Shown piece after piece: positions 1 through 64,000 of a DNA stretch of 64,000 bases (position 1 is its first letter; each line of letters starts with the position of its first letter). The notes below the pieces were generated by a model, which searched no databases, had not been told where the DNA came from, and worked only from the letters and a program-made list of their open reading frames with translations. Location of the stretch: NCBI RefSeq assembly GCF_001613345.1, contig NZ_BDCE01000077.1:62001-126000 (forward strand), in the 5' to 3' direction. The stretch is from Nocardia uniformis NBRC 13702. Its GTDB lineage: Bacteria; Actinomycetota; Actinomycetes; Mycobacteriales; Mycobacteriaceae. The position numbers were made by a program, and so were the translations under genes.

Positions 1-1285
1 TGAAGCCGCGACTGTCCATCGATCCCAGGTCACCGGTGTGCAGCCAGCCGTCGGCATCGACGGTCGCGGCGGTGGTCTCCGGGTCGCGGTAGTACTCGAT
101 CATCTGCTGGTAGCCGCGGGCGCAGATCTCACCCTCGGTGCGCAGTGCCGCCACCCCGGATCCGTCAGCACCCGCGATTTTGGCTTCGACCTGGGCGACC
201 GGTCGGCCGACGGTGGTCAGCTGGTCCTCGATCGAATCGGACTTGCGGGTCAGGGTGAGCACGGGTGCGAGTTCCGTCTGTCCGAACAGGTTGTGTACCG
301 CAGCGCCGAATACGCGCGCGGAGCCCTCGATCAGTACCTGGGGGACGTTCGCGGCGCCGCCGACAATGCTGGTGAAACGCGGTGCCGTAGCTTCCTTTCC
401 GCGTACCGCCTCCAGGAGCGCGCCCAGGACGGGCGGCACGAAGAACAGCACCTGGGCCTGTTCCGTCTTCGCCCAGGCCAGCACATCCGCCGGAGCGAAG
501 GTTTCGACGAGCAGCGCGGTGCCCGCCTGCCACACCGGCCCGAGGGTGCCGATTACGCAGGCGGCGGTGTGGAACATGGGCAGTGGGTTGACGAAGACCG
601 AGCCTTCCGCGATCTCGGCTGCCACCATGGTCATCTTGGCGACATTGACCAGCGAACGGTGGCGGAGCAGTACACCTTTCGGGTTTCCGGTCGTACCCGA
701 GGTGTACTGGAGCATGACCGGAGCATCGGGATCGCTGGCGTACGGACCGAATTCGTCGTCGGCCGAGCAGCTCACCGCCTGCCAGCGGCCGCGATCGGAG
801 AGACTGATCCGATGCTCGACGGCGGGCACCTGATCGACGGCCGCCGCAGCGACGCCCGCCATGTCATAGCCCTTGTTGTCGTCGGCGTGGATCAGCACCT
901 TCGCACCGGAATGATCCAGCACATAGGCGAGTTCGTGCTGCCGGAACGCCGGGTTGATGGCCACCAGCACCCGTCCGGCGAGGGCCGCGCCGAATTCGAT
1001 GATCGGCCACTCCACGACATTGGGCGCCCACAGGGCCACGAAGTCACCCGGCTCGGTGATGGCCGTCAGCGCCGTCGCGACGCGCAGCGCCTCGTCGTAG
1101 AGCTGCCGGTAGGTGAGGCGGCGTAGTTCCGTAGTGCCGTGCGGTGTTCCGACCAGAGCGACGGTGTCGCCGTGGTGTTCGCCGCGATCAGCCAGTAGGG
1201 AGCCGACGGTGTGTTCCGACAGCGGCACGCTGTCGTCGCACGCCCAGTAGGACTCGGTGAGGGTACGTTCTGCCACAAATGTCAT
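1..1285 (-). CDS. Acyl-CoA synthetase (AMP-forming ligase), 3' end outside window
   Basis: This class I adenylate-forming enzyme would activate a carboxylic acid to its CoA thioester and so feed the adjacent beta-oxidation genes. The 428 visible codons begin MTFVAERTLTESYW. They include the AMP-binding P-loop YTSGTTGNPKG, an FGQTE core motif and the GWLHTGDLG motif near the window edge. The C-terminal lid domain lies outside the window. The frame is open to base 1, so the gene is partial rather than broken. It is the last visible gene of a tightly packed leftward operon, 14 bp after a crotonase. The substrate (fatty acid, aromatic or steroid side chain) cannot be told from what is visible. 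Confidence 0.9.
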   Translation of the reverse strand, partial: MTFVAERTLTESYWACDDSVPLSEHTVGSLLADRGEHHGDTVALVGTPHGTTELRRLTYRQLYDEALRVATALTAITEPGDFVALWAPNVVEWPIIEFGAALAGRVLVAINPAFRQHELAYVLDHSGAKVLIHADDNKGYDMAGVAAAAVDQVPAVEHRISLSDRGRWQAVSCSADDEFGPYASDPDAPVMLQYTSGTTGNPKGVLLRHRSLVNVAKMTMVAAEIAEGSVFVNPLPMFHTAACVIGTLGPVWQAGTALLVETFAPADVLAWAKTEQAQVLFFVPPVLGALLEAVRGKEATAPRFTSIVGGAANVPQVLIEGSARVFGAAVHNLFGQTELAPVLTLTRKSDSIEDQLTTVGRPVAQVEAKIAGADGSGVAALRTEGEICARGYQQMIEYYRDPETTAATVDADGWLHTGDLGSMDSRGF

Positions 1286-1299
1286 GGGCGCGCTTCCAT

Positions 1300-2082
1300 C
1301 TAATTACCGCGAAAGGCGGGACTTCTCTTCTCGTGGAACGCCGAGACTCCCTCGGCGAAATCTTCGGTGTCGAACAGCCGCACCTGCGCGTCGACCTCGT
1401 GGTCGAGTACTTCGAGGGGATCGCTGGGCCAGCGGGCGAAGTGAGATTTCATGGCGGCTATCGCCAATGGTGGCGCGGTGACAATGCGTTCGGCGTCCGC
1501 CAGCGCGGATTCCAGTGCCGTACCGGACGGCACGACCGTATCGGCCATACCGAGCGCGGCTGCCTCGGTTCCGGACAGCCGCGCCGGCAGCAGCATGAGC
1601 TGCCGGGCCTTGGCGGGACCCACTCGCGCGGGCAGCGAAGCGAATATCCCCATATCCCCGGCCAATCCGACACCGGTGAAGGCGGTGCTGAACACCGCGT
1701 CCGCCGCGGCGACAACCCGGTCGCAGGCCAGCGCGAGGGATGTGCCGGCACCGAACGCCGCGCCTTCGACCGCGGCGATCACCGGCTTGCCGCCCTGCCA
1801 GATCGCGCGAATCACTCGCTGAGCGGCCTGCGCGCGCGGGCGCGCTTCGGCTTCGCCCATGCGCCGCATGGTCGAGATATCGCCTCCCGCACAGAATCCC
1901 GCGCCCGCGCCGGTCAGGATGATGACCCGCACACCGGGATCGGCCATGGCCTCCTCCAGCCGCTCGGCGAGAGCCGAGCGCAGCGGCAGATCGATGGCAT
2001 TGCGGCGGTGCGGCCGGTTCAGCGTGAGGATGCGGATTGCGCCCCTGTCCTCGGTGCGCACCGGGCTCTCGTTGTCGGACAT
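1300..2082 (-). CDS. Crotonase-family enzyme, PaaG-like isomerase type
   Basis: This 260-residue enoyl-CoA hydratase/isomerase fold protein has the CoA-binding and oxyanion-hole segments FCAGGDIS (about 63–70) and FGAGTSLALACD (110–121). The two glutamates used by classical enoyl-CoA hydratases are absent: the first position is a serine in GAGTSLALA. An aspartate (D143, GLAGDMG) lies where PaaG-type isomerases keep their catalytic Asp. It is therefore more likely a double-bond or ring isomerase than a hydratase, which is an inference from motifs. It is the second visible gene from the 3' end of the leftward operon, 2 bp after the next crotonase, so translation is probably coupled. Confidence 0.85.
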   Translation of the reverse strand: MSDNESPVRTEDRGAIRILTLNRPHRRNAIDLPLRSALAERLEEAMADPGVRVIILTGAGAGFCAGGDISTMRRMGEAEARPRAQAAQRVIRAIWQGGKPVIAAVEGAAFGAGTSLALACDRVVAAADAVFSTAFTGVGLAGDMGIFASLPARVGPAKARQLMLLPARLSGTEAAALGMADTVVPSGTALESALADAERIVTAPPLAIAAMKSHFARWPSDPLEVLDHEVDAQVRLFDTEDFAEGVSAFHEKRSPAFRGN

Positions 2083-2084
2083 GG

Positions 2085-2879
2085 CTATTCACCTCGGAAC
2101 TTCGGCGCGCGACGCTCGATTACGGCGGCCAGGCCTTCGCGCGAATCGGCGGTGCCGGACAGCTCCGAGACCGTGCGGGCCTCCTCGGGCAGCCGATCGG
2201 CCAGTGTCGCGCCGATTCCGCCCCACAGCAGCCGCTTGGTCGCGCCGATCGCCTTGGGCGCGGTATCGGTGAACTGCCGGGCACAGGTCAGTGCCTCGGT
2301 CTCGAGGTCTACTGCCGGAACGACTTTCGTCAACAGCCCGATGTCCAGGGCCTCGGCGGCGTCGAGCACCGGGTTGGTGAGCAGGATGTGCATGGCACGG
2401 CGGAGTCCGACCAGCTGGGTGAGGGTCACCGAGACGCCCGCGTCCGGTGCCATGCCGACCCGGACCGCGCCGGACATGAACTTCGCGGTGTCCGCGGCGA
2501 TCACGAAATCCGAGGCGCAGACCAAGCCGAAACCACCTCCGCCCGCGGCGAATCCGTGGACGGCGGAAACTACCGGAACGTTCAGCTGGGTGAGTGATGC
2601 CACCGCGATCTGCAACCAGGCCGTGGCCTCGCGCAGGTAGTCCGGCAGCTGATCCCCTTTGGACGCGAACACCTTGACATTGCCACCGGCACAGAAGTTC
2701 TTACCCGCCCCCGACAGCACCACCGCCCGAACTCGCGGATCGCCGTGCACCCGCAGAATCGCCGCGTGCAGTGCCTGTAGGAAGGGCACATCCATCCCGT
2801 TCGACGTCTCGGGACTGTTCAGCAGCAGTCGCGCGACACCGTCGCCATCCACCTCGAGCCGGACCGGATCTGACATCAC
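2085..2879 (-). CDS. Crotonase-family enzyme, PaaG-like isomerase type
   Basis: This 264-residue crotonase-fold protein has the oxyanion-hole motif NFCAGGNVK (about 61–69) and a glycine-rich AAGGGGFGLVCASD loop. Neither classical hydratase glutamate is seen, but an aspartate occurs in GMAPDAG (D146), as in PaaG-like isomerases. The start is either GTG at 2879 or the next codon, ATG at 2876. Both overlap the stop of the upstream crotonase, which indicates translational coupling. It is the second of three consecutive crotonase paralogues. They differ strongly in sequence, so they probably act on different intermediates of one pathway. Confidence 0.85.
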   Translation of the reverse strand: MMSDPVRLEVDGDGVARLLLNSPETSNGMDVPFLQALHAAILRVHGDPRVRAVVLSGAGKNFCAGGNVKVFASKGDQLPDYLREATAWLQIAVASLTQLNVPVVSAVHGFAAGGGGFGLVCASDFVIAADTAKFMSGAVRVGMAPDAGVSVTLTQLVGLRRAMHILLTNPVLDAAEALDIGLLTKVVPAVDLETEALTCARQFTDTAPKAIGATKRLLWGGIGATLADRLPEEARTVSELSGTADSREGLAAVIERRAPKFRGE

Positions 2880-3643
2880 TCACTCCCCTTGTCGTTGGTG
2901 AAGGAGGCGATTCCCGCGCCCGCCGTCTCGCCGGACAGATGGTCGAGCACGGCATCGGATTCGAGGTCGAGTCCCGCGGCCAGCGGCAGGTGCTGACCGG
3001 CGTGAACGAGGTACTTGATCGTGGACAGGGCGGTTCTGTCCTTCGCTGCCATACGGCGCGCGAACTCTGTGACGCCGGAATCGAATTCGGCGGCCGGGAA
3101 TGTGCGGTAGGCGAGCCCCCAGGCCACCACTTCGTCGGCGGACAGCCGGTCGCCGCTGAGGATGTGTGCCAGCGCGCGCTGCCTGCCGACCAGTCGCGGC
3201 AGCCGTTGACTACCGCCGCCGCCGGGAATCAGACCGAATCGCGAATGCGTATCGGCGACCACCGCGTTCTCGTGGATCAGCACGATATCGGCGGCCTGCA
3301 TGAGTTCGAATCCGCCCGCCATGGCATAGCCCTCGACCGCGCAGATCACCGGTACCGGCAGTGTGGCGATCACATCGCAGGCGGCGCGAAAGTTGGCGAA
3401 CAGCGGTGTCATGGCGGCTCGGCCACGCGCACGAAGCTGTTCCAGTTCATGGAAATCGCCTCCCACACAGAAGTTTCCGCCATTGCCGCGAACCACGATG
3501 ACGTCGGCGTCACCGGCGGCCGCCCGCAACTCCCAGTGCAGGCGTTCGCCCAGCTCCACCGAGATCGCGTTCATCTGCTCCGGCCGGTTGAGCGTGACGG
3601 TCGCTACGCCGTCCGACACCGCGGTCAACACCACCTCGCTCAC
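2876..3643 (-). CDS. Enoyl-CoA hydratase/isomerase family protein
   Basis: This 255-residue crotonase has the oxyanion segment NFCVGGDF (about 57–64) and [15 protein letters not shown], which keeps one of the two catalytic glutamates (E113). The second glutamate position reads histidine in [14 protein letters not shown]. It is the closest of the three tandem crotonases to a true hydratase, but one-Glu members include isomerases and other activities. It overlaps both neighbours by 4 bp in ATGA/GTGA arrangements, typical of a coupled operon. The exact reaction is uncertain. Confidence 0.85.
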
Positions 3644-4377
3644 ATCAACCGCCCGCCGCCGACTTCGAGCACCGCGCCGGTCATATAGCTGGACAGCTCG
3701 GAAGCGAGAAATAGTGCGGCACCGGCGACTTCGCGCGGTTCACCGGCCCGCTTCATCGGGATGGCGGCCTCGCGCTCAGCGAAGACCTCCGGTGGCATGG
3801 CCTCGGTCATGGCGGTGCGGATCAGTCCCGGCTGGATGGCATTGACCCGAACACCCTGGTGCGCCAGTTCTTTCGCGCTGGCCTTGGTCATACCGACAAT
3901 CCCGGCCTTGGCCGCGCTGTAGTTGGTCTGTCCCGGATTGCCGGACTTTCCCGATAGTGAGGACATATTGATGATCGAGCCGCCGCCGGACTCGCGCATG
4001 ACCGCCGAGGCGGCGCGCACCCCGAGCCAGGTGCCGCGCAGATGTACGGCCATCACCGTGTCGAAGTCGTCCATGGTCATCCTGCGCAGGGACGCGTCGC
4101 GGGTGACGCCCGCATTGTTGACGAAGACATCGAGACGCCCCGACCAACGCACGGCCTCATCGACGAGGTTCTGCACCGAATCCTCCTCGGTCACATCGCA
4201 ACCCATGCCGATGGCGCACGATCCGACCACTTCGGCGGCCTTACGCGCACCGCCCTCATCGATATCCGCCAGCACGACGGTGCCGCCGTTCTCGTGAAAC
4301 AGCTGGGCAATCGCCAGCCCGATACCACCGGCGGCCCCGGTGACCACGGCGGTCCGGCCGCTCAACAGCCCCGCCAT
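3640..4377 (-). CDS. Short-chain dehydrogenase/reductase, FabG-like
   Basis: This 245-residue SDR would oxidise a 3-hydroxyacyl-CoA (or reduce the ketone) with NAD(P). It has the Rossmann motif TGAAGGIG (13–20), NNAG (87–90), a catalytic Ser near 139–140 and YSAAK (Y153, K157). The frame continues upstream to 4764, but the internal ATG at 4377 is chosen. From there the product aligns with the start of the SDR fold, and the ATG overlaps the stop of the MaoC-like gene by one base (TGATG). With a hydratase, isomerases and a ligase around it, a beta-oxidation dehydrogenase is the natural reading. Confidence 0.88.
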
Positions 4378-4829
4378 CACGCGATGAACCTGGCGATGGA
4401 TTCGGCGACGCACGCGGGTTTGCCCGCACCCTCGATCTCGATGGTCGTCACGAACTTGGCCTGCACGCCACCCGCGACGTCGGCTACCGAGTCGATCGTC
4501 GTGGTCGCACGGACCCGTGCACCGACCGACACGGGGGAAATGAAGCGCACCTTGTCGAAGCCGTAGTTGACCGCCATCGTCAGCTGCTCGATCCGGTAGA
4601 GCTCGTGATTGAGCACCGGCAGCAGCGACAGGGTCAGCAGTCCGTGCGCGATGGTCGACTGGAACGGGCCGTCGGCGGCCTTGGCCGGATCGGTGTGGAT
4701 CCACTGGTGATCCCCGGTCGCTTCGGCGAAGGTGTCGATCCGCTTCTGATCGATATCGAGCCACTCGGTGGTACCCAGAGATGTCCCTGCGGCGGCGGCG
4801 AATTCGTGAACGTTGGCGAAAACCTGCAC
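4377..4829 (-). CDS. MaoC-like (R)-specific enoyl-CoA hydratase
   Basis: This 150-residue single-hotdog hydratase of the MaoC/Hydratase-2 family would add water to a trans-2-enoyl-CoA. The active-site segment is visible as [10 protein letters not shown] (about 39–48) followed by [14 protein letters not shown], which supplies the family's Asp/His pair. It is the first gene of the leftward ligase–crotonase–SDR operon. Its start lies about 20 bp from an AT-rich palindrome that I read as an operator. A divergent TetR gene lies 126 bp away, consistent with local repression. Confidence 0.88.
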
Positions 4830-4851
4830 GTCATCACTCCTGAATAGATTT

Positions 4852-4870
4852 GAATTTAATATAGATTAGA
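4852..4870. promoter_or_regulatory. AT-rich palindromic operator, copy 1
   Basis: The 19-mer GAATTTAATATAGATTAGA contains the dyad TTTAAT-N4-ATTAGA. It stands out in a region of about 65–70% GC and lies between the divergent MaoC-like and TetR genes. It matches the site at 7817–7835 at 17 of 19 positions. I infer that it binds one or both of the paralogous TetR proteins encoded here. Confidence 0.7.
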
Positions 4871-4955
4871 AGAATGGAGTGGTCAACGCCACACCCGAAG
4901 GCGCACGGCGGCTCTGGTTTCCGCCCATGGTCCGACCTGCCCTTATAGTCAACCC

Positions 4956-5600
4956 GTGGCCAGGAAATCAGCACCCGCACCGACCGACGACAGCACCGAC
5001 ACCGACACCGAGTCGAAGTCGGCGCGCACTCGGCAGCGGATCCTGGATGCCGCCGCGCATGTGTTGAGCCGCAAGGGATATGCGGGGACCCGGCTGTCAG
5101 AGGTCGCGGAGATCGCGGAGTTGCAGGCGCCGGCTATCTACTACTACTTCCCGTCCCGGGACGATCTCGTCGAAGAGGTCATGTGGGCGGGCATCGCCGA
5201 TATGAACATCCACGTGGGTGGCATCCTGGAGGCGCTGCCGTCCGATATGCGCCCACTCGACAAGATCCTCGTCGCGGTGGAAGCCCATATGCGCCACGAG
5301 CTGGAGATCTCCGACTACACGACCGCGTCCATCCGCAATGCGGGCCAGGTGCCGGAGAAGATCCGAGTCCGCCAGCTCGCCGAGGAGGCCAAGTATGGCG
5401 CGCTGTGGCGAGCCCTGTTCGACGAAGCCGCCGCAGCGGGCGAACTGCGCCCCGAACTCGATTCGACGGTGGCACGCATGCTGGTACTCGGAGCGCTGAA
5501 CTGGGCAGCAGAGTGGTGGACGCCCACCCGTGGGTCACTGGACACCGTGGTGGCGACCGCGCAGTCAATCGTCCGCAACGGGCTCAGCGACGACCGCTAG
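4956..5600 (+). CDS. TetR-family repressor A of the beta-oxidation regulon
   Basis: This 214-residue regulator has a charged N-terminal tail (1–22), then a TetR helix-turn-helix (about 25–70, ending in APAIYYYFPSRDDLVEEV). The C-terminal ligand domain carries the run ARMLVLGALNWAAEWW. The start is GTG. It is a paralogue of the TetR at 8672: the HTH and the ALNWA-EWW segment are nearly superimposable, and only the N-terminal tail is unique. It is divergent from the MaoC-like operon with the AT-rich palindrome between them. I infer that an acyl-CoA pathway intermediate is the inducer, as for many TetR regulators of beta-oxidation. Confidence 0.9.
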   Translation: MARKSAPAPTDDSTDTDTESKSARTRQRILDAAAHVLSRKGYAGTRLSEVAEIAELQAPAIYYYFPSRDDLVEEVMWAGIADMNIHVGGILEALPSDMRPLDKILVAVEAHMRHELEISDYTTASIRNAGQVPEKIRVRQLAEEAKYGALWRALFDEAAAAGELRPELDSTVARMLVLGALNWAAEWWTPTRGSLDTVVATAQSIVRNGLSDDR

Positions 5601-5629
5601 TGCGGTGCCCGTGGCGTCAGCTGCACGCC

Positions 5630-5661
5630 GTCATCCCGGCGTGCATTCGGCCGGGATCCAC
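5630..5661. repeat. REP-like palindromic repeat, copy 1
   Basis: An imperfect palindrome with arms ATCCCGG and CCGGGAT lies between two convergent genes (the TetR ending at 5600 and the crotonase fusion ending at 5748). The same element occurs at 52367–52398 and several times in 57324–57503. It could act as a bidirectional terminator here. See the separate finding on this family. Confidence 0.65.
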
Positions 5662-5747
5662 AGACCGGGTTTCCACTACTGAGTACGCCGGGAACGTTGA
5701 TGGACGCCGTCTAACGACTGGCCTCGGGTCGCTCGAACCGATGGCGA

Positions 5748-6929
5748 TCACCGACCTTCGAATGTCGGTCGAGACTTGGCGGCGAAGGCCTCGATCGCGC
5801 GTCCGGCGTCCATCGAATCACCGGTGGCCGCAAGCGCTTCGGACTCCTCGACGAATTGTTCGGAGAGGGTGTTGTCCCATGCTGTCCGCAGCAGACCGCG
5901 CATCCGACCGAACGCCCTCGTCGGCCCCGCCGCGAGTTCCCGCACCAGTTCATCGGCGCGGCCCGCGAGTTCCTCGGGTGCGACCGCCTCGGTAATGAGC
6001 CCCCACTCCGCGGCCTCGCGGGCGTCGAGCACCCGGTTCCGCAAATACATCTCGGTCGCACGGCGTACACCGACAAGGCGCGGCAGGAACCAGGTGCCAC
6101 CACCGTCGCCGGAAAGCCCCAGTGCCGCAAACCCGGTCGCGAACTTGGTGCCTTCGGCCGCGAGCACGAAGTCGGCGATATAGACGAAGCCGAGTCCGCC
6201 TCCGGCGACCGAGCCGTGGGCGGCGGTGACTATGGGTGCGTCCAGGCGGCTCAGGATGCGGAAGGCTTCATGGAACGGTCCGGTCATGCGCCGCAACAGT
6301 TCTCCGTGCGGTGGCGCGGATTCGGCGAAGTAGCCGATATCGCCGCCGACCGTCAGCGCTGATCCGTTGCCCTTGATGAGCACCGCGCGAATGCCGCGAT
6401 CGGCGGCACACCGGCGTGCGGCGATCAGTAGGTCCTCGGCCACCTGGAGATCGATGGCATTGCGCTCGCCCGGCCGGTTCAGGCAGATCGTCGCGATACC
6501 GTCGGCCATCGAGTAGTCGATGGTCTCGAGTGGACCGTTCTCGCCGAGCGCCTCGTGCCAACGGCCGCTGTCGGTGAGCTGGTCGAGCCGGATGATCTGG
6601 TGGTCCTGGAAGGACAACAGGTGGGTGAAGGCCGCATCTAGGGGTTTGCCGGAGGCTATGGCGGTTCCGATATACGTCCCCGACACCAGCATTCGCCCGT
6701 CGGGCAGCATCTCGAATGCCTCCGGGACGGCGCGGGCCCGGTAGTGGCGGGCGATGACACCCCAGAATCGTCGCCGCGCCTCGTCGGAGCCGATGTACAC
6801 CCCACCCAATCCGAGCGGCATTCCGGCGGTCACGTGCGCCTCGAACGTCGGGTGCAGCACTCGCGCGAGTGCGTCTCGGTCACCAACGGCGAGCGCCCGG
6901 TACCACTGCTCGGCAATTTCACGCGACAT
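5748..6929 (-). CDS. NTF2/SnoaL-like domain fused to a crotonase domain
   Basis: This 393-residue two-domain protein has an NTF2/SnoaL-like cone at about 1–130 (EQWYRALAVGDRDALARVLHP at the start, then a beta-rich stretch to GRWHEAL). A complete crotonase fold follows from about 137 to the end. The crotonase half has TVGGDIGYF and SVAGGGLGFVYIADF without the hydratase glutamates, but has D275 in GLSGDGGGTW, as in PaaG-like isomerases. It begins 1 bp after the thioesterase stop, and that gene's last codons contain its AGGAG ribosome-binding site. The NTF2 domain may sequester a second ring or polyketide-like substrate; its role is unknown. Confidence 0.85.
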   Translation of the reverse strand: MSREIAEQWYRALAVGDRDALARVLHPTFEAHVTAGMPLGLGGVYIGSDEARRRFWGVIARHYRARAVPEAFEMLPDGRMLVSGTYIGTAIASGKPLDAAFTHLLSFQDHQIIRLDQLTDSGRWHEALGENGPLETIDYSMADGIATICLNRPGERNAIDLQVAEDLLIAARRCAADRGIRAVLIKGNGSALTVGGDIGYFAESAPPHGELLRRMTGPFHEAFRILSRLDAPIVTAAHGSVAGGGLGFVYIADFVLAAEGTKFATGFAALGLSGDGGGTWFLPRLVGVRRATEMYLRNRVLDAREAAEWGLITEAVAPEELAGRADELVRELAAGPTRAFGRMRGLLRTAWDNTLSEQFVEESEALAATGDSMDAGRAIEAFAAKSRPTFEGR

Positions 6930-6930
6930 A

Positions 6931-7785
6931 TCAATCTCCTATTCGCAGCATGGTGGAGGTCACCGTCGCTACGGGTTGGCGCAAATCTTCTTGGTAGACA
7001 GTTGTGTTCGCTGCCACCACTCGACCACCGACTCGCACGACCACGGCGTCGGCCGCGAGCGGGGCAGCTCCGATGAACGCGGGTCGATGGAAGGTGACAT
7101 CCAATCCCAGCGTCCGCACCGGTCCCGCCGCGATGTTCGCGGCTTCGGTGAGTGCGTGGCCTGCCAGGGCGACCGGGATACCGCCGTGCAGAATGCCGTA
7201 CGGGTTGGCCATCCACTCGGCGGTGCGCATCGCGAATGTCACCGTGTGCCGCTCGCGTGCGATCGGCTCGGCACCCAATAGCACCGCGAGTGAATCCGAT
7301 TCGGGCACAACCAGTTCGGACCCCTCGGTCACCACGGGGTGTACGGAACCGGGAACGATGATGAATCGGCCGCTCACCTCGGCGACCAGAGATCCGTTCT
7401 CGTCGGAGATCCGTCCGGCGGCGAGCACCGAACGATCTCCGATCTCGACCACTTCCCCGCTGGCGAGCACCCGGTGGCCGCCGCGCAGTCCACGCGAACC
7501 GATCTGAAGATGCAGTGACAAGGTACGGATTCCGATATCGGAAACCAGCGCTGACTGGACCGCGCGGCCGGTGACGAAGTCGGCGAGCGGCCCCAGCCAT
7601 CCCACGCACAGCTCCCCCGCGTACCCGGCGGGCAACCGCTGTTCGACGGAGATCCGGTCGGGCCCATGGCCGATCTGAGCGATCCCGAATCGATCCTCCG
7701 GGCCGAGGTTCGGAAACGCGGCCACCTCCGCCGCGCGAGCCACCGGGTCTGCCGCGGCAATCGCGGGGACCTCTAGCGACATCAT
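6931..7785 (-). CDS. Double-hotdog acyl-CoA thioesterase (PaaI-like)
   Basis: This 284-residue protein contains two hotdog units. The C-terminal unit carries the family segment NPYGILHGGIPVALAGHALTEAAN and a terminal beta-sheet (about 185–284). The N-terminal half (about 35–150) is a more diverged copy. It would hydrolyse acyl-CoA or release a stalled intermediate. Two adjacent ATG codons follow an AGGAGG, and either could start. It is the first gene of a two-gene leftward unit with the NTF2/crotonase fusion. The second copy of the AT-rich operator lies just upstream, so it should be co-regulated with the ligase operon. Confidence 0.8.
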   Translation of the reverse strand: MMSLEVPAIAAADPVARAAEVAAFPNLGPEDRFGIAQIGHGPDRISVEQRLPAGYAGELCVGWLGPLADFVTGRAVQSALVSDIGIRTLSLHLQIGSRGLRGGHRVLASGEVVEIGDRSVLAAGRISDENGSLVAEVSGRFIIVPGSVHPVVTEGSELVVPESDSLAVLLGAEPIARERHTVTFAMRTAEWMANPYGILHGGIPVALAGHALTEAANIAAGPVRTLGLDVTFHRPAFIGAAPLAADAVVVRVGGRVVAANTTVYQEDLRQPVATVTSTMLRIGD

Positions 7786-7816
7786 GCCTCCTCGTCGAAC
7801 ATCAACCTTGCTCTTC

Positions 7817-7835
7817 GAATTGAATATAGATTAAA
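7817..7835. promoter_or_regulatory. AT-rich palindromic operator, copy 2
   Basis: The 19-mer GAATTGAATATAGATTAAA, with dyad TTGAAT-N4-ATTAAA, lies in the 84-bp gap between the divergent thioesterase and SDR genes. It is 17/19 identical to the site at 4852–4870, and the centre ATAG is unchanged. It is probably recognised by the same TetR-family repressor or repressors. Confidence 0.7.
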
Positions 7836-7869
7836 TTAAAGAACAGCGACAACGAAGGGGCACGACCAC

Positions 7870-8667
7870 ATGGATCTCCAGCTGGGCAATGCTCGTGTGC
7901 TCGTCACCGGTGGCGGCTCCAATATCGGGCGCGGCATCGTGCACGGCTTCGCCCGCGAGGGGGCGCGCATCGTTATCAGCGATATCGACGGCCCACAGGC
8001 GGAGAAGGTGCGCGGCGAGGCCCTCGAACTCGGCGCGGCGGCCGTCGAGGTCGCATCGGGCGACCTCACCCTGGACGGCGTCGCCCAGGAGGCTGTCGAT
8101 CGGGCCGTCCACCACTGGGGCGGGCTGGATGTGCTGGTCAACAATGCGGGCTGGAGTGTGCCCGGCTTCATCGCCGAGGACACCGACCGCGCGAAATGGC
8201 AGCGCACCATCGAAATCAACCTCTACACGGCCATCGCCGCCACCCAGGCCGCGATCCCGGCCATGCGCGACGCAGGGCGCGGGGCAATCGTTTTCATCGC
8301 CAGCGACGCCGCCTTCGGGCAGATTCGCCAGGGCATCTACGGCGCGACCAAAGCCGGGCTGATCGCCTTGGCGCGCACCACCGCGCGCGAACACGGACGC
8401 CACGGCGTCCGGTCCAATGTCGTCTGCCCCGGCCTGGTCATCCCCGACGGTCCGGACGCGGTCGGGCCCAGCAGCCTGTGGGCGGTCGGCCAAGACGCGG
8501 TCTTCGACGAGAAGCAGATCGACTTCCTGCGCAAGGACATTCCGCTGCGCAGACTCACCCATGCCGAGGACATCGCCAACGCGGTGGTCTGGGTGTCCTC
8601 CGACAGCGCCGCGCGCCAGGTCACCGGTCAGGTGTTCTCGGTCAGCGGCGGCTACACGATGCCGTAG
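7870..8667 (+). CDS. Short-chain dehydrogenase/reductase
   Basis: This 265-residue classical SDR has TGGGSNIG (13–20), NNAG (91–94), a catalytic Ser near 145 and YGATK (Y157, K161). It ends in the usual SGGYTMP-type tail. It probably oxidises a hydroxyacyl-CoA in the same pathway as its neighbours. It heads the rightward SDR–TetR–thiolase–acyl-CoA dehydrogenase unit and sits directly behind operator copy 2. It is not a close copy of the SDR at 3640. Confidence 0.88.
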   Translation: MDLQLGNARVLVTGGGSNIGRGIVHGFAREGARIVISDIDGPQAEKVRGEALELGAAAVEVASGDLTLDGVAQEAVDRAVHHWGGLDVLVNNAGWSVPGFIAEDTDRAKWQRTIEINLYTAIAATQAAIPAMRDAGRGAIVFIASDAAFGQIRQGIYGATKAGLIALARTTAREHGRHGVRSNVVCPGLVIPDGPDAVGPSSLWAVGQDAVFDEKQIDFLRKDIPLRRLTHAEDIANAVVWVSSDSAARQVTGQVFSVSGGYTMP

Positions 8668-8671
8668 CGCC

Positions 8672-9274
8672 ATGGCCCGCCCAGCGAAGAACCCCGGCAA
8701 TGGCAGTCGCGACCGCATTCTCGCGGCCGCGGCGGCGGTGTTGTCCGAAAAAGGTTATTCGGCAACACGACTCACCGATATCGCTGAGGTCGCGCAGCTG
8801 CGCGCCCCCGCGGTCTATTACTACTTCGACTCCCGGGAGGCCCTCGTCGCGGAGGTGATGATCGTCGGGCAGCAGTGGGTGCGCAGGCATGTCACCGAGG
8901 CTCTCGATGCCCTGCCGCCCGGCATTCCGGCGCTCGACCGGCTCTGCGTTGCCGTCGACGCGCATCTGCGCGTGGAACTCGAGCTCTCGGATTTCGCCAC
9001 CGCGGTCACCCGCAATGCCGGTCAGCTGCCCGCCGAGCTGCGTGCGCAGGTCGGGCGCGAAAGCGCCGAGTACCACGCGATCTGGCGCGGGCTGATCGCC
9101 GACGGGCAGTCCGACGGCTCCATCCGCACCGATATCGATCCGCGCTCGGCTCGCATGCTGATCATCGGCGCACTGAACTGGGCGCCCGAATGGTGGCGTG
9201 CGACCCGACAATCCATCGACGTCCTGATCGGCACCGCCCAGTCGTTCATCCGCGCGGGTTTGACCGAACACTGA
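8672..9274 (+). CDS. TetR-family repressor B, paralogue of repressor A
   Basis: This 200-residue TetR protein starts at an ATG 4 bp after the SDR stop. The frame is open further upstream, but that extension only shadows the SDR. The HTH reads RDRILAAAAAVLSEKGYSATR and then APAVYYYFDSREALVAEV; the C-terminal domain has ARMLIIGALNWAPEWW. Both segments closely match the TetR at 4956, so the two arose by duplication. Each lies in or beside a unit with the same operator type. They may be redundant, form heterodimers, or respond to different intermediates. Confidence 0.9.
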   Translation: MARPAKNPGNGSRDRILAAAAAVLSEKGYSATRLTDIAEVAQLRAPAVYYYFDSREALVAEVMIVGQQWVRRHVTEALDALPPGIPALDRLCVAVDAHLRVELELSDFATAVTRNAGQLPAELRAQVGRESAEYHAIWRGLIADGQSDGSIRTDIDPRSARMLIIGALNWAPEWWRATRQSIDVLIGTAQSFIRAGLTEH

Positions 9275-9322
9275 ATTCTCCACACCACCACTGACTTCCG
9301 CACCACTACCTGGAGGAACTCC

Positions 9323-10474
9323 ATGCCCGAGGCCTATATCGTCGACGCCGTCCGCACCCCGGTCGGACGTCGCAAGGGCGGTTTCACCGACACCCATCCC
9401 GCCGACCTGGGCGCACACGTCATCCGCACCCTGGTCGAGCGCGGCGATTTCGATCCGGCAGCCATCGATGACGTGATCTACGGCTGCCTCGACCAGATCG
9501 GCTCGCAGGCAGGCGATATCGCGCGCACCGCCGCACTTGCCGCCGGCCTGCCGGAGACCGTCCCCGGCGTCACCATCGACCGCCAGTGCGGATCCTCGCA
9601 GCAGGCAGTGCATTTCGCGGCCCAGGCCGTCATGAGCGGCACATCGGACTTGATCGTCGCGGGTGGCGTGCAGAAGATGACGCAGTTCCCGATCCTGAGC
9701 GCCTTCATCGCGGGCGAGCCGTTCGGTGCGACGGATCCGTGGACCGGCTCCAAGGGCTGGGAAGCGCGCTACGGCAATGCGGAAGTCTCGCAGTTCAACA
9801 GCGCCGAAATAATCGCGGAGCAATGGGGCATCTCGCGCGAGGATATGGAACGCTTCGCCCTCGAGAGCCACACCCGTGCCGTCCGCGCGCGAACGGAGGG
9901 TCGATTCGACCGCGAGATCTCGCCGTTCGACGGCGTTACCCAGGACGAAGGTCCGCGCCCCGACACCACATTGGAAAAGATGGCGTCGCTACCCACCCTG
10001 GTACCCGGCGGCCGGGTGACGGCCGCGGTATCCAGCCAGATCTCCGACGCGTCGTCGGCGATGCTGATCGCCTCCGAGGCCGCCGTCGAGGCGCACGGGT
10101 TCACTCCCCGCGCCCGCATCCACCACCTGACCGTCCTGGGCGCCGATCCGGTCAACCTGCTGACCGCACCGATCCCCGCCACCAAGCGCGCCCTCGCGAA
10201 GTCCGGCTTGAACATCGCCGATATCGACCTGATCGAAATCAACGAGGCCTTCGCCTCCGTAGTCCTGGCCTGGCTGCACGACCTGAAGGCCGATCCGGCC
10301 AAGGTCAATGTGAACGGCGGCGCGATCGCCCTCGGACATCCGCTGGGGGCCAGCGGGACTCGGCTGATGATCACCCTGCTGCACGAACTCGAACGCACCG
10401 GCGGCCGCTACGGCCTGCAGACCATGTGCGAGGGCGGCGGCCAGGCCAACGTCACCATTATCGAACGGCTCTGA
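9323..10474 (+). CDS. Acetyl-CoA C-acyltransferase (thiolase)
   Basis: This 383-residue degradative thiolase would cleave a 3-oxoacyl-CoA with CoA. The nucleophile C89 is in DRQCGSS, H339 is in GGAIALGHPLGASG, and the second active-site cysteine C369 is in MCEGGGQA. A GGAGG lies 7 bp upstream of the ATG. It completes the beta-oxidation set (ligase, dehydrogenase, hydratases/isomerases, SDR, thiolase). The chain-length or ring preference is not evident. Confidence 0.93.
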   Translation: MPEAYIVDAVRTPVGRRKGGFTDTHPADLGAHVIRTLVERGDFDPAAIDDVIYGCLDQIGSQAGDIARTAALAAGLPETVPGVTIDRQCGSSQQAVHFAAQAVMSGTSDLIVAGGVQKMTQFPILSAFIAGEPFGATDPWTGSKGWEARYGNAEVSQFNSAEIIAEQWGISREDMERFALESHTRAVRARTEGRFDREISPFDGVTQDEGPRPDTTLEKMASLPTLVPGGRVTAAVSSQISDASSAMLIASEAAVEAHGFTPRARIHHLTVLGADPVNLLTAPIPATKRALAKSGLNIADIDLIEINEAFASVVLAWLHDLKADPAKVNVNGGAIALGHPLGASGTRLMITLLHELERTGGRYGLQTMCEGGGQANVTIIERL

Positions 10475-10478
10475 GGCC

Positions 10479-11627
10479 ATGGATCGCAACCTCTACACCG
10501 AGGACCACGAGCTCTATCGCGCAACCGTGCGGGAATTCCTCCAGCGCGAGGTGGTCCCCCACCACGAACGCTGGGACGAGGCCCGCTGGATCGACCGCGA
10601 GGTCTTCGCCGCGGCCGCCGAGAACGGAATCTACGCGCTACAGATCCCCGAACAGTACGGGGGTGCGGGCGAACCCGACTACCGCTACCGCATGATCGTC
10701 TGTGAGGAGGTGGCCCGCGTGCACGCGGGCTCCTTCGCGGTGAGCCTGGCCCTACAGGACGATCTGGTGCTGCACTACCTGCTCGACCTGACCACCGACG
10801 AGCAGAAGCAACGCTGGCTACCCGGGTTCGCCGCCGGCGAGATCATCGGAGCCCTGGCCATGACCGAACCCGGCGCGGGCAGCGACCTACAGGGCATCCG
10901 GACCGAAGCGAAACCCGACGGCGACGACTGGATCCTCAACGGCCAGAAGACATTCATCTCCAGCGGCATCATGGCCGACCTGGTCATCGTCGCGGCCCGC
11001 ACCGATCCGCACGGCGGTTCGAAGGGTTTCACCCTGTTCGTGGTCGAGCACGATATGCCCGGCTTCACACGGGGCCGCAAGCTCCGCAAGATCGGACTCC
11101 CCGGCCAGGACACCGCCGAACTGTTCTTCGACAATGTCCGCGTACCGAGGGCGAACGTGCTCGGCGGCATCGGTCGCGGCCTGCCGAACCTGATGAGCCA
11201 CCTCCCCCGCGAACGCCTCGGCATCAGCGCCGGTGCGATCGCCCTGTCCCGCGCCATCTTCGACGTGACCCGCGAATACTGCTTCACCCGAACCGCATTC
11301 GGCAAACCGATCGGCGATAACCAACACATACGTTTCGAACTCGCCGAAATGGCCACCGAACTCGACATCGCCGAGGCCTACGTCGACAAATCGGTACTGG
11401 CCTACAACGCGAGCACACTCACCCCCGTCGACGCCGCCAAGGGCAAGTGGTACACCAGCGAACTCCAAAAACGCATCGTCGACCGCTGCCTGCAACTACA
11501 CGGCGGCTACGGCTACATGTCCGAATACCCGGTCGCCCGCGCCTACACCGACACCCGAATCCAAACCATCTACGCCGGGACAACGGAAATCATGAAGGAG
11601 ATCATCGGTCGCGACCTGGCCTACTGA
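10479..11627 (+). CDS. Acyl-CoA dehydrogenase
   Basis: This 382-residue FAD enzyme introduces the first double bond of beta-oxidation. The N-terminal helical domain is followed by AMTEPGAGSDLQG (a FAD/substrate-binding motif near 127–139), the beta domain, and a C-terminal helical domain ending in YAGTTEIMKEII. That segment carries the catalytic base E370. It starts 4 bp after the thiolase stop. The length and motifs are normal for the family. It is the last gene of the rightward unit. Confidence 0.93.
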   Translation: MDRNLYTEDHELYRATVREFLQREVVPHHERWDEARWIDREVFAAAAENGIYALQIPEQYGGAGEPDYRYRMIVCEEVARVHAGSFAVSLALQDDLVLHYLLDLTTDEQKQRWLPGFAAGEIIGALAMTEPGAGSDLQGIRTEAKPDGDDWILNGQKTFISSGIMADLVIVAARTDPHGGSKGFTLFVVEHDMPGFTRGRKLRKIGLPGQDTAELFFDNVRVPRANVLGGIGRGLPNLMSHLPRERLGISAGAIALSRAIFDVTREYCFTRTAFGKPIGDNQHIRFELAEMATELDIAEAYVDKSVLAYNASTLTPVDAAKGKWYTSELQKRIVDRCLQLHGGYGYMSEYPVARAYTDTRIQTIYAGTTEIMKEIIGRDLAY

Positions 11628-11787
11628 TCGTGCTGTCGACTCGACTGTTCCGCACGCGGGCATTGACGCTGGAGCTCTTGCGTTGCCACTCTGTTCCTAG
11701 GTTGCGGCTCAGCGGCTTTCTGCCCGCATCAGGTCCGTTCACCCGGCTAGGCGCAGCCGGTTCACCAACATCTCTTGGCTCGGTGAG

Positions 11788-12915
11788 TCAAGGGCTGACC
11801 AGTCGCTCGTATCGTGGGCGTAGGCGGTAGGTGCGCTTCTTTTTGGAGGGGTCGTCGACTGCTAAGAAGTCGTCGGCATTCCAGTTACGTATCAAGGTGT
11901 TTGCTGTGCGCGGGCTGATGCCCAGCTGGGTGGCGATGTCGGAGCTGGTGACTACCGCACTGTCCCGGAATAGTTCCAGGGTTCGACGTTGACGCGGGTC
12001 GAGCTGTCTCATCGCCGCGGTGTCGTCGGTGTGGCGGTTTCCTGGCGTCTGGGCGACGTCGGTGACTCGGGTGCGTACCGAGCCGAGGGCTTGGGCCATG
12101 CTGTCGCAGAAGAAGTTCAGGAAGCCGGTGAGGTCGGCTTCGGCCCGGCCAAGGTAGTAGTTGTGTGAGGGGCCGACGGTCAGTGCCGTGTAATAGTCGG
12201 CGAGGTTGCGGGCGTAGTGCTCGTCGAGGGAGTAGATGCCTTTGAGTCCGTAGCCGGCTCGGTGCAGGACGAGTGTGGTGAGCAGGCGGGCGGTGCGGCC
12301 GTTGCCGTCGTCATACGGATGGATCGTGGCGTATTGGTAGTGGGTCAGTGCCGCGACCAGTGGTGCGGGCAGATCGTGTTCGGCCATGCGAGTGTTGATC
12401 CACTCGAACAGGTCCGACATCAGTTCGGGAACATCAGGTGCCTCTGGTGGCATGTAGACCACGCGGCCGTTGGCCGCTTCGCGAATCACGTTCTGGCCGG
12501 GCCGGTATGGTGTCGGTGTCGGTGTCCGTTTGCCGGTCATGACGAATCCGTGGACCCGCCGGAGTTCGAGTTCATTGATCGGGCCGCCCTCGATGGCCAG
12601 GGATTCGATGTGTTCGAGGGCGCGGTAGTAGTTCCGGACTTCGGCTTCGTCGCGTTCTCGGCCCGGGAAATGGGCTCCGGCAAGGGCTTCCGCGACCTGT
12701 GCCTGGGTCAGTCGGTTTCCCTCGATCTGGGTGGAGTAGTGGGTTGCCGCCAGTCGTGCGGTCTCTCGGAGACCTGCGAGTACGTCGACGTTGATCGGAA
12801 GTTCCATGATTGCCTGGCGGTCGGCTTCGATGGCCATCAGCGATGTCGCAGCGGCAGGGCTGATCGTGAAGTTCGGCTGGAACATTGCACCAGGGTACTG
12901 ATAAATGGTGAACAT
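11788..12915 (-). CDS. Fic-domain AMP-transferase with inhibitory helix and C-terminal winged helix
   Basis: This 375-residue Fic protein would transfer AMP (or another nucleotide part) to a hydroxyl on a target protein. The catalytic motif HPYDDGNGRTAR starts at H199. An N-terminal inhibitory-helix motif STQIEGN (S61, E65, G66) classifies it with self-inhibited class II Fic proteins. The last 70 residues hold a winged-helix-like segment (SSDIATQLGISPRTANTLI), suggesting DNA binding or autoregulation. A second in-frame ATG at codon 11 has the same local context as the first. It follows the S16/WD40 gene by 47 bp on the same strand and may be part of that system. Confidence 0.88.
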   Translation of the reverse strand: MFTIYQYPGAMFQPNFTISPAAATSLMAIEADRQAIMELPINVDVLAGLRETARLAATHYSTQIEGNRLTQAQVAEALAGAHFPGRERDEAEVRNYYRALEHIESLAIEGGPINELELRRVHGFVMTGKRTPTPTPYRPGQNVIREAANGRVVYMPPEAPDVPELMSDLFEWINTRMAEHDLPAPLVAALTHYQYATIHPYDDGNGRTARLLTTLVLHRAGYGLKGIYSLDEHYARNLADYYTALTVGPSHNYYLGRAEADLTGFLNFFCDSMAQALGSVRTRVTDVAQTPGNRHTDDTAAMRQLDPRQRRTLELFRDSAVVTSSDIATQLGISPRTANTLIRNWNADDFLAVDDPSKKKRTYRLRPRYERLVSP

Positions 12916-12950
12916 TGCGTCTTTAAAGCGCGTTTATTTGCTTGATAAAT
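12896..12950. promoter_or_regulatory. AT-rich repeat cluster upstream of the Fic gene
   Basis: This 55-bp stretch overlaps the Fic start and the gap behind the S16/WD40 gene. It contains two copies of TGATAAAT (12899–12906 and 12943–12950). It also contains the imperfect palindrome TTTATTTGCTTGATAAA (12933–12949). It could be a promoter or an autoregulatory operator for the winged-helix Fic protein. This is inferred only from base composition and symmetry. Confidence 0.35.
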
Positions 12951-12962
12951 CACCCGGCTTTG

Positions 12963-15900
12963 TTATCTTCGGGCGGGGCATGGGGCGGTGTACCGCGTTC
13001 CGGGCAAGTAGTCATTCCATTCGTCGGTGGTGATGGGTGTTGTGCCGGTGGCGCAGATTCGTTGGGCTTCTGCGGCTGCGTCGGTACGCCAGGTGCGGAG
13101 TGTCCCGTCGAGTGATGTCTGGATGAGCCGTCGTCCGCCTTCCTCGAACGCTATAGCGGACACGGTTGCGCGCGGTGCGTTGCTGGTGAGCGTGGCGTAG
13201 GTGGTGGGGCGGTGCGGGTCGGTGACGTTCCAGATGTGGATTCCGTCGTCGGCCGCCGCGGCGAGGCGGGTGCCGTCCTGATCGAAGGTGACCGACGCGG
13301 TGCCCGGGCCAGTGAGGACCACGGGCCGCCGATCGGAGTCGGGATTTGCCAGATCGTAGATGCTCACCTGGTTGAGGGTGGCCACGGCCAGGGTGCGTCG
13401 CGAACTCATCGCGAGCGTCAGGATGTGCCCGCGTTTGTCGAGGTCGTCGAGTTCCAAGAGGCGCCGGGGGTTCGAGCCGGTGAGGTCGTAGATGGTGACC
13501 GAGTGGGCGGCGGCGCTTGCGACAGCCAGCAGGCCGCCCCCGACGGCGATCGATATAGGGAATCCCCCGGTGTAGGGGATGGTAAGTGTTCGGGCTGGCA
13601 CGTCGTCGGTGACGTCCCAGAGTTCGATGGCTTGTCTGAGTATGGTGCCGATGACCAAATGCCCGTCGGGCGTGAACGCGACGTCGGCCAGGTAGGTGCC
13701 GGTGTGCCCGTTGATGGGTGCTCCGAGTTTCGTCGGCGCGGCGGGGTGGGCGATGTTCCACACTTGAACCTCACCGCCGGCCACTTCGTCAACGGTCGCG
13801 GCGCGGGTCCGGTCGGGTGAGATCGCGATGGTGATGAGCAGTCGCCGGTCTCCGTCGCGCCAGCCCGGGGGTGTCTCCGGGCTCAGAGGCCGCAGCAATG
13901 GCAGCAGTGCGGCGGCCTGACCACCGGGAGGTATGCCGCGCTGGTCGGGAGGTAGCCGGAATATCGTCTGTTGTGCCGTCCTGGAGGTGGGCCCGGGGAT
14001 ATCGAAGATATAGGTCGAGCGGTCGGCGCCAACCGCTGCCAGCGACCGCCCTCCTCGCAGGAATCGGGCGCGAAATGGGTACGGATCCGCCAGCGCGGTC
14101 GACTCCTCGCCGCGTTCGAGGTCCCAGAGCCAGGTCTTTTCGTCGTCGTCGACGAAAGCCAGATACCGATTGTCCGCGCTGATCGTGAGGTCGAGGATCC
14201 GGATGCCATGGCCGGGTATCGATCCGAGCGGCTCGGGGCGGGTGAGATCGGCACCGATACGCCACCGCAGAATTTCGGGCGGTTGCACCGAGGCGGCCAG
14301 GGTTGCGCCGTCCGGGCTGAGAGTGATCGCTTCGCACACCGCCCCACCTGCCCGCTCGACCTCCCGGTCGTATACCGGACGCTGGTCGAGGGCCAATGTC
14401 GTTGTGTCCCAGAGGCGGATGGTCGCGGTGAGTGGCGGTTGGCCGGGCCGGTTGTGGGTCTCACACGCGGCGAGTGCCCGATTCCCGACCGCGATACGGA
14501 CGTCGCGGGCACCCGCCATCGTGATCGGGGGCAGGGGTGTCGGGTGCCGGTCGGTGCCGAGGTGCCAGGCGAGGATCGCACCGTCCCTTGTGCCGATGGC
14601 GAATTGGCTGCTGTCGGGACTGAATCCGGCGGTCCAGGGCATATGACCGCTGGTGGAGAGGTCGGCGGTGCGCTGGGGTGAGTCGGGATCGGTGATATCC
14701 CACAGTGCGCTGCTGTCTTGGCCGGCGACGAGCAGCCACTGCTGGTCTCCGCTGATGGCCAGTCCGAGGACGGGGCCGCCACCGGTGGGAAAGCGGGGCG
14801 AAGAACGCACGCCGGTGTCGGTGAGGCGGGACAGTTGCACCGTTGCGTCCTTCTCGCCGGTGGCCAGTAGGTCGCCGTCGGGAGCTGTCGCCATTTGGGT
14901 GAAGCGGTCGATGTAGGAGGTGAGGCCCTGTGTCTCGGCGGTGCTGGAGGTGATGCGGACCGGTGTGTTCGTTGCGGTGGTGTCGAGGAGGGCCGACCGT
15001 GCGTCGGCGGTGTCGTGGGTGCGGTAGGCGGCCAGCGCGAGTTGCTGGGCGACGGCGGGATCGCGGTCCCGCAGGACTTGCGACAGTCCGGCGTAGAGCT
15101 GTGAGTGTGCTTCGGCGGTCGTGCGGGCGTGCTCGGCGCGCATCCGGAAGAACTGCGTGGCCGTGCCGGTCGCACTGGCCACGACCAAGGCGGCGGCGAG
15201 TACCGCCGCCCACAGTTTGTGGTTGGTCCGGGTGCGGCTGTGGTGGATGGCGTCGGTCAGCGTCCCGGCCGAGCTGATCTGGCTGGTGTACTCGGGTGGG
15301 GTCAGGCTCACCACCACGTCACGGGCGTCGTCCGCGACGATGACACGCAGCGAATGGTGTTGTGCCGCTGTGATTTTGTCCGCGTATCCAGTTACCGGTG
15401 TGAGCGTGGTACCCGACAGGCCCGCGGTAACAGCGCAGGCCGGGTCGAGTCGCCGGGGACGCAGGTGACGCAGTCTCGGGTGACGTGGCGCGAGGTCGTC
15501 CAGTGCGACCGCGACCGCGGCGGCCATCGAGCCGCCGTTGATCTGGTTCGCGGGGGCGCCGCGGTCGACGGTGACCGACCACAACACGCCCGCGTCGGAG
15601 TCGGCGAGGCGGCTGGTCGCCCAGGCTTGCCGCAGCCCTTCGATGAAGTCCTCGTCGGCCTGTAGGAACCCCATGCGGGCCGGGTCGGGATGCAGACCAC
15701 TGGGGCCGCCCTTGACCTGCCGCAGGTGTAGTGTCCCGGCCTCACCGCCGCGGCCGTTGCTGTCGTAGGTCGCGAACAGGACCGGGATGTGCGTGGCACG
15801 CAGCTGGGGCGGGCGGCGACCGGCGAGTTCGAGAGCAAGGAGGATGCCGTATCCGCGCGCGGGCTGGGATCCCTGTCCGAGCAGGTGCAGGACGACCGAA

Positions 15901-16367
15901 CGCAGAGGTTCGCTGTCGCTGGTCACCGAGGTGCCGGCGGGCAGCAACTGGGTGCCGACCGAATGCAGTCCGGCGCGCTCGGCGTGGGCCAGCAACGTCG
16001 CACACCCGTCCTCGACGTCGATCGCTGCGCTGAGTGCGCCTGCCATGGCGGCGGTGGCGTGTGCCGCGGACAGATCCGCACCGACCGGGAGATCTGGTGT
16101 GTCGGGTTGTTCGCTCTCCTCCTCGAGCAGCGCGTCGATGTCCACGCCGCCGTCGGGACGACGTGGTGGACGTTTCCACGTGGTGCGCGACAGCCGGGCC
16201 AGCACCCGTGTCTCGCGACGATCGCCGAACAGTTCCCGAGTCGCGTCCGGTCCGGCCGCCACCGCATCGCGGCAGGTGGCAAGCCACAATTGCGGCGCGC
16301 TGGTGAGTGCGGTCAGCAGCGCCTCGTCACGCTGAAGGTGCGAACCGTCGGTCACGGTACTTCCCAT
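12963..16367 (-). CDS. Membrane-anchored S16 (Lon-like) fold / WD40 repeat protein
   Basis: This 1134-residue protein has three parts. The N-terminal 370 residues end in a Lon-type proteolytic fold candidate: NQINGGSMAAAVAVALDDL (S280) followed by a segment resembling the Lon core and YADKITAA (K331), the positions of the Ser–Lys dyad. A membrane helix lies at about 385–404, then a charged helical stretch (410–465) of the kind that precedes WD40 arrays in actinobacterial nSTAND proteins. Residues 480–1134 are WD40-type repeats (many W-D-I/V-T-D units). I see no P-loop NTPase. The sigma-like and unknown genes upstream share the strand. The S16 assignment is my own motif reading. Confidence 0.75.
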   Translation of the reverse strand: MGSTVTDGSHLQRDEALLTALTSAPQLWLATCRDAVAAGPDATRELFGDRRETRVLARLSRTTWKRPPRRPDGGVDIDALLEEESEQPDTPDLPVGADLSAAHATAAMAGALSAAIDVEDGCATLLAHAERAGLHSVGTQLLPAGTSVTSDSEPLRSVVLHLLGQGSQPARGYGILLALELAGRRPPQLRATHIPVLFATYDSNGRGGEAGTLHLRQVKGGPSGLHPDPARMGFLQADEDFIEGLRQAWATSRLADSDAGVLWSVTVDRGAPANQINGGSMAAAVAVALDDLAPRHPRLRHLRPRRLDPACAVTAGLSGTTLTPVTGYADKITAAQHHSLRVIVADDARDVVVSLTPPEYTSQISSAGTLTDAIHHSRTRTNHKLWAAVLAAALVVASATGTATQFFRMRAEHARTTAEAHSQLYAGLSQVLRDRDPAVAQQLALAAYRTHDTADARSALLDTTATNTPVRITSSTAETQGLTSYIDRFTQMATAPDGDLLATGEKDATVQLSRLTDTGVRSSPRFPTGGGPVLGLAISGDQQWLLVAGQDSSALWDITDPDSPQRTADLSTSGHMPWTAGFSPDSSQFAIGTRDGAILAWHLGTDRHPTPLPPITMAGARDVRIAVGNRALAACETHNRPGQPPLTATIRLWDTTTLALDQRPVYDREVERAGGAVCEAITLSPDGATLAASVQPPEILRWRIGADLTRPEPLGSIPGHGIRILDLTISADNRYLAFVDDDEKTWLWDLERGEESTALADPYPFRARFLRGGRSLAAVGADRSTYIFDIPGPTSRTAQQTIFRLPPDQRGIPPGGQAAALLPLLRPLSPETPPGWRDGDRRLLITIAISPDRTRAATVDEVAGGEVQVWNIAHPAAPTKLGAPINGHTGTYLADVAFTPDGHLVIGTILRQAIELWDVTDDVPARTLTIPYTGGFPISIAVGGGLLAVASAAAHSVTIYDLTGSNPRRLLELDDLDKRGHILTLAMSSRRTLAVATLNQVSIYDLANPDSDRRPVVLTGPGTASVTFDQDGTRLAAAADDGIHIWNVTDPHRPTTYATLTSNAPRATVSAIAFEEGGRRLIQTSLDGTLRTWRTDAAAEAQRICATGTTPITTDEWNDYLPGTRYTAPCPARR

Positions 16368-16457
16368 CCCGTTTCACCCGCGGGCGACACCGCGACCCCG
16401 ATCACAGACATCAGACATCACGGCCCGCAGTCCCGTCGACCGGACGGCGCCGCACGA

Positions 16458-17144
16458 TCAGCGAAGTCCATCGATGATCGCGGATCGTACCGGGTGGTCG
16501 GCCGGAAGGTGTTTGGCGATGCGGCGCCAGGCGTTACGGCCCGGGGTCGGTGAGGTCCGCACCGCCTCGGTGACCGCACGTGTGTGCTCGCCCGATAGCG
16601 AGGACAGCGGGGTGAGGGCGATCTCTAGATCGTCGGACATCGTGACGGCCGGGGTGATGATCTGCCCGACGAGGTCACCGTTGTCGGCGGTGTGCAGGAC
16701 GACCAGCAGGTCGGTGCGGCCGCTACCACTACCGATCTGCACACGCACCACGTCACCCGCGGAGACAAGCTCACCGAACGAGGTGACCACGATCGAGGTT
16801 TCCCGCCCATCGGTCGCGGACCGGACGAACTCGATCCCAAGTTCCCGGTCAACGACCCGCTGCAGGGGCCCGGCCGTGCCGGAGGCAGCGGCCCGCACCT
16901 GTTCGGTCCATCCCGGCACCGCCAACACGCTGGTACGACGTGCGGCGATCGGCGTGACGGTCGCCGGTCCCGCGTTCGAGCCGGCGTGTGCCCACCGGCG
17001 GGTGAGCCGGTTGGCGATCCGATGCCCGGCCGCCACGCTCTCGGCGTCGTAGGGTTCCGACTCGCCGGTATCGAGCGACGCCAACAGGTCGTCGATGTCG
17101 AGCGGAGACCGGGTTTCGCGTTGCTCGCGATCGTGTGGGCTCAT
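16458..17144 (-). CDS. Uncharacterised 228-residue protein coupled to the sigma-like gene
   Basis: The frame runs upstream to 18053, but the real start is the ATG at 17144. It overlaps the sigma-like gene stop by 4 bp and restores typical coding bias. The N-terminal 40 residues are acidic (SPLDIDDLLASLDTGESEPYDAE). The middle (about 95–180) is rich in beta-type segments, for example TSIVVTSFGELVSAGDVVRVQIG. The tail (KHLPADHPVRSAIIDGLR) looks helical. No membrane helix, zinc motif or known domain is recognised. Its position between a sigma factor and a membrane sensor suggests an anti-sigma or adaptor role, which is a guess. Confidence 0.7.
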   Translation of the reverse strand: MSPHDREQRETRSPLDIDDLLASLDTGESEPYDAESVAAGHRIANRLTRRWAHAGSNAGPATVTPIAARRTSVLAVPGWTEQVRAAASGTAGPLQRVVDRELGIEFVRSATDGRETSIVVTSFGELVSAGDVVRVQIGSGSGRTDLLVVLHTADNGDLVGQIITPAVTMSDDLEIALTPLSSLSGEHTRAVTEAVRTSPTPGRNAWRRIAKHLPADHPVRSAIIDGLR

Positions 17145-17800
17145 GATTCGATTCCCTTCGCATTCTGTCCCGAACCCGGGTCGAGGAGCTTTCGCAGGAT
17201 TGGGACCCCTTGGGCGCGCAGGCGTTTGACCTTGGGTCGGCTCATCCCCAACAGTGCGGCGACCTCGGCGGTAGTGCGGACGTCGTACCCGGCATCGTGC
17301 GTGGGGATCACGAACGTGGCCTTCAATACCGCCCGGGTTGGCGGGTCGGGCACGCTGTCGAGGGCACAGACAAGGTCCGCACGGAGAAAGAGCCGATCCT
17401 GGTCGTACTCGGCCACGGTGTCCTCGAGACAGGCGACCGCAGTGTCGAAACCGACGCGGCGACCTGGATGCCGTTTGGCTGCCAGCCGTTCCTCCCGCAG
17501 GTCCCGCACTCGCCACCGCACCCGCTGCGACAGCCACGCCCGCCAATGCCGGATGGGCTCGCTGGGCAGCTTCTCGGCCAGTGCCACGATCACGTCCTGC
17601 GCCACATCTTCGAAGCCGTCGCGCATGTCGGGGTCGAAATCGCTGAGCACGTACCGAGCTTTCTGCACCGCATAGGTGGTGGCCTCCTCGAGTCCGACCC
17701 CGACTGCGTACTCGAATACAGCATGGTGCAACGCGACCGGCGCGTCGGTGATCGGCCTGCCCAACCACTGGTCGAGCGGGTCCTGCCCAGCGGAACTCAC
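17141..17800 (-). CDS. ECF-like RNA polymerase sigma factor
   Basis: This 219-residue protein has a sigma region 2-like segment (DGFEDVAQDVIVALAEKLP…WLSQRVRWRVRDLREERL). A region 4 helix-turn-helix near the end reads TTAEVAALLGMSRPKVKRLRAQG. The open frame reaches 18019, but the GTG at 17800 is chosen because AGGAGG sits 8 bases before it and the preceding stretch is not protein-like. It would redirect RNA polymerase, probably to the genes that follow. It heads the leftward unit sigma–unknown–S16/WD40, possibly with Fic. Confidence 0.78.
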   Translation of the reverse strand: MSSAGQDPLDQWLGRPITDAPVALHHAVFEYAVGVGLEEATTYAVQKARYVLSDFDPDMRDGFEDVAQDVIVALAEKLPSEPIRHWRAWLSQRVRWRVRDLREERLAAKRHPGRRVGFDTAVACLEDTVAEYDQDRLFLRADLVCALDSVPDPPTRAVLKATFVIPTHDAGYDVRTTAEVAALLGMSRPKVKRLRAQGVPILRKLLDPGSGQNAKGIES

Positions 17801-18073
17801 CTGGGTTCCCTCCTGATGCGAACTTGTCGCCGTGCCATGCGGTGACGTCGGCGAGGGTCTTGCTGTGAAACCTACGGATGACGGTCCGACGACGCCACAC
17901 AGGCGATCCGAACAGACCCTCATGAACAGAGAAGCAAAAGGCCACATGGACGGTTCGGCCCGAGACACACCGCTGGCGAAGATCGGTCGTCTGCGCCATC
18001 GACGAACCGTCGACACCACACACGGCTTCTCTGTGAGTGTCCGATCTCCTCACTCGACTCGAAGGAGCAACCG

Positions 18074-18487
18074 ATGGGCTCGTTCACCCCCCGCCCCCGC
18101 CTCGCCGTTGCGGCGTTCGCCGCTGCGGCCGCAACTATGGTCGGATACGGCAACGCCGCCGCCCAGGACATGGAATCCGACCAGATCCGTATCGCCGTCT
18201 ACGACTACATCGATGCGGCGAATACCGGCAGTGTCGATGCCATTGCCGCCAATCTCTGCGAAGCCAGCGCCCAGACTGTTCTCGACAACGCAAGAACGCA
18301 TGGACAATCCGCGGTGCCCGCGTTATCGATGACAGTCGATTCGATCTCCGATATTCAGATCTACGGTGATAGCGCATCGGCCACTGTCGCTGTCTACTCC
18401 GCCGCCAAGAACAAGACAAATTCCGGACAAGTGACACTCGCCAAAGAAGATGGGCAATGGAGAATGTGTCAAGGACTCACAGGCTAG
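18074..18487 (+). CDS. Small secreted NTF2-like protein
   Basis: This 137-residue protein has a clear signal peptide (RLAVAAFAAAAATMVGYGNAAAQ, probable cleavage near residue 30). The mature domain of about 105 residues has the pattern of the NTF2-like cone: helix IAVYDYIDAANTGSVDAIAANLC, then strands ending in VTLAKEDGQWRMC. The two cysteines near both ends of the domain may pair. AAGGAG precedes the ATG. It opens a rightward group that includes a radical SAM enzyme. No catalytic function is implied; such domains often bind a ligand or another protein. Confidence 0.75.
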   Translation: MGSFTPRPRLAVAAFAAAAATMVGYGNAAAQDMESDQIRIAVYDYIDAANTGSVDAIAANLCEASAQTVLDNARTHGQSAVPALSMTVDSISDIQIYGDSASATVAVYSAAKNKTNSGQVTLAKEDGQWRMCQGLTG

Positions 18488-18783
18488 CCGAATCAGCACC
18501 GGCCGATACCCATCCCTGGCCACACGACACCTGCGAAGCGCGGACTATTTCCCTGAAGCGGATCACTCCGACAACTGGCACCGCTGCCCCGCAGTTCGAC
18601 TTCGCCGTCACAACCGGTGTGACGGTGACCTGCCAGCTCGCCGACCCCAACGGTAATGCGCAGGGCCGCATCTCAGGAAGCGGTCGCGGCGACAGCAGGG
18701 ACGAAGCACACGCGAGAGCACACGCAGACCTCGACCGCCAAGTTCCGAACGGTTCGAGCAGGCGGTACTGCAGCGAGAACTGA
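18457..18783 (+). CDS. Hypothetical 108-residue protein overlapping the secreted NTF2-like gene
   Basis: This open frame overlaps the previous gene by about 30 bp and ends 67 bp before the radical SAM gene. A GTG at 18466 is an alternative start. The second half shows normal high-GC third positions and reads as a plausible domain (FDFAVTTGVTVTCQLADPNG, then SRDEAHARAHADLD). It ends RRYCSEN. It has three cysteines and no signal peptide. It could be the peptide substrate of the radical SAM enzyme, or an unrelated small protein. I recognise no family. Confidence 0.45.
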   Translation: MENVSRTHRLAESAPADTHPWPHDTCEARTISLKRITPTTGTAAPQFDFAVTTGVTVTCQLADPNGNAQGRISGSGRGDSRDEAHARAHADLDRQVPNGSSRRYCSEN

Positions 18784-18850
18784 GAGCCACCGAAGTCGTG
18801 CTGCAGGAGCAGCGAAACCCGATGCAGACCAGCGCATTCAAGGAAATACA

Positions 18851-19774
18851 ATGACATTTCATACCGGAACCGACGTAAATCCAATGCCCGCAACAGAACC
18901 CCCGCCGAGGCGGGGCGCCAGCTTTCTCTGGCTGGAACTGACCGAACGGTGCCAGCTCAGCTGCACGCACTGCTACGCCGACAGCGGACCCACGAAATCG
19001 CATGGCGCCATGACGAACAACGACTGGATGTCGGTTATCGATGACGCTGCCGACATCGGTGTCCGCGAAATCCAGTTCATCGGCGGCGAACCGACGCTGC
19101 ACCCCGCACTACCGCAACTAATCCAACACGCGTCCTCTCATGGGATCGCCACGGAGGTCTACTCGAATCTGATCCGCATCCGCGCCGATATCTGGGGCAC
19201 GCTGGTCGAGCACAATGTCCGCCTGGCGACCAGCTACTACTCCGATCAGCCGGAGCAGCATACGCTGATCACCGGAAACGCCTTGGCACACAAGCGGACC
19301 ACCGAGAACATCAGCAAGGCGATCACACTGGGTATTCCGGTCCGGGTCGGCATTGTGTCGGTGCTCGCGGATCAGCGGATCGACGAAGCTCGTCAACTCC
19401 TGACTGACCTGGGAGTCGAGGACGTCGAGGTCGATCACGTTCGCCGTGCCGGACGGGCAAATAAAGAGGTGGACACGCCCCTCGAGGAACTGTGCGGCCA
19501 ATGCGCTGGCGATGTCCTGGCTGTCTATCCGGACGGCGTCGTGCACCCGTGTGTCTTCACCCGGTCCCTCCAAGTGGGCGACGTGCTGGAATCCAGCCTG
19601 CGACAGGTCATCGATAGTCCCCAACTGGCGACCGCCAGGACCGCCATCGGGAACGCGACCGCCGAGAATCAGCGCCACCGGGATGGGAGTTGTGGTCCGA
19701 ATTGCCATCCGGTCTGTCATCCAGGCTGCAGGCCGGTCTGTGCGCCTCGGAGCATCTGTAACCCTTTGGGGTAG
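18851..19774 (+). CDS. Radical SAM enzyme with SPASM-like motif and periodic Cys tail
   Basis: This 307-residue enzyme has the [4Fe-4S] motif C34-x3-C38-x2-C41 (TERCQLSCTHCY), the GGEP SAM-binding motif (78–81), and a reduced SPASM/twitch region with C215, C218 and C234. The tail is unusual: C281, C285, C289, C293, C297 and C303 form a C-x3-C ladder separated mostly by Pro, His and Gly. The ATG at 18851 is chosen for the AAGGAA five bases before it; the frame also runs upstream. Such enzymes commonly modify peptides or proteins. The 2OG oxygenase 22 bp downstream suggests sequential modification. The substrate is unknown. Confidence 0.85.
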   Translation: MTFHTGTDVNPMPATEPPPRRGASFLWLELTERCQLSCTHCYADSGPTKSHGAMTNNDWMSVIDDAADIGVREIQFIGGEPTLHPALPQLIQHASSHGIATEVYSNLIRIRADIWGTLVEHNVRLATSYYSDQPEQHTLITGNALAHKRTTENISKAITLGIPVRVGIVSVLADQRIDEARQLLTDLGVEDVEVDHVRRAGRANKEVDTPLEELCGQCAGDVLAVYPDGVVHPCVFTRSLQVGDVLESSLRQVIDSPQLATARTAIGNATAENQRHRDGSCGPNCHPVCHPGCRPVCAPRSICNPLG

Positions 19775-19796
19775 TAATTGCCTTTGGAGCTGCGGA

Positions 19797-20378
19797 ATGA
19801 GCGAACGCAATGTCGAATCCGACGACCATCATTTCGTGAGACATGCCGATCTACAGGACCTGGCCTCCATATTCGTGACACGACGATTCGTCAACCTGCC
19901 GGGGTTGATTCGCCCGGACGATGCCGCGTATCTGCTGGAATCGACGGAGGGAAATGCCCGCAGGCGTGTGCGATGCGGACTCGAGAATGTGTCGTGGGAG
20001 GAACAGGAACTCGTCGCTGGAGATCTCAGCTACGAGTTCTGTCGGCACCCGGAGCTCACCAGGCTGATCGAAGCACTGGCCGGTCCGGTCACGATCGAGA
20101 GCCTGATGTGCTGGGCATCCCGCTACGGTGCCGGGGAGTACATCAACCCACATCGCGACCGGTACGGAACCGTCCAATTGCTGGTCTGTTTAAAGTCCGT
20201 CCACTCCAGACATCAAGGAGGAGCCCTTGTGGTTGCGGGGACAGAACTGTTTCTTTCGGCTGGCGACGCAGTGGTGTTCGATGCGACCTGTCTGGAGCAC
20301 CACACGACGCCGCTAGTCGCTTCGGCTGAACAACCGACGCCGCTGCGCGTCGTCCTTGTCGGCCGCTACTTCGCCTGA
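19797..20378 (+). CDS. 2-Oxoglutarate/Fe(II)-dependent oxygenase
   Basis: This 193-residue double-stranded beta-helix protein has the iron triad H119-x-D121 (INPHRDRYG), a distal His at 168–169 (CLEHHTTPL) and R184 (LRVVLVGRYF) for 2-oxoglutarate. It probably hydroxylates or otherwise oxidises a small molecule, peptide or protein side chain. The ATG at 19797 follows GGAG and sits 22 bp after the radical SAM stop, so the two are almost certainly co-transcribed. The frame open upstream to 19446 is a shadow of the radical SAM gene. Confidence 0.8.
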   Translation: MSERNVESDDHHFVRHADLQDLASIFVTRRFVNLPGLIRPDDAAYLLESTEGNARRRVRCGLENVSWEEQELVAGDLSYEFCRHPELTRLIEALAGPVTIESLMCWASRYGAGEYINPHRDRYGTVQLLVCLKSVHSRHQGGALVVAGTELFLSAGDAVVFDATCLEHHTTPLVASAEQPTPLRVVLVGRYFA

Positions 20379-20514
20379 TGCTGATGAGGATCGCCCATTG
20401 ACATCCTCGGGAAAGCCCCGGTCACAGGACACCCTGGCAGCGCAACCCATAAGCGGCGGGCTGTGAGAAGCACCGGCCGGAAGTCATATCTGCGATGAAT
20501 GAGGGATACACCAG

Positions 20515-22794
20515 ATGAAATCACGAATCAGGAGTGCCGCTGGTGCGATTCTCCTGCTGACTGCCGCTGTATTGCCGGTCTCGTGTGCCGAGTCCCATCC
20601 GGGCCGCGACGCGAATCCTGTTGCGCAATTGGACGTCGAGCGGGTGCGGGTTCCGCAATGGATGCGCCGCAGTCAACCGGTTGTGAGCGTGGGGCGGATC
20701 ATCGCGGGCGAGGCAGGGCTGCCCTGGATCACCGGTGGCAGTGTGGCGCATCCGGATTCGGGCGCCACGCCGACGGTGTGGCTGTCCGATGACGCCGTCA
20801 CCTGGACGCGGACTCCCGTGACGCCGGAATTCTCGGGGTCTTTCCGCGGTGTGTTGCGGGGAGGGCGCGAGCTGGTGGCTCTCGCCGGTGGCGTGTGGTC
20901 GGACGGGTCGGTGGTCAGTCGGCTCTGGACATCGGTGGACCGCAGACACTGGACGCAAACGCCTCTCCCCGATGACTTCGCCAGGCGCTATCGGATCACC
21001 GACGCCTATGTGGCGGGAGAGTCGATCGTCGTGACCGGTAGCGACCAGCGTGGCGCGGCCCGCGCGCTCCGGCTCGACCACGACGGCGCCAACACATCCC
21101 TGATCGAGTTGCCCGATCCCGGCAACGATGCGGTTCTCGGTGTGAAAGATATTCTGGGGGAAGGGAACTCGCTGGTTCTGGTGGCGTCGCCCGGTCCGGA
21201 GGGAGTGCCTGCCGCGACGGTGAGCTATCGATCGATCGACGGCGGGAAGACCCGGGACGCCCCGGCGACGATTGCCGATCAAAGCGGCCACTTCGCTGGC
21301 GTGGTGTGGACCGGCACCGAGTATGTCGCCACCGGCGCGACCCGGCGCGACACGTCCCCGACCGCGCCACGGGTACCGGCCGCATGGGTGTCGCGCGACG
21401 GCGCAGCATGGCGACACGAGGCGGTGCCGGCGCCTCCGACGGAGAGTCATTTCCGTATCGACGGGTCGCTGCCCACCTGGCTCGGCGTGCCGACCACGCG
21501 CGACGGTGTGGTGACTGTGGTCGCCGCGGGCCAGACCGCACCGGGCAGCGCACTGTTCCGCCGCGGTCTCGACCATGAGTGGAACTACCTCGGTGAAACA
21601 ACCGTCAACTCCGATACCGGGGTCGGCGGAACCGCGATCACGGTCGGCGACAACACGGTCACGGCCATTCTCGGCAGCGGAGCAACCCGCTTCGGACGTT
21701 TGACGGGAACCACCTGGACCGACGGGCAGACCCTGAGTACCCGCGATGACGCATTCGACAAGACTGCCCCGCTGGCATCGCAACAGGCTCTGCTGCGCAC
21801 CCAGCGGTCTACCTTCACGGCACGCCCAGACTGGGGCTACACCAGTGCGGGCGAGGGACGACTGGTCCAGCTGGTGGGAGACCGGCTCGAGGAACGCAGC
21901 TGGGACCCTCCGGACGCCGCGGGCCTGCTGAACACCAGGATGGTGTCCGACGACGACGGCGCCACCATCACCCTCGGGACCAGGTTCACCGGGGATCAGA
22001 ACATCGTGCAAGGCTGGTATCGGCCGAACTCCCGCGCGGGCTGGCAGACGATTCAGGGATTCGGCACCACCGGATCGACCGTGATCACCACCGTACGCAA
22101 GACCGGCGCGATCTGGACCGCCGTCGGCGTCGTTCGCGCGAACGTCGATCTGGAAACCTCGGACCACGCCGCGGCATGGACATCGACGAACGGCCGAGAC
22201 TGGGTCCGGGAAGTCGGCGAGTTCGGTAACGGACCATTACGGTCGAGCATCGACGACGTCTGCACGCTGCCCGACGGGTCGTCACTGGGTGTCGGCTGGA
22301 CGGAGATCTCCCAGGGCCGCTACCAGCCTGCGGCGTGGCGAGCACGGCCTGAGGGGTGGCAGCGTATCCGCCTGGGCGGGCTCGGCGACGGCGACGGGAG
22401 CATCGGCGGCTGCGCCGTCTCGGGCATCAGCATCATCGTCGGCGCACGGACCGAGGGACGAACTGTCGTGTTGCGTTCGGAGAACGGGACCGATTGGACC
22501 GAGGTCGCGCGCGCGGAAACAGGGCAAACGATCGGCGTACCGGTTGCGGTTCCCGGCGGATTCGCCGCCACCGGATCGTGGTCCGACGCCACTCACATCA
22601 GCCCGGCACTGTGGCTGTCCGCGGATGGAATCACTTGGACGCCACGCAGGGTACTCAGTGTCCGGGACGGTTCCACCGCCACGGTCTCCGTCTACGGCGA
22701 CGACCTGCTGGTCACGATGAACCCCCTGATCGGCGACCCCCTCGTCATCATCCGCCACAGCGCCCGGGTCGTCGCCGACGCGAGCACACGATGA
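20515..22794 (+). CDS. Exported lipoprotein with beta-propeller repeats
   Basis: This 759-residue protein starts with a lipoprotein signal (AGAILLLTAAVLPVSC, lipid-anchored Cys at about residue 24). The remainder is a repetitive beta-propeller. Units of about 45–60 residues carry a W-x-S-x-D-x3-W signature (VWLSDDAVTWTR, LWTSVDRRHWTQ, AWVSRDGAAWRH, AWTSTNGRDWVR, LWLSADGITWTP), like BNR/sialidase-type blades. No catalytic residues are recognised. It is likely a cell-surface binding scaffold. It overlaps the next small secreted gene by 4 bp and follows the oxygenase by 136 bp. Confidence 0.8.
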   Translation: MKSRIRSAAGAILLLTAAVLPVSCAESHPGRDANPVAQLDVERVRVPQWMRRSQPVVSVGRIIAGEAGLPWITGGSVAHPDSGATPTVWLSDDAVTWTRTPVTPEFSGSFRGVLRGGRELVALAGGVWSDGSVVSRLWTSVDRRHWTQTPLPDDFARRYRITDAYVAGESIVVTGSDQRGAARALRLDHDGANTSLIELPDPGNDAVLGVKDILGEGNSLVLVASPGPEGVPAATVSYRSIDGGKTRDAPATIADQSGHFAGVVWTGTEYVATGATRRDTSPTAPRVPAAWVSRDGAAWRHEAVPAPPTESHFRIDGSLPTWLGVPTTRDGVVTVVAAGQTAPGSALFRRGLDHEWNYLGETTVNSDTGVGGTAITVGDNTVTAILGSGATRFGRLTGTTWTDGQTLSTRDDAFDKTAPLASQQALLRTQRSTFTARPDWGYTSAGEGRLVQLVGDRLEERSWDPPDAAGLLNTRMVSDDDGATITLGTRFTGDQNIVQGWYRPNSRAGWQTIQGFGTTGSTVITTVRKTGAIWTAVGVVRANVDLETSDHAAAWTSTNGRDWVREVGEFGNGPLRSSIDDVCTLPDGSSLGVGWTEISQGRYQPAAWRARPEGWQRIRLGGLGDGDGSIGGCAVSGISIIVGARTEGRTVVLRSENGTDWTEVARAETGQTIGVPVAVPGGFAATGSWSDATHISPALWLSADGITWTPRRVLSVRDGSTATVSVYGDDLLVTMNPLIGDPLVIIRHSARVVADASTR

Positions 22795-23198
22795 ACGCCT
22801 GGCCCAGATCCCATCGACGGTCATCGCGGATTTCTTCTCGCGCACGCCGATTCATGGCGGCCCTGCGTGCTCAGCCTCAGTCCTGGCCGCCGGTGGTGTC
22901 GTGGGGTAAGTGCTGGGCGAAGATCGCCCTCCTGACCGCCGCAGCAATCACGACTGCTGCCGGTCGTGTCTGCGGAGCGGCAATCCTCACTCTCACAGTC
23001 AGTCTGGCGCTGCCCACCATTGCCGCGGCGTACCCAGGCGAGCTGGTGCACGAAGGGCCGTACCCGGATCTCGGACGGTGCCAGGTCGGCCACGACCATG
23101 CATGGCCGATGAGAGTCGTGAGTGAGTGCCGCGAAGGGAACTTCGACAACAAGGGTTACGGCTGGTATTTCGACTACACCCAGCCAGCCGGGGCCTGA
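22791..23198 (+). CDS. Small secreted protein translationally coupled to the propeller lipoprotein
   Basis: This 135-residue protein begins at an ATG overlapping the lipoprotein stop (ATGA). The N-terminal 80 residues are basic and then hydrophobic, ending in a signal-peptidase-like site (LPTIAAA before YPGELVHEG). The predicted mature part is about 55 residues, rich in Gly and aromatic residues, with two cysteines (GRCQ and SECRE) that could form one disulfide. A secreted peptide or a partner of the propeller is likely. It could be the final substrate of the upstream modifying enzymes, but nothing proves it. Confidence 0.65.
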   Translation: MNAWPRSHRRSSRISSRARRFMAALRAQPQSWPPVVSWGKCWAKIALLTAAAITTAAGRVCGAAILTLTVSLALPTIAAAYPGELVHEGPYPDLGRCQVGHDHAWPMRVVSECREGNFDNKGYGWYFDYTQPAGA

Positions 23199-23295
23199 AA
23201 CCTCTCGTGGTCCTGTTGACAACTTGTGGGCCCGTCAGCCCCGGCATACCCGGGCTCGATGCTGTGGTCCCCAATTGGTCCACAAAAAGTGACCG

Positions 23296-23320
23296 GTCGG
23301 AGGCGGAAACCGCCTCCGAC
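23296..23320 (-). terminator. Intrinsic terminator, original downstream side of tRNA-Pro
   Basis: An 11-bp perfect inverted repeat (GTCGGAGGCGG / CCGCCTCCGAC) with a 3-base loop lies next to the displaced tRNA 3' fragment. On the minus strand a short T-run (23284–23288) follows the hairpin. It is probably the terminator of tRNA-Pro before the element integrated. Confidence 0.6.
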
Positions 23321-23325
23321 CTGTC

Positions 23326-23358
23326 CGGGCTGACAGGATTTGAACCCGCGACCACTTG
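23326..23358 (-). repeat. Attachment site, distal copy (tRNA-Pro 3' fragment)
   Basis: Thirty-three bases match 28961–28993 with one mismatch. They equal nucleotides 41–73 of tRNA-Pro, from the 3' side of the anticodon stem through the T-arm to the acceptor end. The rest of the tRNA is missing here. This is the displaced host tRNA 3' end left when an element integrated, and it marks the left edge of the 23.3–29.0 kb element. Confidence 0.85.
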
Positions 23359-23380
23359 TCGGTGGTTCAAATGAAATACC

Positions 23381-23410
23381 CGACTCCCACTGGTTCCCAC
23401 TGGTTCCCAA
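23381..23410. repeat. 10-bp direct repeats beside the attachment core
   Basis: Two exact-period units (TGGTTCCCAC, TGGTTCCCAA) and a partial third (GACTCCCAC) follow the distal attachment copy within 30 bp. Short repeats of this kind near att cores often bind integrase arms or excision factors. Here that role is inferred from position only. Confidence 0.4.
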
Positions 23411-23495
23411 CGATCCTCGAAATCGCTTGTGAACAGCGGAGATTCTGAGATCGATCGACTCGACACTGCTCATCGAAATCCGCTGATTCCCATCC

Positions 23496-23517
23496 AATCC
23501 GTGTCGTAAGCGTGTCG
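23496..23517. promoter_or_regulatory. Candidate integrase arm-type site, left end
   Basis: The 22 bases beginning AATCCGTGTCGTA match 28878–28899 at 19 of 22 positions. One copy lies about 140 bp inside the left attachment core and the other about 60 bp inside the right core. That placement suits integrase arm sites. Confidence 0.45.
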
Positions 23518-23540
23518 TGGGGTCAAGTCCCACAACGTGT

Positions 23541-23568
23541 CCCGGCCGCAGTCTCCGCTGCGGCCGGG
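23541..23568. terminator. GC-rich hairpin
   Basis: A perfect 11-bp inverted repeat (CCCGGCCGCAG / CTGCGGCCGGG) has a 6-base loop. It could end transcription entering the element. No T-run follows, as is common for actinobacterial hairpins. Confidence 0.4.
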
Positions 23569-24065
23569 GTCGGCACCGCGGCATGAGTGGCGCGGATTTC
23601 CCATCTCCCGAATCACCTTCAGGAAGAAGCCAACATTCAGTCGATCGATGATGCCGATGCCACACCGGGCGACTTGTCCGGGCCGACACTGTCCCACCCT
23701 CGCACCGATTCCGAAGCCTCAAGTCCAGCACGCCTCAGCGTGTTCTTCTGGACCTACTGTTGGCAGCCTCGGCGGTCAGCATCTACCTCACCAATCAAGT
23801 CGCAGCACCGCCACAGGACACCACGCCGCGTGCACTGAGATGTGCTACTGGTCGTTCGCCACGGCGGCAATTGCCTCCGCACGGCGTGATGCTCTCTGAT
23901 CACAATGAGTCGGAATTCGATTAGCCTGCGGGCAGCGCGATTCGGATGAATTGTTCGGCGCGTCAAGCCAACGTTATTTCGGCAATTCCGCATCGCTCGG
24001 GTCCGAAGTATTTCATCGGGGCATCGAGCCGATTCACTCGCACCAGCAATCAAGTCGAGGCCAGA
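23569..24065. other. No gene seen
   Basis: About 500 bp between the left element end and the TetR gene. Short frames of 83–120 codons exist, but none has a ribosome-binding site, a recognisable domain or convincing codon bias. Base composition is lower in GC than the flanking genes. It may be eroded element DNA. Confidence 0.4.
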
Positions 24066-24668
24066 TCACTTGTCCGGCAACGACGCGCTGACGCCGGCCG
24101 CATCGAGGAGCGTGCGAGCAGTCGCGATGGCGAGGCCATCGAGATCCTTGGCTTGGACCACCGAGTGGGCGCTGGCCCCGTCGAATACCAGGGTGAGCTG
24201 GCGGGCGAGCAGGGCGGGGTCAGATGCGCCTCCGCGTTCGGCCTCGTACTGGAAGAACGACGTCAGCCCGTCCTTCTGGCGACGGGCAACCCGACTCGCC
24301 GGGTGTTCGGGTGCCTTCACCTGGATTGCCACGGCGACGAACGGGCAACCCCGGAATTCATGGTCTCGCTCGAGGTATTCCAGTCGTTCGAAGACATGGA
24401 GGATTCGAGCCCGCGGTGATCGGCAGTCGTCGGCCGCCGGTAGCAAGGCCAGCGCGTGATCCGGCGCGGAGCGTTCCAAGCTGGCGGCCACCAGCTCGTC
24501 CTTGCTCTCGAACAGTTTGTACATCGAGCGCTTGGACACCCCGGCCGCGCGGCACAGCGTATCGACGCCCACGTGGACGCCCTCTTCGTAGAACAGTCGC
24601 GTGGCGGCGTCGAGCAGCCGGTCGCGCGTCGAGGCGGTCGCGGCTGCGGGCGGTGTCGGCTCGGTCAT
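24066..24668 (-). CDS. TetR-family repressor of the element's SDR genes
   Basis: This regulator is 200 residues from the ATG at 24668; a GTG two codons upstream is an alternative start. The HTH reads TRDRLLDAATRLFYEEGVHVGVDTLCRAAGVSKRSMYKLFESKDELV. The C-terminal domain (about 85–200) is of the type with a GCPF segment (HEFRGCPFVAVAIQV). It is divergent from an SDR gene with a long palindrome between them, so it very probably represses that promoter and its own. It belongs to the cargo of the tRNA-Pro element. Confidence 0.9.
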   Translation of the reverse strand: MTEPTPPAAATASTRDRLLDAATRLFYEEGVHVGVDTLCRAAGVSKRSMYKLFESKDELVAASLERSAPDHALALLPAADDCRSPRARILHVFERLEYLERDHEFRGCPFVAVAIQVKAPEHPASRVARRQKDGLTSFFQYEAERGGASDPALLARQLTLVFDGASAHSVVQAKDLDGLAIATARTLLDAAGVSASLPDK

Positions 24669-24699
24669 AGCCACAAGATTACCGATACCCCTTCCCTTT

Positions 24700-24742
24700 G
24701 GAAACCGATCTGTTTACAGTCTAGGGAAACAGATCAGTTTCC
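24700..24742. promoter_or_regulatory. Long inverted repeat, probable TetR operator
   Basis: GGAAACCGATCTGTTT (24700–24715) and AAACAGATCAGTTTCC (24727–24742) are inverted copies matching at 15 of 16 positions around an 11-bp spacer. They lie between the divergent TetR (start 24668) and SDR (start 24758) genes. The arrangement fits binding of two TetR dimers or one extended site. Confidence 0.75.
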
Positions 24743-24757
24743 GAAGGGAAGTTATCC

Positions 24758-25468
24758 GTGACCAGCATCAAAGATTCGGTCGTACTCGTCACCGGCGGTA
24801 GCCGCGGCATCGGCAAGGCACTCGTGGAGGAGCTCTACACCCGGGGCGCCACCAAGGTCTATGCCACCGCCCGCGACCGGCGAACCATCACACACCCGGA
24901 TGCGATCCCGCTGACTCTGGAAGTGACCGATCCGGATTCTGTGGCAGCCGCGGCTCTGCACGCACCGGACGTGACGATCGTGATCAACAACGCCGGGGCC
25001 ACCACCGGGGCCTCGTTCCTCGATTCGCCGATCGAGGACATCCGCCGGGAGTTCGACATCAACTTCTTCGGAGCGCTGCACGTCAACCGCGCGTTCGCGC
25101 CGGTCCTGGAAAGGAACGGCGGCGGCCATATCCTCACCATTCACTCCGCCCTGTCCTGGATCGCGATCCCCGGCACGGATGCCTACGGCGCGTCCAAAGC
25201 CGCATTGTGGTCGCAGACCAACGCACTGCGGTTGGCGCTCGCGCCTCGCGGCATCGGTGTTACCGGACTGCATGTCGGCTTCGTCGACACCGATATGACG
25301 GCCGGGGTCGGCGCACCGAAAACCGCCCCGCACAGCGTCGCGGTACAAGCCTTGGACGGTATCGAGACCGATGCCTTCGAAGTCCTCGCCGACGAGCTGA
25401 CACGGCAGGTCAAGGCAGGTCTCGCCGCGGACCCCGCCGCGCTGTATTCCCAACTCGCTCGACAGTAG
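24758..25468 (+). CDS. Short-chain dehydrogenase/reductase
   Basis: This 236-residue SDR has TGGSRGIG near residues 12–19, NNAGAT and YGASK. The GTG start follows GAAGGGAAG. It lacks the long C-terminal region of its neighbour at 25515 and is of the small, single-domain classical type. It is the first gene of the element's rightward cargo operon, under the palindromic operator. The substrate is unknown. TetR plus two SDRs often form detoxification or secondary-metabolite modification sets. Confidence 0.88.
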   Translation: MTSIKDSVVLVTGGSRGIGKALVEELYTRGATKVYATARDRRTITHPDAIPLTLEVTDPDSVAAAALHAPDVTIVINNAGATTGASFLDSPIEDIRREFDINFFGALHVNRAFAPVLERNGGGHILTIHSALSWIAIPGTDAYGASKAALWSQTNALRLALAPRGIGVTGLHVGFVDTDMTAGVGAPKTAPHSVAVQALDGIETDAFEVLADELTRQVKAGLAADPAALYSQLARQ

Positions 25469-25514
25469 GCATCGCCCGACCATTCGCACATCCCTCTACA
25501 TTCAGGAGCCCACT

Positions 25515-26324
25515 ATGACGACTCAACCTGTAGCCCTGGTAACGGGCGCTTCCTCCGGAATTGGCAAGTCCGCCGCTCTCGCGCTGGCGCAGAAAGGTTT
25601 CCGAGTGTTCGGAACCGGCCGCGTCACCGCGCATCTCGCCCCGCTCGAAGGGCTGACGTTCCTCGACCTCGACGTCACCGATGACGCCTCGGCGACTGCC
25701 GCTGTCGCCGCGGTGATCGCGCAGTCGGGGCGGCTCGATGTGCTGGTCAACAATGCCGGCATCGGGTCGGCGGGTGCGGCCGAGGAAAACTCGGTCGAGC
25801 AAGCGCGAAGTGTCCTCGATATCAACGTCCTCGGCGTCATCCGGATGACGAATGCGGCTTTGCCGCATATGCGAGCACAGGGCAGCGGTCGCATCATCAA
25901 CCTGTCCTCCATCCTCGGATTCATTCCGCAGCCCTACATGGCCGTGTACGCCGCCTCCAAACACGCCGTCGAGGGCTATTCCGAGTCACTGGACCACGAG
26001 GTCCGCGAGTACGGCGTGCGGGTGCTGCTCGTCGAACCCGCCTTCACCAACACCGCATTCGAGGCCAACATCGCGCAGCCCGACCAACCCCTGCGGGTCT
26101 ACGCGCAGCAGCGGCGGGTGTTCGAGGAATACATAGCCGAGTCGGTCAAGGCCGGTGACGACCCCGCCGTCGTCGCCGCGGCGATCGTGGCGGCGGCTAC
26201 CGACCCCAAGCCGAAACCGCGCTACCCCGTGGGTCGAACCGCGCGCGTGAGCACCATGCGCCGGCTGGTCCCCGCCGGGATTTTCGACAAGCAGATCCGC
26301 AAGCTCAACCACCTGCCAGCCTGA
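25515..26324 (+). CDS. Short-chain dehydrogenase/reductase, oxidoreductase type
   Basis: This 269-residue SDR has TGASSGIG near 10–17, NNAGIGSAG, SSILGFIPQPYMAVYAASK (catalytic Ser, Tyr and Lys) and EPAFTNT after the active site. The C-terminal extension (about 190–269), with RVFEEYIAE and a basic tail, is typical of the retinol/steroid-type SDRs. AGGAG precedes the ATG. A hairpin terminator follows the stop by 4 bp, so the next gene may have its own promoter or depend on read-through. Confidence 0.88.
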   Translation: MTTQPVALVTGASSGIGKSAALALAQKGFRVFGTGRVTAHLAPLEGLTFLDLDVTDDASATAAVAAVIAQSGRLDVLVNNAGIGSAGAAEENSVEQARSVLDINVLGVIRMTNAALPHMRAQGSGRIINLSSILGFIPQPYMAVYAASKHAVEGYSESLDHEVREYGVRVLLVEPAFTNTAFEANIAQPDQPLRVYAQQRRVFEEYIAESVKAGDDPAVVAAAIVAAATDPKPKPRYPVGRTARVSTMRRLVPAGIFDKQIRKLNHLPA

Positions 26325-26327
26325 CCA

Positions 26328-26354
26328 GATCGGAGCCACTCGGAGGCTCCGATC
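26328..26354 (+). terminator. Hairpin terminator after the second element SDR
   Basis: A perfect 10-bp inverted repeat (GATCGGAGCC / GGCTCCGATC) with a 7-base loop begins 3 bases after the SDR stop codon. There is no T-run. It may reduce rather than stop transcription into the hydrolase gene. Confidence 0.5.
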
Positions 26355-26394
26355 ATGCTCGGCCTCAGTGGAATCCAACGAGAGACGTAAAAGG

Positions 26395-27348
26395 ATGAGC
26401 GAGAAATCGCACGGCGGCATGGGTGCGGGTCATGACGTTGCAGTCGGCAGGATCGGCTCCAACATCCGGTGCGGTCGCCGCAGCGCCTCGCTGACCGCGT
26501 CGTCGCGCCCGGCGCGGGGTTGTAGGGGCGGCGATGTCGTCATACCCGCCGGATCCGGGATTGCACCGCACCGGGCGCACCCGCGGGGCGGGACCCTGCT
26601 GGTATTGCTGCATCGGCTGCGCGGAACATTGGATTGGTGGGATCCGCAATTCCTGGACCACCTCGCCGCCGAACTCGACGTGATCGTGGTCGACAACGTC
26701 GGCACCGGATATACCGCTGGTGAGCCTCGCGACTCCATACAGGGATTCGCCGAAGGCATCATCGAATTCCTCGACGCGCTCGGCCTGGCCCACGTCGACC
26801 TGCTCGGCTGGTCGTTGGGCGCCTACGTCGCCCAGGACATCGTGGAACTGCGACCCGAACTCGTGCGGACCCTGATCCTGGCGGCCACCGGCCCCGGATC
26901 GGTGCCCGACATGCCCGCTCCTCGAACAGAAGTCCTTCGCATCGCCGACAAAGCAGACGCCGACGAAGACGACCTGCTCTACCTGTTCTACCCCGAAACC
27001 GACACCGGCCGCGCCGCCGGACGCCAACACCTCGCCAACGTCTCCACTCGGCTCGCCGCCGGCGGTCCCGGGGTCACCCAACAAGCAGCACTGGGACAGA
27101 TCGCGGCCATCGGAACGTACTCATCCGCGCCCTTCGACCAGATTCAAGCGCGACTGCAGACCATCACCCAACCCGTGCTGATCGCCAACGGCATCGAGGA
27201 CATCATGATCCCCGCGGTCGCCTCCTACACCGCACTCGGGCACCTCCGTAACGCCAAACTGGTCCTCTACAGCGATGCCGGACACGGATTCTTGTTCCAG
27301 CACGCCAAAGACTTCGCCACCGAAGTCACCAACTTCCTCAACAACTAG
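26395..27348 (+). CDS. Alpha/beta-fold hydrolase
   Basis: This hydrolase is about 317 residues. The fold starts near GGTLLVLLHRLRGTLDWWDPQF. The nucleophile Ser is in GWSLGAYVAQ, and YSDAGHGFLFQ near the end supplies the His. A cap region lies between. The first 60 residues (basic, Gly- and Ser-rich) do not look like the usual start of the family, and the ribosome-binding site is poor. Either the start is wrong or the 5' end is damaged. It is followed at 15 bp by the small ferredoxin-fold gene. No pathway can be assigned. Confidence 0.75.
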   Translation: MSEKSHGGMGAGHDVAVGRIGSNIRCGRRSASLTASSRPARGCRGGDVVIPAGSGIAPHRAHPRGGTLLVLLHRLRGTLDWWDPQFLDHLAAELDVIVVDNVGTGYTAGEPRDSIQGFAEGIIEFLDALGLAHVDLLGWSLGAYVAQDIVELRPELVRTLILAATGPGSVPDMPAPRTEVLRIADKADADEDDLLYLFYPETDTGRAAGRQHLANVSTRLAAGGPGVTQQAALGQIAAIGTYSSAPFDQIQARLQTITQPVLIANGIEDIMIPAVASYTALGHLRNAKLVLYSDAGHGFLFQHAKDFATEVTNFLNN

Positions 27349-27363
27349 CAGACAGGATCGAGC

Positions 27364-27618
27364 ATGTATTTCTTCGTCACCGCCACGATGACTGATCCCG
27401 AGAAGGCAGCGCAGTACCGGGATGAGGAAACTCGAGTGCAGAACGAACTGCGCGCCGAAGGCGTGGTGATCTCGGCCTACCTACGCACTGACGGCCAAGG
27501 CTTGGTGGGCATCGTGCAGGGCTCCGACCTCGCCGACGTCCAGACACACCTAGCGCGGCTGCCCTTCGTCGCAAACGGCCTCATGGCCTTCGAGTACGCC
27601 GAGGTAGTCCCGCTGTAA
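27364..27618 (+). CDS. Small YCII/muconolactone-isomerase-like protein
   Basis: This 84-residue protein (MYFFVTATMTDPEKAAQYRDEETRVQNELRAEG…) has the ferredoxin-like alpha/beta pattern of the muconolactone isomerase/YCII group: strand, long helix, a strand with AYLRTDGQGLVGIV, helix, and a final FEYAEVVPL strand. It may be an isomerase, or a structural partner of the hydrolase just upstream. AGGATCG precedes the ATG. It is the last intact cargo gene before the IS remnant. Confidence 0.65.
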   Translation: MYFFVTATMTDPEKAAQYRDEETRVQNELRAEGVVISAYLRTDGQGLVGIVQGSDLADVQTHLARLPFVANGLMAFEYAEVVPL

Positions 27619-27733
27619 GAGATCAGTTCAGAATGAGATTTGAGACCGTCTTAGGGACTGCTGCACGGATAGGTGACATCTTGACCTGCCCCATAATTTA
27701 GGTTCCAGTCGTGGTGGCTAACTGACAGCGTGG

Positions 27734-28303
27734 ATGTTGCCGTTCTCAAAGCGTAGACCGGATCTGGTCGAGCGGAACTTCACCGCCAACGCCCCGAACA
27801 AGCTGTGGGTCGCCGACGCGACCCGCATTCCGGTCGGGGAGGGCGTGTTCTGGCTGGCCGCGGTTCGCGATGCCTTCTCCAACCGGATCGTGGGGTGGAA
27901 GACCTCCGACCGCTGCGACACCGATCTGGTGCTCGGCGCCCTCGAGTACGGTGTCTGGTCGCGCGATGTCCGAGACGGTGAATTGGTCCGTCATTCCGAC
28001 AGGGGCTCGACCTACACAGCTGTTCGGTTCGCTAATAGGTTGGCCGACAACGGGATCGCACAATCAATGGGATCGGTCGGAGATTCCTACGACAACGCGT
28101 TGATGGAGAACTTCTTCTCCACCCTGAAAACCGAGCTCGTCTACCGACGGTCCTGGCGGACCCGTGACGAGGCCGAGAACGCGTTGTTCGCCTACATCGA
28201 CGGCTGGTACAACTCCCAGCGGATCCAGAAGAAGCCGGGTTGGCGATCACCGGATGAGTTCGAATCCAGTTACTATCAACAGGTTCCGGCTGGAACCAGA
28301 TAA
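27734..28303 (+). mobile_element. IS3-family transposase (OrfB) remnant
   Basis: The 189-residue DDE integrase core of an IS3-type OrfB has D28 (NKLWVADAT), D89 (RHSDRG) and E125 (NALMENFFSTLKTEL), the D–D(35)E spacing. OrfA and the N-terminal HTH part of OrfB are missing. An in-frame TGA lies just upstream at about 27724, so the copy is 5'-truncated and not autonomous. I could not define both terminal repeats. The end abuts the integrase fragment: the TAA stop is directly followed, in the same frame, by integrase codons, so the insertion split that gene. Confidence 0.85.
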
Positions 28304-28878
28304 TCCGCTCTCCGGATTAGCGGAGGAATCTCAAAGCGCGACCAGGACATCCCGAGGATCGCCGATGTCATGCTCGGAACCGGTACCCGCCCCGGAGAGG
28401 CATTGGCGCTTCGACGGTGCGCCATCGACCGGACTGCAACGTCATGGCGAGCAACGATCTGCGGAACCATCGTCCGCGTAGATGGGAAGCTGTTCCGTCA
28501 GCCGTGGACGAAGACTGAGGCGGGATATCGCACCGTCCACCTTCCCGATTTCACCATCAGCACACTCCAGGAGCTTGCCGCCACGAAGTGGGACGCCGAC
28601 GACGAGAGGCTGATCTTCACCAACCGCAAGGGCAATCCGCGTGAGTTGCAGAATTTCGGCCGGGTCTGGCGTCAGGCCCGTGGCACCGAGTTCGCGTGGG
28701 TGACACCCGCGACCTTCCGGAAGGTCGTCGCGACGATCATCACCGAGGCGACGGAATCAGCCAGGCGGGCCGTCAGCTTGGGCACGTGCCCGGGTCGAAG
28801 GTCACCGAGCTCCACTATGTCGACCGGCCTACTCTGGCACCGGACAGCTCACCGATCCTGGACCGTCTTGTCAGCTGA
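28304..28878 (+). pseudogene. Tyrosine-recombinase integrase, C-terminal fragment with frameshift
   Basis: The first frame reads KRDQDIPRIADVMLGTGTRPGEALALR, with the first catalytic Arg in the GTGTRPGEAL box, and continues to ATFRKVVATII. Near 28760 the coding switches frame to AGRQLGHVPGSKVTELHYVDRP, which supplies the LGH box and nucleophilic Tyr. The HxxR box reads A-T-F-R, so its His is also lost. Everything before the core is absent because an IS3 remnant lies there. It ends 82 bp from tRNA-Pro, the usual place for the integrase of a tRNA-targeting element. It is not functional as read. Confidence 0.88.
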
Positions 28879-28899
28879 ATCCGTGTCGTATCCGTATCG
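28878..28899. promoter_or_regulatory. Candidate integrase arm-type site, right end
   Basis: The 22 bases beginning AATCCGTGTCGTA match 23496–23517 at 19 of 22 positions. They start at the integrase pseudogene stop, about 60 bp from the right attachment core. Confidence 0.45.
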
Positions 28900-28917
28900 A
28901 GGAGTCGATTTCAGCAG

Positions 28918-28942
28918 AAAACCCCGGTGTTTCCACCGGGGC
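28918..28942 (-). terminator. Intrinsic terminator of tRNA-Pro (current)
   Basis: The hairpin CCCCGGTG / CACCGGGG has a 4-base loop. On the minus strand it is followed by five T residues (28918–28922). It lies 17 bases beyond the tRNA 3' end and was brought in by the element. Confidence 0.75.
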
Positions 28943-28959
28943 TGACCTGCATCTTCTGT

Positions 28960-29033
<74 letters not shown>

Positions 29034-29415
29034 TGCACTCGCTCGCGCGGGTGCTGGAAGAGATTACCCCAGAGACCCCCCGATTGGCCTAATCGGGCCC
29101 GGGTCGGGCGTGTGTGACCGGTGCCGCAGGCTCGCAGGTATCGGTCTAATCGCCGAAATCGGCGCAGTGGCACGCGGTTACGACTGCATGGTGCTCGTGG
29201 GCGCGGCGCACCCCTTCGGCATCTTCGACCCCGAGGCGGAATCAGCTACGCTCCAGGGCCTTCCGACGCCACCCGATCGACGGCCAGCATCATTCACCGC
29301 TCCATCGCGGTCTCGCTGACGCGATCCGCGGGTTCCGGACCGGTGAAGGTTCAGTGACGCCGAGATACGTTCTCTCCACGGAGGATCCGGGTGTTTCAGC
29401 TGCATGGTTGAGGGC
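29034..29415. other. No gene seen
   Basis: About 380 bp between tRNA-Pro and the DeoR gene. It must contain the tRNA promoter near its left end. Short frames exist, but none has a recognisable domain or ribosome-binding site. Confidence 0.4.
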
Positions 29416-30183
29416 TCAGGCGCGGATGACGGCAGGCCCGAGGGCTTCGAAATTCTGGGCCGTGACTGGTGGCAGTTCCTCGCCGGTCACCAATGCCTCG
29501 AAGTCGGAGATCTCGGCGAAGCGGCAGAAACTCGACATACCGAATTTGCTGTCCGCCGCCACCAGGATCCGTCGGTTGGAACGTTCGACCGCCAGACCCT
29601 TCACCGCGGCGACCGCCGGATCCGGTGTCGTCAGGCCGTGTTCGACCGAGACCCCGTTGGTGCCGAGGTAGGCCAGATCGATGACCAGTTCGCCCAGCAT
29701 GCGCAGGGCCCAGTGGTCCACGGTGGCGAGGGTTCGGCCGCGCATGCGCCCGCCGAGCAGCAAGACGGTGATCCCGGCGCTGTCGGCGAGCACTTCGGCG
29801 GCGAGCAGTGAGGAGGTGACGACGGTCAATTCCCGGTCGGCGAGCTTCTCGGCAATGAGACGCGGCGTGAATCCCTCATCGAGATAGATGGTTTCGGCGC
29901 CGTGCAGCAGATCCGCGGCAGCTGCGGCGATCCGGTGCTTCTGGGCCAGATCCACTCGGCTGCGGTAGTCCAGGCTCGACTCGAACGCCGCGCTCTCCAA
30001 CGGGATCGCCCCGCCATGTACCCGCTTGACCAACCGGCGGTCGGCGAGCAGGCGAAGATCGCGGCGGATCGTCTCCGCGGCTACCCCCAGTTCGTCCGCG
30101 AGCCCGAGCACCTCCACGCGGCCGCGCGTGCGGGCGAACCCCAAGATCTGCAATTGCCGCGAATCCGAATCCACACAGGACAT
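29416..30183 (-). CDS. DeoR-family repressor of the mannitol-type PTS
   Basis: This 255-residue DeoR regulator has an N-terminal HTH at about 20–45 (VEVLGLADELGVAAETIRRDLRLL). The sugar-phosphate-sensing domain contains YLDEG, VVTSSLLAAEVL, LGTNGVSVEHGLTTPD and ILVAADSKFG. These are standard DeoR C-terminal motifs for binding a phosphorylated sugar. It starts 14 bp after the PTS permease stop and is co-transcribed with it. By context it should repress the PTS/dehydrogenase promoter region at 32.2–32.39 kb, with a hexitol phosphate as the likely inducer. Confidence 0.9.
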   Translation of the reverse strand: MSCVDSDSRQLQILGFARTRGRVEVLGLADELGVAAETIRRDLRLLADRRLVKRVHGGAIPLESAAFESSLDYRSRVDLAQKHRIAAAAADLLHGAETIYLDEGFTPRLIAEKLADRELTVVTSSLLAAEVLADSAGITVLLLGGRMRGRTLATVDHWALRMLGELVIDLAYLGTNGVSVEHGLTTPDPAVAAVKGLAVERSNRRILVAADSKFGMSSFCRFAEISDFEALVTGEELPPVTAQNFEALGPAVIRA

Positions 30184-30197
30184 TGTGCGGTATCGGC

Positions 30198-32186
30198 TCA
30201 GGCGTGCACGGCACCGAGGATCTCCCTGACGTCCTCGGGCGTTTTCGCGGCGCGTAGGCGTGCGACCTGATCCTCGGCCGTGAACACCTGGGCGATGCGG
30301 GACATGAGCCGCAGATGATCGTCCCCGGCTCCGGCGATACCGATGACGAACTCGACCGGGTTGCCGTTCCAGTCGATGTGCGCCGGATAGCGCACCACCG
30401 AGATACCTGTCCGGCGGATACTGCCTTTGGCCGCGTTGGTGCCGTGCGGGATGGCGAGACCGTTGCCCATGAAGGTGGAGACCGATCGCTCGCGCTCGTG
30501 CATGGCGGCGACATACGGCGCGTCGACCGCCCCGGCCTCGACCAGCAACTGGCCTGCCTCGTCGATGGCGGCGGCGCTGCTCGTCGCGCTACCGGAGAGC
30601 ACGATCGATGCGAGGGCGAGCTGTTCGGCGTCGGGTTCGAGCTCGACCGGTTCGGCCTCTACCGCATCTTCGGCGCTGTCGGCACGAGCGATCAGCGCGA
30701 CGATCTCGTCGTACTCGGGGCTGTTCATGAAGTTGTCGACCGGCACGTGGATGGCGGACGGCGTCCGTTCGCGGGCGCGTTCGGTCAGGTCGGCGTGGGT
30801 GACGACGAGGTCGTAGCTGTCGGTGAGGTTCGCGATCGCCTTGTTGACCACACTGACGTCCGTGAACCCCGCGTCCCGAATCTTCTTGCGCAGCACCGAG
30901 GCGCCCATGGCCGACGATCCCATGCCGGCGTCACAGGCGAAGACAATGGCCGAAATCGTGGCCGGGACAGTCGATGTGGTCGATCCCTGCGAGTCGGTCA
31001 TCGACGAGGTGAGCGCGGCAGCGGCGACAGAGCGCTTACCCTTCATCTTCTCCATGGCGGCTGTGGCTCCGGCCAGATCGCCGTCTCCGGTTCCGCGGTC
31101 GGTGCGCAGCAGCAGGGCGGCGACCAGGAATGTCACGGTCGCGGCGCCGATCACCGACAGCGTGACGCCGAGATAGCTGCCGCTGGCCGTCTGGGCGTAC
31201 ACCGCGATAATGGATCCGGGCGCGGCCGGGGCGCGCAGACCGGAGCCGAAGACCACATTGATGAAGACGCCGGTCATCCCGCCGGCGATCACGGCGACGA
31301 TCAGCTTCGGCTTCATCAGCACGTACGGGAAGTAGATCTCGTGGATGCCGCCGAGGAAGTGGATGATCGCCGCACCGGGCGCGGTCGTCTTCGCCACGCC
31401 CCGGCCGAAGATCGCGACGGCTATCAGAAGTCCCAGGCCCGGACCGGGATTGGCTTCCAGCAGGAACAGTATCGACTTGCCGGTCTCACTGGCCTGGTTG
31501 GTGCCCAGGGGCGTCAGGATGCCGTGGTTGATCGCGTTATTGAGGAACAGCACCTTCGCCGGTTCGATGAAGATCGACGTCAATGGCAGCAAACTCTGGT
31601 CCACCAGGAAATCCACGACATTGCCGGCCAGCCTGCTGAACGCGGACACCACCGGTCCGATGCCGAAGAACCCGGCTATCGCCAATGCCGCGCCCGCGAT
31701 TCCGGCCGAGAAGTTGTTCACGAGCATCTCGAAACCGGGGCGAATCCTGCCCTCCCACAGCGCATCCAGCTTCTTGATGCACCAGCCGCCGAGCGGGCCC
31801 ACGATCATCGCGCCCAGGAACATCGGTACGTCCGCGCCGGCGATCACACCCATGGTGGCGATCGCGCCCACCACGGCGCCGCGCGTGTCGTAGACGATCC
31901 GGCCGCCGGTCGCGCCGATGAGGATCGGCAGCAGATAGGTGATCATCGGGCCGACGATGCCGCCGCCGTCGTAGTCGCCCCAGCCACCGATATCGGCGAC
32001 CCAACTGCCCTCTCCCCACAGATCGGTGAGGGAGGTAATCCAGCCCTCCTCGATGAACAGGGCCGTGAGCAGGCCCCAGGCAATGAACGCACCGATATTC
32101 GGCATGACCATGCTCGACAGGAACGTACCGATTCGCTGGACTCGCACTCGCGTGCCGCCGCGGGCTTCCGGTGGGGAGATAGACAT
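30198..32186 (-). CDS. mtlA: PTS mannitol-type permease, fused EIICBA
   Basis: This 662-residue membrane permease imports and phosphorylates a hexitol using phosphate relayed from EI and HPr. EIIC spans about 15–362 with the hallmark GGIHEIYFPYVLMKPK (279–294). EIIB has its phosphocysteine C418 in FACDAGMGSSAMGAS. EIIA has the phosphohistidine H581 in GLAIPHGTNAAKG. All three domains are intact and in the order of E. coli MtlA. No EI or HPr gene is in the window. The gene is divergent from a zinc dehydrogenase and followed by a DeoR regulator. Mannitol is the family's usual substrate; the actual hexitol is inferred. Confidence 0.93.
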   Translation of the reverse strand: MSISPPEARGGTRVRVQRIGTFLSSMVMPNIGAFIAWGLLTALFIEEGWITSLTDLWGEGSWVADIGGWGDYDGGGIVGPMITYLLPILIGATGGRIVYDTRGAVVGAIATMGVIAGADVPMFLGAMIVGPLGGWCIKKLDALWEGRIRPGFEMLVNNFSAGIAGAALAIAGFFGIGPVVSAFSRLAGNVVDFLVDQSLLPLTSIFIEPAKVLFLNNAINHGILTPLGTNQASETGKSILFLLEANPGPGLGLLIAVAIFGRGVAKTTAPGAAIIHFLGGIHEIYFPYVLMKPKLIVAVIAGGMTGVFINVVFGSGLRAPAAPGSIIAVYAQTASGSYLGVTLSVIGAATVTFLVAALLLRTDRGTGDGDLAGATAAMEKMKGKRSVAAAALTSSMTDSQGSTTSTVPATISAIVFACDAGMGSSAMGASVLRKKIRDAGFTDVSVVNKAIANLTDSYDLVVTHADLTERARERTPSAIHVPVDNFMNSPEYDEIVALIARADSAEDAVEAEPVELEPDAEQLALASIVLSGSATSSAAAIDEAGQLLVEAGAVDAPYVAAMHERERSVSTFMGNGLAIPHGTNAAKGSIRRTGISVVRYPAHIDWNGNPVEFVIGIAGAGDDHLRLMSRIAQVFTAEDQVARLRAAKTPEDVREILGAVHA

Positions 32187-32218
32187 CGTGAACTTCCTCT
32201 GAGCTACTCGATCGAATA

Positions 32219-32234
32219 TGTGACCGTGGCCACA
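32219..32234. promoter_or_regulatory. CRP/GlxR-like site in the mtlA–dehydrogenase intergenic region
   Basis: TGTGACCGTGGCCACA matches the cAMP-receptor-type palindrome TGTGA-N6-TCACA at nine of the ten half-site positions. It lies 33 bp upstream of mtlA. cAMP-dependent control of a sugar PTS is plausible, but this is a motif match only. Confidence 0.45.
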
Positions 32235-32260
32235 TCTCCTTCAGCAGTAGACCGCAGAAC

Positions 32261-32292
32261 CGGGCATGAATGCAATAGATCGGGCATAAATG
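32261..32292. promoter_or_regulatory. 12-bp direct repeats, candidate DeoR operators
   Basis: CGGGCATGAATG (32261–32272) and CGGGCATAAATG (32281–32292) are 11/12 identical and exactly 20 bp apart, so they lie on nearly the same face of the helix. They sit between divergent mtlA and the dehydrogenase. They are the best candidates for the DeoR-family regulator's site. Confidence 0.45.
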
Positions 32293-32388
32293 GGCACCGA
32301 TTCGTGTGGCTTTGTGCCCGGATGGCCGTTACGGTGGATGGGAGCGGCTGAGCCCACAGGTCGGCCACGGCGGAAGGAACACCGATTC

Positions 32389-33447
32389 ATGAAGGCCCTG
32401 CGCTACTACGCACCCGAGGACATCCGCCTGGAGGACATCCCCGAGCCCGAGTGCGGTCCGGACGAGATCAAGCTCCGGGTGCGCAATTGCTCGACCTGCG
32501 GCACGGATGTCAAGATCCGGCACAACGGGCACCAGAACCTCACTCCCCCACGCACTCTCGGTCACGAGATCGCGGGCGAGATCGCCGAGGTGGGGTCGGC
32601 GGTGAACGAGCTGTACGGCACGCAGTGGCAGGTCGGCGACCGCGCCCAGGTCATCGCCGCGGTGCCCTGCGGGAAATGCCACGAGTGCGGTAGGGGCTGG
32701 ATGGCGGTGTGCCAGAACCAGACATCGGTCGGATACCAGTACGACGGCGGCTTCGCCGAATACATGATCGTGCCCAGCCAGGTGCTGCGGGTCGACGGCC
32801 TGAACAAGATTCCCGACAATGTCGGCTACGCCGAAGCCTCCGCGGCCGAGCCGTTCGCCTGTGCGATCAATGCCCAGGAGCTACTCGGCATCGAGGCGGG
32901 TGACACCGTCGTCGTCTTCGGCGCGGGACCGATCGGCTGTATGCACATTCGCATCGCGCGCGGCGTACATCGCTGCGGCCCAGTATTTCTCGTCGATGTC
33001 AATGCGGACCGTCTGCGGATGTCCGCGGACGCGGTACAACCCGACGAGGTGATCGACGCATCCCGGACCGACGTGGTGGCACGCGTCATGGAACTGACCG
33101 GTGGCCGCGGCGCCGACGTGGTCATCACCGCCACCGCCGCCAATGTCACCCAGGAGCAGGCCATCGCCATCGCCGCCCGCAACGGCCGTATCTCCTTCTT
33201 CGGCGGCCTGCCCAAGACCAACCCCACCATCACCTGCGACTCCAATGTCGTGCACTACCGCCAGCTACACATCCACGGCGCCAACGGATCCGCCCCCGAA
33301 CACAACAAACGCGCCCTCGAATACATCTCCACCGGTCAGGTTCCGGTCGAGGACCTGATCACCCACCGCATCCACCTGGGCAACGTCCTCGACGCCTTCT
33401 CGATCGTCGAGAACGGCGAAGCCATCAAGGTCACCGTGGAGCCGTGA
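32389..33447 (+). CDS. Zinc-dependent medium-chain dehydrogenase, polyol type
   Basis: This 352-residue MDR enzyme has catalytic zinc ligands C37 (NCSTCGTD) and H59-E60 (TLGHE). The structural zinc quartet is C94, C97, C100 and C108. The cofactor motif is FGAGPIGCMH. It resembles sorbitol/polyol dehydrogenases and would oxidise the hexitol or its phosphate. The start at 32389 follows GGAAGG; the frame also extends upstream without support. Pairing a PTS with an MDR enzyme instead of an MtlD-type mannitol-1-phosphate dehydrogenase is less usual and suggests a different polyol. Confidence 0.88.
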   Translation: MKALRYYAPEDIRLEDIPEPECGPDEIKLRVRNCSTCGTDVKIRHNGHQNLTPPRTLGHEIAGEIAEVGSAVNELYGTQWQVGDRAQVIAAVPCGKCHECGRGWMAVCQNQTSVGYQYDGGFAEYMIVPSQVLRVDGLNKIPDNVGYAEASAAEPFACAINAQELLGIEAGDTVVVFGAGPIGCMHIRIARGVHRCGPVFLVDVNADRLRMSADAVQPDEVIDASRTDVVARVMELTGGRGADVVITATAANVTQEQAIAIAARNGRISFFGGLPKTNPTITCDSNVVHYRQLHIHGANGSAPEHNKRALEYISTGQVPVEDLITHRIHLGNVLDAFSIVENGEAIKVTVEP

Positions 33448-33803
33448 GAATTCGGGCGAGATCCTCCGGAATCGGCATGGGGGCCGTGATACTCACAGCA
33501 GACCGCCCCGCATTGCCCACGGGGGCACGGCCCACCGACGAGGGCGCACCGGCCACGGCGAGGCGCACCGCCTGACCCAGCACCTCGCCCCGGTCGCGGG
33601 TCCGCAGGGCCAGCACGAACATGTGCCAGTGCGAGCGAGTGCGGCCACGGCCACTCCTGCGAGAGTCGCCGGTATTGCGGATGGGAACCCACTCCTGGAA
33701 CAGGATGTGCGCGCGCTCCAGTACCCGCTGCATGGTGTCGAGGTCAGAAGCCGAACGACCAGCGGAGTTCGGCTTCGAAGGCCGTACGAACGGTCAACGG
33801 CAT
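33431..33803 (-). pseudogene. DUF3703 family pseudogene
   Basis: This is a degraded copy of the gene at 34734–35102. It starts MPLTVRTAFEAEL like the intact copy, then hits a stop after a small deletion. The family sequence resumes in another frame (LERAHILFQEW). About 30–50 extra bases then separate EW from the conserved HWHMFVLALRTRDRGEVLGQAVRLAVAG…SITAPMPIPEDLARIL. The intact paralogue lies 1.3 kb away in the same orientation. The 3' end overlaps the dehydrogenase end by about 17 bp. Confidence 0.75.
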
Positions 33804-33884
33804 AGCCGCTCAGAAGCATCCGACGGCACCGCCCGTGTCGAATCACCAAGCAACCCGGTGAGGACCATATTCGCGCTCACACTA

Positions 33885-33965
33885 CCGCATACCGTCAGCA
33901 GAGGCGCCGCATAACGTCAGCCTATCTTCCGCAGATCGTCAGCCAAATGGTCGCAAAACGTCAGA
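33885..33965. repeat. Four 22-bp tandem repeats (iteron-like)
   Basis: Units start at 33885, 33907, 33929 and 33951, an exact 22-bp period. Each has a 15-bp core close to CCGCATAACGTCAGC and a 7-bp variable spacer. The last unit is less conserved and overlaps the first codons of the DUF4143 frame. The period is two helical turns and not a multiple of three, so this is a protein-binding array rather than coding. It could be the end of an IS21-type or similar transposon, or an operator. Confidence 0.75.
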
Positions 33966-34657
33966 ATCGGTGTCGGATACAGAATCTGATCGATCGTGAC
34001 GTACGCCAACTGGCCGAGATCGAGCGGGCGCCACAACTGGCCACGTTGATCCGGCTCCTCGCCGCCCGCTCGGGCGGCCTGGTCGCGGCCGGAGCACTCG
34101 AGAACGAACTCGAGTTGTCCCGCAACACGATTCAGCGGTATATGCGCCTGCCGGAAGAGATCTTCCTCATCAAACGGATTCCCGGGTGGCACCGCAACCT
34201 CGGCACTCGAGCGGCCGCAGCAGCCAAGCTGGCATTCGTCGACTCGGGCGTTGCCGCACGACTCCTGGCCGCCGACTCACATACCCTGCGACGTCCGAGC
34301 GGTCCGTTCGGACCGTTACTGGAAGGATTCGTGGTCTCGGAACTGGCGCGGCAACTCACCTGGTCCGACACGCTCGCGGATATGTTTCACTACCGAGATA
34401 AGAACAAGATCGAGGTCGATGTCATCCTCGAGGATCGACGCGGGGAAGTGGTCGGAATCGAGGTGAAAGCTGCATCCACAGTGCGATCAGTAGACTTCCG
34501 CGGGCTCCATCACCTCGACAAGCAACTCGGCGACGACTTCCGCGCCGGCATCGTTCTCTACACCGGCACGGATACCCTCCCCTTCGGCCACAAGCTGCGA
34601 GCAGTGCCCGTCAGCGCACTCTGGCAGACAGCGCCCGATTGGGAACCTGCCAAGTAG
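33947..34657 (+). CDS. Decapitated AAA/DUF4143 protein (nuclease-fold C-terminal part)
   Basis: These 236 codons correspond to the C-terminal part of AAA_14–DUF4143 proteins. A winged-helix-like linker (ALENELELSRNTIQRYMRLPEE) leads into a PD-(D/E)xK-like domain with E126, D158 (KIEVDVILED) and E172-x-K174 (GIEVKAAS). The N-terminal P-loop ATPase that normally precedes it is missing. The 22-bp repeat array begins where it should be, so a rearrangement or transposon end removed it. There is no convincing ribosome-binding site. It is probably a remnant, though the fragment is uninterrupted and could be expressed. Confidence 0.7.
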   Translation: MVAKRQNRCRIQNLIDRDVRQLAEIERAPQLATLIRLLAARSGGLVAAGALENELELSRNTIQRYMRLPEEIFLIKRIPGWHRNLGTRAAAAAKLAFVDSGVAARLLAADSHTLRRPSGPFGPLLEGFVVSELARQLTWSDTLADMFHYRDKNKIEVDVILEDRRGEVVGIEVKAASTVRSVDFRGLHHLDKQLGDDFRAGIVLYTGTDTLPFGHKLRAVPVSALWQTAPDWEPAK

Positions 34658-34733
34658 ATCGACCGAACCCAGCTGATCCCGGCGACGGATCAGCTGCGGA
34701 ACCGACTGGCACAGAAAGGGATTCGCCAACCAT

Positions 34734-35102
34734 TCACCCCTGAACTGCACTCTCCCTTCTACCTTCCGCGAGAATCCTGGCGAGATCCTCCGGAATCGGC
34801 ATGGGTGCCGTGATACCGACGGCAGCACGCCCCGTATTGCCGATGGGAACACGGCCCACCGACGATCCCACACCGGCCACCGCGAGGCGAAGCGCCTGCC
34901 CCAGCGCCTCGCGTCGGTCGCGGGTCCGCAAGGCCAGGACGAACATGTGCCAGTGCGAGCGAGTGTGCGGCCACGGCCACTCCTGCGAGAGGATGTGCGC
35001 GCGCTCCAGCGCACGCCACATGGTGTCGAGATCGGAAGTTGAACGCGCGGTGGCGAGTTCGGCTTCGAAGGCGGCGCGAACGGTCAGCGGCATAGCGGCC
35101 AC
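34734..35102 (-). CDS. DUF3703 family protein
   Basis: This 122-residue protein of unknown function has a conserved core: LERAHILSQEWPWPHTRSHWHMFVLALRTRDRREALGQALRLAVAG…VPIGNTGRAAVGITAPMPIPEDLARIL. That is the DUF3703 signature (His- and Trp-rich, with GNTG). The start is GTG behind AGGAGT, or ATG three codons later. It is the intact copy of a duplicated pair whose other member (33431–33803) is a pseudogene. Confidence 0.82.
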   Translation of the reverse strand: MAAMPLTVRAAFEAELATARSTSDLDTMWRALERAHILSQEWPWPHTRSHWHMFVLALRTRDRREALGQALRLAVAGVGSSVGRVPIGNTGRAAVGITAPMPIPEDLARILAEGRRESAVQG

Positions 35103-35289
35103 GGTGATACTCCTCTGGTCAACGGTCTCGCTGACCAGATTGGACCGAGGACACCCTTTACCGCTTGGACAAACCTGCTACGACCAGGGAGGTGTCACTT
35201 CAGCGCCCCGTGACCGGCTGAGCCGTCCGGCACTCGAAGTGACTTCGACACTGGCCGCCACCGACACCGCTACGCGTGGTGCCCCCGAT

Positions 35290-35725
35290 TCAAAGATCGT
35301 CCGGCAGTACCCGGAACGCCTTGTGAAAGGTTAGGGGTGTGACCGCCCGGAAATCGCGTCGATCCAGGGTCAGCACGTCAGCCGTCTCATACCGCTCAGC
35401 GAGTGCGACATTGGTGGCGTCGGTCAAATCCAGACGCAGCGCGACAAACCGATTCTGCACTCGCCGCGCAAGCCGTACCACGGCTGCTGAAACTTCCGGA
35501 ATCTCGACGCGTCCAGTCCGCTCCTGCGCAAGCAACCAGTCGTTCACACCGTAGGCCGTCTCCCGGTTCACATTTCGGGTGAGGACGTGCTCGATCTCGA
35601 GCAGCACCAGCGGAGAGACCACTGTGAGGGGCCGGCTTGCTGCAAGACAGTCCGCGCCGGGCATGGTCGGGTTCGGAGGGTTGAACGCAGCCATCAGACC
35701 CCGACACAGCACCGGTCAGGATCAT
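35290..35725 (-). pseudogene. vapC: VapC-type PIN toxin, frameshifted at the N-terminus
   Basis: From about codon 10 onward the sequence is a normal PIN domain: SPLVLLEIEHVLTRNV (Glu), RLDLTDATNVALAE (Asp), VLTLDRRDF (Asp), ending AFRVLPDDL. The expected start is the ATG at 35725, which overlaps the antitoxin stop (ATGA) and reads MILTG. It then shifts frame before LMAAFNPPNP. The usual first catalytic Asp (in a DTG-like motif) is not present. The toxin RNase is therefore probably inactive, unless a later ATG at 35712 makes a truncated protein. Confidence 0.75.
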
Positions 35726-35976
35726 CGATCATCGGCCCATTCGTCGTCGAAGATCTCATCCCGCACCGTTCGATGAACTTCCTCGGCCGAAATCGGCCGA
35801 CCGAAATCGACGATTGGAATACCCCAATCCTCCTGCCAGCGGCGGCTGCGAGTCGCCACGAGGTGGAACGCCTCTCGAAAGTACTCCGACTCCGGTCGTC
35901 CTTCCCGGGCCGCAGCCTGCTTGATCAACGCCAGGTCTTTCTCGTCGACCATTACCGTCGTCTTCTTCCGAGCCAT
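35722..35976 (-). CDS. vapB: VapB-type ribbon-helix-helix antitoxin
   Basis: This 84-residue antitoxin starts with MARKKTTVMVDEKDLALIKQAAAREGRPESEYFREAFHL, a ribbon-helix-helix DNA-binding domain (strand, helix A, helix B). An acidic tail follows (PISAEEVHRTVRDEIFDDEW) that should occupy the toxin. The start at 35976 is chosen because the RHH strand begins there; the open frame upstream is not protein-like. It overlaps the degenerate vapC by 4 bp. It may persist as an anti-addiction remnant. Confidence 0.82.
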   Translation of the reverse strand: MARKKTTVMVDEKDLALIKQAAAREGRPESEYFREAFHLVATRSRRWQEDWGIPIVDFGRPISAEEVHRTVRDEIFDDEWADDR

Positions 35977-36286
35977 ATGGTTTGCACCCCGCCATCCCCA
36001 GGATCCGGCTCCGAGAGTAACGGGTGGACGGGACGATGCACTCGAATATCGACAGCTATCCCCGGGCTGGCCGCAATCTGACGGAAAGGCACTGGTCGAG
36101 GCCATGGCAGATCTTCGCAACGACGCGGAGGCAATCAAGCTGAGGTTGGGTATCAACTGACCAGACCCCGGACCCGGCCGAAGAACGGACCGTACGGTAG
36201 AAACTAGACGCCGTGCTAGAGCCGGTGCTGAGTTCTCTGATCAGTAAGGGCCACATCGACGCTGGGACCGGTGCAGTGAGGTAGCG

Positions 36287-36604
36287 ATGGATTGGCCGAC
36301 GATGGGAACACTGATGGGCGCGGTGCTCGGTGGGCAGGGCCTGATCGTCTACCTGTCGGAGCGCAGAATCAGAGCCGCCCACGCCGAACTGCTTGTCGCA
36401 CAGTCGGAGCAATCGTCCGCCGACGCGACCTCCGAGATTACGAACACCGTGCTGGCGCTGCTGGATCAGCTGCGTCAGGAACTCAAAGAAGAACGTCAGC
36501 AACGCATTTGGCTGTGGCGCTATGTGAAGGAACTCAGGGCCGATATGGCCGCGGCGGGCATCCCGCTTCGGCCGATCCCGGAAGGGTTACGCGAAGTGGC
36601 GTGA
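36287..36604 (+). CDS. Small membrane-associated coiled-coil protein
   Basis: This 105-residue protein has one N-terminal hydrophobic helix (about 5–22). A long charged helix follows (SEITNTVLALLDQLRQELKEERQQRIWLWRYVKELRADM) with coiled-coil character, then a short Pro-rich tail. A GAGG precedes the ATG. I recognise no family. It ends 8 bp before the convergent DUF397 gene. Its location between a toxin–antitoxin remnant and an XRE/DUF397 module suggests accessory or phage-related origin. Confidence 0.55.
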   Translation: MDWPTMGTLMGAVLGGQGLIVYLSERRIRAAHAELLVAQSEQSSADATSEITNTVLALLDQLRQELKEERQQRIWLWRYVKELRADMAAAGIPLRPIPEGLREVA

Positions 36605-36612
36605 GAGGGGGA

Positions 36613-36819
36613 TTACGGGCAGTCGAACTTGCCAGAACCCAGTGCACTGACAAAGCCGTCCCACGTCGCAGCGTCGAATACCAGTACTGGACTTGCGCTT
36701 CCGAGCTTCGAGTCACGGACTCCAACTTTGCCGCCTACGAGGTGAGCCGCCTCAACACAAGCTTCGCCACCCTGACTCGCCGTGCTCTTGAACCAACGTA
36801 CTCCGGACAGATCGTTCAC
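36613..36819 (-). CDS. DUF397 protein partnered with an XRE regulator
   Basis: This 68-residue protein has the DUF397 pattern: WFKSTASQGGEACVEAAHLVGGKVGVRDSK, then FDAATWDGFVSAL. The GTG start at 36819 overlaps the stop of the XRE/DUF5753 gene by 4 bp, so the two are translated together. In actinobacteria these pairs act as a regulator and a small partner, often linked to development or antibiotic control. The N-terminal residues before the GTG are not needed. Confidence 0.85.
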   Translation of the reverse strand: MNDLSGVRWFKSTASQGGEACVEAAHLVGGKVGVRDSKLGSASPVLVFDAATWDGFVSALGSGKFDCP

Positions 36820-37718
36820 GCTTCGTACTCCTTCGCCACACACCTCAGAAGGTGTTTGCTCTCCGCTACCGACAACGCTACGCGGGCGATGTGCTCGTGT
36901 GCTTGCAGATATCGATCCACCACGTCTGTGCGGTCATAGTAGAGCCGGGAGCCGTATTGCTCGACATAAACCGTGGTTGGCTCAACCGGCTCCAGGGTGC
37001 CCGGGTCGACGGGGAAGCGCAAGATCACGAACGGCCCTGGCGCGCACCCGAGCGGGAATCCCGCAGAGAACGGAACGATTCGAACTTGGACGTTAGCCGG
37101 TGTGTCCGCCAGTTTGCGGAGCTGCTTGACCATCACCTTCGGGCTACCCGCGACTCTCCGGATCACCGCCTCATCGATCAGTAGGTTCACCTCAACCGGT
37201 GAGAGTCGACGAGTGAGGGCTGTCTGGCGTTGCATCCGGACCTGTATGCGCTGATCCAGCTCCATCGGCGTATCCGAGCCGAAGAACACCCCGTCGAGTG
37301 CTCGCGCATAGTCGGAAGTTTGGACAACTCCGGGCACAACGTCGGACTGGTACATGATCACCTGGGCGGCTGCGGCCTCGAGGCTCACATAAGTCTCGAA
37401 GTCATCAGGAATGAGATCTTCGTAGCGCTGCCACCACACCTTCTCGTCAACCGGACGCGTTCGCTCATCCGCCTGTGCGGCAAGCGCTTTCAGCGCCTCC
37501 GTTTTATCTTGTGAAGCACCGTAGATCTTGCACAGAGCTTCGATGTCCCACTGACGGATTCGGGGACTCTCGCCTTTCTCCAGCCGCTGAAGGGTTCCGG
37601 TTCCCCGTTCGATCAATCGAGCCGCATCCGCGATGGATAAGCCGCTGCCCTGTCGCATTTCTCGCAATTTCCTGCCCAGCTGTCGCCGGGGAATCGTCGT
37701 GGGCTTACTGCTACTCAT
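36816..37718 (-). CDS. XRE-family regulator with DUF5753 ligand-like domain
   Basis: This 300-residue protein has an N-terminal Cro/C1-type HTH (about 12–65: LGRKLREMRQGSGLSIADAARLIERGTGTLQRLEKG). A DUF5753 domain follows (about 95–290: AAAAQVIMYQSDVVPGVVQTSDYARAL…LSPVEVNLLIDEAVIRR…FVILRFP). The ATG at 37718 is chosen because GGAG precedes it; an ATG ten codons upstream lacks a site. It is partnered with the downstream DUF397 gene. Its probable targets include the divergent small genes at 38046 and 38307. Confidence 0.9.
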   Translation of the reverse strand: MSSSKPTTIPRRQLGRKLREMRQGSGLSIADAARLIERGTGTLQRLEKGESPRIRQWDIEALCKIYGASQDKTEALKALAAQADERTRPVDEKVWWQRYEDLIPDDFETYVSLEAAAAQVIMYQSDVVPGVVQTSDYARALDGVFFGSDTPMELDQRIQVRMQRQTALTRRLSPVEVNLLIDEAVIRRVAGSPKVMVKQLRKLADTPANVQVRIVPFSAGFPLGCAPGPFVILRFPVDPGTLEPVEPTTVYVEQYGSRLYYDRTDVVDRYLQAHEHIARVALSVAESKHLLRCVAKEYEA

Positions 37719-38045
37719 TAGCGTCGCTCCCGAAATTTTGGGTGGCATGTGGGGTGATTCATGGAACGCTCACGCGAAGCTCTTGGATTGCATTGTGCGC
37801 CTGGTTTGGCACGCGCGCTGGCGAAATGGACCAAGTTCAGTGGGCGTTCCAAAAATGGTGTTCGCTCGGCGAACTCCGGTGTCTACTGGGATCACCCCAG
37901 GTGGTCGGGAAACCAGATCATCGGCCCGCGAAAACATCTCGGATCGCTGTGTTGCCCTCGCAGCCGAGTTCGGGTCCGACACCCAAGGAAGTACCGACCA
38001 CCAGGGGGACCATCAACCATCCCTCTGCCATGGAGGCGAGATCTA

Positions 38046-38303
38046 ATGCTGTTGCCCCCCAGAGCAATACAGCGTTCTGTGAATCCGTCGTTGGACGACT
38101 GCTCCGCTCCCGGACACGACACGTGGACCGAAGATACCGCCGCCGTGGTCTGGGAGATCCACCACGAGCACCCGGTTACCGTCTGTGCCGCAAAGGCTGC
38201 CGCTCGCGCCATTCTCGTCCGGTGCGGACGCTTGAAACGGAACCGGGTACTGATGCCGATTGATTCCGGTAGGCACCGGGCAAATGGGAAACACAGAAGG
38301 TGA
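38046..38303 (+). CDS. Small hypothetical protein of an XRE/DUF397 locus
   Basis: This 85-residue protein has a strong GGAGG nine bases before its ATG. The central segment EDTAAVVWEIHHEHPVTVCAAKAAARAILVRCG is compact and looks folded. The tail is basic (RHRANGKHRR). There is no signal peptide or membrane helix. It is divergent from the XRE regulator and 3 bp upstream of another small gene. I recognise no named domain. The 327 bp between it and the regulator hold the divergent promoters and no other gene that I can support. Confidence 0.6.
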   Translation: MLLPPRAIQRSVNPSLDDCSAPGHDTWTEDTAAVVWEIHHEHPVTVCAAKAAARAILVRCGRLKRNRVLMPIDSGRHRANGKHRR

Positions 38304-38306
38304 ATC

Positions 38307-38615
38307 ATGAGTACTTATGAAGCACCGCGAACTATTGAGTTGATGGATTGCGCGCTGGAGCCGGATTCCGTGCGACCATTCGAGATATCGAGAGCTGCTG
38401 CCTTGCATCGGGATTGCGACCCAAGCAAATGCACGCTCTACACATTTCTACATGATCAGGTCGTCGACCCAGCGGATGCGATTGAGCTCCGACGGGGCGG
38501 AACCGAACGTGCGGTGGCACACCCGATTCAGATGCGAGCTGTCGGCGAAGCCCGCGCCGTGCGCGGCGGCGGTGAGAGTGTTTCCGGCGGCCACGAGTTC
38601 GGTGGCCCGCTGTAG
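38307..38615 (+). pseudogene. Small actinobacterial protein, probably 3'-truncated
   Basis: The first 45 codons (MSTYEAPRTIELMDCALEPDSVRPFEISRAAALHRDCDPSKC) look like a real conserved small protein, and the start is 4 bp after the previous stop. From about 38448 the frame runs antisense through the AraC gene and loses protein character (Arg- and Gly-rich). The most likely explanation is that the original 3' end was replaced when the XRE locus was joined to the AraC/ketone-body region. The true breakpoint is near 38.44 kb. Confidence 0.45.
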
Positions 38616-39188
38616 GCGCAGCCAGCGCACATAGGGGCGGAACGGGAGACCGACATCGGCCGAGAACAGGTGCGCCAGGCGGCTTTCGGATAGCTCCACA
38701 TCGCGGGCGAGGTCCGCCAGCCGCAACGGACCGGCATCGAGGCGGCCCGGAAGCAAGGCCAGAGCACGCGTCACGGCCGGATGGCGGTGGGGTGCGGGGG
38801 CAGCGGCCACGACGGCACGGAACCTGCCGTCCTGGAACCACTCCGAATCGTCGGCGATCGCCGCACCGGCCGCGCACCACCGCGCAATGTCGTCGGATTC
38901 CGAGAATATTTCGGTAAGACGCCGCCCCGCACCGGATTCCGGGTCGACATGAACCAGCATCCCGTCGGGCGCACCTTCGACCACAGCGTGGGCGCGGTCC
39001 GGCGGCACGATGACCGCGTGCGTACGCCGCCGCGCCCCACGGCCATCCGCGAGCACGAACTCACCTCGGCGAGCCAGCATGATCTGCACCGTGTGGTGCG
39101 CATGCGTTCCCGCCGTGCCGATTTCACCACTGAGCACCATCAGCCCGGGACGTAGCGTCGCCGCGCACGCCCACACCCATTCGCTCAT
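38448..39188 (-). CDS. AraC-family transcriptional regulator
   Basis: This 246-residue protein has an N-terminal cupin-like sensing half (HAHHTVQIMLARRGEFVLADG) and a C-terminal AraC double HTH (about 150–235: LRLADLARDVELSESRLAHLFSADVGLPFRPYVRWLRLQRA…AGFADSSHLNRVCHRTFGSAPSEL). Its ATG overlaps the LysR stop by 4 bp, so it is translated with the LysR regulator. Both lie divergent from the ketone-body operon. It may control that operon or an unlinked target. Confidence 0.88.
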   Translation of the reverse strand: MSEWVWACAATLRPGLMVLSGEIGTAGTHAHHTVQIMLARRGEFVLADGRGARRRTHAVIVPPDRAHAVVEGAPDGMLVHVDPESGAGRRLTEIFSESDDIARWCAAGAAIADDSEWFQDGRFRAVVAAAPAPHRHPAVTRALALLPGRLDAGPLRLADLARDVELSESRLAHLFSADVGLPFRPYVRWLRLQRATELVAAGNTLTAAAHGAGFADSSHLNRVCHRTFGSAPSELNRIRWVDDLIM

Positions 39189-40114
39189 CGCGACGGCAAT
39201 ACGGTGCCGAGCAACATATCCCGCTCACGGTGCACCCGGGCGCGCAGCGCGTCGACCACGGCCGCCACCTCGGGGCGGCGCAGCGTTTCGGCGCGGGCCA
39301 CCAGCCAGTAGGTGAGCTGCACCCCGACCCGATCGGGCAGCACGCGCACGAGGTCGGCGTGCCGATCGGCCATGAAGCACGGCAGCAGGCCCAGCCCGGC
39401 CGAGGCCCGGGTGGCCTCCACGTGCACGAAAACATTGGTGGACGAAATGGATTCACGCATGGCGGGCGCGAAGCTGGACGCCAGGTCGAGATCATCGACC
39501 TGGAGCATGGATTCGATGAAGTACACCAGCGGGTGCCGCGCCAGATCCTCGATGGAGGCGGGCGCACCGTACTCGGCCAGATAGGCACGCGAACCGTAGA
39601 GGCCGAGCACATAATCGCCGAGGCCGATGGCCTCCGCGCGCAGCACCTGCGGTTTGCCGACCACCACCTCGATATCGAGGCTGGACCGTTGCCGGGACGC
39701 ACGACGGGTGGTCGCCACGATCTCCACGGTGATCTTCGGATGCTGCCGCCGCACCTCGGCAATGGCGGGCGCGGCCAGATAGGCACTGAACCCATCGGTG
39801 GCCGACAGCCGCACCACACCCTCCAGGGTCCGCTCACCACGCGCGTCGACGCCGAGCGACCGCACGGCGGATTCGATGGATTCGGCGACGGTCAGCGCCT
39901 CGCGTCCGAGATCGGTCAACTCCCATCCGCCCGCGCCGCGCATCAGCACCCGACCGCCGAGCGCCCGTTCGAGTGCGGCGATCCGCCGGGAGATGGTGGT
40001 GTGGTTGATGCCCAATTCCTCCGCCGCCGAGACATAGCGCCCGGTCCGGCCGACGGCCAGCAATACCAGCAGGTCATCGGCGTTCGGACGGGCAGTGGCG
40101 GAGCTCACGAACAT
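39185..40114 (-). CDS. LysR-family regulator of the ketone-body operon
   Basis: This 309-residue protein has an N-terminal winged HTH (DDLLVLLAVGRTGRYVSAAEELGINHTTISRRIAALERALGG, about 11–55) and a two-lobed effector domain. The ATG at 40114 is chosen because the HTH then begins at the usual distance; the frame continues upstream without coding character. It is divergent from the MHS transporter gene with 137 bp between. A perfect 5-bp-arm palindrome sits just upstream of its start. It probably activates the transporter–dehydrogenase–synthetase operon. Confidence 0.88.
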   Translation of the reverse strand: MFVSSATARPNADDLLVLLAVGRTGRYVSAAEELGINHTTISRRIAALERALGGRVLMRGAGGWELTDLGREALTVAESIESAVRSLGVDARGERTLEGVVRLSATDGFSAYLAAPAIAEVRRQHPKITVEIVATTRRASRQRSSLDIEVVVGKPQVLRAEAIGLGDYVLGLYGSRAYLAEYGAPASIEDLARHPLVYFIESMLQVDDLDLASSFAPAMRESISSTNVFVHVEATRASAGLGLLPCFMADRHADLVRVLPDRVGVQLTYWLVARAETLRRPEVAAVVDALRARVHRERDMLLGTVLPSR

Positions 40115-40116
40115 TT

Positions 40117-40130
40117 CTGCATTCTTGCAG
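40117..40130. promoter_or_regulatory. Palindrome in the LysR/transporter intergenic region
   Basis: CTGCATTCTTGCAG is a dyad with CTGCA/TGCAG arms, 3 bp upstream of the LysR start. It could be the autoregulatory LysR site. The support is symmetry and place only. Confidence 0.4.
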
Positions 40131-40251
40131 ATATCCCCTGCACTTCTGACCATTGCGGGTGCGGAATTGTGCATCGATACTCGAATCCGTTCGATTATGT
40201 GGGCCGCATCACAAATGAGGGGTGATGCGGCCGAACTGAAGGAGTACAGCG

Positions 40252-41637
40252 ATGAGCGTCGGCGTTGCCTCGCCACAGCCGGGAGCAGATCCCGCCCCCA
40301 CCGGACTGCGGCGGGTGGTCGCCGCATCCATGGCGGGCACCGTCGTGGAGTGGTACGAGTTCTTTCTCTACGGCACCGCGGCCACGCTGGTGTTCAACAA
40401 GGTGTTCTTCTCCGACACCACCAGCGATCTCGACGCCATCCTCGCGGCCTTCGTCACCTACGCGGTGGGCTTCGCGGCGCGACCCTTGGGCGGCATCGTC
40501 TTCGGGCACTTCGGCGATAAGTACGGGCGCAAGAAGCTGCTGCAACTGAGCCTGCTGATGGTCGGCGCGGCCACCTTCCTGATGGGTTGTCTGCCCACCT
40601 ACGGACAGATCGGCGTGCTGGCACCCACACTGCTGGTGATCCTGCGGTTCATCCAGGGTTTCGCGGTCGGCGGCGAATGGGGCGGCGCGGTACTCCTGGT
40701 GGCCGAGCACAGCCCGAATCGCAGTCGCGCCTTCTGGTCGGCGTGGCCGCAGGCGGCGGTGCCGCTCGGCAACCTCCTAGCGACGGTCGTGCTGCTGACA
40801 CTGACCTCCACGCTGTCGGATGCGGCATTCCTGTCCTGGGGCTGGCGGGTGGCGTTCTGGCTGTCGGCGGTCGTCGTGCTGGTCGGCTACTACATTCGGA
40901 CCAAGATCACCGATGCGCCCATCTTCCTGGCCGCGCAGAAGCTGGCCGAGCAGGAGAAGGCCACCGGATTCAGCGCGGTCGAGGTCCTGAAGCGTTATCC
41001 GCGTGGGGTTTTCACCGCCATGGGGCTGCGGTTCGGTGAGAATGTCTTCTACTACCTCGTCGTCACCTTCTCCATCACCTATCTCAAGGTGCATGTCGGA
41101 GCCGATACCAGCGAAATCCTGTGGTGGCTGTTGATCGCCCATGTCGTGCACTTCGTGACGATCCCGCTGGTGGGTCGGTTCAGCGACCGATTCGGTAGGC
41201 GGCCGGTCTATCTCGTCGGTGCGATCGCCGCGGCCACCTGGGGATTCTTCGCCTTCCCCATGATGGACAGCGACCACAATGCGGTCATCCTGTCCGCCAT
41301 TATCATCGGCCTGATCTTCCACGCCTTCATGTACGCGGCGCAGCCCGCCATCATGGCGGAGATGTTCCCGACCCGGATGCGGTATTCCGGTGTGTCCCTG
41401 GGCTATCAGGTGACCTCGATCGTCGCCGGTTCACTGGCCCCGATCATTGCCGTTCGTCTGCTGGACAGCTACGGCTCCTCCACCCCCATCGCGATCTACC
41501 TCGCCATCGCCTGTGCGATCACCATGGTCGCGGTGCTGTTCGCTCGCGAGACCAAGGGCGCGGATCTGGGCGATATCGATCTCGCCGATGCGGTCAGCCT
41601 TGCCGCGCAGACCGATTCGAAGGCGGCCCGCGCATGA
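40252..41637 (+). CDS. MFS transporter of the metabolite:H+ symporter (MHS) family
   Basis: This 461-residue protein has 12 membrane segments. The MHS start VVAASMAGTVVEWYEFFLYGTAA (about 22–44) and the MFS loop motif GHFGDKYGRKKLL between helices 2 and 3 are clear, with a second copy, GRFSDRFGRRPVYL, after helix 8. MHS proteins carry carboxylates and similar solutes. With the two ketone-body enzymes behind it, 3-hydroxybutyrate or acetoacetate is the likely cargo. It overlaps the dehydrogenase gene by 4 bp. Confidence 0.92.
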   Translation: MSVGVASPQPGADPAPTGLRRVVAASMAGTVVEWYEFFLYGTAATLVFNKVFFSDTTSDLDAILAAFVTYAVGFAARPLGGIVFGHFGDKYGRKKLLQLSLLMVGAATFLMGCLPTYGQIGVLAPTLLVILRFIQGFAVGGEWGGAVLLVAEHSPNRSRAFWSAWPQAAVPLGNLLATVVLLTLTSTLSDAAFLSWGWRVAFWLSAVVVLVGYYIRTKITDAPIFLAAQKLAEQEKATGFSAVEVLKRYPRGVFTAMGLRFGENVFYYLVVTFSITYLKVHVGADTSEILWWLLIAHVVHFVTIPLVGRFSDRFGRRPVYLVGAIAAATWGFFAFPMMDSDHNAVILSAIIIGLIFHAFMYAAQPAIMAEMFPTRMRYSGVSLGYQVTSIVAGSLAPIIAVRLLDSYGSSTPIAIYLAIACAITMVAVLFARETKGADLGDIDLADAVSLAAQTDSKAARA

Positions 41638-42392
41638 GCGGACCCACGGGCGACCTGGTCGGGCGCACCGCGCTGGTCACCGGTGGTGCGAGCGGTATCG
41701 GCGCGGCCTGCGCTCGCGAACTCGCCGGGCGCGGAGCCGCCGTCACCGTCGCCGATATCGATGGTCTCGCCGCGAAAGCCCTGGCGGACGAGATCGGCGG
41801 CACCGCTTGGGAAGTCGATCTGCTCGAGGTCGGTGCACTGGAGGATTTGCAACTCGAGACCGACATCCTCGTCAACAACGCGGGCGTGCAAACCGTGAGT
41901 CCGATCGTGGACTTTCCGCCGGAGCGGTTCCGGAACATGCTCGCGCTGATGGTGGAGGCACCGTTCCTGCTCGTGCGGGCGGCGCTGCCGCACATGTACG
42001 CGCAGGGCTTCGGACGGATCGTGAATATCTCCTCGGTGCACGGGATTCGGGCCTCGGCCTACAAGTCCGCGTATGTCACGGCGAAGCACGCCCTCGAGGG
42101 GCTGTCCAAGGTGACCGCCCTGGAGGGTGGGCCGCACGGGGTGACGAGCAATTGCGTCAACCCCGCCTATGTGCGGACGCCGCTGGTCGATAGGCAGATC
42201 GCCGATCAGGCTCGTACGCACGGCATTCCCGAACAGGATGTGATCGAGCGGATCCTCTTGACCGAGAGCGCGGTCAAGCGGCTCATCGAACCCGAAGAGG
42301 TGGCGGCACTGGTCGGCTGGCTCACCACCGCATCGGCGGGCATGGTGACCGGGGCGACCTACACCATGGACGGCGGGTGGAGCGCGCGATGA
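41634..42392 (+). CDS. D-3-hydroxybutyrate dehydrogenase
   Basis: This 252-residue SDR oxidises 3-hydroxybutyrate to acetoacetate with NAD. The family marks are TGGASGIG (16–23), NNAGVQTVSPIVDFPPERF, NISSVHG (Ser 133–134), YVTAK (Y147, K151) and CVNPAYVRTPLVDRQIADQA after the active site, which together are typical of this enzyme rather than generic SDRs. It is coupled by 4-bp overlaps to the transporter and the synthetase, so substrate uptake, oxidation and activation are made together. Confidence 0.9.
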   Translation: MSGPTGDLVGRTALVTGGASGIGAACARELAGRGAAVTVADIDGLAAKALADEIGGTAWEVDLLEVGALEDLQLETDILVNNAGVQTVSPIVDFPPERFRNMLALMVEAPFLLVRAALPHMYAQGFGRIVNISSVHGIRASAYKSAYVTAKHALEGLSKVTALEGGPHGVTSNCVNPAYVRTPLVDRQIADQARTHGIPEQDVIERILLTESAVKRLIEPEEVAALVGWLTTASAGMVTGATYTMDGGWSAR

Positions 42393-44362
42393 TCGATACC
42401 GCAGCTGTTTCGACGGAGGCGACCGCGCAGTGGATTCCGAGCGACACCGATATCGAGCGGGCGCGGATCACCGACTTCACACGGTTCGCTGCCGATCGCA
42501 CCGGCACGGACTTCCCCGACTACCAAGCGCTGTGGCGGTGGTCGGTCGAGGATCTGTCCGGGTTCTGGCGCGCGGTGTGGGACTACTTCGACCTCGGCGA
42601 CGCACCGGGTCCGGTGCTGGCCGACGCCACCATGCCGAGCGCGCATTGGTTCCCCGACGTCACGCTGAACTACGTCGATCAGGTGGTCCGCCAGGCCCGC
42701 ACCGATCGCCCCGCCATTGTCTCGGTGCGCGAGGGCGGACCCGTCGAAGAGATCTCGTGGGCCGATATGCTCACCCGCGCCGACGCTTTCGCCCGCACGC
42801 TGCGATCGCTGGGTGTGCGCGCCGGAGATCGGGTGGTCGGGTATCTGCCGAATATCCCGGAGGCGGTCATCGCCTTCCTGGCGACGGCGAGTATCGGCGC
42901 GGTCTGGAGCGCGTGCGGTCAGGACTACTCCCCGCAGGCGGCGCTGGACCGGCTCGGACAGTTGGCACCCACGGTCCTCGTCACCGCGGATGGTTACCGC
43001 TACGGCGGCAAGGACCACGATAGGCGGGCCGAGATCGAAGCGCTGCGAACCGGTTTACCGACACTGCGGGGCACCGTGGCGGTGGCGCGGCTCGGATACG
43101 GCGTGCCGGACACGGTGGAGTGGGACAGTGCGGTCGCCATGGCCCCCGCCGCGCCGGGAATGGTCACGGAGCCGGTGGCTTTCGCGCATCCGCTGTGGGT
43201 GCTGTACTCCTCGGGCACCACCGGTAAACCCAAGGGCATTGTGCACGGGCACGGTGGGGTCCTGCTCGAACACCTGAAAGCTATTGCGCTGCAATCCGAT
43301 ATCGGGCGCGACGATACGTTCTTCTGGTACACCAGCCCGTCGTGGATGATGTGGAACTTCCAGGTCGCCGGACTGCTTGTCGGGGCCACCATCGTCTGCT
43401 ACGACGGCAGTCCGAGCGCACCGCACCCGGACAGCCTGTGGGAGTTGGCCGACCAGACCCGCGCCACCGTGGTGGGCACCAGCCCGGGTTACGTCCTGTC
43501 CTGCGCCAAAGCCGGTGCCGTCCCCCGGCGCGACCACGACCTGTCGGCACTGCGCCTGGTCGGGGTTACCGGATCGGCGCTGCCATCCTCGTCGTCACTG
43601 TGGTTGCGCGACAATGTCGGTGACCATATTCCCGTCGCCTCGATCAGCGGCGGCACCGATATCGTCTCGGCGTTCATCGGCGGGGTGCGCACCGTGCCGG
43701 TATGGCCCGGTGAGCTGTCGGCCCCGTATCTCGGTGTGGCACTGGACGCCTGGGATGCGGACGGCCGTCCCGTGCGCGGGGCGGTCGGGGAACTCGTCAT
43801 TACCGAGCCCATGCCGTCCATGCCGGTGCGCTTCTGGAACGATCCGGACGGATCCCGTTACCGCGACGCCTATTTCGACATGTTTCCCGCTGTATGGCGA
43901 CACGGCGACTGGATCACCCGCACCGAGCACGGCAGTATCGTCGTGCACGGCCGCTCCGATTCGACCCTGAACCGGCACGGGATTCGCATGGGCTCGGCCG
44001 ATATCTACCAGACAGTGGAGGCGCTGCCCGAGATCGCCGAAGCCCTGGTGCTCGGCATGGAGCAGCCCGACGGCGGGTACTGGATGCCACTGTTCGTCGT
44101 CCTCGCCGACGGTGTCGAATTCACCGACGCGGTGCGCGAACGCATCAATACCGCCATTCGCCATGAGGTTTCGCCGCGTCACGTACCCGACGAGATCATT
44201 GCCGCCCCCGGCATCCCGCATACCCGCACCGGTAAGAAGCTCGAGGTGCCGCTCAAGAAGCTGCTCCAGGGTGCGGATATCTCCGGGGTGATCTCCCCCG
44301 CCGCTATCGATGCCCCGGAGCTTCTCGAATGGTACGCGGCGATTCGTCCCGCACAGGTGTGA
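42389..44362 (+). CDS. Acetoacetyl-CoA synthetase
   Basis: This 657-residue ANL ligase activates acetoacetate. It has the AACS N-terminal region (FPDYQALWRWSVEDLSGFWRAVWDYFDL), the P-loop LYSSGTTGKPKGIVHGHGG, SPSWMMWNFQVAGLLVGAT, GGTDIVSAFIG, the HGDW motif and a terminal catalytic lysine segment (TRTGKKLEVPLKKLL). The ATG at 42389 overlaps the dehydrogenase stop; a start four codons earlier is possible. Its 3' end overlaps the convergent PAP2 gene by 59 bp. Confidence 0.92.
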   Translation: MIDTAAVSTEATAQWIPSDTDIERARITDFTRFAADRTGTDFPDYQALWRWSVEDLSGFWRAVWDYFDLGDAPGPVLADATMPSAHWFPDVTLNYVDQVVRQARTDRPAIVSVREGGPVEEISWADMLTRADAFARTLRSLGVRAGDRVVGYLPNIPEAVIAFLATASIGAVWSACGQDYSPQAALDRLGQLAPTVLVTADGYRYGGKDHDRRAEIEALRTGLPTLRGTVAVARLGYGVPDTVEWDSAVAMAPAAPGMVTEPVAFAHPLWVLYSSGTTGKPKGIVHGHGGVLLEHLKAIALQSDIGRDDTFFWYTSPSWMMWNFQVAGLLVGATIVCYDGSPSAPHPDSLWELADQTRATVVGTSPGYVLSCAKAGAVPRRDHDLSALRLVGVTGSALPSSSSLWLRDNVGDHIPVASISGGTDIVSAFIGGVRTVPVWPGELSAPYLGVALDAWDADGRPVRGAVGELVITEPMPSMPVRFWNDPDGSRYRDAYFDMFPAVWRHGDWITRTEHGSIVVHGRSDSTLNRHGIRMGSADIYQTVEALPEIAEALVLGMEQPDGGYWMPLFVVLADGVEFTDAVRERINTAIRHEVSPRHVPDEIIAAPGIPHTRTGKKLEVPLKKLLQGADISGVISPAAIDAPELLEWYAAIRPAQV

Positions 44363-45023
44363 TCACCACTCCTCGACCCGGACCACCATTGGTGCTCCGG
44401 GTCGACTGGCGCGGATCGGCCTGTTGCGCGACAGTCGACTCCCCGACAGCGGCGGGTTCCGCGGGTCGTGCCGCCCACCAACGGCGGGTCACCACGGCGA
44501 CGGCCACCCCGAGCGCCGCTCCGGCCGCCACGTCGGTGGGCCAGTGCACACCGATATGCACGCGTGAATACGCCACCGCCAGCGCGACGGGGGCGATGAC
44601 CGCCGCCGAGACCGGATCTTCCAGTGCCACACCGGCCGTGAACGCGGCGGCGGAAGCGGAATGCCCGGACGGGAACGAGGACGAGACCGGCGGATTGAGG
44701 ATGCGGCGCACGAACGGCACCGCTTCACCCGGCGGTCGTCGGCGCGGGAACAGGGGTTTGGCAACGCCATTGGCCAATCCGCTGGCGATTCCGGTGACCG
44801 CCAGTCCGCGCAGCGCGGCCCGCCGCCCGGCCCGGTCCCCCGAGAAGTACAGTGCCGCCGCGCACGCGATCCACAGCCTGCTGTGATTGGCACTGACGCT
44901 CAGCGTCCGCAGCAATCCATCAGCGCGCGACGGTCGCAGCCGCGAACTGCGCCGCATCAGCCACCGGTCGGGGCGGCTGACGTGGCCCAACGGACGAGAA
45001 TTCCGCCAAGATCGTCGACGCAT
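44304..45023 (-). CDS. PAP2-family membrane phosphatase
   Basis: This 239-residue protein has the three PAP2 active-site motifs: KPLFPRRRPP, PSGHSASAAAF and SRVHIGVHWPTDVAAG (Arg, His and Asp). Several hydrophobic helices surround them. It would dephosphorylate a lipid phosphate such as phosphatidate or undecaprenyl pyrophosphate. The N-terminal half looks like that of actinobacterial PAP2/diacylglycerol-kinase fusions, but no kinase domain follows. The last 60 residues are basic and low-complexity and overlap the acetoacetyl-CoA synthetase end. The real stop may therefore reflect a 3' replacement. An ATG at 44957 is an alternative start. Confidence 0.82.
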   Translation of the reverse strand: MRRRSWRNSRPLGHVSRPDRWLMRRSSRLRPSRADGLLRTLSVSANHSRLWIACAAALYFSGDRAGRRAALRGLAVTGIASGLANGVAKPLFPRRRPPGEAVPFVRRILNPPVSSSFPSGHSASAAAFTAGVALEDPVSAAVIAPVALAVAYSRVHIGVHWPTDVAAGAALGVAVAVVTRRWWAARPAEPAAVGESTVAQQADPRQSTRSTNGGPGRGVVITPVRDESPRTIREAPGHR

Positions 45024-45032
45024 CCGTCCAGG

Positions 45033-45641
45033 CTAATCGCTGTGCACGCCGATCAATTGGATCAAACCGTCGATATAGGCGCGAAATAGCGCCGCCATAT
45101 CCACGGTCTCGGGATCGAGCAGCCATTGCAGCTGTAGGCCGTCCATTATGGCGAATACCTGGCGAGCCACCGCTTTCGTATCGAGACCGGCGCGAATGGT
45201 GCCGTCGGCGATCCCCTCGTCGAGCGCCCGTGCCAGGGTTCGCTCCAGCGTGCGGTAGCGGTCGACCGCCCAGCCGTGCGCGGGATGATCAACCGTGACC
45301 GACTCCCCGGTGACGACCGTGAACACCTGCACCAGGCCGGGCACATGCGTGTTGTGCTCGACCAGCCGCGCCAGCCGCCGCAGCGCGTCCGGGCCGCGCA
45401 GGGCCTCGCCGAATTCGAGTCGCTGGGCATCGAGCCGGTCGCGGTATTCGAGAACGGCCGCCAGGAGAGCGGCCTTGGTCGGGAAGTGGTGCAGCAGGCC
45501 GGGCTGGGACAGGCCGCACAGCCCGGCGATGTCGGCGAGGGAGGAGTTGTGGAAACCGTTCTCGGCGAACGATTTCAGGGCCACGTCGAGAATCTGCTCC
45601 CTGCGGGCCTCGCCGCGTGGGCGAGGTCGGCGCTGCGCCAC
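45033..45641 (-). CDS. TetR-family regulator
   Basis: This 202-residue protein has an N-terminal TetR HTH (GEARREQILDVALKSFAENGFHNSSLADIAGLCGLSQPGLLHHFPTKAALL) and a long helical C-terminal domain. The GTG at 45641 is chosen because GGAGG lies 5 bases before it. It is divergent from an alpha/beta hydrolase 152 bp away and 9 bp upstream of the PAP2 gene. The likely targets are the hydrolase–glucosidase operon and itself. Confidence 0.9.
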   Translation of the reverse strand: MAQRRPRPRGEARREQILDVALKSFAENGFHNSSLADIAGLCGLSQPGLLHHFPTKAALLAAVLEYRDRLDAQRLEFGEALRGPDALRRLARLVEHNTHVPGLVQVFTVVTGESVTVDHPAHGWAVDRYRTLERTLARALDEGIADGTIRAGLDTKAVARQVFAIMDGLQLQWLLDPETVDMAALFRAYIDGLIQLIGVHSD

Positions 45642-45793
45642 GTCATCCTCCTTCGGCGATGGTCCTGCGGCAGACACTAGTCCTCGGCACCGGGCCGACC
45701 GGAGATCGGCCACCCCAGTCAGAATATGTCGGATTGATAACATTACCGAGCACTCACTCGGTTTGCGCGGAATGCGCGGGCACACTCGATCTC

Positions 45794-46672
45794 ATGAGCC
45801 AGGCTGCCGATCACACCACCGATATCGTTCCGCTCACCCTCGATGGCGGGTATGGAGCGCTTACGGCCTGGGAGGCCGTGCCAGCGCCGGGGGTGACAGC
45901 CCTCGGCACCGTCGTGCTGGTGCCCGGATTCACCGGGTCCAAAGAGGACTTCGCGGCCATGCTGCCGCTACTCGCCGACGCCGGATATCGCGCGGTCGCC
46001 TACGACCAGCGCGGACAGTGGCAGTCCGACGGACCCGACGAGATCGACGGCTACACCATGGCCGACTTCTCCGGCGATCTGGCGCGGGTCGTCGATCAGG
46101 TATCCGGCGACGAGCCCGTACACCTGGTCGGGCACTCCTTCGGCGGGTACGTCGCCCGGGTCGCGCTGCTCGACCGGCCCGCGAGATTCCGCAGCCTGAC
46201 CCTGCTGGCCTCGGGCCCATCGTCGGTGGCGGACATCAACTTTCCGCCACCACACCTGGTGGCACAGGCCGTCGAGCAGGGCGGTCAGGAATTCATCTGG
46301 CAGCAGATGAGCACCGCCATGGGTCTGACCGACCCGAACGCCGCCGGGCGACCGGAACCGGCCAAACTCGAATTCCTGCACACTCGGATTCTGGCCACCA
46401 AGAAGGCCAATATTCTCGGCATCCTGCGCGTCATGGAGGTGCCGCCGCTCGCCGACCCGACCGTCCTGCGCAATGCCGGAGTGCCCATCCTCATCGCCTA
46501 CGGCGATACCGGCGACCTGTGGGATCCGCAGGTGCACGAGCGCTTCGCCGAGCAGCTCGGCGCACGGCGCGCCGTCTACCCGGGCGTCGGCCATCTGCCC
46601 AATGAGGACCGACCCGAGCAGGTGTGCGCGGATCTCGTCGACTTCTGGGGCCACCCCGACCCGCGCCAGTAG
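45794..46672 (+). CDS. Alpha/beta-fold hydrolase
   Basis: This 292-residue protein has an oxyanion loop in VLVPGFTGSKEDF, the nucleophile elbow GHSFGGYVARVAL, an acid in YGDTGDLWDP and the His in GVGHLPNEDRPEQV. The ATG at 45794 is preferred; the upstream open frame overlaps the TetR gene. It has no signal peptide, so it is cytoplasmic. It is the first gene before the GH3 glucosidase (41 bp gap), which suggests that it clips acyl or aryl groups from a glycoside, though the substrate is unknown. Confidence 0.85.
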   Translation: MSQAADHTTDIVPLTLDGGYGALTAWEAVPAPGVTALGTVVLVPGFTGSKEDFAAMLPLLADAGYRAVAYDQRGQWQSDGPDEIDGYTMADFSGDLARVVDQVSGDEPVHLVGHSFGGYVARVALLDRPARFRSLTLLASGPSSVADINFPPPHLVAQAVEQGGQEFIWQQMSTAMGLTDPNAAGRPEPAKLEFLHTRILATKKANILGILRVMEVPPLADPTVLRNAGVPILIAYGDTGDLWDPQVHERFAEQLGARRAVYPGVGHLPNEDRPEQVCADLVDFWGHPDPRQ

Positions 46673-46713
46673 CCTGAAATTTGCCGACAATCGAGAGACG
46701 AACGGGACAACGC

Positions 46714-49101
46714 ATGGACGACCTCATCGAGGAATTGCTCGCGAAACTCGATCTGCCCGGGAAGCTGCGCCTCATCTCCGGCGCGGCCATGTTCCGCTTC
46801 GCGGGCGACCCGAGCATCGGACTGGACGAAATGCCGGTCTCGGACGGACCGTCCGGGGTACGCGGCGAATACTGGGACGAACGCGACCCCTCGGTCAGCC
46901 TGCCATCCGGAACCGCGGTGGCAGCCACCTGGGACCCGGCACTGGTCACCGAGATCGGTGCGCTCATCGCGCACGAGGCACGACGCAAGGGCGTCTACGC
47001 CGTCCTCGGACCCACCATCAACCTGCACCGATCCCCGCTCGGCGGCAGGCATTTCGAATGCTTCTCCGAAGATCCGCTCCTCACCGCCGAAATGGCGGGC
47101 GCGTATGTGGCGGCCGTCCAGGCCTACGGGGTGAGCGCGTGCCCGAAGCACTACGTGGCCAATGACTCCGAGACCGACCGCTTCACCGTCGATGTGCGCG
47201 CCGACGACCGCACCCTGCGTGAGCTCTACCTCTACCCGTTCGAGCGCAGCGTCGAGGCCGGGGCCTGGATGATCATGGACGCCTACAACTCGGTGAACGG
47301 CGTCACCATGACCGAGAACGCGCTGCTGGACGAACCACTGAAGGGCACTTGGGGTTTCGACGGCGTCGTGGTGTCGGACTGGACCGCGGTGCGCTCCACC
47401 ACCGGCGCGGCCAAGGGCACCGATATCGCCATGCCCGGACCGCCCATGCTGTGGGGCGCGCCCCTGGCAGACGCCGTCGAACAGGGTGAGGTGCCCGAAT
47501 CCGCCATCGACGACAAGGTCCGGCGCATACTGCGCTTCGCCGCACGGGTCGGCGCATTGAACGGAAACCCGGCCGCCACACCGGAATTCAGCGAAGCACA
47601 GGCACAGGACGTGGTTCGTCGTGCCGCCGCCGACGGCATGGTCCTGGTCAGCAATGACGGCGTACTGCCGCTGCGGCCCGATACCACCGTCGCACTACTC
47701 GGCCCCAATGCCGGACTCCCGCGCTTCATGGGCGGCGGTAGCGCCACCGTCATTCCCACCCACACCACCACCCCGGTCGAGGGCCTCGACGCCGTACTGT
47801 CCGTACGGCATACACCCGGTGTGCGGCTCGTGGAGAAGCTCATCCCGGTACCCCTCGACCTGGTCACCGACCCCGAGACCGGCACCCCAGGACTGAGCCT
47901 GCGCTTCCTCGACGGCGACACCGTCATCGATACCCAGCACCGCACCGCGGGCAATCTCATGCTGTTCGGCGACCAGAAGGCCGCGGGGTCGACGGCCATC
48001 GAGATCCGGGCGCGGCTGCGCGCCGATACCGCCGGTGACTGGCAGCTCGGCGTCGGCACCCTCGGCCAGGCCCGCCTGGACCTCGACGGCGAAACCGTTC
48101 TCGATGAGACCATTACCTTCGAGGGCACCGACCCCGTCGGCGCGATCCTCTACCCGCCACAGCGCTCGGTCACCCGCACCCTCACCGAGGGCCAGGAGGT
48201 CGACGTCCGCATTACCGTCACCACCCCGCCCGCCATTCCCGGGCTCGGCATCATCCTCGGCCTCACCTTCGGAATCACCCGCCCGCAGCGCCCCGAAGAC
48301 GAAGAGTTCGCCGCCGCCATCGAATTGGCCCGCACGTCCGACGTGGCGGTCGTCGTGGTCGGCACCACAGAGCAGATCGAATCCGAGGGCTTCGACCGTG
48401 CCGACCTGCGACTCCCTGGCCGTCAGGACGAACTGGTCGCGGCCGTGGCCGCCGCCAATCCGCGCACCATCGTGGTGGTCAATTCCGGTGCGCCGGTGGA
48501 AATGCCGTGGCGCGACGACGTCGCCGCCGTCCTGCTGTCCTGGTTCCCCGGCCAGGAGTTCGGTGCGGCGCTCGCCGATGTCCTCACCGGCACCGCTGAA
48601 CCGGGAGGCCGCCTCCCCACCACCTGGCCCAAGCGCATCGAGGACGTCCCCGTCCTGGCCACCGCGCCGGAACCCGACAATGCCCTCCCCTACGACGAAG
48701 GCATTCACATCGGCTACCGGGCCTGGCTCAAAGCCGAGGTAACCCCGGCCTATTCGTTCGGCCACGGTCTCGGGTACACAACCTGGTCGCTCACGGACCT
48801 GTCCGTATCCGGCCGCACCGCTACCCTGACGGTCACCAATACCGGCGACCGCCCCGGCAAGCAGGTGGTGCAGGCGTACCTCTCGCGGGAGAACTCCGCC
48901 ATCGATCGCCCGGTCCGCTGGCTCGCCGCCTTCGCGACCGTCACCGTCGAGCCCGGCGAATCCCGCACCGTCACCCTCGAATTGCCGCAGCGTGCGTTCG
49001 AACACTGGACCGATGCGGGCTGGGCCATCGAACCCGGCAGTTTCACCCTGCATGTCGGCACCTCGGTGAGCGCTTTGCCGCTCACCGCCGAAATCAGCTG
49101 A
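46714..49101 (+). CDS. GH3 family beta-glucosidase
   Basis: This 795-residue glycoside hydrolase has the N-terminal (beta/alpha)8 domain with GPTINLHRSPLGGRHFECFSEDP, KHYVANDSETDR and the nucleophile D222 (GVVVSDWTA). The second alpha/beta domain carries the acid/base region EQIESEGFDRADLRLPG. A PA14-like beta insert lies at about 370–510, and a fibronectin-III-like domain ends the protein. No signal peptide is present, so it acts on imported glycosides. A strong hairpin terminator follows. The start is the ATG at 46714, where the family begins; an earlier in-frame ATG is unsupported. Confidence 0.92.
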   Translation: MDDLIEELLAKLDLPGKLRLISGAAMFRFAGDPSIGLDEMPVSDGPSGVRGEYWDERDPSVSLPSGTAVAATWDPALVTEIGALIAHEARRKGVYAVLGPTINLHRSPLGGRHFECFSEDPLLTAEMAGAYVAAVQAYGVSACPKHYVANDSETDRFTVDVRADDRTLRELYLYPFERSVEAGAWMIMDAYNSVNGVTMTENALLDEPLKGTWGFDGVVVSDWTAVRSTTGAAKGTDIAMPGPPMLWGAPLADAVEQGEVPESAIDDKVRRILRFAARVGALNGNPAATPEFSEAQAQDVVRRAAADGMVLVSNDGVLPLRPDTTVALLGPNAGLPRFMGGGSATVIPTHTTTPVEGLDAVLSVRHTPGVRLVEKLIPVPLDLVTDPETGTPGLSLRFLDGDTVIDTQHRTAGNLMLFGDQKAAGSTAIEIRARLRADTAGDWQLGVGTLGQARLDLDGETVLDETITFEGTDPVGAILYPPQRSVTRTLTEGQEVDVRITVTTPPAIPGLGIILGLTFGITRPQRPEDEEFAAAIELARTSDVAVVVVGTTEQIESEGFDRADLRLPGRQDELVAAVAAANPRTIVVVNSGAPVEMPWRDDVAAVLLSWFPGQEFGAALADVLTGTAEPGGRLPTTWPKRIEDVPVLATAPEPDNALPYDEGIHIGYRAWLKAEVTPAYSFGHGLGYTTWSLTDLSVSGRTATLTVTNTGDRPGKQVVQAYLSRENSAIDRPVRWLAAFATVTVEPGESRTVTLELPQRAFEHWTDAGWAIEPGSFTLHVGTSVSALPLTAEIS

Positions 49102-49116
49102 GTTCATAGCGATTCC

Positions 49117-49155
49117 ACTGGGCCGGGTGCGCTGATTCCGCGCACCCGGCCCAGT
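49117..49155 (+). terminator. Strong hairpin terminator after the GH3 gene
   Basis: A perfect 16-bp inverted repeat (ACTGGGCCGGGTGCGC / GCGCACCCGGCCCAGT) with a 7-base loop starts 15 bp after the stop codon. It has no T-run, as is common in actinobacteria. Confidence 0.8.
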
Positions 49156-49219
49156 TGGGTCCCTGGGCAGAGTGGTTTATCGGGGCGAGCAGGAACTACT
49201 CGCCCTGTCGGACGGACTA

Positions 49220-49411
49220 TCAGCGCGCGGAACCACTTTCGAGGAATTCACGGATGAAGCAGAGCGGACAGATGGGATCGAACGGCGCGGTGATCTGAGT
49301 CGAGGTAGTGGTCGACGGTGGCACCGGAAGTTCGTTCGGCGCGGCTGCTGCGAGCGCGGGTTGTAGGGCGAGCGCGACAGCAAGCGCGCCGCCGGCAATG
49401 ACATTCAGCAT
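49220..49411 (-). CDS. Small secreted peptide with a CPLC motif
   Basis: From the ATG at 49411 the product is 63 residues. The signal peptide MLNVIAGGALAVALALQPALAAA is followed by a Pro/Thr-rich mature part of about 40 residues with CPLC near the end. A GGAGG lies farther upstream, so a TTG (49426) or GTG (49435) start would add a few residues. The CxxC may form a disulfide or bind a metal. No family is recognised. It lies between the GH3 terminator and the kinase gene. Confidence 0.55.
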   Translation of the reverse strand: MLNVIAGGALAVALALQPALAAAAPNELPVPPSTTTSTQITAPFDPICPLCFIREFLESGSAR

Positions 49412-49811
49412 GGGACGGTACAAGAGTTCCTCCACGTTGATGCGTTGAGCCGCGAGGGTAGCAAGACCCCCTCGCTGCGGTCATGCCCCCAACTCCAGAT
49501 GGAGTGCTGCCGGTGCGGCCCTCCCACCGAGCCGCCGCGCGGCCACATTCGAGGGTGGAAAACATGGGCAGCCGGCGTCCGCTGCCACCTCGAACCCAGT
49601 ATCACCTCGAAGCGGCGTCAGAAGAATCGTCCTGCGCGAAGCTACTTCCCGGTTTGTAGTGCCCCTTCGCTTCCAGGCTAGTTTTTGGCGCTGGAGGTAT
49701 CTGTGTTTGTCGACTACCGACAGGCCGGTGAGACATGTTTAGATGCGCATATCTGAGTAATGGAATGCTAGCAACACGGTACGGGCTTCACATCGGAGCG
49801 CGACCGTCGCC
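49412..49811. other. No gene seen
   Basis: About 400 bp between the small secreted peptide start and the kinase stop. The left part must hold the peptide's promoter. The right part (49680–49800) is locally AT-rich. No frame with a ribosome-binding site or recognisable domain is seen. Confidence 0.4.
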
Positions 49812-52289
49812 TCATTCGATCTGGTACAGCCAGATGCGTGGTTCGGCGAGCTCACCCGCTGACGTCCACCGATAGCCCTGTGCCACACCGTTTCCGTCGT
49901 ATTGCCGTAGGTAGGTCAGCAGGTCCTCGCGAGTGACGTGTCCGGACGCGATGCCGTGCAAGACGATGGTGGTGAGGTCGTATGCCTCCACCGAGTAGGT
50001 GCCCGCCGCTCCCCCGTTGGCGGTTTCGTAGTCGCTGAGGAACCGGCCGGTCGCCGGGGAGCAGGGGCAGGACAGGATGGTTCCGGTCGCATCGGTGCCC
50101 GCTCGGTCGACGAACTGCGGGTCGAAGCTGCCGTCACCGGAGATGAATGCGGCGGTGACCCCGGCTTGTCGCAGGCGTTGCAGCAAAGGGATGGATTCGC
50201 TGTAGTAACCGGCGTAGTAGACCACTTCGGGGGCGATGGACGCGATGCGATCGACGGTGGCGGTAATGTCGTCGCCGGGTTTGACGGTGGCGGCACAGTC
50301 CGCGAGCGCCGCGCCGCCGAGTCCGGAGGTGACGCCGCGGGCCAGTTCGGTGCCGTAGTCACTGTTGTCCGCGACAATGCAGACCCGGCCGTATCCGGCG
50401 GCGAGGTGGCGGCCGACCGCCGGACCCTGGAGATTGTCGGGCGGTATCCCGCGGAAGAACGTGCGCCACCCAGAGGCGGACAGGGTGGGATCGGTGGCCG
50501 AAGGGGTGAGGAAGGGTAGTCCGGCGTCGCTGTAGGTCTGGCCCGTGGATTTGGTCTCGCCGGAGAGCACCGGGCCGATCAGTGCCACGATCGAGGAGTC
50601 GCCCACGATCTGCGGGGCGATTCGGGTCGCGTCCCGCGGTTGCCCCGTGGTGTCGAATTCATGGACAGTGACCGGACATCCGGGATTCTTCCGGGTGAAC
50701 TGGTCCACGGCCAGGCGTACACCGCCGAGGACATTGCTACCGAATACCGCGGTGGTTCCGGTGAGCGGTCCGGCCATGGCAATGGTCGACGGTGCGCAGG
50801 TGGCGTTGCCCGCTCCCGCCGGTTCGGCGGCGGGTGTCGCTCGGTCGACCTGATTTCCCTGCTCATCGATCTGACCGAGAGGCTGGACGCCTGGAACGAA
50901 TGCCGTCATGGAGTCGGGGGCGGCCATATCCCCGCCACCGCGGTCGCCCCCGGCGTCCTGCCCACCAGAGCCAGCGGTGGAATCCCTGTTCGCCCAAAGG
51001 ATTCCGGCGACGACGGCGAGTACGGCGACCAGTCCGAGCGCCCCGGCCGTCGCCCACCGGCCGATGTGACGCCGAGCGGGTGGGAGCGAATCTCCGTGCT
51101 CGCTCGACCGGGATGGTTGATCATCGGGCCGTCGTGTGGCCGGTGATGAAGTGCTGGGTGGCGATGCCGGTGGCGAGACGTTGGGTGACGAAGCTGGCGG
51201 TGACTCGCTAGGTGACCACGCCACCGGTGACGCACTGGGTTGCGAAGTTGGCGGTGGAACGCTGGGCTGGGGAGGACCGGCTGAGGAGGCGTCGGGCGGG
51301 GTGTCGACGGCGCGCGGCGGCGCGGTGTCAGCCTCCGGTGGCTCGGCACGAAATGTCGTATCGCCTTGTGACGGGCCGATAACGGTCGCCGGAGCCGCGT
51401 CCCGCGCACTCGGCGCGGACGGGTCGTACCCGCGCGGTGCGATCACCGTCGAATCGTTCGAGGTGAGGGCTCGCATTGCCGCGGTGGCGAAGTCGGTGCA
51501 CGAATCGAAGCGTTCCTCGGGCCGCTTCGCGAGGGCGTGCGCCAGCACCGAATCCAGGGCGGGCGGTAGTCCCGGGCGGCGGGAACTCACCGGCGGGGGC
51601 GGGTAGTGCAGGTGACCGGCGACCACGGCGGCGACATTGTCCGATGCGAAAGGAGTGGAGCCGCACAGCAACCAGAACAGCGTGCACGCCAGCGAGTACT
51701 GGTCGGAGCGATGGTCCATGCCCGCACCGGAGAGCTGTTCCGGTGAGGCGTAAGCGAGGGTCGCGGTGAGGCTTCCAGTGCGCGTCAGATGCTTCGTATC
51801 GTCGCGCAGCCGCCCGATTCCGAAGTCCGTCAGCAGAATGCGCTCACCGTGGCCGGGGCTGGGGCGCGCCAACATGATGTTGGCCGGTTTCACATCGCGG
51901 TGTATGACGCCGACCGCGTGGGCGTAGTCGAGGGCCTTCGCGGTTTCGGCGACGATATGTACCGCGCGGCCCGGCGGCAGTCCGGCTGGGTCGAGCGTCG
52001 ACACGTCCGCACCGTCGACGAATTGCATGGCGATCCACAGCCGACCATCGTCGATGCCGCGGTCGTACACCGACACGATATTCGGATGGTCCAGCCGGGC
52101 GATCAGATCGGCTTCCCGTTCGAAGCGGGCACGGATCTCGGTATCTGTGGTGAATTCGCGCCGCAGCAGCTTGACGGCGATCAGCCGGGGCAGGCGTGGA
52201 TGCCGGGCGAGGTACAGCTCCCCCATCCCGCCGCTGCCCAAGTGCCGCTCGATGACGTATCCGGCGAACACCTCACCATCACGCAGCAT
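49812..52289 (-). CDS. Ser/Thr protein kinase with extracellular periplasmic-binding-protein domain
   Basis: This 825-residue receptor kinase has a cytoplasmic kinase domain at 1–270: glycine loop [10 protein letters not shown], Lys K40, HRDVKPAN (D132), DFG (155–157) and ASPEQ. A Pro/Ser/Ala-rich linker (280–405) follows, then a membrane helix (about 411–432). The extracytoplasmic domain (about 455–825) resembles the branched-chain amino-acid type (LIV-like) substrate-binding proteins: [58 protein letters not shown]. It would phosphorylate targets in response to a bound ligand. The ATG at 52289 follows GAGGGGG; the open frame upstream is not protein-like. Confidence 0.9.
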
Positions 52290-52366
52290 TGCGCCCCCTC
52301 GCACGTCAGGACCCCCAGAAGGGTACTCCGGTCCGGCGCGATGGGGTCCGCATCCACCGGGCAGGT

Positions 52367-52398
52367 GTGGATCCCGACCAGAAACATGCCGGGATGAC
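52367..52398. repeat. REP-like palindromic repeat, copy 2 (inverted orientation)
   Basis: GTGGATCCCG and GCCGGGATGAC arms flank a variable centre. It is the reverse of the copy at 5630–5661 and lies in the divergent promoter region between the kinase and a secreted hydrolase. Confidence 0.65.
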
Positions 52399-52510
52399 GA
52401 ACGAAGCGGGCCCGGATGGCGAGCGGGACTGCTGTCCAGCCGCGTAGTCGGTTCGCCTTCCGTCAGGCGTTCGATGGCCAAAAGGCCGCGCGGTAGGCAC
52501 GCTGGAGAGT

Positions 52511-54055
52511 ATGCGTGGAGGAGCGATCCTGGCGACGACACTGCTGGCCGGACTGCTACTCGCACCCGCCGCACCGGCTTCCGCCGAAGCGACGGCGGCC
52601 GAGTTGGTCACCCAGGCCGATGCCGTGCCGACACCGACACTCGACTGGACGCCGTGCACCGAACCGGGCCTGGGCCGATACCAGTGCGCGACAGTCGAAG
52701 TGCCGCTCGATTACGCGAAGCCGCAGGGAACGAAGCAGTCGTTGGCTCTGCTGCGCCAGCCCGCGACCGAGTCCGCGCGGCGAATCGGGACGCTGTTCAC
52801 GGCGGTCGGTGGGCCCGGGGCGTCGGGCATCGACGCGGTGCGCGACAACGGATTCGCGACGGAGCTGGCCCGGCGTTTCGATATGGTCACCTTCGACCAG
52901 CGCGGGATCGGTCGCAGCGGACAGGTTCGGTGTTTCGCGGATTCGACGGCGCAGCAGCAATTCTGGGCGGATTACGCGCCACCGCCCACCAATGCGCGGC
53001 AGGAGGCGGAGGTCGAACAGGCCAGCCGCGTACTCGCCGAGGGCTGCGCCACCCACTCCGGGGAGTTACTGCCGCACCTCACCACGGTCGATGCCGCGCG
53101 CGATCTGGATCTGCTGCGCCGCGCCGTCGGCGACGAGAAACTCACCTACATGGGCGGTTCCTACGCCAGCTATCTGGGTCAGGTGTACGGCACACTGTTC
53201 GGCGACCGGGTGCGCGCCCTGCATCTGGGGTCGGTGATCGAACCCGACGCCTACACCGAAGACTCCCTGACCCACCTCGCCGAACAGGCCATGGGGACCG
53301 AGCAGGCATTCAACGAATTCGCGCGCCTGTGCGCCGAAGCCGGTTCGGCGCGTTGCGCTTTCGCCGAGGGCGACGTCCGCGCCCGTCATGTCGCCCTGTT
53401 CGACCGGCTGCGCGGCGAACCGCTCACCATCGGCTCCGGGGAGCGCGCACTCACGGTCACCTACACCGATGTCATTACCGCCGAAGTGTTCCTGCTCTAC
53501 GACGCCCGCGAAGGCTGGCCCGTACTCGGAACCCTGCTGGCCGAACTGGATCGCGGCACCTCCGGTGATCCGGACGTCGTCCGCGGCATTATCGACGCCA
53601 CCCCGGTGAGCCCCGAATTCCTGGAATCGTTCATCGCGATCTCCTGCGCCGACAACGCATTCCCGAACTCCCCGCACCTGTGGCCGTACCTCGCCCGCGC
53701 CATCGAACCCGCCGCCGCCACCTTCGGCGCGTACTGGCTCTACCCCCAACAGGCCTGCGGCGCATGGCCCGCCCCGCCCGACGGCTACCCGCAGCGCTTC
53801 ACCGGCCCCTGGACCCACCGAACCGAAACCCCCGCCCTACTCCTGAACACCCGCTTCGACCCGGCCACTCCCCTATCCATGGCCGAGCGGGCCCAACGCA
53901 CGATCGGCAACGCCCGCCTCGTCACCATCGACGGCTACGGCCACACCACCAACAACACCTGCGCCCACCGCCTCCGCGACACCTACCTCATCGACTTGAA
54001 TCTCCCCGAACCGGCCACCGTCTGCCCCGCCGACACAGCGCCCTTCGTGAAATAG
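52511..54055 (+). CDS. Secreted alpha/beta hydrolase, tripeptidyl-aminopeptidase type
   Basis: This 514-residue secreted protein has a signal peptide ([20 protein letters not shown], cleavage near residue 25). The fold follows the actinobacterial SlpD/Tap family: [26 protein letters not shown], the nucleophile S217 ([10 protein letters not shown]), an acid in [10 protein letters not shown] and the His in [10 protein letters not shown]. It should release N-terminal peptides or hydrolyse esters outside the cell. It is divergent from the sensor kinase. Confidence 0.88.
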
Positions 54056-54082
54056 GCACCCCGACCCCGACCCCGCGACTCG

Positions 54083-55027
54083 TCAGAGTCCGCATACTCG
54101 CCAGGTCTGAGCCGCGGTCGACAGTTGCGCGTGGACGAGTTCGACGTGTGGCCGGGGCGGGCCGCCGACCCGGCGCGCCAGGAATCCGGTGTTGATCGGC
54201 GGGTCTCGCGGGTCGAGCAAGGTCACGATTTCCCCCGCCGCGAGGTCGCGGGCACAGAGGTATCGCGGTAGCACACTGAAGCCCACACCGGCTTTCAGCG
54301 TAGCCAGCACGGCCCGTAGGTCACCGATCACCACAGCGGCGTCGGCCTCGAGCCGAGTATCGAAGACATGACGCCAGTACCGGCGCAGAATCGGCAGGTC
54401 GGTCGCGTAGCTGACGATCGGGATGTCGTCGAGGGCCGACGGATCGCCGGTGCGCAATCGGCCGAGGTCCACGCGGGTCGCGACCTCGGGTGCACAGACG
54501 AGGAGGAATTCCTCGTCGGCGAGTGGCTCCGCGATGACACTGCGGCCGCGCGGACGTGTCGTGGCGATAACGAGGTCGAGCTTGCCCGCTCGCAGGTCGA
54601 TGAGGAGATCGTCGGTGAGTCCGGTGGTCACGGTGAGGCGGACGCCGCGGCCGACCAGCGGAGCCAAGGCGGGCAGGACCAGCGTGGCCAGCATTTCGGC
54701 GGGGCCGCCGAGCAGCACCGGGGGCTCGGGCATTGCCGAACCTGGGTCGGACGACTGCGCACCGGCGACCGACTCCAGGGCGTCGAGCGGATCGGCTACC
54801 CGCGCCGCCAGATCGTGGGCGGCGGCGGTGGGCGCGACGCCGCGCGGCAGGCGCTCGAACAGGGGCCGCTCCAGGTTCCGCTCCAGCGCTTGCAACTGGG
54901 TGCTCACCGTCGGCTGCGACAAACCGACCCGGGCGGCACCCGCGGTGATCGATCCCGCCCGGTACACGGCCAGAAAGGTCCGCAGCTGGGCCAAGTCCAC
55001 CGAGCTAGTGGAACCACTGTGTGCCAT
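54083..55027 (-). CDS. LysR-family regulator
   Basis: This 314-residue protein has an N-terminal HTH (SSVDLAQLRTFLAVYRAGSITAGAARVGLSQPTVSTQLQALERNL) and a LysR effector domain (about 100–305). It is divergent from the DJ-1 family gene with 150 bp between. That gap holds an AT-rich stretch near 55040–55090 (several ATTGG/GTTTC runs) where a LysR site and promoters would sit. It probably controls the DJ-1–TetR–aldo/keto reductase operon. Confidence 0.9.
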   Translation of the reverse strand: MAHSGSTSSVDLAQLRTFLAVYRAGSITAGAARVGLSQPTVSTQLQALERNLERPLFERLPRGVAPTAAAHDLAARVADPLDALESVAGAQSSDPGSAMPEPPVLLGGPAEMLATLVLPALAPLVGRGVRLTVTTGLTDDLLIDLRAGKLDLVIATTRPRGRSVIAEPLADEEFLLVCAPEVATRVDLGRLRTGDPSALDDIPIVSYATDLPILRRYWRHVFDTRLEADAAVVIGDLRAVLATLKAGVGFSVLPRYLCARDLAAGEIVTLLDPRDPPINTGFLARRVGGPPRPHVELVHAQLSTAAQTWRVCGL

Positions 55028-55177
55028 ACGGAGCAGTCTGCCATTGATATTTCGATGTCTGTCATTGGTGTTTCTATTGGTCAGATTATTGGCCGCTGCC
55101 TAGCGTGGTGCATATGACGACCTGACACCTCGCATACACGGTGTCAGTGCGACACCCGAACCACACGAGGAGACTCC

Positions 55178-55870
55178 ATGGCGAAAATCTTGTTCGTAAT
55201 GACCGGTGTCGACCACTGGACGCTGGCCGACGGGACGAAACACCCCACCGGGTACTGGGCCGAGGAGTTCGCCGCACCCTACGCGGCGTTCAAGGCCGCC
55301 GGACACGAGATCGTCGTGGCCACGCCGGGCGGCGTCATCCCGGCGGTCGACCGAGGCAGCCTCGCTCCGGAGGTGAACGGGGGTCCCGAAGGCGCGGAGA
55401 AGATGCTCGAAACCCTGCGCACCGCAGTCGAATTGGCTCAGCCAATCGAGCTGGCGGAGGTGACACTCGCCGATTACGACGCGGTCTACTACCCGGGTGG
55501 TCACGGACCGATGGAAGATCTCACGGTGGACCCGATCTCCGGCAAGCTGCTCACCGACACACTGGCCTCCGGGAAGCCGCTCGGCGTGGTCTGCCACGCC
55601 CCCGCCGCATTCCTGGCCACCGTCGACGCCGACGGCAACTCCCCCTTCGCCGGATATCGCGTCGCCGCCTTCTCCAATGCCGAGGAGGCTCAGGGCGGCC
55701 TCGCCGACAAGGCCAAGTGGCTACTCCAGGACCGCCTCGTCGCGCTCGGTGTCGACTACCGGGAGGCTGAGCCGTGGGCACCCTACGTCGAGGTCGATCG
55801 CAACCTGTACACCGGACAGAACCCCGCCTCATCCGCCCCGCTCGCCGCGGAGCTGCTGAAGGCGCTCTGA
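55178..55870 (+). CDS. DJ-1/PfpI superfamily protein (Hsp31-like)
   Basis: This 230-residue class I amidotransferase-fold protein has the nucleophile elbow VVCHAPAA (C139, H140), an N-terminal Glu in GYWAEE and YYPGGHGPMEDL. The tail LYTGQNPASS is typical of the Hsp31/glyoxalase III-like branch. Members act as methylglyoxalases, deglycases or chaperones; which applies here is open. GGAG precedes the ATG. Grouping with an aldo/keto reductase fits a reactive-carbonyl defence role. Confidence 0.9.
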   Translation: MAKILFVMTGVDHWTLADGTKHPTGYWAEEFAAPYAAFKAAGHEIVVATPGGVIPAVDRGSLAPEVNGGPEGAEKMLETLRTAVELAQPIELAEVTLADYDAVYYPGGHGPMEDLTVDPISGKLLTDTLASGKPLGVVCHAPAAFLATVDADGNSPFAGYRVAAFSNAEEAQGGLADKAKWLLQDRLVALGVDYREAEPWAPYVEVDRNLYTGQNPASSAPLAAELLKAL

Positions 55871-55874
55871 TTCC

Positions 55875-56405
55875 ATGGCCGCCGAACGCACCACGGACGT
55901 TCTGGACGCCACCCTGCGCTGTCTGCTGCGCTACGGCGTCCGGCGGACCACCGTGGACGATATCGCGGCCGAAGTCGGCATCTCCAGATCAGCTGTATAC
56001 CAATACGTTCGAAGCAAAGACGACGCCGTACGCGGTGTCGCCGGGCGACTACACGAGCAGGCGGTGCGCCACGCCCGCGCGGCCGCCGTCGCGGATACAC
56101 CGCTCGCGGAGCGCGTGTACAGCATATTGTCCGCCAAGGTCGAGCTCGCCACCGAGCCGTTCGCCGAATCTCCGCACGCCACCGAACTTTTCGACGAACA
56201 GGCACGCCTGTGCGGCGATATCTGCCGCGATTTCACCGCCGAACTACACTCACTGCTCGCTAGCACGCTCACCGCAGCCGACATCGACAGACCCGATGAC
56301 GCTGCGCGAATCCTGTTGTCCGCCACCATCGGCCTGCTCTCCACTGGCCGACCTGACCTACTGCGTCGAGCCACCGATGCGCTACTCGAAGGGATCTCAC
56401 AATGA
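55875..56405 (+). CDS. TetR-family regulator
   Basis: This 176-residue TetR protein has the HTH RTTDVLDATLRCLLRYGVRRTTVDDIAAEVGISRSAVYQYVRSKDDAVR and a short helical C-terminal domain. It begins 4 bp after the DJ-1 gene and overlaps the aldo/keto reductase by 4 bp, so it is in the middle of the operon. It is likely autoregulatory. Confidence 0.9.
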   Translation: MAAERTTDVLDATLRCLLRYGVRRTTVDDIAAEVGISRSAVYQYVRSKDDAVRGVAGRLHEQAVRHARAAAVADTPLAERVYSILSAKVELATEPFAESPHATELFDEQARLCGDICRDFTAELHSLLASTLTAADIDRPDDAARILLSATIGLLSTGRPDLLRRATDALLEGISQ

Positions 56406-57268
56406 CCAACGCGCAACCCGCGTCCGCGTCCGGCACCTATTCGCTGGGCGGCGACCTGCCGATCCACCGCCTCGGTTACGGCGCGATGCAGATCACCGGC
56501 CCCGGGGTCTGGGGTGACCCCGCCGATCCCGACGAGGCGGTCCGAGTCCTGCGCCGGGCCGTCGACCTCGGGGTGAACTTCATCGATACCGCCGACTCCT
56601 ACGGCCCGTTCGTCAGCGAACAGCTGATCCGAAAAGCATTGCACCCCTATGCCGATGACCTCGTCATCGCCACCAAGGCCGGCCTGACCCGGTCCGGCCC
56701 CGGCGACTGGCGCCCGGTCGGCCGACCCGAATACCTGCGCCAGCAACTACATCTGAGCCTGCGCAATCTCGGTGTCGACCGCATCGACCTGTACCAGCTG
56801 CACCGCATCGACCCGCAGGTGCCACTTGCCGACCAGCTCGGCGCGCTGGTGGAGTTGCAGCAGGAAGGCAAGATTCGCCATATCGGCGTCTCCGAGGTCA
56901 GCGTCGATCAGCTGAAGCAGGCCCGCGAGCTGGCGACGATCGTCTCGGTGCAGAACCTCTACAACCTCGCCAACCGCCAAGCCGAGGATGTCCTCGAGTA
57001 CGCCGAAGCCAACGGCATCGCGTTCATTCCGTGGTTCCCCATCGCCACCGGCGAACTGGCCCGGCCCGGCGGCCCGCTCGACACCGCGGCGAAGGAGCAC
57101 GATGCCACTCCCGCCCAACTCGCCCTCGCCTGGCTACTGCGCCGCTCCCCGGTAATGCTGCCGATCCCCGGCACCTCCCGCGTGCCGCACGTCGAAGAGA
57201 ACATCTCCGCCGCCGAAATCACCCTCACCGACGCGGAATTCGAGGCTCTCACCGCCGCGGTCTCCTGA
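56402..57268 (+). CDS. Aldo/keto reductase
   Basis: This 288-residue NADPH-dependent reductase has the catalytic tetrad: Asp in FIDTADSYG, Tyr in the same segment, Lys in VIATKAGLTR and His in LYQLHRID. The cofactor-binding end reads LPIPGTSRVPHVEENI. It reduces aldehydes or ketones. The ATG overlaps the TetR stop, and with the DJ-1 gene it forms a likely carbonyl-detoxification operon. REP-like repeats follow its stop. Confidence 0.92.
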   Translation: MTNAQPASASGTYSLGGDLPIHRLGYGAMQITGPGVWGDPADPDEAVRVLRRAVDLGVNFIDTADSYGPFVSEQLIRKALHPYADDLVIATKAGLTRSGPGDWRPVGRPEYLRQQLHLSLRNLGVDRIDLYQLHRIDPQVPLADQLGALVELQQEGKIRHIGVSEVSVDQLKQARELATIVSVQNLYNLANRQAEDVLEYAEANGIAFIPWFPIATGELARPGGPLDTAAKEHDATPAQLALAWLLRRSPVMLPIPGTSRVPHVEENISAAEITLTDAEFEALTAAVS

Positions 57269-57323
57269 GATAGGCGTCGCGATTTCGCCTGGCTACCTCG
57301 TCATGTCTTCGCCTGGCTACCTC

Positions 57324-57503
57324 GTCATTCCGGCGTGCCTTTGGCCGGAATCCACGCCCTCGCAGTAGTTGATCCCGGCCAAAAGCATGCCGGGATGACG
57401 GGGTATGCCGACAGCGTGGGTTACGGGTGCGCGGTGTGCTTTTGGCCGGGAACCCACCTCCGCAGTAGTAGTGGATCCCGGCCAAAAGCGCCCCGGGATG
57501 ATG
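57324..57503. repeat. Cluster of four REP-like palindromes
   Basis: Copies lie at 57324–57355, 57369–57399, about 57429–57457 and 57471–57503, in alternating orientation. The linker CGCAGTAG(TAG) is repeated between the members of each pair, giving two inverted pairs (BIME-like). Each has the ATCCCGG…CCGGGAT arms and a variable centre. They occupy the gap between the convergent aldo/keto reductase and der genes. Confidence 0.7.
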
Positions 57504-57504
57504 G

Positions 57505-57690
57505 TGACGACGGGGCCGCGACGACGACAGCGGCGACGACAGCGGCGGCGACCACGACGATGACGGGGCGACGACGACCGCGACGACCGCAACCACGACG
57601 ACGACCGCAACCACGACCGCGACGACCGCAACCACGACGACGGCGACGACCGCGACGACGACGGTGACCACGACGACGACGGCGACGACG
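57505..57690. repeat. GC-rich simple repeat
   Basis: About 185 bp of runs of CGACGA, ACCACGA and CGCAAC triplet-like units. Several frames on both strands stay open only because of the repeat (products such as alternating Val-Ala or Arg-Pro). None is protein-like, and I see no gene in 57269–57879. Confidence 0.65.
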
Positions 57691-57879
57691 ATGGCGGTGC
57701 CGACATCGTGCCTGAAAACAGCGGCGACTACCGCAGGGCTCGGGTTGCCTCCAGCGGGCTGACGCCGCCGAACACCCGCGACACCCGTACAGCCCGCGAG
57801 GGGGAACTGATGACGGAAGCCTCTCGGCTGTTGCCGCCACCGGTTCCCCCTCGCGGGTGGGTGCCTTGCGTGGAGCGGG

Positions 57880-59298
57880 TTACTTCTTGCGTTCGCGCTT
57901 TTCGCGGACTCGGACGTTGACTCGGACCGGTGAGCCGTCGAAGCCGAATTCCTCGCGGAGGCGGCGTTCGATGAAGCGGCGGTAGCCGGCCTCGAGGAAG
58001 CCGGTGGTGAAGAGGACGAACGTCGGGGGGCGGGTGGCGGCCTGGGTCGCGAAGAGGACCCGGGGGAGGCGGCCGCCGCGCATGGGGGGCGGGGTGGCCG
58101 CCACTACCTCTTTGAGCCAGTTGTTGAGGCGGCCCGTGGAGATCCGCTTGTCCCAGGATTCCAGGGCGGTTTCCATTGCGGGGACCAGCTTTTGGACCGC
58201 GCGGCCGGTGTGGGCGGAGATATTGACGCGCAGTGCCCACTGCACCTGGACCATTTCCCGGTCGATTTCGCGTTCCAACATGTGGCGGCGATCCTCGTCG
58301 ACGAGATCCCACTTGTTGTAGGCGATGACGAGGGCGCGGCCGGTGTCGGCGACCATGCTGATGACGCGCAGGTCCTGCTCGGTGACCGGCTGGGAGGCGT
58401 CGATGAGCATGACGGCGACCTCGGCGGCCTCCAGGGCCCCCTTGGTGCGCAGCGAGGCGTAGAACTCGGTGCCGCTGGCATTGCTCACCTTGCGGCGCAG
58501 ACCGGCGGTATCGACGAAACGCCAAGGCTTGCCGCCCAATTCGACCACGGAGTCGACCGGGTCGACGGTGGTGCCCGCCACATCGTGGACGACGGAGCGC
58601 TCGGCGCCCGAAAGCTTGTTCAGCAGACTGGATTTGCCGACATTCGGCTTACCGATCAGCGCCACGCGACGCGGGCCGCCGAGACCGCCGGTGCCCTCAC
58701 GCGGGGTTTCGGGCAGCACCGCGAGGAGATCGTCGAGCAGATCACCGGTGCCACGGCCGTGCGTGGCCGAAACCATGCGCGGCTCGCCCAGGCCCATGCC
58801 CCACAGTGCGGCCGCTTCGGACTCCACCTTCTGGTCGTCGACCTTATTGGCGACCAGAATGACCGGAGTCTTGGAGCGGCGCAGCACCTTCGCGACAGCT
58901 TCGTCGGTGGTGGTCGCACCGACGGTGGCGTCCACGACCAGCAGAATGGCGTCGGCGGTCTCCATGGCGATCTCGGCCTGACGGGCCACCGACTGCTGTA
59001 GTCCCTTGGCGTCGGGCTCCCAACCGCCGGTGTCCTGCACCAGGAATTTGCGCCCGGACCAGTTGGCCTCGTAGCTGATGCGGTCACGTGTGACGCCCGG
59101 GACATCCTCGACCACCGCTTCGCGACGGCCCAGAATCCGGTTCACCAGAGTGGATTTGCCGACGTTCGGGCGGCCGACAATGGCCACGGTGGGCATGGGG
59201 ACATGGCTGTCCTCATCGAATTCACCCCCGAGTTCGGCCAGCTCCCACTCGGTTTCGTCGGACCAGATGCCGTCTCCGGCGAAAGTATCCTGCGTCAC
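57880..59298 (-). CDS. der: Ribosome-assembly GTPase Der (EngA)
   Basis: This 472-residue essential GTPase for 50S assembly has two G domains in tandem. G1 is GRPNVGKST (42–50) with DTGG and NKVDD; G2 begins with GKPNVGKSS (near 217) with DTAG and NKWD. A C-terminal KH-like domain has a basic tail ([10 protein letters not shown]). The first 35 residues are an acidic extension often seen in actinobacterial Der. It overlaps cmk by 4 bp (ATGA). Confidence 0.97.
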
Positions 59299-60032
59299 TG
59301 CGCACCTCCTGCCGAAATCTGCTGCCGCACAACGCGATACAGCTCATCAATGACCTCGTCCATGGTCAGCTCGCTGGTGTCGACCAGTACCGCGTCCTCG
59401 GCGGGACGCAGCGGGGACACCTTGCGAGTGGAATCGAGGTTGTCGCGGCGCTGCACATCGGCGAGCACCGCCTGGAAATCGTCGCCCCGGCCCTCGGCGA
59501 TGTTCTGCGCATTGCGCCGGGTCGCGCGCGCCTCGGCGGAGGCGGTCAGGTAGATCTTCACATCCGCGTCGGTCAGCACCACGGTGCCGATATCGCGGCC
59601 CTCCACCACAATTCGGCCGGCCGTCGCGGCGATATCACGCTGTAGCGACACCAGCTGATCACGCACCTCCGACACTGCGGAGACCGCGGAAACAGCCTTG
59701 GTCACCTCATTGCCGCGAATCTCCGCCGACACATCCTCGCCATCGAGTTCGATGACCTCGCGGCTCGGATCGGTGCCGATGGACAGCGGCAGTTCCTTCA
59801 CCGCGGCCGCGATGGCCTCGGCGTCGGTCAAGTCCACGTCGCTGCGCAGTACGCGCAGCGTCGCCACCCGGTACATGGCACCGGTGTCGAGGTAGCGGGC
59901 TTCCAGGCGCGTGGCCAGCCGCCGCGACACACTCGACTTGCCGGTGCCGGACGGTCCGTCCATAGCGACAATCAGCGGCGCGGTGCCGGACAGCTTGCCC
60001 TCGCTCACAGTCGCACTCCCCATACCTGTCAC
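59295..60032 (-). CDS. cmk: Cytidylate kinase
   Basis: This 245-residue kinase phosphorylates CMP and dCMP with ATP. It has the P-loop [10 protein letters not shown] (25–34), YLDTGAMYR, the EGRDIGTVV segment and SAEARATRR. It overlaps der at its 3' end and the rluB-like gene at its 5' end by 4 bp each, so three core genes form one translation-coupled unit. In actinobacteria this order is common. Confidence 0.97.
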
Positions 60033-61741
60033 AACGACACCGCCTCGTAGAGCTTCCCGATTTCATCCCGACCCAGCGCCCGCAGCGCGCCCGGACGCTG
60101 ATCGCCCAGCGTTACGGGACCGATATGAGTGCGCACCAGCGCGGTCACCGGGTGGCCGACCGCGTCCATCAGGCGTCGCACAATGTGCTTGCGGCCCTCA
60201 TGCAGGACGATCTTGACCAGCGACTTGCCCTGGCCCACTTCGATCACCTGGAACTTGTCGACCTTGGCCGGTCCGTCATCGAGTTCCACGCCAGCCCGCA
60301 ATTTCTTACCGATGTCGCGGTGCACCTCGCCGTTCACCGTCGCCATATAGGTCTTGGATACCTCGAACGACGGGTGCATCAAACGGTGCGCGAGATCGCC
60401 GTCATTGGTGAGCAACAGCAGACCCTCGGTATCGGCATCGAGACGGCCGACATGGAACAGGCGCTGCCCGGCCATGACTCGCTCGGCGACGATATCGCCG
60501 ACGCAGGGGCGGCCCATATCGTCGGCCATGGTGGACTGCCAGCCCTTGGGCTTGTTCAGCGCCAGATAGACCTGCTCGTCACGAACCACCACGCGCACGC
60601 CGTCGACCCGCACCACGGCGTGTTCGGGGTCGATGCGCAGGCCCTGCTCGACGACGATCTTGCCGTCGACCTCGATACGACCGGCGGCGATCATGTCCTC
60701 GGCCGCGCGCCGCGAGGCGACACCGGCCTTGGCGAGCACCTTCTGCAGGCGTTCACCCTCGCCCCAGGGCAGCTTCTTCGGACCCTTCGGGTCGATTTCG
60801 ACATTCTGATGCCGCGCGGGCTTGGCATTGTTCAGCACCGGGCCGGAGGTAATGACACGCTGCGGCTTCGGCTTCTTGACCTTGCCGGTCGGCGTATTGA
60901 TCGACTTGGCGCCGGGTGCGGACGACGGGCCGAGCGGACGACCGCCGCCGATCCCGCCCCGGGTGCCACCGATGTGATGGTCGCCCTGGCCGCCGCGCGA
61001 ACGGTCGCCGCCACGGTTCCACTCGCCACCACGCGAATCGGTGCCACGGGGACGATCGGCACCGCGCGAACGGTCACCTCCGCGATTCCAGTCGCCGCCA
61101 CGCGAATCGGCACCGCGCGAACGGTCGCCACCGCGATTCCACTCACCGCCACGGGATTCGGTACCGCGCGAGCGATCGCCGCCACGCGTATCGGCACCGC
61201 GCGAACGGTCGCCGCCACGGTTCCAGTCACCGCCACGAGATTCCGTGCCGCGCGAACGATCGCGGTTCCAGTCCCCACCACGCGATTCGGTACCGCGCGA
61301 GTCGCCACCACGGGGACGGTCGCCACCGCGATTCCAGTCACCGCCACGGGACTCACCACCACGGGGGCGGTCTCCGCCACGGTTCCAGTCACCGCCACGG
61401 GACTCCGCGCCCCGCGAGCGGTCACCACCACGGTTCCAGTCACCACCGCGCGCATCCGCGCCGCGAGCCGGTGCTCCGCGTCCGGCGGCGCCGCGCGCCT
61501 GTCCGGTGCCACGGGCGGGGGCTCCACCACGGGAGTCCCACGACTGTCCACCGCGGGCGGACGATCCGCCGCGCTCTTCCCACGAGGAGCCGCCGCGAGC
61601 TCCTGCCCCACGCGTCGGCGCCGCGCCGCGCGAAGGGGTCGATCCTTGTCCAGTGCGGCCGCGGGCCGAACCACCACGAGGGGGTTCGAAACCACGTTTC
61701 CTACGATCCGGTGTGCCATCTCGGCGAGCGGGTGTATTCAC
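60029..61741 (-). CDS. rluB: RluB-type 23S rRNA pseudouridine synthase with Arg/Gly-rich repeat tail
   Basis: This 570-residue protein has its enzyme in the last 250 residues: an S4 RNA-binding domain ([20 protein letters not shown], near 332–351) and the RsuA/RluB/RluE/RluF-type catalytic domain with D435 in GRLDADTEG. Residues 1–320 are disordered. From 98 to 251, eight copies of GG[D/E]WNR alternate with RGGDRSRG-type units, giving a net positive, RGG-rich tail. Pseudouridine synthases of this family are usually about 250 residues, so the tail more than doubles the length. It may add RNA affinity or condensation. The exact target (RluB versus another paralogue) is inferred from synteny. 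Confidence 0.92.
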
Positions 61742-61757
61742 GTTGTCCTAATTTCAG

Positions 61758-62489
61758 TCATTCCTCGGTGCCGAGATCGATATCCGACTCGGCATTTTTT
61801 CTCAGCCTGGTGTACCGCGGATCGGTGTCCAGGCTCTCGTTGATCTCGTCGATCAGATCCACCCCTGGAAGCAGGGGCGCCAACAGCGGGAGGTCTGTCA
61901 GTGACGCGAGTCCGATCCGTTCCAGGAACAGTTCGGTGGTGACGTACCGGGTGCCATTGGTTTCCGGGTCAGCCCCGGCCTCCGAGATCAGACCCCGCGC
62001 GAGCAGGGTCCGGATCACGCCGTCCACATTCACGCCTCGTACCGCACTCACTCGTGCTCGCGTAACCGGTTGACGATAGGCGATCACCGCCAGTGTTTCC
62101 AAAGCGGCACGGGTCAGCTTCGATCTTGCGCCATCCAACAGCATACGTTCCACGTAGGGGGCGAACTCCGCCCGCGTGTAGTAACGCCAGCCGTCACCGA
62201 CGAATCTGAGATCCATGCCACTGCGGCGGGCGGTCAGTTCCGCCGACATCTCCCGCAGCGTGCGCTCCACTCGGGCGGGGCGGTCCTCCACCGCCGTGGC
62301 GAGCAATTCGACGGGCGCGGGCGCGTCCACCACCAGCAATAGCGCCTCCAGGGCGGCGCGGAGCTCGTCGTCCTCGAGCAGATCGGTGGCTTCGGCGTCG
62401 AGCTCGTCGGCAGCCTCCGCGGCGTCCGCGTCGAGCAGATCCGTGGACTCCGCGTCGGTGGGTTCGATGGGGTCGATCACCTCGGTCAC
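61758..62489 (-). CDS. scpB: Segregation and condensation protein B
   Basis: This 243-residue ScpB is the dimeric winged-helix subunit of the SMC–ScpA–ScpB condensin. An acidic N-terminal tail (1–40) precedes two winged helices: LRAALEALLLVVDAPAPVELLATAV and LETLAVIAYRQPVTRARVSAVRGVNVDGVIRTLLARGLI. The TRYVTTELFLERIGLASLTDLPLL segment is typical. It overlaps scpA by 4 bp. Confidence 0.95.
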   Translation of the reverse strand: MTEVIDPIEPTDAESTDLLDADAAEAADELDAEATDLLEDDELRAALEALLLVVDAPAPVELLATAVEDRPARVERTLREMSAELTARRSGMDLRFVGDGWRYYTRAEFAPYVERMLLDGARSKLTRAALETLAVIAYRQPVTRARVSAVRGVNVDGVIRTLLARGLISEAGADPETNGTRYVTTELFLERIGLASLTDLPLLAPLLPGVDLIDEINESLDTDPRYTRLRKNAESDIDLGTEE

Positions 62490-63988
62490 CCGTACTCCTC
62501 ATCGCTGATGGTGTCGAATATCGCACCGCCGGTTTCCCGTGCGGAGCTCAGATCGCCGGTCCAGCTGACCGCCAGCGGTCCCAGCGCATCGGGTTGCTCG
62601 AATTCGATATTGCGGCCCCGGTACAACTCCAGCAGTGCCAGGAATCGCGCCACGATCTGCACCGGCAGCTCGCAGTCGACGATCAGTTCGCGGAAGGTCG
62701 TCCAGCCGCCCGCGCCTTTGGCTTTCAGCAGTTCGAGTATCAGCGCGGCCTGTTCGGCGATCGAGATGCCGTGCTGATGGATGTGGTCGAGACCGACCTT
62801 CGGTGTCTCCCGGGGTTGGAATACCGAGGCGGCGACCTCGGCGAATCCGGCGGCGTCGACACCGAGGGTGACATCCGGCAGCAGTTCGAGGAAGCGGTCC
62901 TCGAGCGATACCGCGCGTGGATACCGTTGCAGGGCCGCGGCTTCGAGTTCGGCCAGCAGTCCGGCGACCTGTTTGAAGGCGCGGTACTGGAGCAGCCGGG
63001 CGAACAGCAGGTCGCGGGCGTCCAGGAGTTCCAGATCGTCCTCATCGGAGACCTCACCCGATGGCAGCAGGCGCGCGGCCTTGAGATCGAGCAGCGTGGC
63101 CGCCACGACCAGGAATTCGGTGGTCTGATCCAGCACCTTGTCGGCACGCAGACCACTGGAACCGGCCTGGGCGGTCAGCAATTTGGTGTAGGCGATGAAC
63201 TCATCGGTCACCTTGTGCAGGGCAACCTCGGTGACATCGAGCCGACGCGAGCTGATGAGCTGGAGCAGCAGATCGAAGGGACCCTCGAAATTGCTCAGCC
63301 GCAGGTGAAATCCCGTGGCCTTATCCGAATCGTCCGCGGTCGCAGGGGAACCCGGGGGCGGCGCACCGGCCGAGGACGCGGCGATATCGGTGACCACGGT
63401 GGTCGCGGAATCCGCCGCTATCTCGTCGACCAGCGAATCGATGGCGGCTTCGCCGCGATCACCCAGGGCACCAGCGGATTCGCCGGTATGTCCGCGTACG
63501 TCGTCAATGACGCCGCCGACGGCGGAGACAGCGGCGGCAGCGGCGGTGGTGGCGTCGCCGTCAGTAGGGTCGGAGCCATCGTCGTCGGCGGGGGCGGTGT
63601 CGGCAGCGGGAGCAGCGGTGGTGCCAGCGGCGGCGGAGACAACGGTCGCGTCGCCGTCAGCTGTGGTGCCGCCATCAGCAGCGGCGGCGGTGGCGTTGCC
63701 GTCAGTGGGGTCGGAGTCAGCGGGGTCGGCAGCAGCAGCGGCGTCGGCAGCGTCGGCGTCGGCGGTGGCGTCCGTGGCGGCGGAGGCAACATCGGCGGCG
63801 GTGTCGGCAGCAGCAGCAACGGCGGCGGCGGCAGCGGGAGCAGCAGGGGCGGTGGCGGCGCTTCGTCCGCCAAGGTCGTCAGCGCTGTCTTCGTCGAAGC
63901 CGTCGTCGGCGCTGCGGAACTCGTCGGCGGCACTGTCGACACCGTCGGTCGGATCCTCGGTATCGCCCCCCGCGATATCCGCGACCAC
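62486..63988 (-). CDS. scpA: Segregation and condensation protein A with Ala/Asp-rich N-terminal extension
   Basis: This 500-codon frame has ScpA proper from about residue 226: FHLRLSNFEGPFDLLLQLISSRRLDVTEVALHKV, which binds the SMC head and coiled coil, through FLVVAATLLDLKAARLL to a C-terminal winged helix. The first 225 residues are low-complexity Ala, Asp, Gly and Thr, for example runs of A and DATADADAADAA. The GTG at 63988 is the first possible start in the window. The true start may be inside this stretch or further upstream, because the frame may continue past 64000. ScpA in related genomes is about 280–300 residues. Confidence 0.9.
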   Translation of the reverse strand: MVADIAGGDTEDPTDGVDSAADEFRSADDGFDEDSADDLGGRSAATAPAAPAAAAAVAAAADTAADVASAATDATADADAADAAAAADPADSDPTDGNATAAAADGGTTADGDATVVSAAAGTTAAPAADTAPADDDGSDPTDGDATTAAAAAVSAVGGVIDDVRGHTGESAGALGDRGEAAIDSLVDEIAADSATTVVTDIAASSAGAPPPGSPATADDSDKATGFHLRLSNFEGPFDLLLQLISSRRLDVTEVALHKVTDEFIAYTKLLTAQAGSSGLRADKVLDQTTEFLVVAATLLDLKAARLLPSGEVSDEDDLELLDARDLLFARLLQYRAFKQVAGLLAELEAAALQRYPRAVSLEDRFLELLPDVTLGVDAAGFAEVAASVFQPRETPKVGLDHIHQHGISIAEQAALILELLKAKGAGGWTTFRELIVDCELPVQIVARFLALLELYRGRNIEFEQPDALGPLAVSWTGDLSSARETGGAIFDTISDEEYG

Positions 63989-64000
63989 CCCGCCCGGCGC

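Follow-up and report, generated by a model that had tools for sequence, protein, structure and literature searches.

The window analysed here, a 64,000-nucleotide stretch of the Nocardia uniformis NBRC 13702 genome, encodes a radical SAM enzyme with a predicted disordered C-terminal tail of C-x-P units and, immediately downstream, a 2OG-Fe(II) oxygenase; the two genes constitute a unit that is also found in other genomes. We propose, with roughly even confidence, that the radical SAM enzyme modifies its own C-x-P tail and that the enzyme encoded next to it tailors that tail. The first-pass annotation had read the locus as a modification pathway whose target might be one of the exported proteins encoded nearby: the modification pathway is supported, the exported target is not, and the enzyme's own tail, which was overlooked there, is the better candidate.

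Table 1. Features of the locus, in positions of the window
Feature	Positions	Strand	Basis or remark
WD40 protein (1134 aa), 227-aa protein, ECF-like sigma factor	12963..18019	-	Pfam/NCBIfam
NTF2-like secreted protein	18074..18487	+	NCBIfam Rv0361_Cterm 2.8e-18; signal peptide by eye
108-aa ORF	18457..18783	+	C-terminal part resembles small Nocardia proteins
Radical SAM protein, Twitch-type C-terminal region, 307 aa	18851..19774	+	Pfam/NCBIfam, ORF, motif, AlphaFold, Foldseek
Radical SAM protein, C-terminal tail predicted disordered, six C-x-P, proposed core	19673..19771	+	pLDDT, motif statistics
2OG-Fe(II) oxygenase, 193 aa	19797..20378	+	Pfam 2OG-FeII_Oxy_3; proposed tail-tailoring hydroxylase
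Lipoprotein, 759 aa	20515..22794	+	Lipobox by eye
Small two-Cys protein	22791..23198	+	Signal peptide by eye

The radical SAM protein and its paired oxygenase

The gene order, common strand and spacing claimed earlier were borne out by the ORF coordinates with small corrections (Table 1): the NTF2-like and 108-aa ORFs overlap by 31 nt, the lipoprotein and two-Cys ORFs by 4 nt, the radical SAM and oxygenase genes are separated by 22 nt, and the radical SAM protein starts at the ATG at 18851, with 18656 marking only the longest frame. All signal peptides and the lipobox are by-eye calls; the description of the lipoprotein as a propeller, which goes back to S-x-DG-x-x-W-like repeats likewise seen by eye, found no Pfam match at E up to 1.

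The motif, the Pfam score and Foldseek all agree in placing the window protein in the radical SAM superfamily. It has the CX3CX2C motif (CQLSCTHC, Cys34/38/41) and a Radical_SAM match of 56.2 bits against a cut-off of 29.5. Several relatives have CX3CX3C instead. The SPASM score (27.6 bits, cut-off 21.5) and the conserved Cys flanking a hairpin mark it as a SPASM/Twitch enzyme with predicted clusters; Cys215, Cys218 and Cys234 are conserved ahead of the tail in the family alignment. The top Foldseek match of its AlphaFold model (pLDDT 85.8) is SkfB (PDB 6efn, 1.2e-15), followed by further matches to the peptide maturases SuiB, EpeE and PqqE and to the non-peptide enzymes BlsE, MoaA, BtrN and viperin. 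SkfB is also the best sequence match, with its residues 113-263 aligned to residues 27-180 of the query. The N-terminal RRE has no counterpart in this alignment, which starts at SkfB residue 113 and leaves some 26 N-terminal residues of the window protein unaligned, the first 20 of them at a mean pLDDT of 64-71. Among the 25 NCBIfam matches listed of 69, no family reached its cut-off, and we recognised no description of a C-x-P-tailed radical SAM family in the titles, abstract openings and passages retrieved by a literature search.

The oxygenase is assigned to the 2OG-Fe(II) family by a 2OG-FeII_Oxy_3 score just above the Pfam cut-off (27.9 bits against 27) and by the predicted HxD...H...R residues: all four members of its family match this model at E up to 0.01 and share invariant His119-x-Asp121, His168 and Arg184. 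A sequence search for a solved relative returned none, save one chance-level match, and the AlphaFold model built from the four sequences was unusable (pLDDT 32). The N. uniformis genome holds three copies of the pair, in the window and at the paralogous loci P2 and P3. A search of 98 Nocardia-group genomes, a sample without N. caishijiensis (itself a carrier of the pair), recovered the oxygenase as these three copies alone, each adjoining a radical SAM gene. Beyond this genome, N. caishijiensis has the pair, as does a Mycobacterium abscessus prophage; the oxygenase homologue of the prophage shows 38-42% identity, with an E of 8e-35 against the N. caishijiensis protein. The oxygenase accompanies two clades of the radical SAM enzyme that are separate from each other. 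By score, the tail of the prophage enzyme is not nearer to the Nocardia 2OG tails than to other tails. The earlier claim of a modification pathway that couples a radical SAM enzyme with a 2OG oxygenase, is so far uncharacterised and lacks an ordinary precursor gene is supported; the chemistry is predicted.

Genomic setting in Nocardia

Five Nocardia loci were compared, namely the window, P2, P3, a Nocardia MAG and N. caishijiensis. The NTF2 protein is present at two of the five and the 108-aa ORF at one; the lipoprotein is intact at one and survives as a remnant after the oxygenase at P2. Small two-Cys proteins lie near three of the five loci, in two of these with likeness by motif only, and a weak profile built partly from them has own-genome matches only at the window and P3 loci. 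The lipoprotein occurs in four of 148 Nocardia-group genomes, this one included. At the locus in genome G137 (the genus labels of the genomes so numbered, Nocardia and Streptomyces, are inferred from named relatives), the lipoprotein and the two-Cys gene occur without the enzyme pair. Its two-Cys copy, which adjoins the lipoprotein, is 71% identical over 89 residues, and the WD40, 227-aa and sigma proteins are 82, 80 and 66% identical, respectively; this block is also partly present at L013 of N. caishijiensis and at L101. In G137 the sigma/WD40 block and the lipoprotein/two-Cys pair flank a slot with different genes. Sequence comparison thus predicts a backbone, made up of these two flanking elements, around a variable slot in which the enzyme pair sits, and the secreted proteins beside the pair are probably just neighbours.

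The 108-aa ORF has relatives and so is no orphan: its residues ~40-107 match small proteins in five of 147 other Nocardia-group genomes. Of three such relatives inspected, two have an N-terminal signal peptide (by eye), which is absent from the window copy. It was rejected as a precursor: none of the five genomes with a relative is among the three in which the radical SAM gene was detected, and no core-like pattern was found. P3 and the MAG both have, upstream, a small KOW/SH3-like ORF; it was likewise set aside as a recognition protein, its Pfam match being below cut-off and the window having no counterpart.

The C-x-P tail, its partners and the precursor search

The window tail contains six C-x-P units (CGPNCHPVCHPGCRPVCAPRSICNPLG, from 19691) and is predicted to be disordered, with pLDDT <50 over model residues 274-306; the model and several other analyses used a reference from 18854 that omits the first Met, which puts their residue numbers one below those of the complete protein. 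Tails were counted in 58 of a first set of 62 distinct proteins, after L023 (in-frame stop) had been dropped ahead of the first alignment and L024, L036 and L089 (frameshift or insertion) ahead of the counts. Here, 252 of the 262 tail Cys stand in a C-x-P context, whereas shuffled tails average 51 and reach 70 at most; in the bodies of the same proteins the count is two of 392. At least two C-x-P are present in all 58 and in 39 of 40 hold-out loci (four of the 40 with bodies identical to earlier members), including L129 with five units. The exception, L128, has two tail Cys and one C-x-P, and was treated as intact given that its one TGA precedes a possible start codon. A tail may have up to nine units, with two to nine Cys at highly variable spacing, down to the two Cys of the shortest tails (seven Lentzea proteins and L058), and the first and last tail Cys are nearly invariant (58 of 61 each). 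In three of 98 tails a longer segment is repeated in tandem, with 19 of 22 residues alike in L145, 13 of 14 in L139 and 10 of 13 in L092, repeats equalled by at most one in 200 shuffles that kept the C/P frame; multi-core RiPP precursors similarly have tandem cores. For pairs at 0.7-0.9 body identity, tail identity is 0.75-0.88, about that of the body, which speaks against hypervariable tails among close relatives; in more diverged pairs it falls to 0.43 versus 0.65 for the body and 0.35 versus 0.54. The M. abscessus prophage tail has an in-frame TGA at the first tail-Cys position, and selenocysteine was considered; the scanned loci gave no second clear example, and the TGA is more simply read as a nonsense change.

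Outside Nocardia, the genes adjoining the radical SAM gene are quite different. The next gene, labelled by short sequence patterns with hand corrections, mostly goes with the enzyme clade: a 2OG oxygenase, a graspetide-type O-methyltransferase, an APH-like kinase or uncharacterised proteins. Partner and tail type track the enzyme tree with 10 changes against a minimum of nine, and in the wider tree 18 partner changes are an upper bound, some methyltransferase neighbours being labelled ‘other’. The agreement between partner and tail type is therefore in large part a matter of common descent. Two methyltransferase partners (of L028 and L014) match TIGR04188 over the full length at 262 and 282 bits, below the cut-off of 380; a table in PMC8939145 lists TIGR04188 methyltransferases as RiPP-specific. 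The tails of the methyltransferase clade are 15.7% Asp, versus 1.3-12.5% in the other classes. The tail of L014, which has this partner outside the main clade, is not Asp-rich (5.7%), and the p150 class reaches 12.5% Asp without a methyltransferase partner. For the p116 and p150 classes, the substrate could instead be the small protein encoded downstream (the p116 query in the family searches comprised its first 90 residues only). The Lentzea members have a tail and a conserved next gene on the opposite strand; no partner gene was found downstream on the radical SAM strand. An upstream P450 occurs once among the neighbours, no gene in six plasmid loci was annotated as ATP-grasp, and no peptidase or exporter is constant across the loci.

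The search for a separate precursor near the enzyme gene yielded no C-x-P ORF in the 62 first-set and 40 hold-out loci. C-x-P runs outside the enzyme number 18 and four in these sets, one being the displaced tail of the frameshifted L089 and the other 21, by eye, other genes or shadow frames. An earlier comparison of shared small ORFs used clusters of at least six loci; when repeated from three loci up in a set of 49 loci, the only small plus-strand ORFs besides the enzyme gene that were common to at least three non-Lentzea loci were an ATPase-like ORF (three loci) and the p116 partner, neither being a general precursor.

Candidate substrates and the meaning of the family

Several known systems provide a frame for these observations. 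The window enzyme has in common with SkfB-type sactisynthases the canonical CX3CX2C, a Twitch-like region and kinship to peptide maturases; unlike SkfB, it has no N-terminal RRE, no separate precursor gene was found, and a C-x-P array at its C-terminus replaces the short ligand loop. According to a passage in PMC6231123, this SkfB loop, after the last helix, provides two auxiliary-cluster ligands (Cys385/Cys387), and it is at their position that the tail of the window family begins. Borosins (the OphMA-type autocatalytic N-methyltransferases) combine a catalytic domain and a C-terminal core in one chain, as described in PMC7878506. The proposed logic would be analogous, whereas the catalytic domain and chemistry are unrelated, the window body being a radical SAM enzyme rather than a SAM-dependent N-methyltransferase, with a changeable second enzyme encoded next to it. 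The Streptomyces-type branch recalls graspetides in its TIGR04188-like methyltransferase; the window branch has the 2OG oxygenase in its place.

Under the reading we prefer, the SkfB-like radical SAM/Twitch body would modify the flexible C-x-P tail of its own chain or of a second copy of the enzyme, by chemistry that is most likely radical and involves the tail Cys; the sulfur-to-alpha-carbon thioethers made by SkfB are one example. Hydroxylation of the tail by the 2OG oxygenase would follow, and in other lineages the graspetide-type O-methyltransferase, APH-like kinase or other protein in the second slot would diversify the product. What we infer here covers the tail as substrate, the bond type, the order of steps, product release and a role in conflict or signalling. 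This auto-modification is supported by the C-x-P bias, disorder and tandem units of the tail, the absence of an RRE and of any precursor found nearby, the SkfB-like fold, the TIGR04188-like partner together with Asp-rich tails, and the recurrence of the oxygenase in two clades. Against it, the tail starts where the SkfB ligand loop sits and the shortest tails have two Cys, so that in the Lentzea proteins and L058 it may serve as a ligand loop and nothing more. Also weighing against it are the single C-x-P of L128, the largely inherited match of partner and tail type, the Asp contents of L014 and the p150 class, the scores of the prophage tail, the tail conservation among close relatives, the possible substrates of the p116 and p150 classes and the lack of a constant peptidase or exporter.

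The same facts bear on the main, though less likely, alternative, in which the tail is generally an Fe-S ligand and electron-transfer element, an extended Twitch loop binding the auxiliary cluster and, where long, further clusters; the true substrate would then be a small molecule, or a peptide whose gene lies elsewhere. The three conserved Cys ahead of the tail, the near-invariant first and last tail Cys, the two ligands that SkfB draws after its last helix and the two-Cys tails fit such a role, as does the presence among the structural matches of BlsE, MoaA and BtrN, whose substrates are small molecules. However, the number and spacing of the Cys vary widely while the Pro keeps its fixed place, longer units have been duplicated in tandem in three tails, and tail identity drops faster than that of the body in the more diverged pairs. 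It is improbable that the tail is instead a docking handle for the neighbouring enzyme, with both acting on a shared substrate, for instance a metabolite of the aminoglycoside or nucleoside type: the next gene does go with the enzyme clade, and APH-like kinases and the single upstream P450 are among the neighbours, but Lentzea tails persist where no same-strand downstream partner gene was found, the methyltransferase resembles a peptide-maturation family, and tails contain tandem units. Least probable is modification of an exported neighbour (the NTF2 protein, lipoprotein or two-Cys protein). The common strand and tight spacing, the two-Cys proteins near three Nocardia loci with their weak profile matches at the window and P3, and the lipoprotein remnant at P2 would suit it; yet none of these proteins is constant, no counterpart was detected at the loci of other genera, and secreted substrates would need modification ahead of export. 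Their inconstant co-occurrence and the G137 locus, which has the lipoprotein and two-Cys genes without the pair, lead us to reject this as our principal reading.

More generally, we tentatively advance, at somewhat less than even confidence, that the radical SAM enzymes of this family serve as their own precursors, each uniting a catalytic body with a single- or multi-core C-x-P tail and accompanied by a changeable downstream enzyme, and that plasmids and prophages have spread them, for the most part within Actinomycetota. Should this hold, the peptide pathway would be a radical SAM pathway that needs no leader and whose enzyme and substrate evolve together as a single gene, one that tools seeking precursors as separate small ORFs would miss; its products would be predictable from the last 15-90 residues of the enzyme, with the second enzyme telling the added chemistry. 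The pair would then offer a compact two-gene system in which to study radical chemistry that depends on a tail and the action of a 2OG oxygenase downstream of a radical SAM enzyme. It could also explain genes on plasmids and prophages whose annotation goes no further than ‘radical SAM protein’ or ‘oxidoreductase’.

A probable variable slot in the Nocardia uniformis window

All six ORFs listed here by the first-pass annotation, viz., those for the radical SAM enzyme, the 2OG oxygenase, the NTF2-like, lipoprotein and two-Cys exported neighbours and a 108-aa protein, were found in the order, strand and spacing that it gave, and its family assignments hold. GC is lower in the NTF2 ORF and the two enzyme genes (0.59-0.62) than in the lipoprotein gene (0.68) and the WD40 block (0.65-0.69), which fits an inserted piece, with the caveat that a Fic-like gene farther out is also at 0.62. 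Transposase- and integrase-like ORFs (types assigned by eye) adjoining a tRNA-Pro gene suggest the insertion point of a mobile element.

In genome G137, the sigma/227-aa/WD40 block (66/80/82% identity to the window's) and the lipoprotein/two-Cys pair (75/71%) face each other as in the window; the slot of ~2.4 kb between these halves holds an I36-type inhibitor, a 236-aa ORF and a 394-aa ORF, and neither the enzyme pair nor the NTF2 gene was detected in it. Since other genes fill that slot, the window pair looks like the cargo of a variable slot. Two further loci, L013 and L101, have blocks partly related to this two-sided backbone.

Across 148 genomes of the genus, the lipoprotein was found in four, ours among them. 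At P2, a paralogue locus of the enzyme pair, a broken lipoprotein start (53% over 90 residues, two TGA) follows the oxygenase, and hence the pair and the lipoprotein have been neighbours on an earlier occasion too. Small two-Cys proteins, like the window's by motif, lie close to the paralogue locus P3 and to the locus of a Nocardia MAG; in our genome a weak profile, built partly from these proteins, matches nowhere but at P3 and at the window locus. A small secreted protein beside P3 matches prokaryotic phospholipase A2 with a score under the cut-off. The 108-aa ORF, which is without a signal peptide, is a distant relative of small Nocardia proteins (L109, L110, L111) with the conserved end TVKCQL...GSGKTKP...DRSVPQGHYKRHC; those of L110 and L111 start with what looks by eye like a signal peptide. 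An exported partner set resembling the window's was seen at none of the six plasmid loci with annotation.

Coordinates of the loci discussed
Feature	Sequence	Position
Radical SAM gene	window	ATG 18851 to 19774
2OG oxygenase gene	window	19797-20378
Two-sided backbone, exchangeable genes between halves (2 Nocardia-group genomes)	window	12963-23198
	L100	8139-18154
Transposase-/integrase-like ORFs	window	27734-29032
Prophage pair	L159, M. abscessus prophage prophiGD04-1	2071-3516
Small secreted protein beside P3	L010	10891-11286
P450, radical SAM and kinase genes	L029, pAmyja1	5654-8670

The enzyme pair and its relatives

The radical SAM and oxygenase genes are a unit: the oxygenase gene comes after each of the three radical SAM copies in our genome (8.77 Mb; 100, 87 and 83% identity), N. 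caishijiensis has an intact pair, and the Nocardia MAG retains the radical SAM gene with a cut-off oxygenase remnant. The radical SAM gene is rare in the genus (3 of 150 genomes including ours, E up to 1e-45) and was found in 4 of 396 genomes drawn across the phylum, again including ours. Among 98 Nocardia-group genomes, which include the MAG's (remnant only) and lack N. caishijiensis, the oxygenase was matched in ours only. Both genes recur in an M. abscessus prophage, flanked by lysis genes and an integrase. The prophage oxygenase shows 38-42% identity to the N. caishijiensis and window proteins. The radical SAM body of the prophage shares just 51% with the window body and is closer (68%) to a protein from the genus of genome G522 that has a different neighbour gene. 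The prophiGD04-1 pair is annotated as 'oxidoreductase' and 'RNA demethylase', identically in prophi68-1, and an in-frame TGA stands at the expected position of the first tail Cys in prophiGD04-1.

Radical SAM relatives sharing about 37-47% identity are carried by 44 of the 246 G522-genus genomes and by Lentzea, Sphaerisporangium and Streptomyces contigs. We take the G522 genus to be Streptomyces because some of its proteins hardly differ from proteins encoded on named Streptomyces plasmids. Relatives are also present in 28 plasmid records (22 Streptomyces, 2 Amycolatopsis, 2 Embleya and, counted from the search match alone, 1 Paraburkholderia and 1 Rhizobium) and, as strong matches, in 20 contigs of a viral collection, out of 26 loci.

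The next gene falls into classes: 2OG oxygenase, TIGR04188-like methyltransferase, APH-like kinase, a 116-aa unknown (p116), a 150-aa unknown (p150), AAA ATPase or, in Lentzea, none found downstream on the radical SAM strand. Five of the six annotated plasmid loci have a methyltransferase in this place, the sixth a phosphotransferase. These classes track the enzyme tree closely (10 changes; minimum 9, shuffled mean 34), with the exceptions that L014 has a methyltransferase yet falls outside the main methyltransferase clade and that the oxygenase is present in two radical SAM clades. Tail Asp reaches 15.7% in the methyltransferase clade and 12.5% in the p150 class, as against 5.7% in L014 and 1.3-10% in the remaining classes. 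The strongest hint that the family may act on peptides comes from the likeness of the methyltransferase to TIGR04188. The small neighbours of the p116 and p150 classes could be substrates instead of modifiers. Several methyltransferase-clade members (L028, L030, L031, L032, L033, L061, L063, L065, L081) have CX3CX3C, not the usual radical SAM CX3CX2C. On the Amycolatopsis japonica plasmid pAmyja1, genes for a cytochrome P450, a tail-bearing radical SAM protein and an APH-like kinase are consecutive.

The C-x-P tail and its possible role

The radical SAM protein ends in a tail predicted to be disordered (AlphaFold pLDDT <50; body confident, whole-chain mean 85.8). In 58 of the 62 distinct first-set proteins, excluding four interrupted ones, 252 of 262 Cys from the first tail Cys onward lie in C-x-P (shuffled tails: mean 51, maximum 70) vs 2 of 392 body Cys; these tails have 2-9 units in 14-71 residues. 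At least two units are present in 39 of 40 hold-out loci, and a longer unit is copied in tandem in 3 of 98 tails. Within classes, body/tail identities are 0.65/0.43, 0.54/0.35 and 0.94/0.82; in pairs with body identity of 0.7-0.9, the tail is conserved about as much as the body. Interrupted gene copies include L036 (insertion), L024 and L089 (frameshifts).

The closest folds are SkfB, SuiB, BlsE, EpeE and PqqE, with MoaA, BtrN and viperin lower. By the SkfB alignment and the AlphaFold model, the protein lacks an RRE, the leader-binding domain at the N-terminus of SkfB, and no precursor gene was found near the radical SAM loci. Chiefly on account of the tandem tails, the varying unit number and these two absences, the tail pattern is less like a cluster-binding loop than like a RiPP core joined to the enzyme. 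In tails with just two Cys, and at the outermost Cys of the tail, the residues may instead be Fe-S cluster ligands, because SkfB binds its auxiliary cluster through two Cys beyond the last helix. Both readings may be combined, with the end Cys as ligands and the middle Cys as substrate.

We infer the chemistry, the release of a product and the role in the cell. The presence of these genes on plasmids, in a prophage and in a variable slot near WD40 and sigma genes suggests that they may have a role in conflict or signalling.
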